From: Torymus aiolomorphi | Lineage: Eukaryota; Arthropoda; Insecta; Hymenoptera; Torymidae | DNA: 64,000 bases | Assembly: GCA_036365515.1 (NCBI GenBank) | Contig: CM070873.1 | Coordinates: 264,923,575 to 264,987,574 of the forward strand | Reading direction: 5' to 3' | Shown: positions 1-64,000 of the stretch, piece by piece | Position numbering within the stretch: position 1 is the stretch's first letter | How the letters are laid out: each line of letters starts with the position of its first letter | Notes under the pieces: generated by a model | What the model was told of the DNA's origin: nothing | The model's input: only the letters and a program-made list of their open reading frames with translations | Database searches by the model: none | Made by a program: the position numbers and the translations under genes

Positions 1-1
1 A

Positions 2-280
2 GTAAATAGAGATGGTTTTAAGCCAGACCCCGAGAAAATAAAGCCCATTATGGAGTATCCGGTACCGAAAAACCTCCATCAGCTGAGACGCTTCTTAGGA
101 ATGGCCTCGTGGTATAGACAGTTTTTATCCAACTTCGCCACAATTGCTGAACCACTGACCGAATTAACGAAAAAGGATCGGAAATATGAGTGGTCAACGG
201 CACAAGCAGAGGCCTTCCAAAAGCTAAAAGCGCTAGTAGCCTCTGCACCGATTCTACACAGACCGGTATCTAACGCGCAG
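2..280 (+). pseudogene. pol: gypsy reverse transcriptase, C-terminal end
   Basis: The frame is open from base 2, so the gene starts outside the window. The visible residues are the connection/thumb end of Ty3/gypsy RT: a stretch reading P-x-x-L-x-x-L-R-x-F-L-G-M-x-x-W-Y-R-x-F, followed by the typical A-x-P-L-T-E-L-T-K-K and the E-A-F-x-x-L-K motif. The catalytic YxDD box is upstream and not seen. Around base 280 the homologous reading passes to another frame, where RNase H begins. That frameshift breaks the polyprotein. Confidence 0.88.
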
Positions 281-765
281 TGCAAACTGACGCAAGCGAT
301 ACAGGTCTGGGAGCCGTGTTATACCAAATAATTGACGGCGATGAAAGAGTCCTAGAGTGCGCGAGTCGAACTCTGAGCGCAGCCGAGAGGAATTATAGCG
401 TGACGGAACGAGAATGTCTAGCAATTCTCTGGGCAATTAAAAAGTTCCGTCCGTATATAGAGGCCTACGACTTCAAGGTTATCACGGACCATAGCAGCTT
501 GAAGTGGCTCCGTGATCTCCAAAACCCGACCGGCAGGTTAGCTAGGTGGGCTTTGGAGCTGCAGAACCACAGTTTCACGGTCGAACATCGAAAGAGCTCG
601 TTGAACAATGTCCCAGATGCCCTTTCACGGATGTTCGAGGAAGAAGAGCCAGCGGTCGCCGCGTTAGAGCTCGAGCGCGATACAAACGACCACTGGTACC
701 TCAAGATCGTGAAAGAGGTTCAACAGCAGCCGCGAGACTTCCCCACGTTCAAGCTGGCGGGGGGA
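280..765 (+). pseudogene. pol: gypsy RNase H domain
   Basis: It degrades the RNA strand of the RNA:DNA hybrid during reverse transcription. The sequence begins with the Q-T-D-A-S-D-x-G-L-G-A-V-L motif carrying the first catalytic Asp. It continues with N-Y-S-x-T-E-R-E-C-L-A (catalytic Glu) and V-I-T-D-H-S-S-L-K-W-L (catalytic Asp), then the E-H-R-K-x-x-x-N-x-x-P-D-A-L-S-R end motif of Ty3/gypsy RNase H. Near the G-run at about 757-763 the homologous reading shifts to the frame of the integrase. A one-base change in that homopolymer, real or from sequencing, explains the break. Confidence 0.9.
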
Positions 766-2261
766 GACTGTACAAGTACAACCCTAATGAAGTCATAGAC
801 GAATCTCTCGGCGACGACGATGCATGGAAGTTAGCAGTCCCTCACGAAAAGCGACGCGAAGTACTGAGAGAATGCCATGACTTTCCAACTGCTGGGCACT
901 TGGGCCGCGAGAAAACTCTAGAGAGAGTAAGGCGGAAGTATTATTGGCCACACATGTCTCGAGATGTGGCCAGATACGTGAACCAGTGCCAAATTTGCCA
1001 GCAGTGCAAAGTCGAACAGCGCGCTCCAGCAGGATTCATGGGACGTCGTATAACACAGCGTCCATGGCAAATCGTGGCCAGCGACATTATGGGACCCCTC
1101 CCTAAAACCAAGCACGGCCACGAATACATTCTGATCTTCCAGGACCTGTTCACACGCTGGATCGAAATAATTCCGATAAAAAGGGCAGATGGCAAATCGG
1201 TGATAAAAGGGCTCAACGAACGAGTATGTCTGCGGTTCGGAGTCCCCGAGGTGTTTCTCTCTGATAATGGGACTGAATTTAAGAATGCACCCTTAGAGGC
1301 ATTCTTAAAGGAGAGAAACGTGCATCACACGTTTACACCACCATATCACCCTCAAGCCAATCCCGTCGAGCGTGTGAACCGAACGGTGAAGACCATGATC
1401 ATGTCTTACGCTGAGGAGAATCACCGGTCCTGGGATGAGCATCTGAACGAGCTGGCGTTCGCGTATAATACGGCAGAACACAGCTCTACCAAGATAAGTC
1501 CTGCCATGCTCATTTACGGCCGACAGCCTGACCCAACGAAGACACTAAGGCGGGAGGAAGACAGGTTAGCCGAAGAGCAAGGGCAGCGAGAGGCGATAAA
1601 TAATTGGGTGGCGCGCATGGACAAGCTCCGCGAATTGCACGTTCGGGCGGCGGCCGACGCGCAAGCGGAGCAGGCGAGACAAGCCAAATATTATGACGCT
1701 CATCGTCGACCTCCAGAATTCTGTCTAGGCGATCGTGTATGGAGAGAGAATAAGGTACTATCCTCAGCAGCTGAGGGGATTTCTGCCAAATTAGCCCCGA
1801 AGTACGCGGGGCCCTACACGATTGTGAATATTCTAGGCGAAAATACCTATGAGATCCAAGGTGAGGATGGTCGAACGATCAGTCCCGTCCATGCGCAGCA
1901 ACTCAAGCGATACATCTCCGCAGAAGAGCCCAAAAACTACTTGGACAAAAGTAGTCAAGAAGTAGCCCAGTCGCTACCACCGAGGGACTCTTCAGCCGAA
2001 CGTAACGTGCCAGCGGGCAACAGAGTTAGCCAGGGGAATGTACAGCCGCGGGCGACGGCTAAGAGGCGCGGTCCACCTCGTAAGACCGCGCTGTTAGTTA
2101 GGTCAGGAAAGCGTGCGAGCGACGGCCGACCTACGCGTGCGGTCGGTCCAACAGAGTCCAAGCGAGGCCCAGGGAGGCCAAAGGGCTCGAAGAAGAAGCA
2201 TGCACCTGCCGATGTCGGGCCAATTAGCCCCCGTCGAACCCGAGCGTCCGAAAAGCGCTGA
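760..2261 (+). CDS. pol: gypsy integrase with AT-hook-like C-terminal tail
   Basis: Integrase inserts the cDNA into the host genome. Domains in order: the HHCC zinc domain (H-x-G-H-L-G ... C-Q-I-C-Q-Q-C), the DDE core (first Asp in V-A-S-D-I-M-G-P, second in L-S-D-N-G-T-E-F, Glu in P-V-E-R-V-N-R) and a GPY/F domain (K-Y-A-G-P-Y-T-I). A Lys/Arg/Pro-rich tail follows and contains R-G-P-G-R-P-K-G-S-K-K-K at about 2,169-2,204, an extended AT-hook-like motif. The frame is open from about 546, but homology begins only near 760, where it takes over from RNase H by a frameshift. The stop is at 2,259-2,261. The third ORF opens 2 bases later. Confidence 0.92.
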
Positions 2262-2263
2262 CT

Positions 2264-3118
2264 GTGTCGTCCAGAAATTGTGCCGTCCGTACTAACCCGT
2301 GTTCGTCCTTGTTTTCCGATCCTCAATCTCATCAATCTCCGGGGTCAATTTACCTGTTGCAGGATATGCAGGGCCTGCCTCCAGAAATAGCAGAGACGGC
2401 GAAGAAGGTGATTGCTGGATTAATCCAGTGCAACCCTGACCCCGCCGTCATTGACTTCCTGGAGTAGGTAGTAGAGGGCATAGACGCGGTGACAAAGGCA
2501 CCACCGCCAGTGGAAGAGCCCTCCACACTTGTCATAGAGGAGTTAGAGGCGCCGGAACCAAGAAGGGGACCTTCGGGACCAACCGACGCAGGCGTTGGCC
2601 CGTCCCCGCTCCGGCGACCTCATCCTCCGAAGGAGCAGCGGGAGAAGAGCGGGGCTCGGCCAGAAGAAGCACCAGTCGAGCCGATTGGTGCCGGCCGAGT
2701 TTCCGAAGAGGAGGCGGCTCGAGCCCATCATTGTGCGCCGGAAGTTGACGCCGGCGCGGCTCGGGCCGCACAAGGAAAAGAAGGGGATGCTCCGACCCGG
2801 GCCCCAAAAGGAGCACCGACCGATGGAGTCGGTGTGGCCTGGGTCCCGGTGGAGCAGGCTCTAGAGGAGGCACGGCGCCTCAGCAAATCCTCGCGCGCTG
2901 CGGAGGACGCTGCCCTGGCCGCACTGGAGGATTTTCTCCAGTGCCACGGTGAGGTCGGCGAGCGGCAAGCCGGCAAATGGGTCGGAATGGCCCAAGGCCG
3001 GCGAGAAGAGCTCGCGGCCGCCGCAGAGGCCAGGGCCGCCAGGCTGCGCCGCGCCGCCTTGCAGAAGGAGGAGGAGGCTCGTCTGGCACGTGCGCAGGAG
3101 CGCATGGAAGAGGCCAGG
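2264..3118 (+). pseudogene. third ORF of the gypsy element, 5' portion (broken by insertion)
   Basis: This frame lies between pol and the 3' LTR, where errantiviruses carry env, but I see no signal peptide or membrane segment. It opens around 2,264 and has one in-frame TAG at 2,465-2,467. It then continues as a Pro/Glu/Arg-rich region and a long charged Ala/Glu/Arg helix (about 2,850-3,118) that should form a coiled coil. A foldback element interrupts it after codon 3,116-3,118. The frame resumes exactly after the target duplication at 15,994, so the pre-insertion gene was continuous. Function unknown; the zinc-binding end (see 15,994-16,236) suggests a nucleic-acid-binding Gag-like protein. 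Confidence 0.75.
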
Positions 3119-4384
3119 CAGCGTTGGTCCCGCGAGGATTCTCCCGGTGAAACGGAATCATTTGACTAACTTCAGAGCGAACCAGAACGGAATCATTTGA
3201 CTAAGTTCAGAGCGCTGCTCCGGCAGACCGCGGCGAAGAGAGCAGATACTATAGCAAAGAATCGAGCGTTCTGTTGAGTTTTCCTTTTTACATTAGAGAT
3301 AATTTGATGAAATTTATGTTGAACATAAGATGATGTTAACATACAGAAACATATTTTATCAGCTATGGAGAGAATTCAGATCTGTATTACTTATTTTGTT
3401 CGAATAATTTTGTAGTTTTTGCTGGCGGAAATAATTTTGTTCCAAAAAGTTAAAAACTGTTAGTAAGAGTTATAAACTGTTCAAAAATGTTATGAAATTT
3501 ATAATTGTTTGTAACAGTTTTTAACAGTTTGTAATAATAGTTATAATAATAGTTAAATTAATTATATATTATTAATACTTCTTAAATATTATTCAAAATA
3601 TCATTCATAAATGTAATTCTCAAATGTCATTAGTTTAATTAATTACTATTATTAGTTCATAATAGTTTAATTAATTACCAATTATTAATTTATTTTAAAT
3701 ATCATTGGAAATTATTTGAAACTTTTTTAAACTCTTTCAAACTTGTAAAAACTATTTGAAAATGTGTCCAAAATCCTACATTTTGTAAAATTTATAAACA
3801 GTTTGAAACAGTTACAAACAGTTACAAACAGTTTTAAGTAATTTTTAAAGTTATTAACTGTTATTGAAATTTCTAATTTAGGATAGTATGAATAAAAATA
3901 ATTTGAATATATACTTTGTGAGTTTTTTTTTTCATTTCAGAAAAACGTGTACATTACAATGCCAGCTATAGGACTTACAAATTGCTCTTTATAATTATAG
4001 AATTTACAACAAACTTTCAAGAATCGTCGTAGTTCATTATTATCATTACGTACATAACAATTGTCACACATTCATACTGGATACAACACTGACAGGGATT
4101 CAAAAATAAACTTTATTTATAACAATAAAAATAAAATACGTCTTGTTTCAAATTACAAGTACAAATTGTACAGGCTATAAGTTTTATAAATATGTACACG
4201 TTAAATATGTACCTAATAAAAGAGCGATAGTTTCATTAATGAAATAAAAAAGAGATTTAATACTTTCTTAATAAGAGACTTGGTGTCTTTGCATAGTTCA
4301 CTTGGTTATAAGATCATAGCTGAAAAACAATTTTACAAACTTATGCAAATTTAAAAAACATTGAGCCTTCATATTAATGGAGCA

Positions 4385-4770
4385 TTGACATAAAATTCCA
4401 AATACCGTCGCATGATAGTACCACAAACTCATCTTTTTCTAAATCTAACGTGATAATCTTAATATCTGATAATGCTGATATCATTTGCTCTTCCGGCGGT
4501 AAATCTTTGTTTCTTTTGTAAGCGTGATCACTGAGTGCTCTTGATAAATTGAGTTCACCATTAACTCTACCATCAGCAGTACCTTTTCCACCAGCTTTGA
4601 CTATTTCTTCTATTTCTGTTTGATCTTCTGGTTTGTGGTCAAAACTTAATTCAATAGCTTTACTATATTTCTGCAAATAACGCATCTAGAATCACCTGCA
4701 TTTGCTACATATAATTCATTTCCTTTCAATACCGCGACTTCTCCTGTACATCCACTATCAGAACCAGGCT
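4385..4770 (-). pseudogene. PPM1G: Captured fragment of PPM1G (PP2C-gamma phosphatase)
   Basis: Minus-strand reading gives PP2C-family sequence: S-D-S-G-C-T, then [12 protein letters not shown] (metal-site region), F-D-H-K-P-E-D, G-R-V-N-G-x-L-N-L-S-R-A and [14 protein letters not shown]. The long FDHKPEDQ ... [11 protein letters not shown] stretch is characteristic of PPM1G, a nuclear Mg/Mn-dependent Ser/Thr phosphatase. A small indel near 4,665-4,672 shifts frame between the NAGDSR part and the FDHKPED part, and the sequence stops soon after WNFMS. An AG acceptor directly precedes the exon on the sense strand (about 4,770), suggesting capture from genomic DNA. It is a gene fragment, not a functional enzyme. 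Confidence 0.85.
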
Positions 4771-4809
4771 ATATAAAATTAAAGACCAATTTTACTCGCT
4801 AAGAGAGGC

Positions 4810-4932
4810 TCAGGGTTCCGGAACACCAATTTTCTTGAAACTTGCAGAGGTTGTAGGTAATAATACCTCACCATGAACCTCTACAGAGTTGTAATAGACC
4901 CTAACACCTTCCCAGAAAACAGCTGCAGCCAT
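4810..4932 (-). CDS. Short 40-codon frame beside the PPM1G fragment, possibly captured
   Basis: An ATG frame of 40 codons (begins M-A-A-A-V-F-W-E-G-V, ends K-I-G-V-P-E-P) lies just upstream of the PPM1G fragment on the same strand. The mirror copy at about 14,291-14,407 has a 3-bp difference and stays open. I do not recognise it. Its codon use looks more gene-like than the surrounding AT-rich arm, and it could be part of another captured exon. Being present twice is no evidence of selection, because the arms are duplicates. Confidence 0.35.
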   Translation of the reverse strand: MAAAVFWEGVRVYYNSVEVHGEVLLPTTSASFKKIGVPEP

Positions 4933-5023
4933 TCTATTTTAAAAGAAAATCTGAAACATATGTACGGTATTCACATTTTTTTCCATTTTCTACTGTTTGT
5001 GCTGTAAAAAAAATTTATCCAAT

Positions 5024-6320
5024 TACGAGGGTCATTTGACAAGTACCTAGCCTCACCGCCAGATGGTGCCACTATCGCACCAGAAATACACTACAGTGCA
5101 GTATCTTCCTGTAAACGGTTACAGACGAAATTTCAGCCGGATTGGAGTTGTAGTTTATTTTTGAGAGCGTGTGAAAGCAAATGTGTCCGTTGATTTTTGA
5201 AAAAATGGAGAAAGAACAATATCGGTCGGTGATTCGATTCTTGTTTTTGGAAGGGAAATCGCGCAGTGAAATTAAAGAACGCTTGGATGCAGTGTATGGG
5301 GATGCTTCTCCTTCGATGGCGACCGTTAAATTTTGGTATAACGAGTTTCAACGTGGTCGTACGTCGGTTTTTGATGATCCACGCCCAGGTGCTCCGAAAA
5401 CAGCCACTACGGAGGAGAACGTGACAAAAATACACGATATCGTTTTGTCAGACCGCCGATTAAAGGTGCACGAGATAGCTGCGATAGTAGGCATCTCAGA
5501 AGAACGCGTGTGGCATATCCTACATGAGATTTTAGGCATGAGGAAGCTGTCAGCAAGGTGGGTGCCGCGTTTGCTGACTGCAGACAACAAGCGCATCCGT
5601 GTGACCAGTTCAGAGCAGTGTTTGGAGCTGTTTAATCGCAATCCAAAAGAGTTTTTGCGTCGTTACGTGACCGTCGACGAAACATGGATTCACTACTACA
5701 CTCCAGAGACCAAGGAGCAGTCAAAACAGTGGACCTTACCCGGTGAACCTGCTCCGAAGAAGGCGAAGACGGTCCCGTCGGCCGGAAAGGTGATGGCCAC
5801 TGTTTTCTGGGATTCTCAAGGTGTGATTTTTATTGACTATCTGGAGAAGGGCAAAACGGTCACAGGACAGTACTACGCCGAACTATTGAGCCGATTTGAC
5901 GCCGTGTTAGAAGAAAAACGGCCCCATTTGTCTAAAAAGAAAGTGCTTTTCCACCACGATAATGCACCGGCTCACACTTCTGCACTCGCCACGGCTAAAT
6001 TGGTCGAATTACGCTACGAACTGCTGCCCCATCCACCGTATTCTCCAGATTTGGCTCCGTGCGACTTTTTTTGTTTCCGAACCTAAAAAATTCGCTCGCC
6101 GGGAAGAGATTCCACTCCAATAACGAAATAATCGCCGCCACGGAGGCCTATTTTGCAAACCAAGAGAAAAAATTTTTTTCAACGGGGTTAAAAAAATTGG
6201 AACACCGCTAGACCAAGTGTATTCAACTAAAAGGAGACTACATTGAAAAATAAATTTTATTTTTTGTAAAATTTTGGTGTTTTCATTTGTAGGCTAGGTA
6301 CTTATCAAATGACCCTCGTA
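5024..6320 (+). mobile_element. mariner transposon (D34D) inserted in the left arm
   Basis: The element spans 5,026-6,318 (1,293 bp) with ~28-bp inverted termini starting CGAGGGTCATTTGA, and is flanked by TA on both sides (5,024-5,025 and 6,319-6,320). The mirrored right arm shows the uninterrupted site with a single TA. This confirms both ends and shows the insertion came after the foldback was formed. Confidence 0.95.
5205..6210 (+). pseudogene. mariner transposase, frameshifted near the C-terminus
   Basis: It cuts and pastes the element at TA sites. I chose the ATG at 5,205 (M-E-K-E-Q-Y); an upstream in-frame ATG exists at 5,181. The N-terminal half carries the paired helix-turn-helix DNA-binding region, including the W-Y-N-E-F-Q-R-G-R-T hinge. 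The catalytic triad is V-D-E-T-W, H-H-D-N-A-P-A-H and S-P-D-L-A-P-C-D, with 34 residues between the second and third Asp, as in the mariner D34D group. After the third Asp, in a T-run around 6,066-6,072, the frame shifts. The last ~45 residues, ending near 6,210, lie in another frame. So this copy is nearly intact but broken. Confidence 0.9.
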
Positions 6321-6743
6321 CTTTATTACTTATATGAATAAAAAATTCATAAATTATATTGAATATTAAGAGTCAAGTAAAAGAATTAGTTTAAAAAAAT
6401 GTTATTACCTGAATATATTCCATTTTTAGCGATATTTCCATTATTCCTGGTTTGCAACTCCAATGTTAGATCAAATGCCAGAGCTCATTATTCTCTTTGT
6501 AAAGGCATTTTTTAATATTTCATAATTTTGCCATACGCTGTAGAAAATTAAATTTTCTTGTAGTGGACTCTTCTTCTAGAGAAATTTCTAAATGGGAGTC
6601 AATAAGATATCGCGGCTTCATGTTAGATGAGGTTGTTTACTTCTATATCCTAAAAAGAGAAAAAAAAAACACAAAGAATCTATTTTTAAAGTACAAAAAG
6701 TAAAGTATAATGTTTTGTGTCTCCTCAAAAACTTTTGAGGTTA

Positions 6744-9700
6744 TACTCGTACAGGACCGGATTAACGAATTTGCGGCCGTAGGCAAATTTTGGTGGGGGC
6801 TTATGTAAGGGCATCGTTTTTTAAAAAATATTTAAGATTTCCGGTAAAAAAAAACATTTGAAATTTAAATAATATATATTTGTTATATACGTTTAATTAT
6901 AATGAAATTATATGAATCGCATAACCGGCATAACATATAAATAAAAAATAATTTATCAATCATAAATAAACTTAGAATTACATGTCGTTTTGGTAACATT
7001 TTTGGTCTGATTAGAAGTATCGTTAAATGCAATACTTCTTATTCTTAGTCCCTAAGTAATTACATACTTTTACATGAATACTTTACATGACTTTTTTTCA
7101 GCAAAATCATCAATAATATCAGAATACGAAATTTCTTTTAACAAATCACTTTCTATATTCATAAGAGAGAGGTAATTTAATCGATTTTGAGTCATCGAAG
7201 CTCTTAACCGACTAAAAATTAATTTTAATTTTGAAAAAGCTCTTTCGCTGGTACAATTAGTTGTCATTACGACTAAATACATTTTCAGCAGTAAACAAAT
7301 ATTTGGAAAAACATCTTGTAAATTCTTTTCAATAATTAATTGATACATTTGAGCTTCAACACATATTTCTGTTTTATAATCTTTATTTTTATTATTAAGA
7401 ATAAATTCCTTGAAAAACTCTTTGAATTGCACAAGTTCAGACGTTAAATTTTCCTCTAAATCGTCTTTATAAAATTCTAATACTTTTAAGGAATATTTTT
7501 GAATTTCTTCTGTAGACAACTCATGTAAATTCCTTAAAAATCCAAAGTAACTCTCAGATTCTTGGTATGCTTTTATTCTTTGAGTTAGTGATATTATTAA
7601 CTGATCGATAATAGGCAGATAACACTGAACTCGGAATTTTTGTGATCCCGTTAATTCAACTTCTTCTGATCGACCGTAATCAAGAGGATCTAGCCGAACA
7701 TTTCGTTTGCGAGCTCGTTTCTCACTTTGCTTATATTCGTCACAAGCGGATTTCAGTTTGCCCAAGGTCTCATAATTTTGAAAATCATCACGCGTTGACT
7801 CAATATACTGGCGTAAGGATTTTAGTAGCGCAATAGACGTATTTAGATCTGCATTATAACTTTGTAGTTTTAGACTAGTTGTATTTACTCTTTGTAAAAT
7901 TGTATTCCAAAAAACTATATATATGCCCGTTTCTAATCTTGATATAATTTTATAAAGCCCACGTGCTTCATTATTTTCGTTTGACAATTCTGAAAGAACT
8001 GTTTTATAAGCTTCAAAACCATGATAAATCGAGCGCACAGCCTCAGCTCGAGATCCCCACCTAGTTGTACTGACTCTTTTAGGTACTATTATACGATTTT
8101 GATCGTCAGCTAAAAATTCATTTAATTTCTTTACTAGTAAGTCGTGGCGTTCAGATGAAGAAGTGAAAAAAGTGTATATATTTTCCAAAAAATCAAAAAA
8201 TTGCTTTGCTTCTAAGCAGCATTCCATCGCTGCAGTTCCGACTAAATTCAAGGAGTGCGCAAAACATGGTATCCACAATGCTAAAGGATTTTCCCGATTT
8301 ATAAATGCTTGTAGCCCGTTATACTGTCCGCTCATTACAGAGGCATTGTCGTACGACTGGCCACGGCAATTTTTAATATTTATATCATGCAGCTGCAAGA
8401 ATGACATGATAGCATCAAACATATTTTGAGCTTTATGCCCTTCATTTGACATAAATATCAAAAACCGTTCAACTGGTTCATTTTTTTCAACATAACGAAT
8501 AGTTAAACACAATTGATCTTTGTGACCAACGTCAGTTGTAGAATCAACTGAAATTGCATAATACTTCGAAATTTTTACATTCTCAATTATCTTATTTAGT
8601 AAACGTTTATTTATTATCATAATAAGTTCTTCATATATTTGATGAGAAAGATAACTAGTATTGCCCTTTCCACGTTGAGCATGTTGAAGTAAGTGGGCTT
8701 TCAAAAAATCGTCATACTTAGCTAAAAGTTCAATTGTCCCAAGGAAATTGCCATTATTTGGTGTTCCTACAATTTCATTATCTCCTCGGAAAGGTAAATT
8801 TCGTTCAGCTAGATGGATAATAACGCTAATTATTCGATCCAGAAGTTTTTTCCAATAATTTTTTTCGTCTTCGATTTGTTTTTTCATGGCAACATCAACT
8901 GACGCAATTGCCGACCCTCTTACGGTAAAATTATAAACGGCATCTAAGTGATATTTTGATTTTTCATGCTCATATAAGCGGCTGTGAGCATTTTTCCAAT
9001 CACAAAATCCGCCATATGAAAATTGTGTTTGAGTAGTGCTAAACAGTTTACAATGAAAACAGTACACTTTCCCAGAAATCGGCGAAAAGCACAACCACGA
9101 ACGTTTTATTAAATCGCCATTTTTAACTTTTCTCTCGAACATAGAAACTTTGCATTTTCTTATAACATTCCCGTCCTTTTGTTCGTATGATTTTTTGTTC
9201 AATAAAATAGAATCATTATTTTGAATCTGTGAACTTCCCACTTTAACCCAATAATCGATACGTTCATTCATTTTATCGGGCCATTCTGAAATGTCAGACT
9301 TGACAAACTCTATTTCTTCTACTTTATCGTCACTGATTTCATTTGCTAACTCATTAACATTCTTATCAACTTCATCAGCCTTAAAGAAAAATTTATATAT
9401 ATATTTAAAAAGTAAGAAAGAGCAAGAGGGAGATAAAATCAAATCAAGCTACTATAGAACTAAATATGTTTGGTCATATTGGTATTTATAAAATCACAAG
9501 AAGCTTCAAATATTTTATACTTACAAGTTTAATGACATTTTCATTTGGAACATCTGTTGAATCTAAAGAGTTAGTAGGTGTTTCAATTTTTGTTTCCAAT
9601 TTATTGCTGCTAATGAAATCTGTCATACGACGTGTTTGACATAAAAGTTTTTCATCTTTTATTTGTTTCTCCCTCTTCTCTTTGATTTTCTCGAATCCAG

Positions 9701-10742
9701 ATTTATAAATACGTCCTGATTTATGTCGATCAACGGTAAGATCGGTCATATTTTTAGAAATAATTACTTATCACTAAGCAAAAATCCAATATATTAAATA
9801 AATTAAACTAAAATTTTTTACTAAAGTTTTATTTAATAATAATAATACTGTGAGACTTATCCGTTGAACACTTATAGGTTAACTCTTTCATATACGTCTT
9901 GTTTACGTCTAATTCTTTTCTTGTTTAAGTTTATACAGTATTGATTTTAAATTATTTAAATAAACTTCTATACAATTCTAAAATGTGCGGGTTTCAATTA
10001 TACGAAATCGCCGATGTATGATACAAACAGTAAAATGTCTCTAAACGGTTCGATTACAGAAATCATCTGTTAACGCCATGGTTTTTAGATGGAAACAAAC
10101 TATATCGGCCAATTATCTAGAGTCGGTAAGGTAGTAGTCTCGAACGCCGCGAGGAACAAAAAATGACATCATTGTTAGCGCGCTTTTTAAATCGAATTTT
10201 AATATAATCTTCATAATATCAATGTATTAACTTAAATAATAAATAAATTGAGAAAATTATAAGTTTCTTTAGAATCTTATCAAACTTTCAGGGTAGACTC
10301 TTATTACTATTATACACAACATCTGGAAAATTCAGAAAGCCTATAGCATCACCGTTTTCGAGATACAGTTGTTTAAAATAGGTATAGCCTCCGCTGCGCG
10401 TGTCCTTGTGTGCGTGTAAACAAACGAAGGCGCACTGCGTGTGTGTACTGTCTGTACACAGACGAGCGCTTCTATGTGTAGTACATGGCACTACGTGTAC
10501 GTGTACGGTGTACACTACACTGTACAGTCTCGTGTGAAAATTTGAGCGTAGGGAGACTCGAGAGAGCGCTAGACGTGCGGCGTTCGACTAGCTGTATTTT
10601 TGGTTACGATTGCAACGAGGGAGCGTCCTTAAGTTTGATCTTTTAAAAAAAATTCCATCTTGGTTGGTGGGGGCCTTGTCATGGTGGGGGCTCATAGGCA
10701 GTGCCTAGTTTGCATATGCCTTAATCCGGCCCTGTACTCGTA
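6744..10742 (-). mobile_element. hAT transposon, apparently complete, in the left arm
   Basis: The element is 6,752-10,734 (3,983 bp) with termini CAGGACCGGATTAA and TTAATCCGGCCCTG, flanked by perfect 8-bp duplications TACTCGTA (6,744-6,751 and 10,735-10,742). The right arm of the host foldback holds the unoccupied site with a single copy. It carries one two-exon transposase gene on the minus strand. The rest (9,750-10,734) is non-coding 5' sequence with a TG-rich stretch at about 10,390-10,530. Confidence 0.95.
7070..9749 (-). CDS. hAT transposase, ZMYM1-like, two exons
   Basis: Exon 1 is 9,749-9,525 (ATG at 9,749, 75 codons). It ends at a GTAAGT donor. The acceptor TTTCTTTAAG precedes exon 2 at 9,379-7,070, joined in phase 0, giving about 844 residues with no internal stop. 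Exon 2 carries a TTF/BED-type zinc-finger region (W-L-C-F-S-P ... Y-C-F-H-C-K-L-F ... H-E-K-S-K-Y-H). The DUF4371-like catalytic region follows (S-V-D-S-T-T-D-V-G; S-Y-D-N-A-S-V-M-S-G), then the C-terminal hAT dimerisation block (T-S-E-R-A-F-S-K-L-K). Transposase of this type excises and reinserts DNA with 8-bp duplications. Length and lack of breaks suggest recent or current activity. Confidence 0.9.
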
Positions 10743-11600
10743 CTTATCTTAAAAATATGGCCCAGTGATGCTTCTACAATTATTTATAACAAAGAAACTG
10801 TAAAGATTTGCTGTCAGTGATACCTACACGTCCATGTTTATGCTAGACTGCCAGATGAGTGTTGCAGTTTGCAATATCCTTGAAATCTGTGATAACACCC
10901 GATGTCTACATGAGCTCTGACATAATTTGCCGTTGATAGCCAATTGATATAACCATTTGTCAGCTAAAGTGCAAGTATATATCACTGACAGCAACAACTC
11001 CACAAGGCTTGATGAAATTGAACTTCAGACAATAACAGTTTTTGTTATAAATATATTACACATATATATTTCTTGTATGCTAAGCAGGCTTGTCGCTTTC
11101 ATGTATAGATACATCTTGAAACTTATAGCAATTCAAAACTCTTCTCAATTGAACTATATCCTATAAGTAGTGAGCTAAACTCAATTATCTGGCTTTTATC
11201 TTTCTTGGAAAAAAATATGTATTTATTTTTATCCGATAAGAATTATTACTGCTTCTTCCTTAAAATACTTAATTAAATCTTGCCACTGCATGTATGTTTT
11301 TCTGTATTTACTTTCATACAGCATTCCTATATTGAACTGAAGATACTTTCCAAATTTCAACAAAACTGTCACTGCACGCTTGTACTATAATTACACTTAA
11401 ATACTTTTCTGATATATATCTTCACATATAATACATTAAATTTTCATTCCTAAATTCACTTATGAATACAAATAATTAAACACTAATAAAAAAACCTTTC
11501 TTCATGAGGAAGCAAAAACTCTGCAAAACAACCTGTTGAAATCACATTGTTATGTATCTTTGCTTATATGAACTGTCAGCTGTGCAACTGTGTTTACACT

Positions 11601-11970
11601 GATATTAGCACCGACCCCACTCCAGCCCGCAGAATTTTTCGATTCTTTGTATTTTGTAACTAAAGAAATAATATTCTTGTTTGTAAATCAATTCCTTCAA
11701 CTATAATTTAATTTCCTCCATTTTCCTCTACATTTTGTTTAAGATTTTAATGTTATATTTTTTTTCTTTTAAAGTAAACACATTATAGTCATTTATTAAA
11801 TCTTGTAAAAAATTGTGAACATATAGAAAAAAACTAATGGTGGAGGAAAATGGAGGAAATTAAATTTTAGTTGGAGGAATTGATTTACAAACAAGAATAT
11901 TATTTCTTTAGTCACAAAATAAAAAGAATCGAAAAATTCTGCGGGCTGGAGTGGGGTCGGTGATATTAGC
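11601..11970. mobile_element. 352-bp foldback MITE with 9-bp duplication
   Basis: An inverted repeat (11,610-11,961) has arms of about 140 bp starting ACCGACCCCACTCCAGCCCG and a short AT-rich loop. It is flanked by GATATTAGC (11,601-11,609 and 11,962-11,970); the right arm of the enclosing foldback shows the site once (12,899-12,907). The termini can be extended by one base each way, so a 7- or 11-bp duplication is also possible. A 9-bp duplication would fit a Mutator-like family. It codes for nothing. Confidence 0.88.
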
Positions 11971-12298
11971 AGACAAGTTATGTATAGGCACAAAAGGGCG
12001 TATTCATATAGTAAATTGCTGTCACAAGACGATTCCACTGGATTTCGAATTCCACAATGTGGTTTATTTTTTTTTATTTTTATAATAAATTCCGTATGTA
12101 AATTTAATTATTTTGTTATCCTTATACTAATATGGCTTAAATAATGTTTTTGATATTTTATAATACATTTAAGAAAACATTTTCGTATCAGAAGCGTTAA
12201 AGCATAAAAAAGGCAAAATAAAAAAGAAAATCAATTTTTTCGTCATTCCCAAGCAGAAATGATCTTCTATAATAAAAGTTTAATAACCGATATAAAAG

Positions 12299-12572
12299 TT
12301 TATAACCGATATTAGCAGATTATAAAGTCAGAATTTCAGACTTTTATAAAAGTTTAAAACTGTTATAAATAGTTATAAATAGTTATTTACTTTTATAAGT
12401 TTTTTGGATCGTCGTGAAAATTTGAATCTTTGATCAGTAAAAAAAGTTAGTAACTGATAATAACTGATAATAACTTTTCCGAATGTTTACTAATTAGTAC
12501 TAATTGAAATTTATAATTATTTGTATTTTGGAATTATATCCATACTAATAATATTTCTTTCATACATAAATA
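12299..12572. repeat. AT-rich spacer at the centre of the foldback
   Basis: The spacer is AT-rich with repeated GTTATAAATA and TAACTGATAA units. It is clearly related, in inverted orientation, to 49,817-50,045, and more distantly to 24,540-24,780 (shared features: AGATTATAAAGT, TTTATAAAAGTTTAAAACTG, AAGTTTTTTGGAT). It is therefore a member of a small AT-rich repeat family. No gene. Confidence 0.65.
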
Positions 12573-14041
12573 TTTTATATCGGTTATTGAACTTTTATTA
12601 TAGAAGATCATTTCTGCTTGGGAATGACGAAAAAATTGATTTTCTTTTTTATTTTGCCTTTTTTTTATGCTTTAACGCTTCTGATACGAAAATGTTTTCT
12701 TAAATGTGTTATAAAATATCAAAAACATTAAAGCCATATTAGTATAAGGATAACAAAATAATTAAATTTACATACGGAATTTATTATAAAAATAAAAAAA
12801 AATAAACCACATTGTGGAATTCGAAATCCAGTGGAATCGTCTTGTGACAGCAATTTACTATATGAATACGCCCTTTTGTGCCTATACATAACTTGTCTGC
12901 TAATATCAGTGTAAACACAGTTGCACAGCTGACAGTTCATATAAGCAAAGATACATAACAATGTGATTTCAACAGGTTGTTTTGCAGAGTTTTTGCTTCC
13001 TCATGAAGAAAGGTTTTTTTATTAGTGTTTAATTATTTGTATTCATAAGTGAATTTAGGAATGAAAATTTAATGTATATTATATGTGAAGATATATATCA
13101 GAAAAGTATTTATAAGTGTAATTATAGTACAAGCGTGCAGTGACAGTTTTGTTGAAATTTGGAAAGTATCTTCAGTTCAATATTGGAATGCTGTATGAAA
13201 GTAAATACAGAAAAACATACATGCAGTGGCAAGATTTAATTAAGTATTTTAAGGAAGAAGCAGTAATAATTCTTATTGGATAAAAATAAATACATATTTT
13301 TTTCCAAGAAAGATAAAAGCCAGATAATTGAGTTTAGTTCACTACTTATAGGATATAGTTCAATTGAGAAGAGTTTTGAATTGCTATAAGTTTCAAGATG
13401 TATCTATACATGAAAGCGACAAGCCTGCTTAGCATACAAGAAATATATATGTGTAATATATTTATAACAAAAACTGTTATTGTCTGAAGTTCAATTTCAT
13501 CAAGCCTTGTGGAGTTGTTGCTGTCAGTGATATATACTTGCACCTTAGCTGACAAATGGTTATGTCAATTGGCTATCAACGGCAAATTATGTCAGAGCTC
13601 ATGTAGACATCGGGTGTTATCACAGATTTCAAGGATATTGCAAACTGCAACACTCATCTATCTAGCATAAACATGGACGTGTAGGTATCACTGACAGCAA
13701 ATCTTTACAGTTTCTTTGTTATAAATAATTGTAGAAGCATCACTGGGCCATATTTGTAAGATAAGTACGAGTATAACCTCAAAAGTTTTTGAGGAGACAC
13801 AAAACATTATACTTTACTTTTTTTACTTTAAAAATAGATTCTTTGTGTGTTTTTTTTTCTCTTTTTAGGATATAAAAGTAATCAACCTCATCTAACATGA
13901 AGCAGCGATGTCTTATTGACGCCCATTTAGAAATTTCTCTAGAAGAAGAGTCCACTACAAGAAAATTTAATTTTCTACAGCGTATGGCAAAATTATGAAA
14001 TATTAAAAAATGCCTTTACAAAGAGAATAATGAGCTCTGGC

Positions 14042-14285
14042 ATTTGATCTAACATTGGAGTTGCAAACCAGGAATAATGAAAATATCGCTAAAAATGGAA
14101 TATATTCAGGTAATAACATTTTTTTAAACTAATTCTTTTACTTGACTCTTAATATTCAATATAATTTATGAATTTTTTATTCATATAAGTAATAAAGTAA
14201 TTGGATAAATTTTTTTTACAGCACAAACAGTAGAAAATGGAAAAAAATGTGAATACCGTACATATGTTTCAGATTTTCTTTTAAA
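14042..14285 (+). pseudogene. Putative captured exon pair with intact splice sites
   Basis: A coding-like stretch ends in ATTCAG|GTAATA (donor at 14,110). A pyrimidine-rich tract ends in TTTTTACAG (14,221), after which the reading continues in phase for about 20 codons to TAG. The mirror copy in the left arm (about 4,938-6,480) has the same junctions, but there a mariner sits inside the intron. I cannot name the source gene. The arrangement (phase-consistent exons with donor and acceptor) suggests capture of a host genomic segment including an intron. Confidence 0.4.
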
Positions 14286-14454
14286 ATAGAATGGCTGCAG
14301 CTTTTTTCTGGGAAGGTGTTAGGGTCTATTACAACTCTGTAGAGGTTCATGGTGAGGTATTACCTACAACCTCTGCAAGTTTCCAGGAAATTGGTGTTCC
14401 AGAACCCTGAGCCTCTCCTAGCGAGTAAAATTGGTCTTTAATTTTATATAATTA

Positions 14455-14727
14455 AGTTTTGACCACAAACCAGAAGATCAAACAGAAATAGAACAAATAG
14501 TTAAAGCTGGTGGAAAAGGTACTGCTGATGGTAGAGTTAATGGTGAACTCAATTTATCAAGAGCACTCAGTGATCACGCTTACAAAAGAAACAAAGATTT
14601 ACCGCCGGAAGAGCAAATGATATCAGCATTACCAGACATTAAGATTATCACGTTAGATTTAGAAAAAGATGAGTTTGTGGTACTATCATGCGACAGTATT
14701 TGGAATTTTATGTCAATGCTCCATTAA
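14455..14727 (+). pseudogene. PPM1G: Captured PPM1G fragment, mirror copy in the right arm
   Basis: This is the inverted-repeat counterpart of 4,385-4,770 on the plus strand. It retains F-D-H-K-P-E-D through W-N-F-M-S but has lost the segment with the GCT and NAGDSR motifs. The sequence jumps from the intron-like TTTATATA directly to AATTAAGTTTTGACC. The conserved D-G-I-W of the family is D-S-I-W here, another sign of relaxed selection. Confidence 0.82.
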
Positions 14728-15993
14728 TATGAAGGCTCAATGTTTTTTAAATTTGCATAAGTTTGTAAAATTATTTTTAAGCTATGATCTTATAACCAAG
14801 TGAACTATGCAAAGACACCAAGTCTCTTATTAAGAAAGTATTAAATCTCTTTTTTATTTCATTAATGAAACTATCGCTCTTTTATTAGGTACATATTTAA
14901 CGTGTACATATTTATAAAACTTATAGCCTGTACAATTTTGTACTTGTAATTTGAAACAAGACATATTTTATTTTTATTGTTATAAATAAAGTTTATTTTT
15001 GAATCCCTGTCAAAGTGTTGTAACCAGTATGAATGTGTGACAATTGTTATGTACGTAATGATAATAATGAACTACGACGATTCTTGAAAATTTGTTGTAA
15101 ATTCTAAAATTATAAAGAGCAATTTGTAAGTCCTATAGCTGGCATTGTAATGTACACGTTTTTCTGAAATGAAAAAAAAAACTCACAAAGTATATATTCA
15201 AATTATTTTTATTCATCCTACCCTAAATTAGAAATTTCAATAACAGTTAATAACTTTAAAAATTACTTAAAACTGTTTGTAACTGTTTGTAACTGTTTCA
15301 AACTGTTTATAAATTTTACAAAATGTAGGATTTTGGACACATTTTCAAATAGTTTTTACAAGTTTGAAACAGTTTAAAAAAGTTTCAAATAATTTCCAAT
15401 GATATTTAAAATGAATTAATAATTGGTAATTAATTAAACTATTATGAACTAATAATAATAATTAATTAAACTAATTACATTTGAGAATTACATTTATGAA
15501 TGATATTTTGAATAATATTTAAGAAGTATTAATAATATATAATTAATTTAACTATTATTATAACTATTATTACAAACTGTTAAAAACTGTTACAAACAAT
15601 TATAAATTTCATAACATTTTTTAACAGTTTATAACTCTTACTAACAGTTTTTAACTTTTTGGAACAAAATTATTTCCGCCAGCAAAAACTACAAAATTAT
15701 TCGAACAAAATAAGTAATACAGATCTGAATTCTCTCCATAGCTGATAAAATATGTTTCTGTATGTTAACATCATCTTATGTTCACCATAAATTTCATCAA
15801 ATTATCTTTAATGTAAAAAGGAAAACTCAACAGAACGCTCGATTCTTTGCTATAGTATCTGCTCTCTTTGCCGCGGTCTGCCGGAGCAGCGCTCTGAACT
15901 TAGTCAAATGATTCCGTTCTGGTTCGCTCTGAAGTTAATCAAATGATTCCGTTTCACCGGGAGAATCCTCGCGGGGCCAACGCTGAGGCCAGG

Positions 15994-16236
15994 CGAGCCA
16001 GGGAAAAGGCGGAGGAGACGGCGCGTCGGGCTAAAGAGGAGGCCCAGCGTCGTCTCCTACCAGAAGAGGAGCGCCTCCAAAGGGCGCTCGAAGAGGAGCA
16101 GGCGGCCCGGGAGGCGTTAAATACACAGGCGCTTCCCCGGTGCTTCATGTGTGGCGAGCTTGGGGTAAAGAAGTCGAAGCACTGCCCCAACCAAGCTCGC
16201 CACAAGGGGCGCCGGACTTACTCCCGGGCCAGCTGA
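15994..16236 (+). pseudogene. third ORF of the gypsy element, 3' portion with zinc knuckle
   Basis: This is the continuation of the frame interrupted at 3,118. After removing one copy of the 8-bp duplication the codons join in phase. It holds more of the Ala/Glu/Arg coiled-coil stretch and ends with a Cys/His cluster (C-F-M-C-G-E-L-G, then K-H-C-P-N-Q-A-R-H) that resembles a non-canonical retroviral zinc knuckle rather than the usual CX2CX4HX4C. The stop is at 16,234-16,236. A Gag-like nucleocapsid end placed downstream of pol is unusual. Confidence 0.75.
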
Positions 16237-16447
16237 AGAGGACTAAGCCCCGAAGGGTTTCTTTTTTTTTGTTTTTTTTTAATAAAAATTAAAAAAAAAA
16301 GATAATGGGTGACTCCGATTCTTATACTTCCCTTGTCCAAAATTCCTTCCCGAAAGGCTCCACCGAATTAACCTTATTTTCAGGTACGACGACGGCCATG
16401 GATGGCAGAGCTGCTCGCGGTCCCCTAAGCAGCGTCTGGCGGGGGGG
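16237..16447 (+). promoter_or_regulatory. 3' untranslated segment and polypurine tract of the gypsy element
   Basis: Between the third-ORF stop and the LTR lie a T-run, AATAAA-like A-rich sequence (about 16,280-16,300) and a final G-rich tract ending in seven G (16,441-16,447) directly before TGTAAC. A purine tract touching the LTR is the expected plus-strand primer for reverse transcription. Confidence 0.7.
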
Positions 16448-17518
16448 TGTAACGCGTGCCCGAGTTAGGTAATTCGAGATTCGAATTACCCGCACCGAGC
16501 AGGCATGCTCACCGGGGGCGCGAGCGGGTGAGCATCCTGACCGGGTTAGATCAGTCTCGCGACGCGTAATATGCCCGTCGCGTACCCGCGAAGCTGCTAC
16601 GGCTTTATAGGAGTCACGGCAGCCATCTTCGTGTCTGCCATCGCGCGTGAAACATCTCCTCCGTGTCTCTCCTGAGTTTACTGGTCCGCGCGGTCCTATC
16701 GTTCTTTGTGAGATCCCGCGAGTGTAGTGGAGGCGCCGCATATAGTGTACGAGCGAAAGAGATACAGAGAGAGAGCGATCCCGAGCCGCGTGAGCCGCAC
16801 GAGACTGCGAGCGACGAGCCGGCAGCCAGCCCGCCTGCCGACCCAATACAGCGAGCAAGAGAGAGAGAGAGAGAGCGCAACTGCTGTGCGAGCGACAGGG
16901 AGCGAGAGAGAGTCGAGTGCACCGGCTGCTCCTTCCTAACGTAAGTTTTCTACTCTCCTCTCGCGGGTTTATTGTAAAGGCTCGCACGGAAATCGCCCCG
17001 TGCAAGCTTTCTGTGCCGTGTACGTGCGGGTGGGTGTCAGCCCGCCGTACTTTAACACCGCGCGCGAGAATAGCAGCTTCGCCGCGCGTCGTATCGTTCG
17101 CGCGTTTGAATCTTAACGGTCGCGCGCGAACTAACTCATTTGTTCTAATCAGCACGTGCGTTGTGCTTGTAGTTATTAATGATTTTAATATACTGTGATA
17201 TCTAGTTATCGTCGCGCGTTGTTCATTACAACCTGTCCTTCTCCCGGATACCGCCGCCTCCGCGGGAAAACGACTCCGCCGGTCGTTTTCATATCTGAGC
17301 ATAGCGGCCGCGCGCTTTACTCTTCGAGCGCGCGCTTTTCACTCAGCGATCCAATTAGTTGGAAAGCGAAGATCGTGTGCGATCTTCGCGTTGTTTTCGG
17401 GATTCCAGGAGCAGATCCCCGGGCAAGTCATTTTAGTCTGACACCCGCGGCACCATGTTCTAGGGCATCGCTGGCCTGTGGCTTGTTGGGATTTTCCCCC
17501 ACTAGCCATCCTGTTACA
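16448..17518 (+). repeat. 3' LTR of the gypsy element
   Basis: The segment starts TGTAAC and ends GTTACA, a 6-bp inverted terminus typical of LTRs, right after a purine tract. It is 1,071 bp and markedly GC-richer than its surroundings, with GA-rich tracts at about 16,740-16,920. Directly beyond it the sequence changes to Helitron helicase coding. The 5' LTR is outside the window, so identity between LTRs and the target duplication cannot be read. Long antisense frames inside it are composition artefacts. Confidence 0.88.
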
Positions 17519-19387
17519 GTAGAATGTATTTAATTAATCCAAAAGATCGACAAAGGTATTTCATTAGATTATTGCTTGTACACGTTAAAAGAGCTACTTC
17601 ATTCGAAAATTTACGTACCGTTAATTGTGTAATACATCCCACATTTTATGAAGCTGCTGTTGCAAAACATTTAGTGAATGAGGATGAAGAGTGGGATAGA
17701 TGTTTAAAAGAAGCGACACAAGTACAGTTTCCTACGGCCTTTGTGAATTATTTTCTTTTTTTTGTATTTATCATGATCCTATTAATGCAAGAGAATTATA
17801 TGAAAAATACAAAGTTTTCTTCTATAATCCCAAATATGAAAAAAGTATTGGTGAAAATATTGCATTGAATATGAAATAAAAATTTACAAATAAATGGATA
17901 TTCTTTAACTGATTTTAAATCACCAGATATTTCTATAGAAATATACGTATATAGAAGAATATAATGATGAGACATTTTATGAAAAATGCAATACACTGAA
18001 TGAAGTACATCTTTAAATAAATACACTCAAAACCAATCAAAAAAATATATTCAATGCTGTTTTAGAAAGTTTGAAACAAAAACAGAAAAATTGTATTTTT
18101 ATTGATGGACCAGGAGGCAGTGGAAAAAGTTACTTACTTAATATTCTAATAGATTACTTGAAATTTTATAATATACCATTTTTATGTGTAGCTTGGACGG
18201 GTATTGCAGCGAATTTATTGAAAAATGGAAAAACAGTACATACCACATTTAAATTATCTTTGAATATAACCGAGAGTACCACATGTAATGTGAAACATAA
18301 TTCAAATGATGGTAAAAAATTTAAAGAAGTACAAATTATAATATGGGATGAAATATCCATGACATCTAAATTTGCTTTTGAAGCCGTTGACCGCCTTCTT
18401 TAAGATATATGCAATGCCAAAGAAATTTTTGGTGGTAAGTATACTTGTTTCAGGAGATTTTAGGCAAATATTACCAGTTGTTCGGTATGGTAGTCGCATT
18501 GAAGTTACTGAGAATTCAGTCAAGTCCAGTTATTTATGGCCAAATTTTATACGCATGACACTAAATGAAAATCTCCGAGTATCTGATGATGATAATAATT
18601 TTAAAGAATGGCTATTAAATATAGGCGAAGGAAAACGTTCAAATTTATATGAAGAAGAAAATGAGTTAATTCACATCCCTGATGAAATAATGACCAAAGA
18701 AGAAGATATTATTACAGAAATTTATGGAAATGAAATAAAAATTAACGATAAAAATTTAAACGATAAAATTATTCTGGCACCCAAGAATAATGATGTTATT
18801 AACATTAATAATGAAATTTTAAACAGAATGGAAGGGGATACTATTGAATATTTAAGTATAGATACAACAGAGTATGATAATGAACAAAATCTCGATGTTA
18901 TTTTACCAACTGAATTTCTTAATTCATTAACTCCCAATGGACTTCCACCACATAAGCTGGAATTAAAAGTCGATGCAATAGTGATTCTTTTAAGAAATTT
19001 AAATTTAAATGAAGGTCTTTGTAATGGAACAAGGCTATCAGTGAAGAAATTGTTAAAGTATTCAATTGAAGCACAAATTTTAAGCGGCAAAAACATAGGA
19101 AAATTAGTGTTAATTCCAAGAATATGTTTATCACCATCCAAAGAAGAAATTCCATTTAATATGCATCGCAAACAATTTCCAATATGATTAGGTTTCGCAA
19201 TGACAATTAGTCTACCTTCCAACACCAGTCTTTAGTCATGGTCAATTATACGTGGCTCTGTCAAGAGTTAAAAGTAGAAAAAATTTGAAAGTGCTTTTAC
19301 TAAACAATGCAAAAATAGAATGTGATAATATAAAGCATAACAAGAAAATTTACACTAAAAATATTGTGTACAAAGAAATTTTATAAT
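17519..19387 (+). pseudogene. Helitron Pif1-like helicase, C-terminal part, decayed
   Basis: The first block (17,524-17,740) has the R-F-x-x-R-L-L-L-x-H-V-x-x-A-T-S-F-E-x-L-R-T-V-N motif typical of the region before the helicase in Helitron Rep/Hel proteins. Next come Walker A (G-P-G-G-S-G-K-S, about 18,105-18,128), Walker B (I-I-W-D-E-I-S-M), S-G-D-F-R-Q-I-L-P-V, and near the end H-G-Q-L-Y-V-A-L-S-R-V (about 19,235-19,270). Frames are broken near 17,790-18,070, at about 18,400 and after 19,187. The Rep (HUH) half is not in the window; the gypsy element separates it. Helitrons move by rolling-circle replication. Confidence 0.88.
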
Positions 19388-21240
19388 TAAAAAATTTGAA
19401 TTCTAAATTTAAAAAATTACAAAATTAATTACAAAATTTTGATAAATATGATTGAAAAGTTAAAAAGAATATTTGACAACTCGGCTGCAGCATTCAAAAA
19501 CGCTGAATAAAAAAAATTATTAAAAAATTAATAGCAACATGTTGATAAAGTCATAATTAAAAAAAATTATAGAACACCAACATCATTGTGGTAAATGCTA
19601 CGCTGGAAACCGAAAAAAATAATTGAAAATTCGGCTGCAGCATTTGAATGAATACAGCGATTTGTAAAAAAAAAATAACAAATAGTATAACATTTCAAAA
19701 ATTGCATGCGCTGAAAATAATTATTATGAACGGCAGCATCATTTTGAACGTAGCGCTGGAAAGTTTGATGAAAAAAAATTATATTATGTTATGGATTATA
19801 TCTTATAGGCTAAACAGAAGTCAAACGGCTGCAGCATTTTTACAAATGCAGCGCTGAATAGTATTATTAATATAAAAAACAATGAGTTACAGTATTTTTG
19901 GAAATATATTTTTGACTGCCAGAAGGAAGTCACGTCATGACGCTGAAGGTGCCGAATACAGACACATTACTAACCTGTGGATTTGATGCGATAGTTAGGA
20001 AGGTATTTATCGATACTTTTGATTTATACTTTTTACTGAGATATAAGCAAAATAATTTTTGATCAATTTTTTCTTTTACAGCTAATACGAAAGATCGCTT
20101 GTTTACTGAAAAAAAGAACGAAGATGAGTTCCTGCGAGTATTACATGAGCCATTATAGTTGGAACATAACACGATAAAAATACCTAATCGATACGACGTG
20201 AGCTCGAGGTGCCAAACGCAAAAAAAGCAAAAGTAATGCAGCATCAGTGTAAAATTAGCAGTGCTTTAAAAATATTTAAAATAAATATTTAAAACGTGTA
20301 AATGTTATCTTTCAAAATCTTTACTTAACCTTTACCTATTTCAGCTTTGACCTTTGACCATTTCAGCTAAATATCAATATATTGAACAATATATTTATAA
20401 ATTCGATAATCAATTATGTTCTTATTGCATACACGCTGTCAGAGAGCTTCTATACATATATAGACATGATGTTAACATTTTGATGTTTACATTATATCAT
20501 AATGATCCCAAAATTGTTCCAAAATTATCCCGAAACTTTCACGAAATAATATAAAAATTGTCCTAAAATTGTCCTAAAATTGTCCCAAAAATGTCCCAAA
20601 AATGTCCCAAAAATGTCCCAAAATTGTCTGAAAATTGTCCGAAAATTGTCCGAAAATTGTTCCATAAAAATATGCGTCAATCTTATTAAAGAAATTATGT
20701 ACTTCCAGACCAGAGAACCGGAGAACCGGAGAAAATAGTGGTGTCACTTTAATATATAATATAAGAATAAGATTTGCTTTTTTTTATTTAGATGGTATAA
20801 GAAATGATAAAATCAACAATCAACGATATTTTATTGAAAATAAAAGAAGAAGATGACGAAAAATATTACGGACCATTAAAAAAATCAAAATTAGAAGTAT
20901 AATTTCAATTTTTATAATATGCACACAATTATTTATAATAAAGATACATAATTATTGAATAATAATATATTTATAATGTAAAAAATGGAGTTATTATATA
21001 TGATTTTGAAAATGTGAGTAAGTTGATCTCAGGGTAGATAGTAATTTTTTAATTTTATATTTTAAAATATTACTTTTTTTAAATAAAATAAGTGTCAAAT
21101 AGCAAATAATTTCAATAGTAAGAAAACAATATGCAATTTTTTAAATATTCATGAATTATTAAATCATTGAAATAAAAAGTATACTGAATAAACATATTTT
21201 ATATTTAAAATACATACTATACATATAGGAACGATACATT
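19388..21240. other. Intergenic AT-rich stretch downstream of the Helitron
   Basis: I see no convincing gene. At 19,480-19,860 about five imperfect hairpin units recur, each like GGCTGCAGCATT...AACGCTGAA. At 20,560-20,660 there is a run of GTCCAAAATT/GTCCCAAAAA units. A 33-codon ATG frame (20,804-20,902) rich in Lys/Glu/Asp follows an AG-ending T-rich tract. It might be the last exon of a lost ORF, but support is thin. Part of this may be Helitron 3' sequence; I could not locate a clear CTRR terminus. Confidence 0.5.
20558..20660. repeat. Short tandem repeat of GTCCNAAAA units
   Basis: About nine head-to-tail units of 10-11 bp read GTCCTAAAATT, GTCCCAAAAAT or GTCCGAAAATT. The internal variants are grouped, indicating stepwise local duplication. 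Confidence 0.8.
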
Positions 21241-21462
21241 CATTTGGAGGAAGCTACGTGCCAATGAATTCGCAGCGGTTTTTTTTACCGTTAAAAAACT
21301 TCCTCTGTGAGGTAGCTTGTCGCAGCAAGCGACTTTTTTTTACTTAAAATGGGTCAAAGGATGAGATTATATATATTTTAGGTTGCTAAAGTTGATTTTT
21401 CCTAATTGTTTATAATAATTTGTTTATACAACACTAATTATTTGACTATCTGACGAAAAAAA

Positions 21463-21577
21463 AATAGTATATTACGTACCTAGGGAGGAAAAAACTTGGA
21501 CAGTCCACAGCTCGTGTCAATTTACACGAGCTGTGGGCTGGCCAAGTTTTTTCCTCCCATGGTGCGTAATATACTAT
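21463..21577. repeat. Foldback hairpin
   Basis: Nested complementary arms: ATAGTATATTACG with CGTAATATACTAT outside, and GGGAGGAAAAAACTTGG / CCACAGCTCGTGT with their complements inside, around a ~6-base loop. It resembles a tiny MITE or a structured RNA precursor. Confidence 0.75.
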
Positions 21578-21600
21578 TGAGTAAAAACACTCTTACACAT

Positions 21601-21677
21601 AAACGTACGACCTATAGTTTTCGAGTAAAAAAAAATTAAATAATTTTTCTACTTGAAAACTATAAGTCGTACGTTAT
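21601..21677. repeat. Second foldback hairpin
   Basis: The arms AACGTACGACCTATAGTTTT and AAAACTATAAGTCGTACGTT pair with one mismatch around an A/T-rich loop. It lies 25 bp from the previous hairpin. Confidence 0.75.
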
Positions 21678-21891
21678 AATATGTAAGGACGTTCTTTTTA
21701 CTCAAAATGATTCAAAGAATACGATTATATTTTTTTAGATTCATAATGATAACTTTTCTGTAATTGTTTATAAAAATTGTTTATAACTAATTACCTGATC
21801 ATCGTACAACAGTTCACCCTCAAAATTCGGATTCAGGAGATCCAAATACATTTAAAAAAGCTTTAGTAGGGCCGGGGATCTCAAAATAGCT

Positions 21892-22544
21892 CAATTGAAG
21901 GGCCGGATGCAATAAGGGGGTTAGCGCTCGAAAACCCGTAAAAGTATTGTCCAAGTGACTAAATTTTCAATGTAGCCAAATTAATTTTTAAAAAATATCA
22001 CCTTGTAGAGAATGAAAAGAAGTATTTTTACCTAGAAGGAATTTTTTTTATTCGACTTTCTTTTTAATATAAAAATTAAAAACTGAAAATTTTGTTCATC
22101 TATTTTTAATAGCTTTCAAAAACATTAATCGTCCAAACTTGGTCAAATATCATCGAAATATTTTGAAATTTGACAGGGACGTGCAGAATACTCCAGCGTT
22201 GCCTATGGGATTGATAAAAGGATGTAAATCGATAATTGTTAATAATTATTTAATTGCAAATATATTGCGATCGGTAATTACGTTTTCTTAACTTTAACGG
22301 AAAAAAGTATCGAGGGAAGTTGAAGCTAGGAAAAACTTCCAGCGAGACATTTGTTCCTTAATAGTTTAATAAGTTTCTGACAAAGTTTCAAATTGATTTA
22401 ATAATAAATGACTTAAATAGAGCGTTATTAATAAAGACGCGCGCTAGCAACATCGGCGGCGCGGCGCGGCGTGAGCTCAGACTGCGTCGCACACGTTTTC
22501 GCAGTGGCGTATCACGTTTATAAAAATTAAAGAATCATTACGTT

Positions 22545-22603
<59 letters not shown>

Positions 22604-23455
22604 GCGTGTGTGCGTGCGTGCGTGTGCGTGTGTGTGTGTGCGTGTGCGTGTGTGTCTGTGTCCTTATGATAGTATTAATGAACATATTAAATTTTAAAGT
22701 ACAAATTTATTTATTAACACACTAACAAAATATAATTATATGTACAGTGCGTTGACTTATAAACTGTGTTTTTACGTTATATAAAACATAATATCGTTAC
22801 ATAATAATTCGTTAATTTTTTTAAACGTGATACATCAGTGCAAAAACATGTAAACACAGGCTTAGCTCACGCCGCGCCGCGCCGCCGATGTTGCTAGCGC
22901 GCGTCTTTGTTAATAACGCTCTATTTAAGTCATTTATTATTAAATCAATTTGAAACTTTGTCAGAAACTTATTAAACTATTAAGGAACAAATGTCTCGCT
23001 GGAAGTTTTTCCTAGCTTCAACTTCCCTCGATACTTTTTTCCGTTAAAGTTAAGAAAACGTAATTACCGATCGCAATATATTTGCAATTAAATAATTATT
23101 AACAATTATCGATTTACATCCTTTTATCAATCCCATAGGCAACGCTGGAGTATTTTGCACGTCCCTGTCAAATTTCAAAATATTTCGATGATATTTGACC
23201 AAGTTTGGACGATTAATGTTTTTGAAAGCTATTAAAAATAGACGAACAAAATTTTCAGTTTTTAATTATTATATTAAAAAGAAAGTCGAATAAAAAAAAT
23301 TCCTTCTAGGTAAAAATACTTCTTTTCATTCCCTACAAGGTGATATTTTTTAAAAATTAATTTGGCTACATTGAAAATTTAGTCAATTTGACAATACTTT
23401 TACGGGGTTTCGAGCGCTAACCCCCTTATTGCATCCGGCCCTTCAATTTACCTCT
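21892..23455. mobile_element. 1.56-kb foldback element around a GT microsatellite
   Basis: Arms 21,892-22,540 and 22,805-23,455 are near-identical inverted copies whose outer ends read AATTGAAGGGCCGGATGCAA. They include a GCGGCGCGGCGCGGCGTGAG stretch mirrored at 22,866-22,890. The outermost similarity may continue to an AGGGCC motif at about 21,868 and 23,458. I could not define a target duplication. No reading frame resembles a transposase, so it is a non-autonomous inverted-repeat element. Confidence 0.8.
22544..22662. repeat. (GT)n microsatellite with GTGC variants
   Basis: About 120 bp of TG repeats, partly interrupted by CG, lie in the loop between the two foldback arms. Confidence 0.95.
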
Positions 23456-23516
23456 GGCCCTCGAACAATATATACCGCATTATATTAACGTATTCACATA
23501 CAAAAATTATTTTATT

Positions 23517-23754
23517 CCCATCTCAACAAATATGGCCACTTTTTTTCCTGAAAAGCGGGACAAAAGTTAGATTTGTTTCCCTCTTTCAACAAATTTAACT
23601 TTTGCGGGAAATATGACGATATTTCCCGCAAAAAGAGGGAAATATGGCCATATTTCCCTCTTTTTGCCGGCTGCCGCCCATGTTTACAAACACTCCCCAT
23701 ATTTCCGTCGGTCCCACTTTCCAAATAAAAAAGTGGCCACAGCTGAGATGGGAA
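23517..23754. mobile_element. Short MITE-like inverted repeat
   Basis: The ends read CCCATCTCA...TGAGATGGG, followed inward by GGCCACTTTTTT and its complement. Inside are further hairpins built on GGGAAATATGRC and AAAGAGGGAAAT. No clear target duplication and no protein-like frame. Confidence 0.6.
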
Positions 23755-24000
23755 AAAAGTACTAAATGTAACTCGGCAGAAAAGTCGATGATTCCCTCGG
23801 GTGATGACTGCCCTCGCTTCGCTTCGCTCGCTCGGGCAAAACCCACCTGCGCGAATCAAGAGCGATTTTTCTGCCTAATTGTTATACATAATGTACTATA
23901 TTTACCTATTTATCTAAATAGCTCCCTACATATAGTTTTATCATTATGCCTCGCCCCTTTTTTGCAAGTATTGACCAATTAATTGTCGACAAACTGACAT

Positions 24001-24121
24001 AATACGAAAGAAAGGACCGTCACAACAATACTTACTGACGTCAAATTCAACTTTTTCATGTAATATATTTATGCACCAAATGCAGTTCAGTAAGAATTGT
24101 TGTAACGGTTCTTTCGTATTA
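24001..24121. mobile_element. 120-bp MITE-like inverted repeat
   Basis: The arms begin AATACGAAAGAA and end TTCTTTCGTATT, continuing with CAACAATACTTACTGA / TCAGTAAGAATTGTTG. There are a few single-base bulges and a short loop. Non-coding. Confidence 0.65.
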
Positions 24122-24402
24122 TTTAATGAAATTTACGGACACCAGACGAACTTCTGTAACAGCATTTATTTTAAAAAATTGCCAACGTTTCGGAAGTTTT
24201 ATTACTTCCTTCTTCAGGGCTTAAATATTATGCATCACATTATGCTAGTCTTATGCGAAATACAATAACTTTATTGTTATTCAAGTCGAATAAATCGTAC
24301 ATACTAAGTAAACTCATTTTAAACGTTATACCCAGGCGGAAATAAAACTTAGTATAATTTTTTATGTGAGATGATGACTCGTACGTTCCAAAGTGTAAAT
24401 TT

Positions 24403-24538
24403 TGAAGGAGGTTGCAATAAAACGATCAACGAGGAACCAAGAAAAATTCATTTAAAACTTCGTTTATTGGCCAATAAACGAAGTTTTAAATGAATTTTTC
24501 TTGGTTCCTCGTTGATCGTTTTATTGCAATCTCCTTCA
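24403..24538. repeat. Near-perfect spacerless palindrome
   Basis: The centre lies between 24,470 and 24,471 (TTGG|CCAA). The first 59 bases on each side pair perfectly, and eight more follow after one mismatch. Such a long palindrome with no loop is normally unstable in cloning and replication, so it is either a very recent mini foldback or an assembly artefact. Confidence 0.9.
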
Positions 24539-24539
24539 T

Positions 24540-24831
24540 AATTTTTTATAATTTTAAAAAAAAGTTTATAACTATTAATAACTGTTTATAAAGGCAGGAT
24601 TTGAGACTATAGTAACAATTTATAAAAGTTATCAACAGCTTTTTTCTGTTATGAATAGCTAAAAAAAGTTTATAACAGTTATAAACTTTTATTTACTTTT
24701 TTGGGCCGCGGTGCATAACCATAAAATCAATCTGTTAAAAGTTATTATCAGTTATATACTTTTTTTACTTAATAATAATAGTTATTAATAGTTTTAAATT
24801 GTTTTGAATAAATTTAAACTTTAAAATCATT
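24540..24831. repeat. AT-rich inverted-repeat element, left half
   Basis: It is rich in AGTTTATAACTATTAATAA-type units and carries a GGATTTGAGAC motif. The part at 49,817-50,045 is its partner: removing the LINE and its 15-bp duplication joins the two, and the halves are inverted copies of each other. The spacer at 12,299-12,572 is a further member. Non-coding; terminal positions uncertain. Confidence 0.6.
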
Positions 24832-26052
24832 CTTAAATCATTATTATATTAAATCATTATTTATTTTATTTATTTATTTATTTATTTATTTCCAGAAAAT
24901 ATTTACATTACATTATTATATACGAAATATACATAAGTAAGTAAATCCTACTGAGGCAAATATTATTGCCTGTGTGTAGATCTGGTACATAGAAAACTTA
25001 CAAACTAAAAAAAAATATTACAAACTACAAAATTCTTAAAAACTATATAATGGTATGTGCGTAGTGTTTGTTAACATCGATAAAATCCATTGTAGTACAT
25101 AAATAACAGTTAAATAATTTGTTAGATATATTGGTTAAGATTTAATTATTATTTTGAAATTATATTGCATCTTTTACTATAAACATTTTTAATTTTTTCT
25201 TCATTAATTGTCTGCTTAAATTCATAACTTTGAGATCCTTAGATAGCCCATTAAAGACCCTTATAGCTTCATTGTAGCTATTTTTATCACTAATTCTTTT
25301 ATCACATTTAGGTAATTGAATTGTTTTGTTTCTGGTCTTGCTCGCACTGTTTATATATTTATTTCTTAATGTAGAATAATGTAAGGATATTGACTCTAAC
25401 TGGAATAATTTTTTTATTTCAAGAGGTGGATTAGTTTGAGAGAATTTATTTTTATTTATGATTTTCAATATTTTGTTTTGTGTTGATTGTATTAGTTTCA
25501 TATTATTATCGTACGCACCACCCCAGGCAATTACCCCATAATTAATTAGACTATGAAAGAAAGCATAATATATTATCATTAATGTTTTTGTATCCATCAT
25601 ATTTTTTATCTTGGCAAAGACAAAAATTAGGTATTTGGTTTTTTTAATGATATATCTTATATGCTTATCCCATTTCATATTGTAGTCGAAATACAGCCCT
25701 AAGTATTTATGACTTTCAACTCTTTTTATTAATTGCGTTCCTATTTTGATGTTTAGTGTGCCAGGCACACTATCACAGTAGTTTCCGAGAGTCATATAGA
25801 CCGTTTTATCTATATTTAGCGACAGTTTATTTTGTGCAAGCCATTTGGCCACATGATTAAGGTAAGCACACATTTTTTCCTGAGCTGAGGACCACATGTT
25901 GTCACTTGATATGATAACCGTGTCATCAGCATAGGACATGATTGTGTCATTTTGCATACTTCCTAGTAAGTCATTGACATAAAGTATAAAAAGTAATGGT
26001 CCTAATATAGTTCCTTGGGGAACACCCGTAGTAAATTCTTTATATTCACTTT
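24832..26052 (-). mobile_element. Non-LTR retrotransposon (LINE), 3' part
   Basis: This is the minus-strand 3' portion. It holds the second half of RT, a 3' UTR (24,894-25,159) and a tail of (AAAT)n units at 24,860-24,892, typical of LINE clades with short-repeat tails. The outer flank AACTTTAAAATCATT (24,817-24,831) recurs at 49,802-49,816 beyond the 5' part, a 15-bp target duplication. The element continues at 47,639 after the Polinton. Confidence 0.9.
25160..26052 (-). pseudogene. LINE reverse transcriptase, catalytic and C-terminal part
   Basis: Reading inward from the Polinton junction, the minus strand gives the G-V-P-Q-G-T-I-L-G-P-L-L-F motif, then Y-V-N-D-L, then the catalytic S-Y-A-D-D-T-V-I box (about 25,920-25,950). 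The thumb region N-L-x-K-T-x-x-M follows, then a C-terminal domain with W-G-G-A-Y. The stop is at 25,160-25,162. The motif style suggests the CR1/L2/Jockey side of the LINE tree, but I cannot fix the clade. The frame is intact here but cut off from its N-terminus by the Polinton. Confidence 0.88.
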
Positions 26053-26064
26053 AGTAGTAGGGGC

Positions 26065-26541
26065 AGCGCGGCTACCGCGCCAGAGCGGCTCCCGCGCCAC
26101 TTACCCACCGAGCACTACTTACCGTCCGTCGGTAAGGTAGGGTGCAAAGTCACCATGCGAGAGGCCCGGTTGTAGAGGGCGCATTGAACATTTACTCCAT
26201 CGATAAAATGCGTACGTATGTCATGTTGCAGGGGGCATGGGGCCCTCATGTGATGTTATGTTGTAAGTGAATATAGAATATTTTTATAATATTCATATAG
26301 TGTTAGCGCGGCTACCGCGCCAGAGCGGCTCCCGCGCCACTTACCCAACGAGCACTACTTACCGTCCGTCGGTAAGGTAGGGTGCAAAGTCACCATGCGA
26401 GAGGCCCGGTAGAGGGCGCATTGAACATTTACTCCATCGATAAAATGCGTACGTATGTCATGTTGCAGGGGGCATGGGGCCCTCATGTGATGTTATGTTG
26501 TAAGTGAATATAGAATATTTTTATAATATTCATATAGTGTT
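26065..26541. repeat. Tandem duplication of the Polinton end
   Basis: The 240-bp end sequence starting AGCGCGGCTACCGCGCCAGA (26,065) is repeated from 26,305. Copy 2 has a 3-bp deletion (GGTAGAGGG versus GGTTGTAGAGGG) and one substitution. The right end of the element has one copy, which matches copy 1 at the deletion. Confidence 0.93.
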
Positions 26542-27088
26542 ATTTGTTAATTATAAGTAGTCTTATATTTTATAAGTATATTTTATCTTAGTATATTCAA
26601 TCAGTATATTTTATATTGTATAAGATTCTACAAAGATATTTTATAAGTTCATAGAAATTTTAAAAAGTTAATGATGAGCAATTCAATGAAATTTATATTA
26701 ACAATATCAAATGACTATTTTTAAATTCAAAAGAAACTTTAAAATATTTAAACAAGTTAGTTTTTAAGGAAAATTTTCTATTATAAGAATAAATATTTCA
26801 TAGAGGACATTGGGATGTGGAAACTTTAAGGGAAAATAAAAAAGATATGTAAGATTATTTCATATTTATTTAAAAAAGCTTTTTCATATTTATTTAAAAA
26901 AGCTTAAAAGTAATACATAGTAGAATACATCTTAATCTACGAGTATAAAAAGTTTCAAATTAATCTTTCTACTATAAAAATATATTTAGAAACTAGTGAA
27001 CATCTTAATTAAAAAGTATTACAATTTAGCAAATAACTTTGAAAATTTAAAATTAAAGTTAAAGAGAAAATTATCTAAAAACTTATAA

Positions 27089-27379
27089 TTATATAAATTC
27101 TAGAAGGCATCCACCTAAAGATTTGACGAAGACTTCTCTATTAACTAATTCTGACTCTATGTTGAGAAGCGCCTCTGGCTTCTCCAGTAATAAAGAATTA
27201 ACTTTACTTGGAAGGAAAATGTCAAAACTACTGTCTAATTCAAGAACAATTTTTAAGCCGTATTTAGTGGATACCTTTTTTAATGAGGTTATCTTATACT
27301 GTTTATTTAGCTCCAAGTCCCGTAGTCGTTTTGTGGGCAGGTATGATGGACTTCTCGCTGCTTCATTTATGAGGTCCAT
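27089..27379 (-). CDS. Small Polinton protein, possible OB-fold nucleic-acid binder (left copy)
   Basis: 96 residues from ATG at 27,379. The pattern L-N-K-Q-Y-K-I-x-S-L-K-K-V-x-T-K-Y-G-x-K-I-V-L-E-L followed by F-D-I-F-L-P-S is a short beta-rich domain that I associate with small OB-like proteins recurring in insect transposon-borne gene sets. No enzymatic motif. It lies 60 bp downstream of the 176-residue gene on the same strand, which suggests co-expression. Intact here; the mirror copy is frameshifted. A single-stranded-DNA-binding role in replication is only a guess. Confidence 0.6.
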   Translation of the reverse strand: MDLINEAARSPSYLPTKRLRDLELNKQYKITSLKKVSTKYGLKIVLELDSSFDIFLPSKVNSLLLEKPEALLNIESELVNREVFVKSLGGCLLEFI

Positions 27380-27438
27380 GACTGAAAAAAGAAATGATAA
27401 ATTATTATTTATTTTTTTTTATAGAATTACTTACTTAT

Positions 27439-27969
27439 TTATTCTGACGTATCAGAACTTTCAGGGGTTGAATATTGCTCTTTCAAGTCTTCCACCCAGC
27501 GGTATAAAGCGCAAACTATTTCAACTGAACAATTCTGTTTCCACCCGGGACAATGATTAATGCAGGCTAGCGGTCGTATAAATCCAGGAGTTCTTATAGA
27601 TGGACAACCCAAATCCTCCAAGTTTCTTATATTATCGAAATAGGGTTGCAGCCAGTGTTTTTTCTGTTCACCTTTGACCCAAATTGTTAATAACGACCCC
27701 TGCGCTTTTTCTTTCAATTTGTCGAAAGCCGTTGACAGGTATGAATACGGCACCTCTCCGTGTTCCCAATGAATTCCGTGCAGATTGGATTGTAAATATC
27801 TATTTAAAATTTTTACATTCTGGTCTAAATCACTCCAATCACAGGGTGGTTGAAATGTCGCAACGTACGGCACCGGATTTAACGCATTAGGATCTATATA
27901 AACAATTTCTTTAAATATAAAATTGCCGTTGTTATCTTTAAAACCTTGTGTATCTACAATTAGTTCCAT
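27439..27969 (-). CDS. Conserved Polinton-borne protein, 176 aa (left copy)
   Basis: ATG at 27,969. Recognisable features are V-D-T-Q-G-F-K near the N-terminus with F-I-F-K-E-I after it, the H-G-I-H-W-E-H-G-E-V-P-Y block, V-K-G-E-Q-K-K-H-W-L, and a C-terminal Cys/His region (C-P-S, I-N-H-C). I know this pattern from many unannotated arthropod proteins linked to mobile elements. The N-terminus looks like a DnaQ/RNase H-type strand where a D-x-E would be expected but D-x-Q is seen, so any nuclease activity is doubtful. The mirrored copy is intact and differs at about five residues. Confidence 0.65.
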   Translation of the reverse strand: MELIVDTQGFKDNNGNFIFKEIVYIDPNALNPVPYVATFQPPCDWSDLDQNVKILNRYLQSNLHGIHWEHGEVPYSYLSTAFDKLKEKAQGSLLTIWVKGEQKKHWLQPYFDNIRNLEDLGCPSIRTPGFIRPLACINHCPGWKQNCSVEIVCALYRWVEDLKEQYSTPESSDTSE

Positions 27970-27999
27970 GATAAGTTATATACTGGAAATGTAGATAAC

Positions 28000-28870
28000 A
28001 TTATTTGAATATTATTCAAGAAAAAAGTAGAGTTAATATAATAGTGTTAAAAGTTAGAGTGAAAGATGTGATAATAACTTATGAATTCATAATACATGCA
28101 ATGTAAAAAATTAAAGTCCCTACGGAGAGATTGAAAAGTTAAAGTACAATAGCTGAGAAAATCTTAGAAAAAAAATATGAACTCATTATATGTGAAAAAG
28201 TTAAAGTAAGAGATGTGAAAATAAATTATAAATTCATGATACGTGCTATGTAAAAAATTAAAGTCCCTAAGAAGAGACTGAAAAGTTAAAGTTCAACAGC
28301 TGAGAATATCTTAGAAAAAAATATGAATTCATTAAAGTAAGAAATTTTAAAGTAACTTATAAATTCATGATACGTGTTATGAAAAAAATTAAAGTCCCTA
28401 CAGAGAGACTGAAAAGTTAAAGTTCAATAGCTGAGAATGTCTTAGAAAAATGAATAACTTATAAATTCGTGATACGTGCTATGTAAAAAATTAAAGTCCC
28501 TACGAGGAGACTGAAAAGTTAAACTACAACAGCTGAGAATATCTCAGAAAAAATATGAATTCATTAAAGAAAGTGATTTGAAAATAACTTATAAATTCAT
28601 GATACGTGCTGTGAAAAAAAAATTAAAGTCCCTACAGAGAGACTGAAAAGTTAAAGTTCAATAGCTGAGAATATCTTAGAAAAAGGAATAACTTATAAAT
28701 TCGTGATACGTGCTATGTAAAAAATTAAAGTCCCTACGAAGAGACTGAAAAGTTAAAGTTCAACAGCTGAGAATATCTTAGAAAAATATGAATTCATTAT
28801 ACGTAAAAAGTTAAAGTATCTGAAAGTTTAAAATAGTAAGTATAAGATGCCTAAGGGACTTATAATATGA
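28000..28870. repeat. Tandem ~110-bp repeats in the left terminal repeat
   Basis: About six units share AAATTAAAGTCCCTACNNAG, AGACTGAAAAGTTAAAGTTCAA and AGCTGAGAATATCTTAGAAAA. They alternate between forms with and without a following ATGAATTCATTA segment, so a higher-order ~220-bp unit may exist. No gene. They lie directly upstream of the 176-aa gene and could hold its promoter. Confidence 0.85.
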
Positions 28871-29127
28871 ATAGTGTGAAAAAGTTTAAGTATGAGACGT
28901 GAAAATAACTTAGAATTAATTCGACAAATGAATTTACCTTTTATAACTGTAAGAAAAGTGTTGTATTAAGATTCAAGACTTTAAAACTTTTAAATTATAA
29001 GTCCTGAAAGAAGAAATTATTAAAGACCTGTAAGAATGCTATATTAAAAGTATTAGAGCTGAAATAAGAAAAAGAAACGAGTGGCTAGGACCCAGCTCGC
29101 CTAACCTTTATAGTAAGGAAATGTTTG

Positions 29128-30494
29128 TAAATACTTTTTATCAGCCCAAACTTAAAAGTTTCTCGGTCATGCGCAGTTCGTCACCTACCAATCTTTCCTC
29201 ACTCATCTATGAATCTTTTACGTTACCACGCATGTGCATACGATCATCTATAGATCTTTCTTCTTTAATCTATAAAATAAAATGAATAACTATACCGTGC
29301 AGGTGCACTGCCATCTATCAATCTTTAAACTGTCGCGCATGCGCACCTATATACCGACAGTGGATAAAAGGCTGCGCGTCAGTCCCATGAGGCTTAGTCT
29401 CCTTACCAAACGTAAGTATTTCATATAATTACTTTTGATTTTCAGCTTATTAATATACAATCCTTACAGCTTATTGATCTATAGTTTAACTTATAACGAT
29501 TCAGTTTTTCTCTTCATTATATTAATGTAACTTAAAGTTTTCGATTATAATAACTTCGTCTTTTCAACGTATTAACATATATAATTTTCAATTCTCTAAT
29601 ACTTTATCATTTATAGTTCTATAAAATTAAATTTTTTTTTAATGCTTTGCTATTAGTTTATAATACTTGAACATTTTTTAGATACATCTCATTATTTCAA
29701 GTTGACAAGTGCTACTGAGCTTTGAGAGTATTTTTTTCGTTACCGTCTGAAAATAGCTTGAAAGATTTTCATCTAATATACCGATAGTTGCTGCAGAAGT
29801 CTATCTTTTCACTAGTTAAGTTCAAAACGAATTGGTAAGTTAATATAAATTAATTTAAACCTTTTTTTTTTCTCAAGTTCATTATTCTTTTTCCACTTAA
29901 ATTTTTTCAATATTTCACAAATATTCCTTTTCAATTAAGTGTTTATTTTATTTAAAATTTTTTATTCAAATGTATAATACTAGAACTTAGCAAACTATAA
30001 TTAACTTTGATAATTATAAATGAAACAGTACATTCTATTATGTATTATTATATATTTCTACATAACAATAAAGTAAAACTATTCTGTAAAATAAAAATGA
30101 GCCAAAAATATGTAATACTTTTCGACTAAATGAAAGGGCTTCATTCAAATAACAATTGATTAAATAAAATATCATTAATATTGTTAGTTCGCGAAGCAAC
30201 CGATAAAGAATTAGTTTAGAAGTAAAATTCAAGAAAATTTCGGAAAGGCAGTTTAGCGAGCCAGCACATGTGTGAACGATATCGTCCACCCGCGCGTCAC
30301 TCTCGAAGCGTTCATAAAACAAAGGACCCTAAGTGCTCCATTGAAAATCTTTCCAAAATCCAAATTTTTTCTATAAAGGGCATTATATATTGAAAGCGTT
30401 GCTTTTCTCGCTACGTATAATATACAAGATTCAGTCTTTAGGAAGTGTTCACGCAAGCAACTTCGTCCGATTTGGAAAATTTTTAAAGTTAAAA
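29128..30494. other. Unique Polinton sequence upstream of the spliced gene
   Basis: No protein-like frame. It holds a candidate promoter at 29,348-29,384 and splice-donor-like GTAAGT at 29,412 and 29,834, so it may be 5' UTR exon(s) and intron of the gene starting at 30,495. Confidence 0.5.
29348..29384 (+). promoter_or_regulatory. Candidate core promoter (TATA plus arthropod initiator)
   Basis: TATATA at 29,348-29,353 lies 33 bp before the A of TCAGTC (29,379-29,384), the arthropod initiator. A GTAAGT donor follows at 29,412. Spacing is slightly longer than usual, and no transcript evidence is available. Confidence 0.4.
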
Positions 30495-31619
30495 ATGTAT
30501 AAAAGTACAGAGATCTATGTGACGGAAATCAGAAGAATCATTGTAAATAGTGTACAACATAAATGTGAGTGGGAAAAGTTAAAGGAAAAAACTATAGATC
30601 TTCCTGAAATATGTCCATTTGCAGAAGATCATAGAAAGGACCCGAGAATTGTAAGAAATCTACCAACGCTATGTTATGAAGTTTTGAATGAGTGTGAGGA
30701 CTATCAGGTAAGTTTAAAAACTATTATTAGTTTCAAAATAAATTATTATTATTTTAGCGAATTGCGAAATTGTAGCTTTTATGAAAATATTGCAATTTTC
30801 TCTATCATTTTAACGTAAATTTATAATTTTTTTATTTATTTTTTCAAAACTACCTAAAAATTATAGTCATAGATTTTATCGTATTTGAAAAAATTTTATG
30901 ATTTGATAGATACCATAACAGTGTTTTATTATAATGTAATATTTTATCTTTTTATAAAGTAATGCATAATTTTTCTAATTAAATTATATTAAAAAAGTAT
31001 GCTTATTTGTAGGAAGAATCACCACAATCACCTGTAGTGTATAGTATACGCAGAAATGAAGTGGTAAGCAATATAGTATTTTTTTATGATACATATGCTA
31101 TATATTTTATTATAAATATATATTTTTTATTTTCAGCTCAATTCATCACAAAACCATGTGGAAAGTAGTGAAAATGTTTTTCTAGTCCAAAACCAGGAGC
31201 AAGAAAAAACATCCAATATATTTAAAAAACTTCTTCTAATAGTTAGACCTCTACCCGAAGTAATTTCACCAATAGATCAACCCTCGGAGTCATTCAATAT
31301 CATAGAAGAAATACCTTTACCACCTTCTCCGCTAAGGGAGAGCTATATGCCAGAATCGTTTACGTTTGAATTTGGTAGCTGGTCAACGCCACCGTTAGAG
31401 CCATACAGTCCACAATCATTCGATTTAAATTTATTGAATTCTCCACCGCCCGCGAAGCTAATAACAATTCCGAATCCTGCGCATAATCCTACCATAGACT
31501 ATCAAGTTCGTGCAGAAATGAAAAAAATATTAAATATAGAAGAACCTAAAACGGATAGGCAAACATTAAAAAATGAAATTCTCCCTAAAAAAAAAGAAAA
31601 ACGGATAAGCAAACATTAA
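30495..31619 (+). CDS. Spliced Pro/Ser-rich Polinton protein, 248 aa, three exons
   Basis: Exon 1 is 30,495-30,707 (71 codons) and ends CAG|GTAAGT. Exon 2 is 31,013-31,063 (17 codons) between TTTGTAG and GTAAGC. Exon 3 is 31,137-31,619 after TTTTCAG. All three join in phase 0, giving 248 residues. The N-terminal part has C-E-W-E-K-L and E-I-C-P-F; the C-terminal half is Pro/Ser-rich with repeated S-P/T-P-P and ends in basic K-K-K-E-K-R. I do not recognise a family. By position beside polB it could be a terminal-protein or accessory factor, but that is speculation. Confidence 0.6.
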
Positions 31620-31682
31620 AAAATGAAATTCTCCTTAAAAAAAGAGAAAAACGGATAAGCGAACATTAAAAAATGAAATTCG
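31550..31682 (+). repeat. Three tandem ~50-bp units at the end of the spliced gene
   Basis: ACGGATARGCAAACATTAAA followed by AATGAAATTCTCC occurs three times. The first unit encodes the final residues of the 248-aa protein and the stop falls in the second, so the C-terminus has been remodelled by the duplication. Confidence 0.85.
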
Positions 31683-32354
31683 CGAGTTAGTTAAGTTTAA
31701 TTAAGTTTATATAGTATTTTATGTATAATTTTTTTATAGTATTTCACTATTTATAGTATATAAATAATTTTTATAATATTTACACTATATTTGGCATAAT
31801 CATTATTGTATTAAAACTATTAATTAATTTGGTATGATTTCAATGATCTACCTTGTCAACGTTTCAGGCATTCAATTACGCCTCTTCTCTCAATATATTT
31901 AATAAAATATATTTAATAAAATAATTACCACGCATCATTTCTTATACCCTACGGGGGCATATATGAACTCTTCGAGTAGATAGTATCCCCCTCCCCCTCC
32001 CACTCTACATTCTCACTATATACCTCTCACTCACGCGTCCCTCACTTGTGGCCCACTGCCACGTCGTCTGCTAAGATTTTAAAAGTATTGCATAAGGCTT
32101 TATACCAATCATTTAATCTTTAATTTTATTATAATGTAAGTTAAATCTTATAAAATACTATCTAATTATAACAGCCTAATACAACTAAACTGTTTCTATA
32201 TTATCAAATGCTGATCTAATATTATACAAAATCATTGATTATTTTAATTTCTCTTCACCTTTTTTTTTTTATCAATAATTATTTAAAATGATAACATAAT
32301 TTTTTAATTTTCAGAATACACTTACGAAAAAAAAGTCTTTTTTAATTTGAAAAA
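31620..32354. other. Polinton intergenic region, likely 5' UTR intron of polB
   Basis: No gene. It contains C-rich sequence (31,985-32,060). A GTAAGT donor at 32,136 and a TTTTCAG acceptor at 32,314, about 40 bp before the polB-region ATG, are consistent with a short 5' UTR intron. Confidence 0.45.
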
Positions 32355-33301
32355 ATGGATGAAGTTAAAGATCTTTGTCAGGAACATGTGAAAATTTTTG
32401 AAGAGGTGGAAAATATTTTAATATATAAATCTATGGATTCCGAAGTTATTGAACAATGGGTAGAACAATGTGTTTTATCATTAGATAGTCTTCGGGAATT
32501 ATTGAGAAAAAGAACGCTGACAACAGCTCAAAAACAATCTATTTTATACGCCATAGCAAGGATTGAGAGTATCAAAGCAAAGCTTGATGCTATAGGAAAA
32601 ACTGGTTATTGAATAGTACCAGATTTAAAAACGGATGAAATCGAGCATCGAGTTCGTTGGATTGATATTGAAAGTGCTTTTAATAAGAGGGTGAGAACTA
32701 GTATAATTGCAAATCTTGTACATATAGATATATCAACCTTTTTAAAGGACGCCTCAGTATTGTTCTGCCAACAAGTGAAGAAAATTTTGAAAGATATTCG
32801 ATGTGCCATGAAAATTAACACTGTACTATCTTGTTCATTCAAGAAACTTTCTTCTGATGTAAATGAAGATTCACAGGAAAGTATTGAAACGAAATATTTC
32901 AATACGCCAAACGCTGAAGTGGTTTTAGGTACATCTTTAAGTGAATGGTTTGATAATCATGTTTTAAATAAACTTTTGGCTGAGGTAGAAGAATTTCAAG
33001 AAAAAGATTCTGGATGGACTTTAAATTCTATTATTAATATTCAAATTAATATGAATAAGTTCAATCCATTGCGCAGTGGTAATTCATATTTACCTTTACC
33101 ACCATTTTTAGATAAAAAAAATGCCTGCATTAATATTCAAAACAAAGATAATCAATGCTTTAAATGGGCAATATTATCTGCTTTGTATCCAGTAAACCGT
33201 AAAAATCATCCTAACAGGGTTAGCAATTATCTTCAGTATGAAAATAATTTAAATATGACAGGTATAGAATTCCCTGTTACGATAAAAAAATTTTCAAGTT
33301 T
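32355..33301 (+). pseudogene. polB: Polinton polymerase region, N-terminal part (one stop, one frameshift)
   Basis: The frame opens with ATG at 32,355: an acidic helical segment of 85 codons, then TGA at 32,610-32,612. The same frame is open again from 32,613 to the stop at 33,320, so a single nonsense codon separates two parts of what may be one ORF. The second part ends with P-L-P-P-F-L-D-K-K and C-F-K-W-A-I-L-S-A-L-Y-P, which I associate with the N-terminal region of arthropod Polinton polymerases (a cysteine-protease-like F/W-A-x-L-x-A-x-x-P stretch). Around 33,297 a one-base deletion moves the homologous reading into the frame of the main polymerase ORF. Confidence 0.75.
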
Positions 33302-36085
33302 GAAAAACAAAACCCTTTAATATCGGTTAATGTCTTCGGATTGCATGAGAAAAATGTGATTCCCTTTTATTTGACACATGAAAAAAAAGAAAATCATGTA
33401 AATCTTCTTTTATTAGAAAAAACAATTAAGGGACAGCTGAAATCACATTACATATATATAAAAAATTTATCACGTCTAGTAGGAGGAAGTTTATCACATA
33501 GAAAAAAGAAGCGATATATATGTGATAGATGTTTAAATTTTTTCTTTAATGAAAATAATTTAAAAGAGCATGAAAGAATATGTAAGAATATTAATGATTG
33601 CAAGGTGAAACTTCCTATAAAAGGTAAAGATATCATCTATTTTAAAAATTTTAATTATAAAGAAAGATTACCATTCACAATATATGCAGATTGTGAATGT
33701 CTGTTAAAGCCTGTACTAGAAAACCAGGAAGATGAAGGTTTGGCTAATACTTTATCGTTTCAAAAACATGAAATGTTTAGTATAGGATATTATTTGAAGT
33801 GCAGTTTTGATGACTCTTTATCTGAATATAGATTTTATCGTGGGGTTAAACCAGCTATGTGGTTTGCTAGTGAATTGAAGGTAATACATGACCGTATTAC
33901 TAATTTATATACAAACCCACGATCTATGCCAATTTTAACACCGATAGAAATGATTAATTATTTCAATTCAAAAATTTGTCACATTTGTAACAAATTATTA
34001 GAAAACAGTGATAAGGTAAGAGATCATTGTCATCTCTCAGGAAAATATCGCGGTCCTGCTCATGCTAACTGTAATTTGAATTATCAAGATTCAAGAACGA
34101 TTCCTGTGATATTTCATAACTTAAGTGGTTATGATGCTCACTTTATAATTAATGATATATCGAATTATATGAAAGGTGATGTTGATTTACTTCCATTGAC
34201 TAAGGAGAAGTATATTTCTTTTACAAAACATGTTGAGAAAAGTGATATTAAATTTCGCTTTGTAGATTCATTTAGATTTATGCCATCTTCTTTAGAAAAA
34301 TTAGCTTCATATTTAAGTGAATATAAAATTGTTTCAAAGGAGTTTTCATCTTTAGAAAAAGAAAAAATCAGTCTTTTAACGAAGAAAGGCGTTCTGCCTT
34401 ACGAGTACCTGGATTCGTGGGAAAAGTTGGATGAAACTGAGTTACCTGAAAAAACAAAATTTTTCAGTGTGCTAAATGGTTCAACCATATCTGATGAAGA
34501 TTATGAACATGCACAAAAAGTATGGAATACCTTTAGTATTCATACCCTTGGAGAATATTCAGATCTTTATATGAAGACAGATGTTTTATTATTAGCTGAT
34601 GTTTTTGAAAATTTTCGTGATCAAAGTATAAACGTATATGGTTTAGATCCAACTCATTATTATACTACTCCAGGATTTGCATGGGATGCAATGCTAAAGT
34701 ATACTGGCATACAATTAAAATTATTAACTGATATAGATATGATTTTATTCATAGAAAGAGGTATAAGAGGTGGATTAAGTCAGTGCTCTCATCGCTACGC
34801 AGCTGCAAATCATAAATATATGACTGAAAATTATGATAAAAATAAAGAAAATACATATCTAATATATTTAGATGCTAATAATTTATATGGTTGGGCAATG
34901 ACTCAATGTCTCCCTTATGATTCCTTTGAGTGGATAGACGACTGTGAAAATTTAGATTTTTTCATAGATGATGATGCACCTTACGGGTACATTTTAGAAG
35001 TAGATTTAGAATATCCTTCAGAAATACATGACATTCATAACGACTTACCTTTTTGTCCTGAGCAAGCAAAACCACCGGGATCAAAACAGGAAAAACTTTT
35101 GGCTACACTTTCGTATAAAAAAAATTATGTTATACACTATCGATCACTTAAACAAGCTGTCAAAAATGGACTTCAGCTTGTTAAAATTCATAAAGTATTG
35201 AAATTTAAACAATCTCCATGGCTTAAGTCTTACATCAATTTAAATAGTAATATGAGGGCGTTAGCAAGAACTGATTTTGAAAAAAACTTTTTCAAATTGA
35301 TGAATAATGCTGTATATGGTAAAACTATGGAGAATGTAAGAAAACGTGTTGATGTCAAGCTATCAACTAAATGGGCTGGAAGGTATGGCGTAGAAGCACA
35401 AATATCAAGTCCCCTTTTTCATAGTATTAGTATTTTTGATGAAAATTTAGTAGCTATCCAGCTTAAAAAAGTTGAAGTTTTGTTAGATAAACCAATTTAC
35501 GTTGGACTTTCAGTTTTAGACATTTCTAAAACTCTGATTTATGATTTTCATTATAGTTATATGAAAAAAATGTATAAAGAAAATTGTAAGCTTCTTTATA
35601 CAGACACAGACAGCTTGATTTATGCTGTTGAATGTGATGATTTTTATGCTGATATGAAAAAAAATCTCTCAAAGTTTGATACTTCAGACTATCCCAGTGA
35701 AAACATCTTTAATATGCCTCATGCAAATAAAAAAATTGTTGGTCTTATGAAAGATGAGTGTAATGGTCAGATTCTTACAGAATTCGTTGGCTTAAGAAGT
35801 AAAATGTACAGTACTCGCGTTTATGGTCAAGATCATATGAAAAAAATAAAAGGTATTAAGGTTTCAGTTGTTAAAAAAACTATAAAGTTTGATGATTTTG
35901 TAGATTGTTTGCAAAATTTATCTATTAAAAAACGACAACAGTATTCCATAAGATCCCGACTCCATAATGTAGAAACTATAAAGCAGTTAAAGATTGCCTT
36001 AAGTCCATATGATGATAAAAGATATGTTCAAGACAATAATATAGATACTTTAGCATGGGGTCATTATAAAATAAATAATAAGTGA
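33302..36085 (+). CDS. polB: Polinton protein-primed family B DNA polymerase, catalytic part
   Basis: It replicates the element from its ends. Order of motifs: a C2HC finger (I-C-D-R-C ... H-E-R-I-C), ExoI (Y-A-D-C-E-C), an HNH/endonuclease-VII-like insert (I-C-N-K-L ... R-D-H-C-H-L-S-G-K-Y-R-G-P-A-H), ExoII (F-H-N-L-S-G-Y-D-A-H-F), ExoIII (Y-x-x-L-Y-M-K-T-D-V-L-L-L-A-D), PolA (Y-L-D-A-N-N-L-Y-G-W-A-M), PolB (K-L-M-N-N-A-V-Y-G-K-T), and PolC (Y-T-D-T-D-S-L-I-Y). All catalytic residues are present. First ATG at 33,341, but the protein normally continues upstream. The TGA at 36,083-36,085 overlaps a GTGAGT splice donor. Confidence 0.93.
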   Translation, partial: EKQNPLISVNVFGLHEKNVIPFYLTHEKKENHVNLLLLEKTIKGQLKSHYIYIKNLSRLVGGSLSHRKKKRYICDRCLNFFFNENNLKEHERICKNINDCKVKLPIKGKDIIYFKNFNYKERLPFTIYADCECLLKPVLENQEDEGLANTLSFQKHEMFSIGYYLKCSFDDSLSEYRFYRGVKPAMWFASELKVIHDRITNLYTNPRSMPILTPIEMINYFNSKICHICNKLLENSDKVRDHCHLSGKYRGPAHANCNLNYQDSRTIPVIFHNLSGYDAHFIINDISNYMKGDVDLLPLTKEKYISFTKHVEKSDIKFRFVDSFRFMPSSLEKLASYLSEYKIVSKEFSSLEKEKISLLTKKGVLPYEYLDSWEKLDETELPEKTKFFSVLNGSTISDEDYEHAQKVWNTFSIHTLGEYSDLYMKTDVLLLADVFENFRDQSINVYGLDPTHYYTTPGFAWDAMLKYTGIQLKLLTDIDMILFIERGIRGGLSQCSHRYAAANHKYMTENYDKNKENTYLIYLDANNLYGWAMTQCLPYDSFEWIDDCENLDFFIDDDAPYGYILEVDLEYPSEIHDIHNDLPFCPEQAKPPGSKQEKLLATLSYKKNYVIHYRSLKQAVKNGLQLVKIHKVLKFKQSPWLKSYINLNSNMRALARTDFEKNFFKLMNNAVYGKTMENVRKRVDVKLSTKWAGRYGVEAQISSPLFHSISIFDENLVAIQLKKVEVLLDKPIYVGLSVLDISKTLIYDFHYSYMKKMYKENCKLLYTDTDSLIYAVECDDFYADMKKNLSKFDTSDYPSENIFNMPHANKKIVGLMKDECNGQILTEFVGLRSKMYSTRVYGQDHMKKIKGIKVSVVKKTIKFDDFVDCLQNLSIKKRQQYSIRSRLHNVETIKQLKIALSPYDDKRYVQDNNIDTLAWGHYKINNK

Positions 36086-36169
36086 GTATATTTTTTTGTA
36101 TAATAGTAATTTATATATTAATTTATAGTAAATATTCTACATATGTAATATAGAAATTTATTATTTTAG

Positions 36170-36371
36170 GTGTCCAATGCGTGTTAAAAAGAATGTACAT
36201 TTTGATGAAAAGCTAACTGTTCATGTAATGCATGCGTGGAGGTTTGCATATCATAAGGCTCGGTGTGGAGAATGGGAACAAATTGCTCGTGACAGAGAAC
36301 GTTTTAGGAGAAGAATTGATAAAGTTAATGAAATTTTGCATCCAATTCTTGTAAAAAATGTAAGGAAATAG
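36170..36371 (+). CDS. PPP1R15 (GADD34/CReP)-like PP1/eIF2alpha-binding module
   Basis: A 64-codon frame starts with ATG at 36,177. Residues 5-9 (K-N-V-H-F) fit the RVxF docking motif for protein phosphatase 1. Residues 13-21 are L-T-V-H-V-M-H-A-W. Residues 29-47 (A-R-C-G-E-W-E-Q then A-R-D-R-E-R-F-R-R-R-I) match the conserved C-terminal block of PPP1R15 proteins, which direct PP1 to dephosphorylate eIF2alpha and restart translation. The exon can also be spliced to polB: donor GTGAGT at 36,082, acceptor TTATTTTAG ending 36,169, phase-consistent, intron 88 bp. AATAAA follows at about 36,376. Family call is from the motif pattern; function is inferred. Confidence 0.75.
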
Positions 36372-36414
36372 GTATTAAATAAAAACAATTAGTTCATCTT
36401 ATTTACAATTTTAT

Positions 36415-37219
36415 TTATTCATAAATCACTTTTTTTATCCAACTATTATGAGACTTATCAAAACCTAACCATTTTACATAAATTTTATCGCCATGTTTTT
36501 TTATAATTTTTTCTACTAAGTAAATATCAGGATATTTAGTCTTCATAAGTTCTTCTTCATAGAATCCGCCATCGATTGGTTTATCTTGATAATCTTTCAA
36601 ATGATATGTAAATGGTGATGTAGGTAATACTTTATTTATTGTAAAAATTTCTGTAGACCAGTTTGGTGTATATCCTTTCTCGAAAACAGTTTTATTTTTA
36701 CTTATTCGAACTTTATCACCAAGTTTAAATTTTGCACGCCTACAAGGACGTTTAGAGGTTTTCTGATGAATGCATAAACGATTATAAACTTTATTAACTG
36801 TTGTAGAATTAACATCTGCGGGCTTCATACCAATCGTTCGGTGCTTAGTATTATTATACTGTAAAGTTAGGTCTTGCAAAATATCTATCCATTTATAACT
36901 GCCTTGTAAACTAAAGTTTTTCCACATTTTGTTTTTTAATGTACGATTAAAACGTTCACAAATTGAGGCTTTGAGTTTGCTATAGGATGAATATAGATTT
37001 ATATTATATTTTAGCATTAAACTTTCAAATTCTTTATTATAAAATTCTTTTCCTCGATCAGTTTGTAAATTTTTAGGTATTCGTCCTTTTTTTAATATAA
37101 ATTTCATAGCTTCAGATACATTTTTTCCAGTTTTACTTTTCACTGGTACCGTCCAAGCAAACTTAGAAAACACATCAATGACAGTAAGAAGATACTTGTA
37201 ACCTTTGTTTTTATGTGCA
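36415..37219 (-). pseudogene. Polinton integrase, catalytic core and chromodomain (split gene, 3' part)
   Basis: Retroviral-type integrase that joins the element ends to the target. Visible here: V-I-D-V-F-S-K-F-A-W, the second catalytic Asp in L-Q-T-D-R-G-K-E-F, and the Glu in C-E-R-F-N-R-T-L-K. An SH3-like region follows (K-L-G-D-K-V-R-I), then a C-terminal chromodomain-like segment (Y-L-V-E-K-I-I ... Y-V-K-W-L-G-F ... S-W). The first catalytic Asp is in the other part, 6.7 kb away. The gene is convergent with polB; their stops are about 40 bp apart beyond the PPP1R15-like exon. Confidence 0.92.
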
Positions 37220-37233
37220 TACCCTATTGAAAA

Positions 37234-37430
37234 AAATCATGTGACTAATCATATGATTAATCCAGTGATTAATCACATGATTAATCATATGATAAATCAT
37301 GTGATCAATCATGTGATTAATCATGTGGTTGATCATGTGATCAATCATGTGATTAATCACATGATATTATCGACGGAAAAATCATGTGATTAATCACATG
37401 ATTAATCACATGATTGATCACATGAATTTT
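37234..37430. repeat. Array of 12-bp palindromic repeats, left end
   Basis: About sixteen units related to ATCATGTGATTA or its complement TAATCACATGAT run head to tail, interrupted once by a GATATTATCGACGGAAAA segment. Because the unit is nearly self-complementary, the array can fold on itself at many registers. It sits directly inside the terminus, where transposase-binding repeats are often found. Confidence 0.92.
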
Positions 37431-38339
37431 TCCAGAATCCAGGAATATGCTCTGCTGAATTTATAACTTAATTTATTTATTATCTAGCAGTTTACCACTG
37501 CTATTATAAATGAAAAATAATAGTTAAATGAAACATTTACAATATAATATAATTATTTGTATATTACAGTTATTTAGATAATTAATTTAATTGAAGATAT
37601 AGACAACTTTATTGTTATTACAATTATAATGTTCCGACATAACTGAAGAATGGGACAAAATAAGAACTTCTAAATATATTCTGCCCTAATGAAAAGATGG
37701 GATATTTGGGTTATTGGGTATAGATGGGCAATTGATATACGATAAATGGGCCCTATGGGTTTTCCTTGCGGGTCCCATATGACTGATATAAAACTAGTTA
37801 ACATTTTTTTCGGATTACAAACATTTTATTCGAATAATAATCAATATTACTTCTTATACTACTTTGATAAAAGTATATTTTTATTATAAATTAAGGCTAC
37901 AACTGTAAATAAACAATAAAGACACGTAACATACCTGTATAAGGGAATAAGATTATTATAAATGATATTGTTATTAATGTAGAGAAATGATGTTTAAGGA
38001 GCCTCGTGCTCGCGCTACTCGACTCCGACCCGTGGTAGCAAATTCACACGAAGCCGGAGCCGAGCGCGCCCACGTGTACTCGATTTTGGCAGCTACCATG
38101 AACAGTTGCGACGACGTCAGCGACAGCGCGAGGAGGCCACTACATGGCGATGCTGTTTCTATTAAAAAAACAGAGAAGATATTTTACATAAAGTCAGCTG
38201 CTCAAAATTTTAGAATTGTTTATGTTTAATTTGTGAGTTAACTAATATTTTTTATTAAACAAAATTTTTTCTGATTCTTTATTAAAAACCATTTAAAATG
38301 AGCCCTGGGACGATATTAGCAAACATTTAAAATGATCCA

Positions 38340-40610
38340 TTTGGAAAGTCTCAGATTCGCTACTTATTAGTATACCTTCATCTGAAAAAAAGAAAATAAT
38401 AAGTACAGCAGAATATTTTTGATTGGACAAAATTTTTACTGAATCTTTATTAAAGTCCCTTTCAAATAAGCCCTGATCGATGTTCGCAAACCCACTTGAA
38501 AAGAATTGTATATTTTTTAATCTCAGTAGAAACCAATAATTGGTATTTTTGAGAACCTGCTGGATTTGAGATCTTAATATTATTCATATATCTTATGTCA
38601 TGGATCTTGTCGCTGAATTTTCTCAAAGCGTGAAAAATATATAACATCTATTTTCAACAATATTTTCAACATCAGGCATTTATACTTTCCTAAATTTTCA
38701 ATGGGAGACGCTTACACTGTTAATTTGTAAACTTCATATCTATTCGAAACTGAATTTTATAAGTAATCTATTATTATGTGTACCAAAGCTAAAATTAATA
38801 TACTATAAAAAAGTTGCAATCAAATTAGTGGAAAGACAATTAACAATTGTATATTCCAATGCGCATACAAATACTTCTTACTCAATAATTTTCAAATAAA
38901 ATATGGTGTTCTTATTAAGGCTTCGTTTCATGAATTTCATAAACTATGTAATCTACAAACTTATAACTCATTAAGATCCATAATACAATTATTTAATTTT
39001 CAACTTAACACTGAATAGTTTATGAAATTTCATGAAGCAAAGGCTTAATAAGAAAACCATATTTTATTTGAAAATTATTGGTTATGGTGTATACGTCTGT
39101 GCATTTGAATTTGCAATTGCTAAATTGTCTTTCAACTACTTTATTGCAACTTTTTTATAGTCATTTACTTTTAGCTTTGGCACACGATAATATAGATTAC
39201 TTATAAAATTGTTTCGAATAGATATGAAGATTACAAATAAAGTTAAGCGTCTCCTATTGAAAATTTAGGACAGTAAATAAAAATATTATTACTTATTAGC
39301 CAGTCAAAAATATTGTTGAAAATAAATATTTAATATATTTTTCATGCTTTGAAAAAATCAGCTACAAGATCCATGACATGAGATATATGAATAATATTAA
39401 GATCTCAAATCCAGCAGGTTGTCGAAAAAGCCCTGATCGATGTTCGCAAACCCACTTGAAAAGAATTCTATATTTTTTTAATGTCAGTAGAAACCAATAA
39501 TTGGTATTTTTGACAACCTGCTGGATTTGAGATCTTAATATTATTCATATATCTTATGCCATGGATCTTGTCGCTGAATTTTCTCAAAGCATGAAAAATA
39601 TATAACATCTATTTTCAACAATATTTTCAACAGGCATTTATACTTTCCTAAATTTTCAATGGGAGACGCTTACACTGTTAATACACTCTATTTGTAAACT
39701 TCATACCTATTCGAAACTGAATTTTATAAGCAATCTATTATTATGTGTACCAAAGCTAAAAGTAAAATACTATAAAAAAGTTGCAATCAAATTAGTTGAA
39801 AGACAACTAACAATTGTATATTCCAATGCGCATACAAATACTTCTTACTCAATAATTTTCAAATAAAATATGGTGTTCTTATTAAGGCTTCGTTTCATGA
39901 ATTTCATAAACTATGTAATCTACAAACTTATAACTCATTAAGATCCATAATACAATTATTTAATTTTCAACTTAACACTGAATAGTTTATGAAATTTTAT
40001 GAAGCGGAGGCTTAATAAGAAAACCATATTTTATTTGAAAATTATTGGTTATGGAGTATACGTCTGTGCATTTGAATTTGCAATTGCTAAATTGTCTTTC
40101 AACTACTTTATTGCAACTTTTTTATAGTCATTTACTTTTAGCTTTGGCACACGATAATATAGATTACTTATAAAATTGTTTCGAATAGATATGAAGATTA
40201 CAAATAGAGTTAAGCGTCTCCTATTGAAAATTTAGGACAGTAAATAAAAATATTATTACTTATAAGCCAGTCAAAAATATTGTTGAAAATAAATATTTAA
40301 TATATTTTTCATTCTTTGAAAAAAATCAACTACAAGATCCATGACATGAGATATATGAATAATATTAAGATCTCAAATCCAGCAGGTTGTCGAAAATACC
40401 AATTATTGGTTTCTACTGACATTTAAAAATATACAATTCTTTTCAAGTCGGTTTGAGAACATCGATCAGGGCATATTTGAAAGGCACTTTAATAAAGATT
40501 CAGTAAAAATATTGTCGAATCAAAAATATTCTGCTGTACTTATGATTTTCTTTTTCCAGATGAAGGTATATACTAATAAGTAGTGAATCTGAGACTTTCC
40601 AAATGGATCA
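38340..40610. repeat. Double palindromic module of the TA foldback (left arm)
   Basis: A ~1-kb palindrome occurs twice in tandem (about 38,456-39,425 and 39,428-40,490). Each begins with CCCTGATCGATGTTCGCAAA, passes through TGGATTTGAGATCTTAATAT and GGGAGACGCTTACACTGTTA, and returns as the reverse complement. Half-copies are close but not identical. Confidence 0.85.
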
Positions 40611-40619
40611 TAAAGAAAA

Positions 40620-41505
40620 TATAACGACATATACAAATTAAAAGCAAATTTTTTCTCAATCAATATTTTATACAAAAAATTTCAGGATTGAGTAAAGAAA
40701 ATGAGAATACTTAAGTTATCACAAAAAATTGCAAAGAATAACAACTTTCCACATTAGAGGGGTTAGAAGCGAAAAAGGGCTTACCGAATCTATGCTTGTA
40801 GGTGACTTCGCTGTCTTGTTGTCTCAAATGGGTGATCACCTCCAAGTGATAGACGCGACGAAAGAATCAAAACCTACCAGGACACCGTACAACCGCCGCT
40901 GTCATCGCTGGGAACGCCACGGACGAGACGATTCTATCGCAAATTCGAAAGCACGCACGAGACACGGCAGCAAGATAGCGCACGCTCGCTCGCTCGCTCG
41001 GTCTTATTCGCATGGTCGGACGTGAACCAACCGGGCTTCCGTACAAGATAGCGCACGCTCGCTCGCTCGCTCGCTCGCTCGGTCTTATTCGCATGGTCGG
41101 ACGTGAACCAACCGGGCTTCCGTAGGCAGCACCAACAGCTGATTGAATTGTTTGTATAAGAAATGCCTACCGAGGCTGCCGTGCGCATGTCTCGTCCGTG
41201 GCGTTCCCAGCGATGACAGCGGCGGTTTCAGTACGGTGTCCTGGTGGGTTTTGATTCTTTCGTCGCGTCCATCACTTGGAGGTGATCACCCATTTGAGAC
41301 AACAAGACAGCGAAGTCACCTGCAAAGCATAGATTCGGTAAGCCCTTTCTCGCTTCTAACCTCTCTAATGTGGAAAGTTGTTATTCTTTGCAATTTTTTG
41401 TGTAAACTCAACTATTCTCATTTTCTTTACTCAATCCTGAAATTTTTGTATAAAATATTGATTGGGAAAAAATTTGCTATTTATTTGTATATGTGGTTAT
41501 ATTTT
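40620..41505. repeat. Centre of the TA foldback with GCTC-rich tandem units
   Basis: Outer parts (40,735-40,935 and 41,185-41,395) are inverted copies (TGGGTGATCACCTCCAAGTG and complement). Between them lie two tandem units (40,971-41,043 and 41,044-41,123). Each has a (GCTC)n run, GGTCTTATTCGCATGGTCGG and GTGAACCAACCGGGCTTCCG; unit 2 has two more CGCT repeats. It is locally GC-rich, unlike the rest of the element, and could be captured host promoter DNA. Confidence 0.75.
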
Positions 41506-41509
41506 CTTT

Positions 41510-42850
41510 ATTAGTATACCTTCATCTGAAAAAAGAAAATAATAAGTACAGCAGAATATTTTTAATTCTACAAAATTTTTACTGAATCTTTATTAAAGAC
41601 CCTTTCAAATAAGCCCTGATCGATATTCGCTAACCCACTTGAGAAGAATTGTATATTTTTAAATGTCAGTAGAAAGCAATAATTTATATTTTCGACAACA
41701 CAATGGATTTGGGATTTTAATATTATTCATGTATCTCATGTCATGGATCTTGTCACTGAATTTTCTCAAAGCATTAAAAATATATTAAACATCTATTTTC
41801 AACAATATTTTCAACAGGCTTATACTTTCCTAAGTTTTCAATGGGAGACGCTTACACGGTTAATACACTCTTTTTGTAAACTTCATATCTATTTGAAACT
41901 GAATTTTATAAGTAATCTATTATTATATGTACCAAAGCTAAAAATAAATTACTATAAAAAAGTTGCAATCAAGTTAGTCGAAAGACAATTTAGCAATTGC
42001 AAATTCAAATGCACAGTATGCAATATGCAGTATGCATATGCAGTATGCACAGTATGCAATATATACACGTATACTCCATAACCAATAATTTTCAAATAAA
42101 ATATGGTTTTCTTATTAAGCCTTTGCTTCATGAAATTTCATAAACTATTCAGCGTAAGTTGAAAATTAAATAATTGTATTATGGATCTTAATGAGTTATA
42201 AGTTTGTAGATTACATAGTTTATGAAATTTGTGAAACGAAGCCTTAATAAGAACACCATATTTTATTTGAAAATTATTGAGTGAGAAGTATTTGTATGCG
42301 CATTGGAATATATAATTGTTAATTGTCTTTCAACTAATTTGATTGCAACTTTTTTATAGTATTTTACTTTTAGCTTTGCTACACATAGTAATAAATTACT
42401 TATAAAATTCAGTTTCGAATAGGTATGAAGTTTACAAATAGAGTGTATTAACAGTGTAAGCGTCTCCTATTGAAAATTTAGGAAAGTACAAATGCCTGTT
42501 GAAAATATTGTTGAAAATAGATGTTTAATATATTTTTCATGCTTTGAGAAAATTCAGCGACAAGATCCATGACATAAGATATATGAATAATATTAAGATC
42601 TCAAATCCAGCAGGTTGTCAAAAATAGCAATTATTAGTTTCTACTGACATTAAAAAAATATACAATTCTTTTCAAGTGGGTTTGCGAACATCGATCAGGG
42701 CTTATTTGAAAGGGACTTTAATAAAGATTCAGTAAAAATTTTGTCCAATCAAAAATATTCTGCTGTACTTATTATTTTCTTTTTTTCAGATGAAGGTATA
42801 CTAATAAGTAGCGAATCTGAGACTTTCCAAATGGATCATTTTAAATGTTT
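41510..42850. repeat. Single palindromic module of the TA foldback (right arm)
   Basis: One copy of the same ~1-kb palindrome, starting CCCTGATCGATATTCGCTAA near 41,614 and returning by 42,700. It contains a local stutter of TATGCA/CAGTATGCA (about 42,010-42,060) not seen in the left copies. Confidence 0.85.
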
Positions 42851-43749
42851 GCTAATATCGTTCCAGGGCTCATTTTAAATGGTTTTTAATAAAGAATCAG
42901 AAAGAATTTTGTTTAATAAAAAATATTAGTTAACTCACAAATTAAACATAAACAATTCTAAAATTTTGAGCAGCTGACTTTATGTAAAATATCTTCTCTG
43001 TTTTTTTAATAGAAACAGCATCGCCATGTAGTGGCCTCCTCGCGCTGTCGCCGACGTCGTCGCAACTGTTCATGGTAGCTGCCAAAATCGAGTACACGTG
43101 GGCGCGCTCGGCTCCGGCTTCGTGTGAATTTGCTACCACGGGTCGGAGTCGAGTAGCGCGAGCACGAGGCTCCTTAAACATCATTTCTCTACATTAATAA
43201 CAATATCATTTATAATAATCTTATTCCCTTATACAGGTATGTTACGTGTCTTTATTGTTTATTTACAGTTGTAGCCTTAATTTATAATAAAAATATACTT
43301 TTATCAAAGTAGTATAAGAAGTAATATTGATTATTATTCGAATAAAATGTTTGTAATCCGAAAAAAAATGTTAACTAGTTTTATATCAGTCATATGGGAC
43401 CCGCAAGGAAAACCCATAGGGCCCATTTATCGTATATCAATTGCTCATCTATACCCAATAACCCAAATATCCCATCTTTTCATTAGGGCAGAATATATTT
43501 AGAAGTTCTTATTTTGTCCCATTCTTCAGTTATGTCGGAACATTATAATTGTAATAACAATAAAGTTGTCTATATCTTCAATTGAATTAATTATCTAAAT
43601 AACTGTAATATACAAATAATTATATTATATTGCAAATGTTTCATTTAACTATTTTTTTCATTTATAATATAGCAGTGGTAAACTGCTAGATAATAAATAA
43701 ATTAAGTTATAAATTCAGCAGAGCATATTCCTGGATTCTGGAAAAATTC

Positions 43750-43952
43750 ATGTGATCAATCATGTGATTAATCATGTGATTAATCACATGATTTTTCCGT
43801 CGATAATATCATGTGATTAATCATATGATTGATCACATGATTAACCACATGATTAATCACATGATTGATCACATGATTGATCACATGATTTATCATATGA
43901 TTAATCATGTGATTAATCACTGGATTAATCATATGATTAGTCACATGATTTT
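43750..43952. repeat. Array of 12-bp palindromic repeats, right end
   Basis: Mirror of the left array, including the TTTTCCGTCGATAATATC interruption. The number and order of variants differ slightly from the left side. Confidence 0.92.
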
Positions 43953-43965
43953 TTTCAATAGGGTA

Positions 43966-44094
43966 CGGTATCATTTCCACAAGATCAGCTTGCCATGTTT
44001 CATCTAGATCTCGTATATCATATTTTCGACGTGTGTAATTACAACGAGCAGGTTTGTGTAATTCTTCTACTATATCTTTTTTATTTTCCATCAT
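43966..44094 (-). pseudogene. Polinton integrase, N-terminal part (split gene, 5' part)
   Basis: ATG at 44,094. The frame contains H-K-P-A-R and then W-Q-A-D-L-V-E-M with the first catalytic Asp, up to the TA at 43,964-43,965 where the foldback element entered. Removing the insert and one TA makes the reading continue in phase into 37,219. Reading on into the insert gives an artefactual tail of V-I-N-H-M repeats. Confidence 0.88.
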
Positions 44095-44100
44095 CAAAGG

Positions 44101-44334
44101 TTATGAGTTACTTTTACGTATGGTTGCTATTTCAAATTCCAATTTTCTCAATTTATCATCTATTTCATCTCTATGGATGTCAACAATATCATCTAAATTT
44201 TTAAGCTCAGTTCTTAAGTGTGCTGTTGACTGATACACTTTTTGTACTTCAGCTTGTACAATACGTTCGAGAGTAATCAAATTTACAGCATCATTCTTAT
44301 CGTTAGGAGCTGCGACATTACATAATCTTTTCAA
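44101..44334 (-). CDS. Coiled-coil ORF just upstream of integrase
   Basis: 77 codons, in the same frame as integrase and separated from it by a single TAA (44,101-44,103). It contains N-V-A-A-P-N-D-K-N-D-A-V-N, reminiscent of the short motif before trimeric coiled coils in phage and viral fibre proteins, then a long heptad-like region (L-R-T-E-L-K-N-L-D-D-I-V). No in-frame ATG is present: the frame begins around TTG 44,334 at the edge of the terminal repeat, so the start codon has been lost or lies in an upstream exon. It could be a degraded fibre-like protein or an N-terminal extension of the integrase. Confidence 0.5.
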   Translation of the reverse strand: MKRLCNVAAPNDKNDAVNLITLERIVQAEVQKVYQSTAHLRTELKNLDDIVDIHRDEIDDKLRKLEFEIATIRKSNS

Positions 44335-44639
44335 ACATTTCCTTACTATAAAGGTTAGGCGAGCTGGGTCCTAGCCACTCGTTTCTTTTTCTTATTTCAG
44401 CTCTAATACTTTTAATATAGCATTCTTACAGGTCTTTAATAATTTCTTCTTTCAGGACTTATAATTTAAAAGTTTTAAAGTCTTGAATCTTAATACAACA
44501 CTTTTCTTACAGTTATAAAAGGTAAATTCATTTGTCGAATTAATTCTAAGTTATTTTCACGTCTCATACTTAAACTTTTTCACACTATTCATATTATAAG
44601 TCCCTTAGGCATCTTATACTTACTATTTTAAACTTTCAG

Positions 44640-45880
44640 ATACTTTAACTTTTTACGTATAATGAATTCATATTTTTTCTAAGATATTCTCAGCTGTTGA
44701 ACTTTAACTTTTCAGTCTCTTCGTAGGGACTTTAATTTTTTACATAGCACGTATCACGAATTTATAAGTTATTCCTTTTTCTAAGATATTCTCAGCTATT
44801 GAACTTTAACTTTTCAGTCTCTCTGTAGGGACTTTAATTTTTTTCACAGCACGTATCATGAATTTATAAGTTATTTTCAAATCACTTTCTTTAATGAATT
44901 CATATTTTTTCTGAGATATTCTCAGCTGTTGTAGTTTAACTTTTCAGTCTCCTCGTAGGGACTTTAATTTTTTACATAGCACGTATCACGAATTTATAAG
45001 TTATTCATTTTTCTAAGACATTCTCAGCTATTGAACTTTAACTTTTCAGTCTCTCTGTAGGGACTTTAATTTTTTTCATAACACGTATCATGAATTTATA
45101 AGTTACTTTAAAATTTCTTACTTTAATGAATTCATATTTTTTTCTAAGATATTCTCAGCTGTTGAACTTTAACTTTTCAGTCTCTTCTTAGGGACTTTAA
45201 TTTTTTACATAGCACGTATCGTGAATTTATAAATTATTAATTTTTCTAAGACATTCTCAGCTATTAAACTTTAACTTTTCAGTCTCTTTGTAGGGACTTT
45301 AATTTTTTTCATAACACGTATCATGAATTTATAAGTTACTTTAAAATTTCTTACTTTAATGAATTCATATTTTTTCTAAGATATTCTCAGCTGTTGAACT
45401 TTAACTTTTCAGTCTCTTCTTAGGAACTTTAATTTTTTACATAGCACGTATCGTGAATTTATAAATTATTAATTTTTTCTAAGACATTCTCAGCTATTAA
45501 ACTTTAACTTTTCATTCTCTTTGTAGGGACTTTAATTTTTCACAGCACGTATCATGAATTTATAAGTTACTTTAAAATTTCTTACTTTAATGAATTCATA
45601 TTTTTTTTCTAAGATATTCTCAGCTGTTGAACTTTAACTTTTCAGTCTCTTCTTAGGGACTTTAATTTTTTACATAGCACGTATCATGAATTTATAATTT
45701 ATTTTCACATCTCTTACTTTAACTTTTTCACATATAATGAGTTCATATTTTTTTTCTAAGATTTTCTCAGCTATTGTAGTTTAGCTTTCGAATCTCTCCG
45801 TAGGGACTTTAATTTTTACATTGCATGTATTATGAATTAATAAGTTATTATCACATCTTTCACTCTAACTTTTAACACTA
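44640..45880. repeat. Tandem ~110-bp repeats in the right terminal repeat
   Basis: Same family as 28,000-28,870 in the opposite orientation, with about ten copies of the GGGACTTTAATTTTT core (first near 44,727, last near 45,802). The array is about 400 bp longer than in the left arm, so copy number has changed since the arms were last equal. Confidence 0.85.
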
Positions 45881-45953
45881 TTATATTAACTCTACTTTTT
45901 TTCTTGAATAATATTCAAATAATGTTATCTACATTTCCAGTATATAACTTATC

Positions 45954-46484
45954 ATGGAACTAATTGTAGATACACAAGGTTTTAAAGATAACAACGGCAA
46001 TTTTATATTTAAAGAAATTGCTTATATAGATCCTAATGCGTTAAATCCGGTGCCGTACGTTGCGACATTTCAACCACCCTGTGATTGGAGTGATTTAGAC
46101 CAGAATGTAAAAATTTTAAATAGATATTTACAATCCAATCTGCACGGAATTCATTGGGAACACGGAGAGGTGCCGTATTCATACCTGTCAACGGCTTTCG
46201 ACAAATTGAAAGAAAAAGTGCAGGGGTCGTTATTAACAATTTGGGTCAAAGGTGAACACAAAAAACACTGGCTGCAACCCTATTTCGATAATATAAGAAA
46301 CTTGGAAGATTTGGGTTGTCCATCTATAAGAACTCCTGGATTTATACGACCGCTAGCCTGCATTAATCATTGTCCCGGGTGGAAACAGAATTATTCAGTT
46401 GAAATAGTTTGCGCTTTATACCGCTGGGTGGAAGACTTGAGAGAGCAATATTCAACCCCTGAAAGTTCTGATACGTCAGAATAA
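45954..46484 (+). CDS. Conserved Polinton-borne protein, 176 aa (right copy)
   Basis: Mirror of 27,439-27,969, intact from ATG to TAA. Differences include V to A after K-E-I, A to V in the E-K-x-Q-G-S block, Q to H in V-K-G-E-x-K-K, and loss of one Cys (K-Q-N-C to K-Q-N-Y). That loss weakens the idea that all C-terminal Cys residues bind zinc. Both copies remaining open argues that the gene was under selection until recently. Confidence 0.65.
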   Translation: MELIVDTQGFKDNNGNFIFKEIAYIDPNALNPVPYVATFQPPCDWSDLDQNVKILNRYLQSNLHGIHWEHGEVPYSYLSTAFDKLKEKVQGSLLTIWVKGEHKKHWLQPYFDNIRNLEDLGCPSIRTPGFIRPLACINHCPGWKQNYSVEIVCALYRWVEDLREQYSTPESSDTSE

Positions 46485-46544
46485 ATAAGTAAGTAATTCT
46501 ATAAAAAAAAATATAAATAATAATTTATCATTTCTTTTTTCAGT

Positions 46545-46834
46545 CATGGACCTCATAAATGAAGCAGCGAGAAGTCCATCATACCTGCCCACAAAACGAC
46601 TACGGGACTTGGAGCTAAATAAACAGTATAAGATAACCTCATTAAAAAGGTATCCACTAAATACGGCTTAAAAATTGTTCTTGAATTAGACAGTAGTTTT
46701 GACATTTTCCTTCCAAGTAAAGTTAATTCTTTATTACTGGAGAAGCCAGAGGCGCTTCTCAACATAGAGTCAGAATTAGTTAATAGAGAAGTCTTCGTCA
46801 AATCTTTAGGTGGATGCCTTCTAGAATTTATATA
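46545..46834 (+). pseudogene. Small OB-like Polinton protein, frameshifted right copy
   Basis: Mirror of 27,089-27,379. The run of A after CCTCATT is five instead of six near 46,645, which shifts the frame after about 33 codons. The downstream sequence remains alignable to the left copy in the other frame. Confidence 0.8.
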
Positions 46835-47638
46835 ATTATAAGTTTTTAGATAATTTTCTCTTTAACTTTAATTTTAAATTTTCAAAGTTATTTGCTAAAT
46901 TGTAATACTTTTTAATTAAGATGTTCACTAGTTTCTAAATATATTTTTATAGTAGAAAGATTAATTTGAAACTTTTTATACTCGTAGATTAAGATGTATT
47001 CTACTATGTATTACTTTTAAGCTTTTTAAATAAATATGAAAAAGCTTTTTAAATAAATATGAAATAATCTTACATATCTTTTTTATTTTCCCTTAAAGTT
47101 TCCACATCCCAATGTCCTCTATGAAATATTTATTCTTATAATAGAAAATTTTCCTTAAAAACTAACTTGTTTAAATATTTTAAAGTTTCTTTTGAATTTA
47201 AAAATAGTCATTTGATATTGTTAATATAAATTTCATTGAATTGCTCATCATTAACTTTTTAAAATTTCTATGAACTTATAAAATATCTTTGTAGAATCTT
47301 ATACAATATAAAATATACTGATTGAATATACTAAGATAAAATATACTTATAAAATATAAGACTACTTATAATTAACAAATAACACTATATGAATATTATA
47401 AAAATATTCTATATTCACTTACAACATAACATCACATGAGGGCCCCATGCCCCCTGCAACATGACATACGTACGCATTTTATCGATAGAGTAAATGTTCA
47501 ATGCGCCCTCTACAACCGGGCCTCTCGCATGGTGACTTTGCACCCTACCTTACCGACGGACGGTAAGTAGTGCTCGGTGGGTAAGTGGCGCGGGAGCCGC
47601 TCTGGCGCGGTAGCCGCGCTGCCCCTACTACTCACTTT

Positions 47639-48404
47639 TACAGTCTTGAATTTTTACTCTTTGCCGCCTATCTGTGAGATAGCTAGTCATCAGTTTTAAG
47701 GCACTATCCCTTACTCCGTATCGTTCAAGCTTATCTAAAAGAACTCTATGATTAACAGTGTCAAATGCTTTGGCTAAGTCTAGAAAAGCAACAATATTGG
47801 TTTACTTTTATCTAAGTTTTCGTATGATATTTGATATATAATTTAATGCGTCAGTAGTTCCCCTATTTTTAACGGAACCGTATTGTTTTTCTGATATTAT
47901 GTTATGTTTTTCAAAAAAGTGGTATAATCTATTATAAATTATTTTTTCAAAAATTTTTGCAATGTTCGATATTAAAGAGATTGGTCTGTAATTACTGATA
48001 TTAGATTTTTCACCAGCCTTGTAAATAGGGACTACCTCAGCATTTTTGAGCGCGTCAGGCCAGATAGATTTCACAATACATAAATTGAAGATATATTCTA
48101 AGGGCACACATATATATTCAGAGAGAATTTTCAATGATTTAACGTTAATATTGTCTACACCTCCAGATTTATTTTTCAATGTATTGATTATTTTGTATAT
48201 CTCAGCAAAATCTGTCGGACGAAAGAAAATGGATTCAGGATTCCTATCTGGAAGTTTCAGGTTATTATTATTTATATTAGCAAATTGAGCACTCAAATTT
48301 GGTCCTATTTTGCTAAAATAGGTGTTCATAGCATATGCTATATCAGTTTTATTTTCGATTTTTTGATTGTTTTCGTATATATATTTTATTGGATTATCAT
48401 GCAC
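47639..48404 (-). pseudogene. LINE reverse transcriptase, N-terminal part
   Basis: Motifs N-Y-R-P-I-S-L-I and F-E-K-I-I-Y-N-R-L are in the frame ending at 47,808. After a frameshift around 47,800-47,810 the reading continues with [13 protein letters not shown] and Y-L-T-D-R-R-Q-R-V up to the Polinton. So the ORF had at least two breaks (about 48,430 and 47,805) besides the insertion. Confidence 0.88.
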
Positions 48405-48464
48405 ACTATTTCTCCCTAATTTAGTTTTAATTATGTTCCATAATTCCCTAGAGTTTTCGCTATT

Positions 48465-49622
48465 TCATTTTACCATTTCCTTTGCATATTTAAATTTTGC
48501 TTCTTTAATAACTTTGTTCAATATCTTAGTGTAATTTGTATACTCTTTTTTTAGGGCTTCAGAAGTGGGATTGTTTTTCCATAAGATATACAGTGTCTCT
48601 TTAGTAGTACACGAGACTATAATAGCACTAGTAATCCAATTTTTTCTCGGAAGTTTATTTTTAAATTGTTTTTTGGTAGTGGACGCATCAATACAATTAT
48701 TTATCATGTCAATTAATGTGTTAACTGCAAGATTAGGATCCTGCATAGACAATATTGAGTACCAGTTTGAATTATTTGCAACATGTTTTAACTTGTTGTA
48801 ATTAATTGATTTCATATTGAATTTGTTCGGCTGATTTATTTCTAATTTATCTATAGTTATAAATAATGGGTAGTGATCATTAAATGAATTCGTTATTTTA
48901 AATGAATTAATATTTATATTTTTAGTTTTTGTATAGAAATTGTCGATGCAGGTACCTCTTTTATTATCAGATGAAGGCCTTGTTATTCCAGTAAAGCATG
49001 GCGTAAATTTATGTTCCAAGAGATCATTTAAAAATTCTTGTGTTATAAGGTTATCTGTTGAGTCAGTCTTACTAAAATTTTCGTCTAATATATCTATGTT
49101 AAAATCCCCGATTATACAATGGTTCTTAGTATTTAATTGGTCTCTTAGGAATTTTTTCAGGCTATGAACAAATTCATACTTTTTTATATTGTGTGATCTA
49201 TAGATCGCTGAGATTCTTACAGTTTCGGTGCCAATTAGTTTTATAACCGAGCTTAAGATACGTATGTTGTCGACCACTATAATTTCTGTGTGTTCAGATA
49301 GTTCATCCTTTATATACATCATAACTCCATCTGCTTTATTCATTTTACTCTCACTATAGTAACTTTTGTAACCTGATATGTTGTACAATGGAGTATATTG
49401 CACATTCCAGGATTCAGTACATATAATGACACTTGGTCTTACGGCTAAACATTCAATAAAAGTTTCAAGTTTTTCAAAGTTTTGTTTTATACTTCTAATA
49501 TTTACACATAAAATCAAATTTTTACCTTTATCGATACTTTTATTGAGTGTTTGTACATTACCAAAAGCTTGTTTTTTTTGTGAAATAACTTCAAAATTTA
49601 GTTGTTGTTGATCCATGTTCAA
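48465..49622 (-). CDS. LINE ORF2, apurinic-like endonuclease domain
   Basis: The frame opens at 49,622. It shows the endonuclease/exonuclease/phosphatase fold of LINEs: C-V-N-I-R-S-I, then C-T-E-S-W (catalytic Glu), G-D-F-N-I-D (catalytic Asp/Asn), and S-F-N-D-H-Y-P-L (terminal Asp-His). This enzyme nicks target DNA to prime reverse transcription. A short Ser/Thr/Pro-rich frame ending at 49,591 overlaps its start and is probably the ORF1 tail. The frame stops at 48,465, just before RT begins in another frame. Confidence 0.85.
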   Translation of the reverse strand: MNMDQQQLNFEVISQKKQAFGNVQTLNKSIDKGKNLILCVNIRSIKQNFEKLETFIECLAVRPSVIICTESWNVQYTPLYNISGYKSYYSESKMNKADGVMMYIKDELSEHTEIIVVDNIRILSSVIKLIGTETVRISAIYRSHNIKKYEFVHSLKKFLRDQLNTKNHCIIGDFNIDILDENFSKTDSTDNLITQEFLNDLLEHKFTPCFTGITRPSSDNKRGTCIDNFYTKTKNININSFKITNSFNDHYPLFITIDKLEINQPNKFNMKSINYNKLKHVANNSNWYSILSMQDPNLAVNTLIDMINNCIDASTTKKQFKNKLPRKNWITSAIIVSCTTKETLYILWKNNPTSEALKKEYTNYTKILNKVIKEAKFKYAKEMVK

Positions 49623-49801
49623 AATTCAGAAGTTCAGAAGTTGCTGAGTCTGTTGGGTAATAAATTTGTGATATGGTTCTGTTTAAATTTATTGGTGAGG
49701 TTGTGGCCGATAAATTACCAGCTGATGTTGCCGGACTGATAAAAATTCTACTTTGTCTTCTTGGTGTCGTTACGACCGGTGATTTACCGGTTATTAATTT
49801 G
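49591..49801 (-). pseudogene. Probable tail of LINE ORF1
   Basis: A Thr/Ser/Pro-rich frame enters from the 5' truncation point and stops at 49,591, overlapping the ORF2 start by about 30 bp. I see no zinc knuckle or other domain. The position upstream of the endonuclease is the only reason for the call. Confidence 0.4.
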
Positions 49802-49816
49802 AACTTTAAAATCATT

Positions 49817-50045
49817 ATTTTCAATTATTAAAAATTTATAATAGTTATTAATAATTATTTACTTTTTTTTACTGATCAAATATTGAAATTTGTACGACAA
49901 TCCAAAAAACTTATGAAAGTAAATAACTATTTATAACTATTTATAACAGTTTTAAACTTTTATAAAAGTCTCAAATCCTCACTTTATAATCTGCCAATAT
50001 CAGTTATAAACTTTTTTAAACTTTTATTATAGAAGATCATTTTCG
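49817..50045. repeat. AT-rich inverted-repeat element, right half
   Basis: Partner of 24,540-24,831 across the LINE insertion. The reverse complement reads like the spacer at 12,290-12,470, including AATAAAAGTTTAAAAAAGTT, GGATTTGAGAC and AGTTTTTTGGATTGTCGT. Beyond it, 50,046-50,320 is AT-rich sequence in which I see no feature. Confidence 0.6.
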
Positions 50046-50319
50046 CCTAGCTGGGTATGTACAAGCACTCAATTCTCTTTCGTATTATGTCAGGTTGTCG
50101 GTGGAGGCCCGAGAACATTTTTTGCATGCATGAGGAAATATAAAAATATCTTTTTCAAACATATTTGAATGATAATTATTGTAAAATATGAAACAAACTA
50201 TGCGACAAGGTATTTTTAGTGTTTGATCATTTTTCACATGTATTTATTATGTGATATATGGAAATATGTAGAAGACATCAATATGATATTCTGAAAAAAG
50301 AATAAGTATGATGATTAAG

Positions 50320-51609
50320 TATCTCGATAGGTAAGAGGTAATGCAACGAGTTTGAAAATGGGGTAGTCGGCGCGTGCGCGATAACGGCGGCTCGGATTAG
50401 CTAGCACAAGTGACCCAAATCCGGTGGGCTGTAGCTTGTAGGTATAGGTGTGCGACGCGCGACTAGGAGTAAGTATAGCCACTGGCAGTAAAGTGAGTAA
50501 AGAGCCAGGAGCTGCAGTTCTTCCAGTATCAGCTGGTGTACGCCCATTAGTGCAAACAAAGTACACCAGCTCGCGACGCTTTGAATCCATATCGGCCTGC
50601 GCCGCTGTGCATTTTGTGCGTCGAGACTATCGAAAGACCAGGCTTGGCCCGTCGACTGTCCACCTGTCGGAGATGTACCGGCGCTGCCAGTCCCAGCCTG
50701 CGGTGGCCAGCCTATCCCCGTGAGCTCCCCAGTAGCCGTATTGCCGTTTGCCGCAGTTGCCAGATCGCTGCAAACGTCTTGATGAGCTGCTGCCCCTTCA
50801 TGTAAGTGCAATGCCGCTTAGTAAGGCTCTTGGTCTGGTAATAGCCGCCAGTACCTACGTAGGTATAGCTGATAGCCGGCTGCAAGGAAGGCGATCGCAA
50901 TCCTTCGCTGCCATCGCATGCAGAGGGAACGCCGCTGTCTCACGCCGTCAGCTGTGTCAACTGTCACTATGTGTGCGTTTGCGAGGGCGCGAAGGTGGGG
51001 GTCGCTCGCAGCCGTAGCAGGCTTATCTTATACAGTTATAGTCGTTTGTCGTGCCGTCGCGCGTCTCGCTGGTCGCTGCGCTGAGCGTTCGCACCGTCGC
51101 ACTGCTCGGAGTGCTCGGGCTCTCAAGAGTTGTCTCGAATCAGGGTTCGGGAGTCGGAGCTGGGACCTTGGAACTAACTCCCAAGAACCGCACGAAATCA
51201 AGAAGCTTCTCCAGAGCCAAGCACGCCGACAGCCGCGGCCGCGGGGCTTGTGCAAGTTGAGAGAAACAGAGGGAGAAAAGAAACGAGAGAAATACACAGG
51301 CAGAGAGCGCATGAAAGGCTGCAAGCACAATGATGTGCGCCACTGACTATGGCAGTGAGCCTTCCAACTGCTTGTGCACAAGCTAGTTCTCTTCCGATCC
51401 TCTTTCGCATACCGCCTCTGCTCTTACTTACACTTTCTTGCACTCGACACAAGCATTTCTACATACGTCAAACATACGGAATTTTCTCCGATTACCTGCC
51501 GACTTCTCAATCCTGCACTTCGATTTCCCCGATCCTCTTTGTCCTCGACAAGTGTGAAGCTACCCGAGGCCCGGGAAATCGCGATATTACGATTCGACTA
51601 TCCTTCGTT
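50320..51609 (+). promoter_or_regulatory. GC-rich region upstream of the TRIM gene
   Basis: About 1.3 kb with balanced to high GC, in contrast to the AT-rich flanks. It ends at a short coding exon with a consensus donor. Many overlapping frames are open on both strands, which reflects composition. I interpret it as promoter/5' UTR of the downstream TRIM gene, but I cannot point to a start site. Confidence 0.45.
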
Positions 51610-52968
<1,359 letters not shown>

Positions 52969-53098
52969 GTATGTATTGTTTATCTGCTTATAAAACAATC
53001 ACAATTGATCTCCAAGTAGAGCCTAGAAACATTTTATTAGATTTCTAATCCTAGGCTCATTAACCAATACATTAACCAATATTATCAGAGAAAATATA

Positions 53099-53894
<796 letters not shown>

Positions 53895-55945
53895 CTCAGA
53901 ATGTTGCAAGAAGTGATTTCCTTATTTCCTTATTTCCTACAAAAAAAAAACTCCTAAATCAGCTGTTATCGTACGCTTCCGAGTCAATAAATTAATTTAT
54001 ATCACTCTAACCTCAAAATCAAAACTTTGGTATGATTTTTCGGCGCTCGTGGTATAAAATACCGTTCGAAACGAATGCGGAAGTAAATCATCACCTTCCG
54101 CACCAGTGTCGAAATGTACTATAAATTAACTTATAATTAGACCAATATTACTTCTTATGTATACACATGAAAAATAACTTTTTCTTATGAATGAACACTC
54201 AAAAACCAACAATTTGACCATTTCAGACTTTCCTATTCTGATAAGTAAGTACCTAAACAGCTACTGGTTTCTTGCTTTAATTCTGTCAATTTTTTGACAT
54301 TTTTTCTATATTATTTTTTCAAGCTACTAATAACCAGTTGATTCAAATATAATTTTCTCTTTTTATTAAAATATTTCTTCCGTTAAGGAATATGTTTAGA
54401 AGATCTCTATAAATATTTACTTTATTTAGCAAAGGCCTATGCCGCAGCTTCAAAAATATTAAAAATTTTAATTTTGACATGATTGGCTTTATAGCTTACA
54501 AACTAGTTCTTTTAATGTAATAATCAACTTTTGAGTTGCATTTTTTATTTATGTCAGCACGCATATACTCTTAATTGACAACTTTGAATGCATACGCTAT
54601 TACAGTTACAGATGAATAATTAATCAAAAAAGAAATAACATTTTTATTAATGATCTTGGGATCGCTTTATTATCAGTTCAGCTATAAAAGGAAAAACTTA
54701 CCTATTCTTAAATGTAATAGTATGACGTATTCATAAATTAGTCTGCTGTTCTTGAATAACATTACTTCAATACAAATATATATATACAGATCAAGAAAAT
54801 TAAAATCTGTGAACAAGGATAGTGCTCAATCTTCAAGTCAGAGAGTAGCTTGAGTTTATACTATGTCATTTCTTAGTAAAAAATATGAAACATAATTCCT
54901 GAGGTTTACCGAACACAGAGGGATACAGTCCCGTTTGCATAAAATAATGATCTTATTTTACATTCATTTTACAAAGATGCACTATTATAACACTTGTTTT
55001 GATTCTATTATTAAGATTTCCCTCTGAATAAATTTATTCAAAACAAATTGATCTGCCCTTCACTCGCAAAGCCCATGGATGGTAATTGTGAAGATTGTGC
55101 AGTTTCCTTGTTTACAGATTTTAATTTTTTTAATCAGTAAGTATAATTTATTACTTGCACTATAAATCACTTGAACAGCATATTGCACTAATGCTATTCA
55201 AGGACAGCAGACTAATTTATGAATATGTCATACTATTACATTTAAGAACAGGTAAGTATTTCATTTATAGCTGAATTGATAATAAAGTGATCCAAAGATT
55301 ATTAATAAAAATGTTATTTCTTTCTGATTGATTATTCATCTGTAACTGTAATAGCGTATGCATTTAAAGTTGTCAATTCAGAGTATATGCATGCTGACAT
55401 AAATAAAAAATGCAACTAAAAAGTTGATTATTACATTAAAAGAACGAATTTGTAAACTATAAAGTCAATCATGTCAAAATTAATTTTTTAATATTTTTGG
55501 AGCTGCGGCATGGACCTGCTAAATAAAGTAAATATTTATAGAGATCTTCTAAACATATTCCTTAGCAGAAGAAATATTTTAATAAAAAGAGAAAATTATA
55601 TTTGAATCGACCGGTTATTAGTAGCTTGAAAAAATAATATAGAAAAAATGTCAAAAAATTGACAGAATTAAAGCAAGAAACCAGTGGCTGTTTAGGTACT
55701 TACTTATCAGAATAGGAAAGTCTGAAATGGTCAAATTGTTGGTTTTCGAGTATTCATTCATAAGAAAAAGTTATTTTTATGTGTTATTTTACATAAGAAG
55801 TAATATTGGTCTAATTATAAGTTAATTTAATTAATTTATTGACTCAGAAGAGTACAATAACAGCTGATTTAGGAGTTTTTTTTTTATGATAAAATGGATT
55901 TTTATAAGAAAATCACTTCTTGCAACATTTTTAGACCATTTTTCG
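53895..55945. mobile_element. 2-kb foldback element in the TRIM gene intron
   Basis: Arms about 53,895-54,775 and 55,190-55,945 are inverted copies. The outermost blocks are ATGTTGCAAGAAGTGATTT and AACTCCTAAATCAGCTGTTA, and inner blocks include GACTTTCCTATTCTGATAAG. The centre (54,776-55,189) is unique, AT-rich and without a protein-like frame. One part of the left arm (about 53,990-54,110, with TTTTTCGGCGCTCGTGG) has no counterpart on the right. No target duplication was identified. Confidence 0.8.
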
Positions 55946-56029
55946 ATACAATCATCTTGTAATCTATCATATTATTTATTATGTAATTTATTATCTGACA
56001 AATAATTTGACAAATAATTTGACATAATT

Positions 56030-56106
56030 TAACAAATCACATGACAAATCACATGACAAATCATATGACAAATCATATGACAAATCACACGACAAATCAC
56101 ATGTCG
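56030..56106. repeat. Tandem 12-bp repeat ACAAATCACATG
   Basis: About six units (with CATATG and CACACG variants) are preceded by looser ACAAATAATTTG copies. The unit resembles the 12-bp repeat at the ends of the TA foldback at 37,222-43,963. The flanks (55,946-56,029 and 56,107-56,460) hold no gene. Confidence 0.85.
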
Positions 56107-56887
56107 CATCAAATAATAAATCTAATAATTTAAATTATTTTTATTATTATACTGTATCTCTTACGAAAATAAACTACAAGCGTAACTAATGTCAAAAATA
56201 CAGGTGTAACTATTGGCAGAACTATTAGCAAAACTATTGAACGACTACTCCCTGCCAGTAGTATTTTTGGAACTACAGAGAAACCGTACTAAAGTGATGA
56301 ATGCAGTTGAACTATGGCAAAACTACTGCTGATTACTGTTTAACAGTTGGAAAACCACTGTAAACTTCTAAGCTTTTAGCAAAATTAGTCCTTAGAAGAA
56401 AATTAATTTATTTCACGCAAATATGGCGATAAATTCCGAATCCCCAACCCCATTGTAAAGGGGCTATCAAAAACAAGGCAAGTCTTGTAATTCGGGCTTT
56501 TCGTAAAGAGTTATTTGAATAAAGAAAGAAAGAAGGGATGGTGGGGGTCCCCTCCGTCGCCCCCTACCAGTGAGGTACAGCCTGCGCAGATCACCGTCCA
56601 GGAGCCACTTACGTAGAAATGGATCCACGTAGGAGGAGCCTGGGCGATTCCAATTATCTCTCCTTGAAGAAGGAAATCAGAATAGAGGAAGTTGTACGTT
56701 GCCCTATGAGGGCATTTCCACACTATCAGAAATTATAGAGCAAAAACGGTTGTATGGCTGAACTACTATGTGGAGTGTAGAATGGGGAAAACCTCGCTAG
56801 GAGTAAAAACCCATTTATCTTAAGTAGTCATTTAAGTGGTTGACTTACATGGCTTATATACTTTCGGCCATCCAGTGTATCTACAGA

Positions 56888-56998
56888 AAGCACTACCGGT
56901 GCGTCGCATAGCGGTGACAAAGGGGAACTTGTGATGGGCGGCGCTCGATAAGCAAGATTAAGCTATTTATCCGCTATGCGGCACTCCAGTAGTGCTTT
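56888..56998. repeat. Imperfect inverted repeat next to the deleted gypsy LTR
   Basis: AAGCACTACCGG...CGCATAGCGG (56,888-56,916) pairs with CCGCTATGCGGCACTCCAGT...GCTTTT (56,971-56,998). It touches the LTR end, and may be a target-site MITE fragment or coincidence. Confidence 0.5.
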
Positions 56999-57244
56999 TG
57001 TGGGGATATTACACCCACGTCTTTTCTCGTTCCAGGAATAGGAGGGGAAGGAGAGAGAATAGAGAGTCGGAGAGTTAACAAGAGGTGATTTATTTAGGTA
57101 CTGGAGGTGTACAGCGGATACACGTCCGCACGCTCTAAACTCTGAGCAACGACTGCCGCTCGCAGGCGGCTTCTCGTCGCACGCAACATGGCCGCTTCCC
57201 CCATTCTCGCAGAGAGTGAGAGGGAAGATCGCAGTCTCTACACA
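56999..57244 (-). repeat. Putative 3' LTR of the deleted gypsy
   Basis: On the minus strand a G-rich purine tract (CACGCGGAGGGGAG) is followed by TGTGTAGAGACTGCG and the segment ends CCCCACA, giving a 246-bp TG...CA unit downstream of integrase. A second copy is not in the window, so this rests on position and termini only. Confidence 0.5.
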
Positions 57245-57353
57245 CTCCCCTCCGCGTGCCAACGAAGTACATAAATATAAAAATGTAAATAATAATAATT
57301 ACTGTGCTCGATAGCACTTATAAACTAAGTGATCAGTGTACATCACAGGTACG

Positions 57354-58176
57354 TTACGCTCTAGTCACAGGAGCAAAGGACACTTTTTTCTTAGCGTAAG
57401 TCTTTAATACTGGTTGATCTATGGAGGTGGGCTGATTGCCTTTTAAATCACCATCGGAAGGAACATCGGGAAGACTATCAGAGATCATGAACGCGGGTTT
57501 GAGAAGCTCAACGGACACACTGCGTGACGCGCTGTTGACTTCTATGTCGAAAACGCGGTCGGAGGGACGCTTCAATACTTTATATGGGCCCGCATATGGC
57601 CTCTCTAATGACTTTTTGGCCATGTTACGCATAAATACATGTGTACAAGAATATAAATCTTTGAAACTTTGAAACAAAACGCACACTTATAATTGTGTGC
57701 AACAGGGACTGGACGAATCTGACGCATAAATTCGCGAAATTCCTCAATAAAAAAGTTTGGATCAGGCGTAAAGTCTTCAGGGAGGAAAAATTCCCCTGGA
57801 AGACTAAGGTAGTACCAAACAAAAATTCTGCGGAAGACGCATTAGTGTCTTGCCGAAGATGGCAACGTAAGCCTAATAATACTGTACTTAGCGTACGGGT
57901 CCAGTCCTTGTCCACGTGATACATGATCGCTGCCTTAAAACTACGATGCCAACGCTCTATTATGCCGTTCGCCGCGGGGTGATACGCCGTAGTGCGAATA
58001 CGCGCAAGAAGGCCGTAATGCGATAGAAGATCAGCACCAATAACGGGATGCGGTACATCCGCGATACAAAAACTCCAGCGAATGGGGCGCTTAAGACCCA
58101 AATTAAGTGTAAACATTGATTCACCATAGGTATTAATCAATGAATTATTCGCCTGAAGAAGCTGGGCTTGCCGCAT
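57354..58176 (-). pseudogene. pol: Protease end fused in frame to integrase C-half
   Basis: The frame starting at 58,176 reads the end of a retropepsin (V-I-G-A-D-L-L-S-H-Y-G-L-L). At about 58,002-58,012 it passes without a stop into the second half of an integrase core (A-Y-H-P-A-A-N-G-I-I-E-R-W-H-R). This in-frame join removes about 2.5 kb expected for RT, RNase H and the integrase N-half. Near 57,770 the frame drifts. The C-terminal GPY/F region (R-P-Y-A-G-P-Y-K-V) lies in another frame ending at 57,354. Confidence 0.82.
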
Positions 58177-58349
58177 GCCTTAGAATTTGCAGGGACGAGC
58201 GAAATGTCCGCACCAGTGTCGATAAGGAACGACTTGCTCGAAATACGATCGCGCACATGAAGACGTTTGGATAAACGAGGGCCTTCTGAAGACGTCTCCT
58301 CAACAGAAGGTTGAGTTAGTTTTTTTGTTAAGGATTTTTCGCCTGCCAC
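58137..58349 (-). pseudogene. pol: Retropepsin active-site region
   Basis: The F-L-I-D-T-G-A-D-I-S-L-V motif carries the catalytic Asp of an aspartic protease. The frame shifts around 58,170 into the next ORF, which carries the flap and C-terminal part. Confidence 0.82.
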
Positions 58350-59234
58350 TCAGCATATTTGGAGCACCACTCCCTACACGATAAAGGGTTAAGGTATTTC
58401 CGATGAGCGAGGCATAAGCCAGAAGGGTCACGACTCGTAGAGCGAACGCGCCTGGATCTGTCTCTAGATTGAGGGCGAGATACATCGTTGAATCTATCCT
58501 GGCCACCAATTGATTTCTTGGACAACGCGTCCACCTTTCGTTCAAGGCGATCGAAGCGCTTAAGGAGAGTTTCGAGAGTGGCGGCGTTTGACTGATTAGA
58601 AGAGACAGCATTGATCCGAGGGTCGAGAACATCAGAAATCTGCATCTGATTGGGGTTCATGGCTTGAACAATCTTATCAGCCATCTGCGCGAGCTTATGA
58701 AGGTCTGTTATCTCAGAGATTGTCAGGGTGGCTTTACAATGGGAGGGTAACTGGTCTAAGAAGACAAAGCGTATAATGTCATTACCCGCACCTGTATTGA
58801 GGCCTCGGAGACGGTTCAAAATGAGCGACGGCTTACCGATTGTCGAGACCTAATCTTTGATGAGCGGACGGAGACGCGTCTCGGCGAAGGCACCGAACGT
58901 ATCGATCAGGCGATTTTTAACTTGTTCGAAAACGTCCGCGGGACGAGGGTCGGCGGTGACGATTTCTTTGATAGCTTCAAACGCTTCCATATCTAGTTTT
59001 TCGGAAATGAAATCCGCTTTGGTCGCGCTCGATGTAATGCCTGCGTTCCTGAGGGTGATCTCTGCCTGCGCGAACCATACCGCCGGGTTGTCGCGAGAGA
59101 AGGAAACGATTTTAGGTTGTCGGTATATCGCATTGACCGCTCGCGCAGCTTGGTTGGCTCCTGGACCGTCCTGACGCTCCAAGGAGCTGTTGCACCTGTT
59201 GCTGCAGAACCTGTATTGCTTCATCATTAGCCAT
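58328..59234 (-). pseudogene. gag: Gypsy gag
   Basis: ATG at 59,234 gives a Gln-rich start (V-L-Q-Q-Q-V-Q-Q-L-L). After a frameshift near 59,180 comes the conserved insect-gypsy gag core P-A-V-W-F-A-Q-A-E, and Y-R-Q-P-K-I. An in-frame TAG sits at 58,850-58,852. The continuation includes L-P-S-H-C-K-A-T-L and ends with a Cys/His cluster (C-L-A-H-R-K-Y-L-N). Gag forms the particle; this copy is dead. Confidence 0.82.
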
Positions 59235-61335
59235 ATTGATGAGAAAGAATGTACACGAGAGTAAAGCCTAATGCATAAATAACTATTTCTACGCGACTCG
59301 CGAGTACACGTAGAAAATAGAGGCAATCTGATTCTTCCGACAAGGTTGATAACGAGACTAAATTGCCTTACGCTGCTGCGTATCACAAGCTACCTGGTTA
59401 GTGCTCGCAGGCACAAACAATAATTTTCAACACTAAGAGCCTATGCTAGAACTTACAGCTATATTGTTTTTTTTAACGCATACCGCGAAAGAATTACAAG
59501 GGGTGCCGTTTCCTCCGCGTGAATCACAGTTCTGGAGTAGGCCAATCAATAGAGGTTTTTTGCGTGACATAAATACCATTGGCAAACGGTAAGCGCTATC
59601 CTACGCAAAATAATTCACAGTATAACTGGGATATAAACTCGACTACCAAAGCTGTTCCATCTATTTGTTATTAACAATTTAATGCAAAAGAAAGCGCTTT
59701 TTTTTTGTTTTTTGCTTATAAAACCGAAAGTAATGGACCAATCTTGATGGTTCAATGAGATAAATTGTAGTAAATGAAGTAAAGAATAAAATGAGATGTT
59801 GATCGAATCGATCGGATGATTAATAACGGAAAAAAACGTGAAAAATTGAAAAAATCAGCGTTTTTTTTCAAAAATTCATATCTCCGCCATTTTTAAAGAT
59901 GTAGCACATATCTCCAGCGAATCGATAGTAATTCACATGTACTTTATGTGTGCAAAAACCAGGGGCTGTGCGATTATTAGTTTTTGCGCAATCGCGATTT
60001 GAATTTTTTAGTAGGCTATTTTTGAGCGAGGCTGTATGCTCCACGGGTGATCCGATTTCAATTATCAAAAAAGATTCTGAACGTTTAAATGTTGTACTAC
60101 AAAACGTCTATCTTGGATTTTTGATTAAATACTGTTTTATACCTGAAAACAGTTGTCAAAGTAGATCAAAAACGTCCGAGCGCACGAAAGTGGCGGAGTG
60201 GTGTGGGGCACGCGGCGGCTGAGGGGAATCGATATATATAGTAATAGAACGCGCTGCGCGCAACGTATAGATCTTTGCTTTTGATTTCCTCAGCAACTAG
60301 AGGAGCTATTTTAATCATTTTTTTTAATTTCGGAGTAACTCAACCCCACAAAACCGATTCTGTACTTTGATTTGATGAAAAGTAAACAGAAACGCTAATT
60401 TTGCTTGAAATTTGAAGCAGGTATATACGTATATACTCGGGCCTGTATAATCAAGGACGTTTACGCTCAGAACATCTGTCTTGTATATATACAGTATACT
60501 ATTTGATGCACTCTGTTCCCACTTTCTTCCACTATACTATACTATTGTATATCGCGGACTGAAGCGGTCAAAGAAGGAGAAAGCGATGCTACCAACGGTC
60601 TTTTCAGCTGCTTATTCTACAGTTGTCACAGAGACTCTGTAGCTACTATACCTTTACGAAGCGTCTTTTATACATGTGTTTATTTTATAAATAGTTACTT
60701 AATTATTACTAATATTTTAATTATATAAAAATATTAAAATTTTTAATTTTTCTTAATTTTAATTGTATTAAATTAATAAGTTCAGTGATTTTATTGTGTA
60801 ATGTCAAGTTTTTGGAGTGGAGTCGACACCGTACTGTACATTCATTATACGAGGTGCACACAAAAGTATGTATAATTTTTATTGTAGTATATGTAATATA
60901 GGTGAAAGTATATGTGAAAGTCTTTGTAACAATTAGAAATCAAAACAGGATAATTTTTAATGAACCAGTCTATTTTGTCAAATATTTTAGTTTATCAATA
61001 GAGTGTGAAAATCCGGTTACTTTAGGTTCCTGTTTTTGAAAAATCTTTGTTGAACTGAAAAATTTTTTTTTTCTAATTCGTAGCGTTTTTTATATAACAT
61101 GAAGTTTAAATCAACTTACATTTTATTTAATTGTTATTATTGAACAATTAGAAATAAATTATAATAATATTCAAATGTGATAAACAAACTGTTTGCATAA
61201 TTTTTTAAATGATCTTCTCTTAATTGTAATATAGCTTCATGAACAGAATAAGTTTGACAGTATATGAGCATATAAAAGGAATCTGTATTGCCGGCATTCT
61301 GTATAATGAATCGAGTAGAAAGAGCGAGTACCAGT
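59235..61335. other. Intergenic or intronic AT-rich region
   Basis: No gene recognised. Near 60,180-60,215 there is a short GC-rich patch. T-rich and TATA-rich tracts elsewhere show no clear repeat structure. Confidence 0.4.
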
Positions 61336-61409
61336 GTGATGGATAGCCAAGTTGCGTAGATACTTGATTCTCATTCGAGCGACCGGAGTTCGATCCCCGA
61401 TACTATCAC
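61336..61409 (+). tRNA. tRNA-like Pol III element (pseudo-tRNA or SINE head)
   Basis: A 74-nt segment whose ends pair as a 7-bp acceptor stem (GTGATGG with CTATCAC, one G-T). Inside are an A-box-like TAGCCAAGTTGCG, a 5-bp anticodon stem CTTGA/TCGAG around TTCTCAT (anticodon would be CTC), and a B box AGTTCGATCCC. The T stem has mismatches and two extra bases lie before the acceptor, so it is not a clean functional tRNA. T-runs from about 61,418 could terminate Pol III. A tRNA-derived SINE is equally possible. Confidence 0.45.
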
Positions 61410-61792
61410 GGTTCCACTTTTTTCTAATTCTTTTTTTTTAATTTTTTTTTTTAATTTATGTATATATTGCGTGTAAGTGTGGCGTATGTGTATATATATT
61501 AATATATTTCACAATTTCTTTCCAATAATTGTTTTATTAATTTGTGCCTGTTATTTGAGTTTAAGAAAGATTACTTTATAAATTTACATTATAAATAATA
61601 ATTCAAATTTAATAATAATTGAGATTGTTAGTAAGACTTTCAAAATATTTAAAACACTCAATATGTGTGAAAAAAGTTATTATACAAATGGTATATAATA
61701 CTGTTTCTGATTTTTTAAATTTAATATAAGAGTCGTAAATATTAATAATATTTTATTAAAATTCCCAGATAATCAGTATACAAAACATCGTG

Positions 61793-62112
61793 ATGAAGCT
61801 TACTGACGAGGCAGAAGCATCTACATCTGCGAATGTTAGGTAAATGTTATTGCAAAAACACCCAAATTAAACAGTTTTATTAAATTAAATAAAACATTAT
61901 TATTTACTCGGTCGTGTTCATACTAAATACATTTTTCCATCTATATATATATATATATGAATTTTAACTTTACGTATTCCATTAATATTTTTTTATTCAG
62001 GCACGATGAAAATACACGAGCTATGGAAGACGATCAGGAGTGGCTTGACATCAATGAAATTTTTTTACTTTGCGACAAGCCTAATGAACCATCTAAATCG
62101 CACGTATTGTGA
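61793..62112 (+). pseudogene. Fragment of an unidentified spliced gene
   Basis: ATG at 61,793 starts 15 codons ending GTTAG|GTAAAT. An acceptor TTTTATTCAG (62,000) continues the frame in phase for 37 codons to TGA at 62,110-62,112. The product is very acidic (E-D-D-Q-E-W-L-D-I-N-E). Downstream, coding-like stretches in shifted frames (for example about 62,302-62,480, L-L-K-S-E-E-N-K-I-L) suggest a longer gene now broken and then cut by the transposon at 62,419. No family recognised. Confidence 0.4.
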
Positions 62113-62418
62113 AATTACAGTACATAAAACTTGTCAAACTGTCTATGCGAGAGAGTCTAATATAAAGAGGGCATTATCAGCATCGGCATTAACATGGCTA
62201 AAAGACCGAATACGTTCTAAAGAGGGCCAAGGGTTCGCTTTCTCGACTCATTGTTTGTTTTTGTTCGAATTCATGTTACAATTCGAAACAAAATTGTAAA
62301 CGTGTTTTAAAGCAAGACACTATCGATAATATTGTGGCGCAATTACAAACTCTTCTTAAAAGCGAAGAGAATAAAATTCTAGCGTCGCGCTTATCTCAAT
62401 TGAAAAAAGAAATTGATA

Positions 62419-63914
62419 ACACAGGCCCACAAAAAAAGTGTATTGCTCTGGGGTTGAGACAACGTTATTCCTATGTATTTTGACCCACTGAATACGAATC
62501 TGCAATAAAAAGGGGGGTTGCTCAGTGAATTTCGAAGATAACCTCAAAAAATCGTAAAAAAAACACGTTTTCTAGAGGTAAAATATGGTTTGTCTCAGGT
62601 TGAAACGACACCGTGAAGGCTTAAAAAAGAGAATTTAATATGTCTTAACCTGATATTTAGACTTGAAGAAAAACTGAAGACAATAGCAGGCTGAAGGCGA
62701 ATCTGAAGATGGCATGGTTATACCTCTGAGAGCGGGAACATTTGGTAATATTCGCATAGTTATCGTCTGTAAGTCCAGTATGGTGATCAGAAGATTACTA
62801 TAACAGAATTTAGTGATGAAAAACCTGCATGAGGCCTTAAATGAAGGTGATCTTATGAACAAGAACTAAATTGGTTTAATTGGTTTGGTTTTTTCTACCT
62901 TCTCTGCATATCAAACTTGGATTGATGAAACAATTTGTTAAAGCTCTCGATAAAGAAGGTCGATGCTTTAAGTACTTGGAAAGCGTCTTTACAATTGTAA
63001 CTGCAGCTAAATTGAAGGAAGGTATTTTCGACGGACCTCAAATTCGCAAAATGTTTAGAGACGAAGAGTTTGTCAAAAGTATGAATGATACAGAGAAGGC
63101 AGCCTGGTTGAGCTTCAAAGATGTCGCGACAAAATTTTTGGGGAATAACAAAGATGAAAACTATAAGAGCATCATAGAAAATATATAATAGAAGCTCCAC
63201 TTTCTTGATTCGCACCTTGATGAATTTCCACGGAATCTTGGGGATTTCAGTGAAGAGCAAGGTGAAAGATTTCTTCAGGATCTGAAGGAATTTGAACGTA
63301 GATGACAAGGAAACTAGAGCGTAAATATGATGGCAGACTATTGCTGGATGCTGAAAAGAGAAACACAACCCAGAGGCAAAAAACGAAATAGAAATCCTTT
63401 ACATAGGTCATTTGATGACAAACGCATACGCAAGCGTAAACCAATTTAGTTCTTGTTCATAAGACCACCTTCATTTAAGGCCTCATGCAGGATTTTCGTT
63501 ACTAAATTCTGTTACAGTAATCTTCTGATCACCATACTGGACTTACAGACGACAATTATGCGAATATTACCAAATTTTCCCGCTCTCAGAGGTATAACCA
63601 TGACATCTTCAGATTCGCCTTCAGCCTGCTATTGTCTTCAGTTTTTCTTCAAGTCTAAATATCAGGTTAAGACATATTAAATTACTCTTTTTTTAAGTCT
63701 TCACAATGGCGTCTCAACCTGAGACAAATCATATTCTTTGTTTTTAAACCTTTACCTCTAGAAAACGTGTTTTTTACGATTTTTTGAGGTTATCTTCGAA
63801 ATTCACTGGGCAACCCCCCTTTTTTATTGCAGATTCGTATTCAGTGGGTCAAAATACATAGGAATAACGTTATCTCAACCCCAGAGCAATATACTTTTTT
63901 TTGTGGGCCTGTGT
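62419..63914. mobile_element. TIR DNA transposon with 460-bp inverted repeats
   Basis: Inverted repeats 62,421-62,876 and 63,438-63,912 have tips ACACAGGCCCAC...GTGGGCCTGTGT and are nearly identical apart from small indels. The 560-bp centre carries a broken transposase-like gene. Flanking 8-mers (TGATAACA and TGTAATTA, if the tip is CAGGCCC) match only partly, so the duplication is unresolved. Confidence 0.8.
62883..63450 (+). pseudogene. Transposase-like protein, C-terminal part, broken
   Basis: The reading begins L-H-I-K-L-G-L-M-K-Q-F-V-K-A-L and runs open to 63,188. After a frameshift it gives L-H-F-L-D-S-H-L-D-E-F-P-R-N-L-G and E-E-Q-G-E-R-F, then stops at TGA (about 63,302). Later come M-M-A-D-Y-C-W-M-L-K-R and a basic tail. 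I know this H-F-L-x-S-H-L-D-x-F-P ... G-E-R-F pattern from many uncharacterised arthropod proteins, which recur in multicopy and are probably transposon-derived. At least two breaks make this copy non-functional. Confidence 0.65.
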
Positions 63915-64000
63915 AATTATTATGTTGGTAACACCGTATATTATCACTCAAAATGCTTAAGCAAATTTTACAAATAGAGTCCTTGTAATATTAAGGGTAG
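63915..64000. other. Flank beyond the last transposon
   Basis: AT-rich, no feature seen before the window ends. Confidence 0.3.

Follow-up and report, generated by a model that had tools for sequence, protein, structure and literature searches.

A PPP1R15 (GADD34/CReP)-like core module beside the polymerase gene of a Polinton in Torymus aiolomorphi

What would a mobile element gain from carrying, beside its own DNA polymerase gene (polB), a short frame that resembles the core of PPP1R15 (GADD34/CReP), the host protein that directs protein phosphatase 1 (PP1) to eIF2alpha? The question is raised by a locus of the wasp Torymus aiolomorphi that lies in a 64,000-nucleotide stretch of DNA, here called the window, whose numbering is used throughout. 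Sequence comparison indicates that the 64-codon open reading frame (ORF) at this locus is a genuine PPP1R15 core module in a Polinton. The module and its recognizable parts are as follows.

36177-36371, plus strand: PPP1R15 (GADD34/CReP) core module, 64 aa plus stop
36189-36203, plus strand: RVxF-type PP1 docking motif K-N-V-H-F, placed by sequence comparison
36219-36224, plus strand: Phi-Phi motif V-H, at the same spacing from RVxF (F+6, F+7) as human PPP1R15A V564-H565
36261-36317, plus strand: block RCGEWEQIARDRERFRRRI, with equivalents of human R578, W582, F592, R595 and I596

The original prediction had proposed the PPP1R15 assignment from these motifs, all of which are present between 36189 and 36317, and profile and pairwise searches bear it out. 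In a phmmer search of 177,635 PDB sequences, the window module matched human PPP1R15A with E=4.7e-11, DP71L with E=2.1e-5 and PPP1R15B with E=0.02, while PF10488 (PP1c_bdg) was its sole Pfam match at E<=1, with a score (19.3 bits) that lies under the 26.1 cut-off. A profile built from eight modules (the window copy, one from Nasonia, three from a Polinton family F3, one from a family F2, and the ENA proteins P0001 and P0003) placed PPP1R15A (1e-15), DP71L (1.9e-10) and PPP1R15B (5.8e-8) far above the next, unrelated protein (0.11), which is the profile match that had been proposed as a check. None of four proteins matched NCBIfam. A protein search with the module returned three small relatives from ENA (P0001-P0003), a search with the module part of the Nasonia protein P0004 among proteins of length 366-1165 returned P0004 alone from 18 candidates, and scans of IMG/VR with the module and with polB confirmed no relative in a collection that may hold few insect Polintons. 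The C-terminal residues of the window copy are unlike those of a second group of copies and unlike those of P0001, a difference that would most simply be explained by one base in an A-run.

The residues that matter for function in the human protein are retained. According to a review (PMC10743859), the V and F of KVRF, V564-H565, R578, W582, F592, R595 and I596 of PPP1R15A are PP1 contacts or important for G-actin. Counting from KVRF 555-558 of PPP1R15A, we found the equivalents of V556, F558, V564 (as V or I), H565, R578, W582, F592, R595 and I596 in all four element modules compared (window, Nasonia, F3 and F2), with RVxF and Phi-Phi at human spacing in the window copy. The most conserved part of the modules is the actin/eIF2alpha block rather than RVxF alone. 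After this block the window module continues for 17 residues, the Nasonia module for 18 and the F2 module for 41; in the first two, the remaining length cannot accommodate the W616-R620 actin helix. The window module is also devoid of the N-terminal membrane part and the PEST region that are described for the human protein. Given the missing helix and N-terminal region, the module corresponds to the core and not to full-length PPP1R15.

The identification of the host element as a Polinton, also part of the original prediction, is confirmed by polB, an integrase, inverted repeats and a 6-bp target duplication. We refer to its family as F1, and its features in the window are listed below.

26053-47632, no strand: Polinton element of family F1, defined by inverted-repeat arms, ends and target duplication
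26053 to about 29140 and about 44319 to 47632: terminal inverted repeats (TIRs), in blocks, about 3 kb each
26047-26052 and 47633-47638: 6-bp target duplication CACTTT
33773-36085, plus strand: polB, 770 aa from the first ATG
32613-33320, plus strand: N-terminal-polB-like frame, in another frame, overlapping the main polB at 33248-33320 and labelled by eye
36082-36169, plus strand: putative 88-bp intron, GTGAGT...TTTTAG, predicted, with agreeing phases
36415-37236, minus strand: integrase, C-terminal piece (rve 17.7 and chromo 16.4 bits, both under cut-off)
37235-43938, no strand: insertion with its own inverted repeats (37235-38518 and 42653-43938), which splits the integrase frame of the window copy
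43780-44100, minus strand: frame with the N-terminal integrase piece, beyond the insertion, by comparison with F1 copy L013
27439-27969, minus strand, mirrored at 45954-46484, plus strand: TIR-borne ORF of no assigned function, without a Pfam match
27089-27379, minus strand: small TIR-borne ORF, with a look-alike tail (by eye) on the polB of Nasonia protein P0082

Both genes that define a Polinton/Maverick, polB and an rve integrase, were named through their relatives. The window polB is related to DNA-directed DNA polymerases (PF03175), its own Pfam match being an EndoVII-like segment just under the cut-off (22.9 against 23.6 bits), and the window integrase piece is 63% identical to the integrase of F2, whose rve match is above cut-off (44 bits). 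In copy L013 the integrase is uninterrupted at the insertion site. Coding frames within the terminal inverted repeats are present twice per element. When the F2 ATPase, PLA2, protease, 189-aa ORF and capsid-protein pieces were compared by tblastn at 1e-3, none matched the window element, a search blind to virion genes that have no kinship with the F2 set; the stretch 44191-44331 weakly matches one small F2 ORF (1.4e-7). The ORFs at 29-32 kb have no Pfam match over cut-off and could be unrelated virion genes. Around the element, pieces of a reverse-transcriptase element (non-LTR-like by eye, minus strand) flank it at 25160-26050 and 47808-49625, and the Polinton seems to lie within that element. 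Elsewhere in the window, Mariner-like transposase (5175-6086), hAT/ZMYM-like (7070-9448) and Ty3/Gypsy-like (274-2261) frames were recognized by eye.

The module is a regular constituent of the family. A search of the genome (1.08 Gb) gave 612 candidates, of which 150 were scored and all 150 matched the module, which means at least 150 F1 copies; 146 of these carry a stop-free module, and in 64, the window's included, all 64 residues are identical. In 28 of 28 loci examined (L001-L028, which represent 27 of the 150 places, L001 and L009 being one place), the module lies between polB on the same strand and the integrase on the opposite strand. A second F1 copy (C5:75916229 to about 75929957, 13.7 kb) is bounded by the target duplication ACGGTC, and ends with a 6-bp duplication were thus found in both copies looked at. 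In many of the L001-L028 copies polB is frame-broken at the same few places, while the module is stop-free in 146 of the 150 scored copies; these recurrent breaks may be either homopolymer assembly errors or shared decay.

The original prediction placed the frame next to polB, and this adjacency holds. It is, however, probably not a free-standing gene in F1, since its sequence context suggests an exon joined to polB by the 88-bp intron. The polB stop codon TGA spans the GTGAGT donor, so retention of the intron ends polB there, whereas the agreeing phases mean that the predicted splice would extend polB into the module in frame. Position 36170, from which the prediction had counted, is the first base after the TTTTAG acceptor, and the module ATG at 36177 follows seven bases after the acceptor. 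Across the 27 copies compared with the window, the donor GT is kept in 26 (L022 deviates) and the acceptor AG in all 27, with L027 lacking one base just after it.

This arrangement is further strengthened by a gene model from Nasonia. Among the 120 polB relatives listed of 7195, the best are from Nasonia, followed by Leptopilina and Megastigmus, and one of these 120, isoform X1 of the RefSeq model LOC103317258 (P0004), continues from polB into the module at residues 605-664; gene models missing a last exon would hide further fusions of this kind. The P0004 polB is 76% identical to the window polB (457/599), and its module, with PF10488 at 25.0 bits just under cut-off, is 58% identical to the F1 module, has an intact frame and has no Met at the position of the window ATG. 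A further Nasonia protein from another locus (P0005) ends in what appears to be a retained intron. The polB of Nasonia P0082 (LOC116418324) bears a different tail, resembling by eye the small TIR-borne protein, as a second type of C-terminal polB extension.

A search of other insect Polintons had also been proposed in the original prediction, and besides Nasonia the module was found in two further families of the same genome. The genome search with PF10488 at E<=0.001 yielded ten loci, all over the cut-off, which belong to a second family, F2. Within the 3.2 kb of each locus, polB was found in 8/10 and an integrase in 8/10, every locus having at least one of the two, and compared with F1 the polB end is 49-54% and the integrase 61-64% identical. 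The F2 module exceeds the PF10488 cut-off (33.1 bits). One F2 copy combines polB, module and integrase with an ATPase (Pox_A32, 31.9 bits, over cut-off), a PLA2 (48.2 bits) and a protease-like ORF (Peptidase_C5, 13.5 bits, under cut-off). The same copy also carries the gene of a double-jelly-roll capsid protein, whose two pieces are separated by a stop (PF21738, 126 and 165 bits), as well as a 189-aa ORF without a Pfam match, which we take to be penton-like. At E up to 10, where 150 of 348 candidates were scored, the same search revealed the third family, F3: of ten loci fetched, two were F2 and eight F3, seven of the latter with an integrase nearby. The F3 copy L047 contains counterparts of the F2 ATPase, PLA2, protease and 189-aa ORF, followed by module, integrase and polB pieces, and the F2 capsid-protein pieces had no match within the 12.4 kb fetched. 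In both F2 and F3 the module is encoded separately from polB: copy L033 of F2 has it as an independent frame whose ATG stands in CACCATG, and in L047 a single base separates its ATG from the upstream gene's stop. The module therefore occurs in three gene settings, one for each family.

We examined whether the module is maintained by selection, since neutral evolution, together with absence from every related Polinton, had been named as an observation that would refute the prediction. The F1 copies are nearly identical and thus uninformative on selection within the species. From F3, 28 copies were fetched and 27 gap-free modules compared, the partial copy L072 being dropped and the decayed copies L048 and L052 kept. 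Variants common to at least three F3 copies were synonymous in 11 cases and nonsynonymous in 8, where 22-27% synonymous changes are expected, an excess with p between 0.0008 and 0.004 depending on the transition/transversion weight. Variants found in exactly two copies (2 synonymous, 6 nonsynonymous) are out of line with that class, and single-copy variants (17 synonymous against 41 nonsynonymous or stop, including one stop) match the expectation without selection. Shared and single variants differ accordingly (Fisher p=0.03), a comparison to be read with two cautions: kinship among the copies makes shared variants non-independent, and the profile search that supplied the copies prefers intact modules. 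Between F1 and eight F3 copies, dN was 0.32-0.36 and dS 1.2-1.9, a signal that could in part reflect selection on a host gene if the modules were captured separately. Overall, the F3 module shows signs of being kept under selection, which, with its presence in Nasonia and in two further families, runs counter to that refuting condition, while the F1 copies are too alike to judge.

As to origin, the F1 and F3 modules are 54-60% identical, while F1 and F2 share 38% overall and 52% over the 33-residue block, and the F2 module has the short linker between RVxF and the block that is also seen in R15B and DP71L. These differences of F2 from F1 and F3 hint at two captures of PPP1R15. The host PPP1R15 gene itself was not found in the genome by the PF10488 search, by an R15B fragment (65 matches, with 66 of 66 candidates scored) or by one DNA pattern (4 matches). 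The loci read in this hunt were 12 of F2 and 28 of F3 among the 150 PF10488 rows and one relic from the DNA pattern, with rows showing F1 places and scores taken as F1; the host gene may be among the remaining PF10488 and R15B rows, and an intron inside the motif would hide it. The relic, L076 (C2:200667090), is 47% identical to the F1 module, has an internal stop and shows neither polB nor integrase clearly in the 4.4 kb around it (C2:200664600-200669000); it was rejected as the host gene. This PPP1R15-like relic is either an old Polinton remnant or a host pseudogene.

We consider it likely that the F1 ORF is a PPP1R15-derived, PP1-targeting accessory gene of the Polinton, which would dephosphorylate eIF2alpha and so sustain translation. 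Its likely product would be a polB whose C-terminus is extended by splicing to the module; a 64-aa protein from the module's own ATG is a possible second product. RVxF and Phi-Phi would hold the module on PP1, the R-x-G-x-W...RF--RI block would engage G-actin and eIF2alpha, and removal of the phosphate by the PP1-module complex would let translation continue during expression of the element despite active eIF2alpha kinases. Splicing in Torymus aiolomorphi, PP1 binding, eIF2alpha as the substrate and the benefit to the element are all inferred from sequence. That the element would need such a module is argued by analogy with DP71L and HSV-1 gamma-34.5, which are described as sustaining translation against responding eIF2alpha kinases (PMC10807198).

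Three other readings were weighed against this one. Because the F1 and Nasonia modules are set for fusion with polB, and because Polinton-like elements have polymerase fusions, for example with a helicase (PMC12721341), the module might instead bring PP1 to the polB replication complex and act on a replication or integration protein and not on eIF2alpha; we regard this as improbable, given that the most conserved part is the actin/eIF2alpha block, beyond RVxF, and that F2 and F3 keep the module in a frame separate from polB. More improbable still is a passive capture, in which a host last exon, splice acceptor included, came to lie behind polB and was just carried along. The acceptor preceding the ORF, the near-identical F1 copies, which alone show no selection, and the two-copy F3 variants (two synonymous against six) would fit such an event, but the synonymous enrichment of F3 variants in at least three copies and not in singletons, the frame kept in Nasonia at 58% identity and the presence of the module in three gene settings speak against it. 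Specifically, it should be noted that the F3 variant pattern has already weakened it.

A reading that touches only the form of the product is that the polB splice fusion is unused and the module is made as a separate small protein from the ATG at 36177, as F2 and F3 suggest. The position of this ATG seven bases past the acceptor, the CACCATG context of the separate frame in L033 and the ATG one base after the upstream stop in L047 agree with this, yet the fused Nasonia model P0004, the reading of P0005 into an apparent intron, the conserved GTGAGT donor with its matching phase and the lack of a Met at the corresponding place in Nasonia make it a somewhat unlikely account of F1.

The original prediction had further read the module as pointing to a virus-like phase in which the element faced an eIF2alpha-kinase response. 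The window element, without a relative of the F2 virion genes, does not bear this out by itself, whereas the F2 capsid protein and the F3 relatives of ATPase, PLA2 and protease suggest it for the wider group. A phase that meets a stress response is plausible for F2, which has the capsid protein, and for F3, which has other virion-type genes; for F1 it is a guess. Taken together, these observations permit a broader and tentative picture, possible though short of probable, in which the Polintons of this insect lineage act, or until recently acted, as infectious viruses facing eIF2alpha kinases, with at least two captures, a splice-controlled polB tail and packaging of F1 by relatives. As parts of that picture, the R15B/DP71L-like core of F2 (short linker) and the R15A-like core of F1 and F3 (long linker) would have been taken up separately; intron retention would give plain polB, and splicing, in F1 and Nasonia, a polymerase carrying an eIF2alpha phosphatase; and capsid-bearing relatives, F2 among them, may package F1, a family of at least 150 copies in which no virion gene was found.

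Bearing on the question of whether animal Polintons have an infectious stage, a translation-rescue module with signs of selection inside them indicates indirectly that the elements, when expressed, run into a stress response of the host. Searches of CC-licensed PMC literature returned no paper linking Polintons with PPP1R15, with GADD34, or with eIF2alpha and protein phosphatase 1. Viral PPP1R15 mimics are already known, and the new setting is a Polinton-borne module. Polintons would thereby be added, beside African swine fever virus (ASFV) and HSV-1, to the few DNA elements in which a PPP1R15 mimic is known, and the window module is an example set for joining to a replicative polymerase. A possible role of eIF2alpha phosphorylation in insect defence against DNA viruses is a further suggestion of these results.

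By comparison with known systems, the window module is closest to the core of PPP1R15A (GADD34), with which it shares RVxF, Phi-Phi with His, the equivalents of R578, W582, F592, R595 and I596, and W at F+12, at 48% identity; PPP1R15A differs in its N-terminal membrane part, PEST region and W616-R620 helix, and the window module sits on a mobile element. The core of PPP1R15B (CReP) has the same block, and its short linker between RVxF and the block resembles that of F2, although the PPP1R15B fragment has E-Y where the Phi-Phi of F2 is I-H. DP71L of ASFV, the best PDB match of F2 (1.6e-8), is likewise a small viral PPP1R15 core, but it belongs to a different virus group and is without a polymerase fusion (a 71-residue PDB chain). 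ICP34.5 (gamma-34.5) of herpes simplex virus, a herpesvirus protein likened to the Polinton module by description only, has a GADD34-like C-terminus that recruits PP1 to eIF2alpha, according to PMC10807198. On the side of the elements, the PolB of a Megastigmus wasp adintovirus (P0015) is 71% identical over a 271-residue query but lacks a PPP1R15 module, ending after the first 11 residues of the WGHY tail. Adintoviruses and capsid-encoding Polintons share polB with the window element, in which no virion gene was found; with F2 and F3 copies they also have in common the integrase, the ATPase, PLA2 and a protease-like ORF. Finally, the helicase-PolB fusions that PMC12721341 describes in Polinton-like viruses also add a domain to polB, but there it is a replication domain, whereas the domain here would be a host-stress module.
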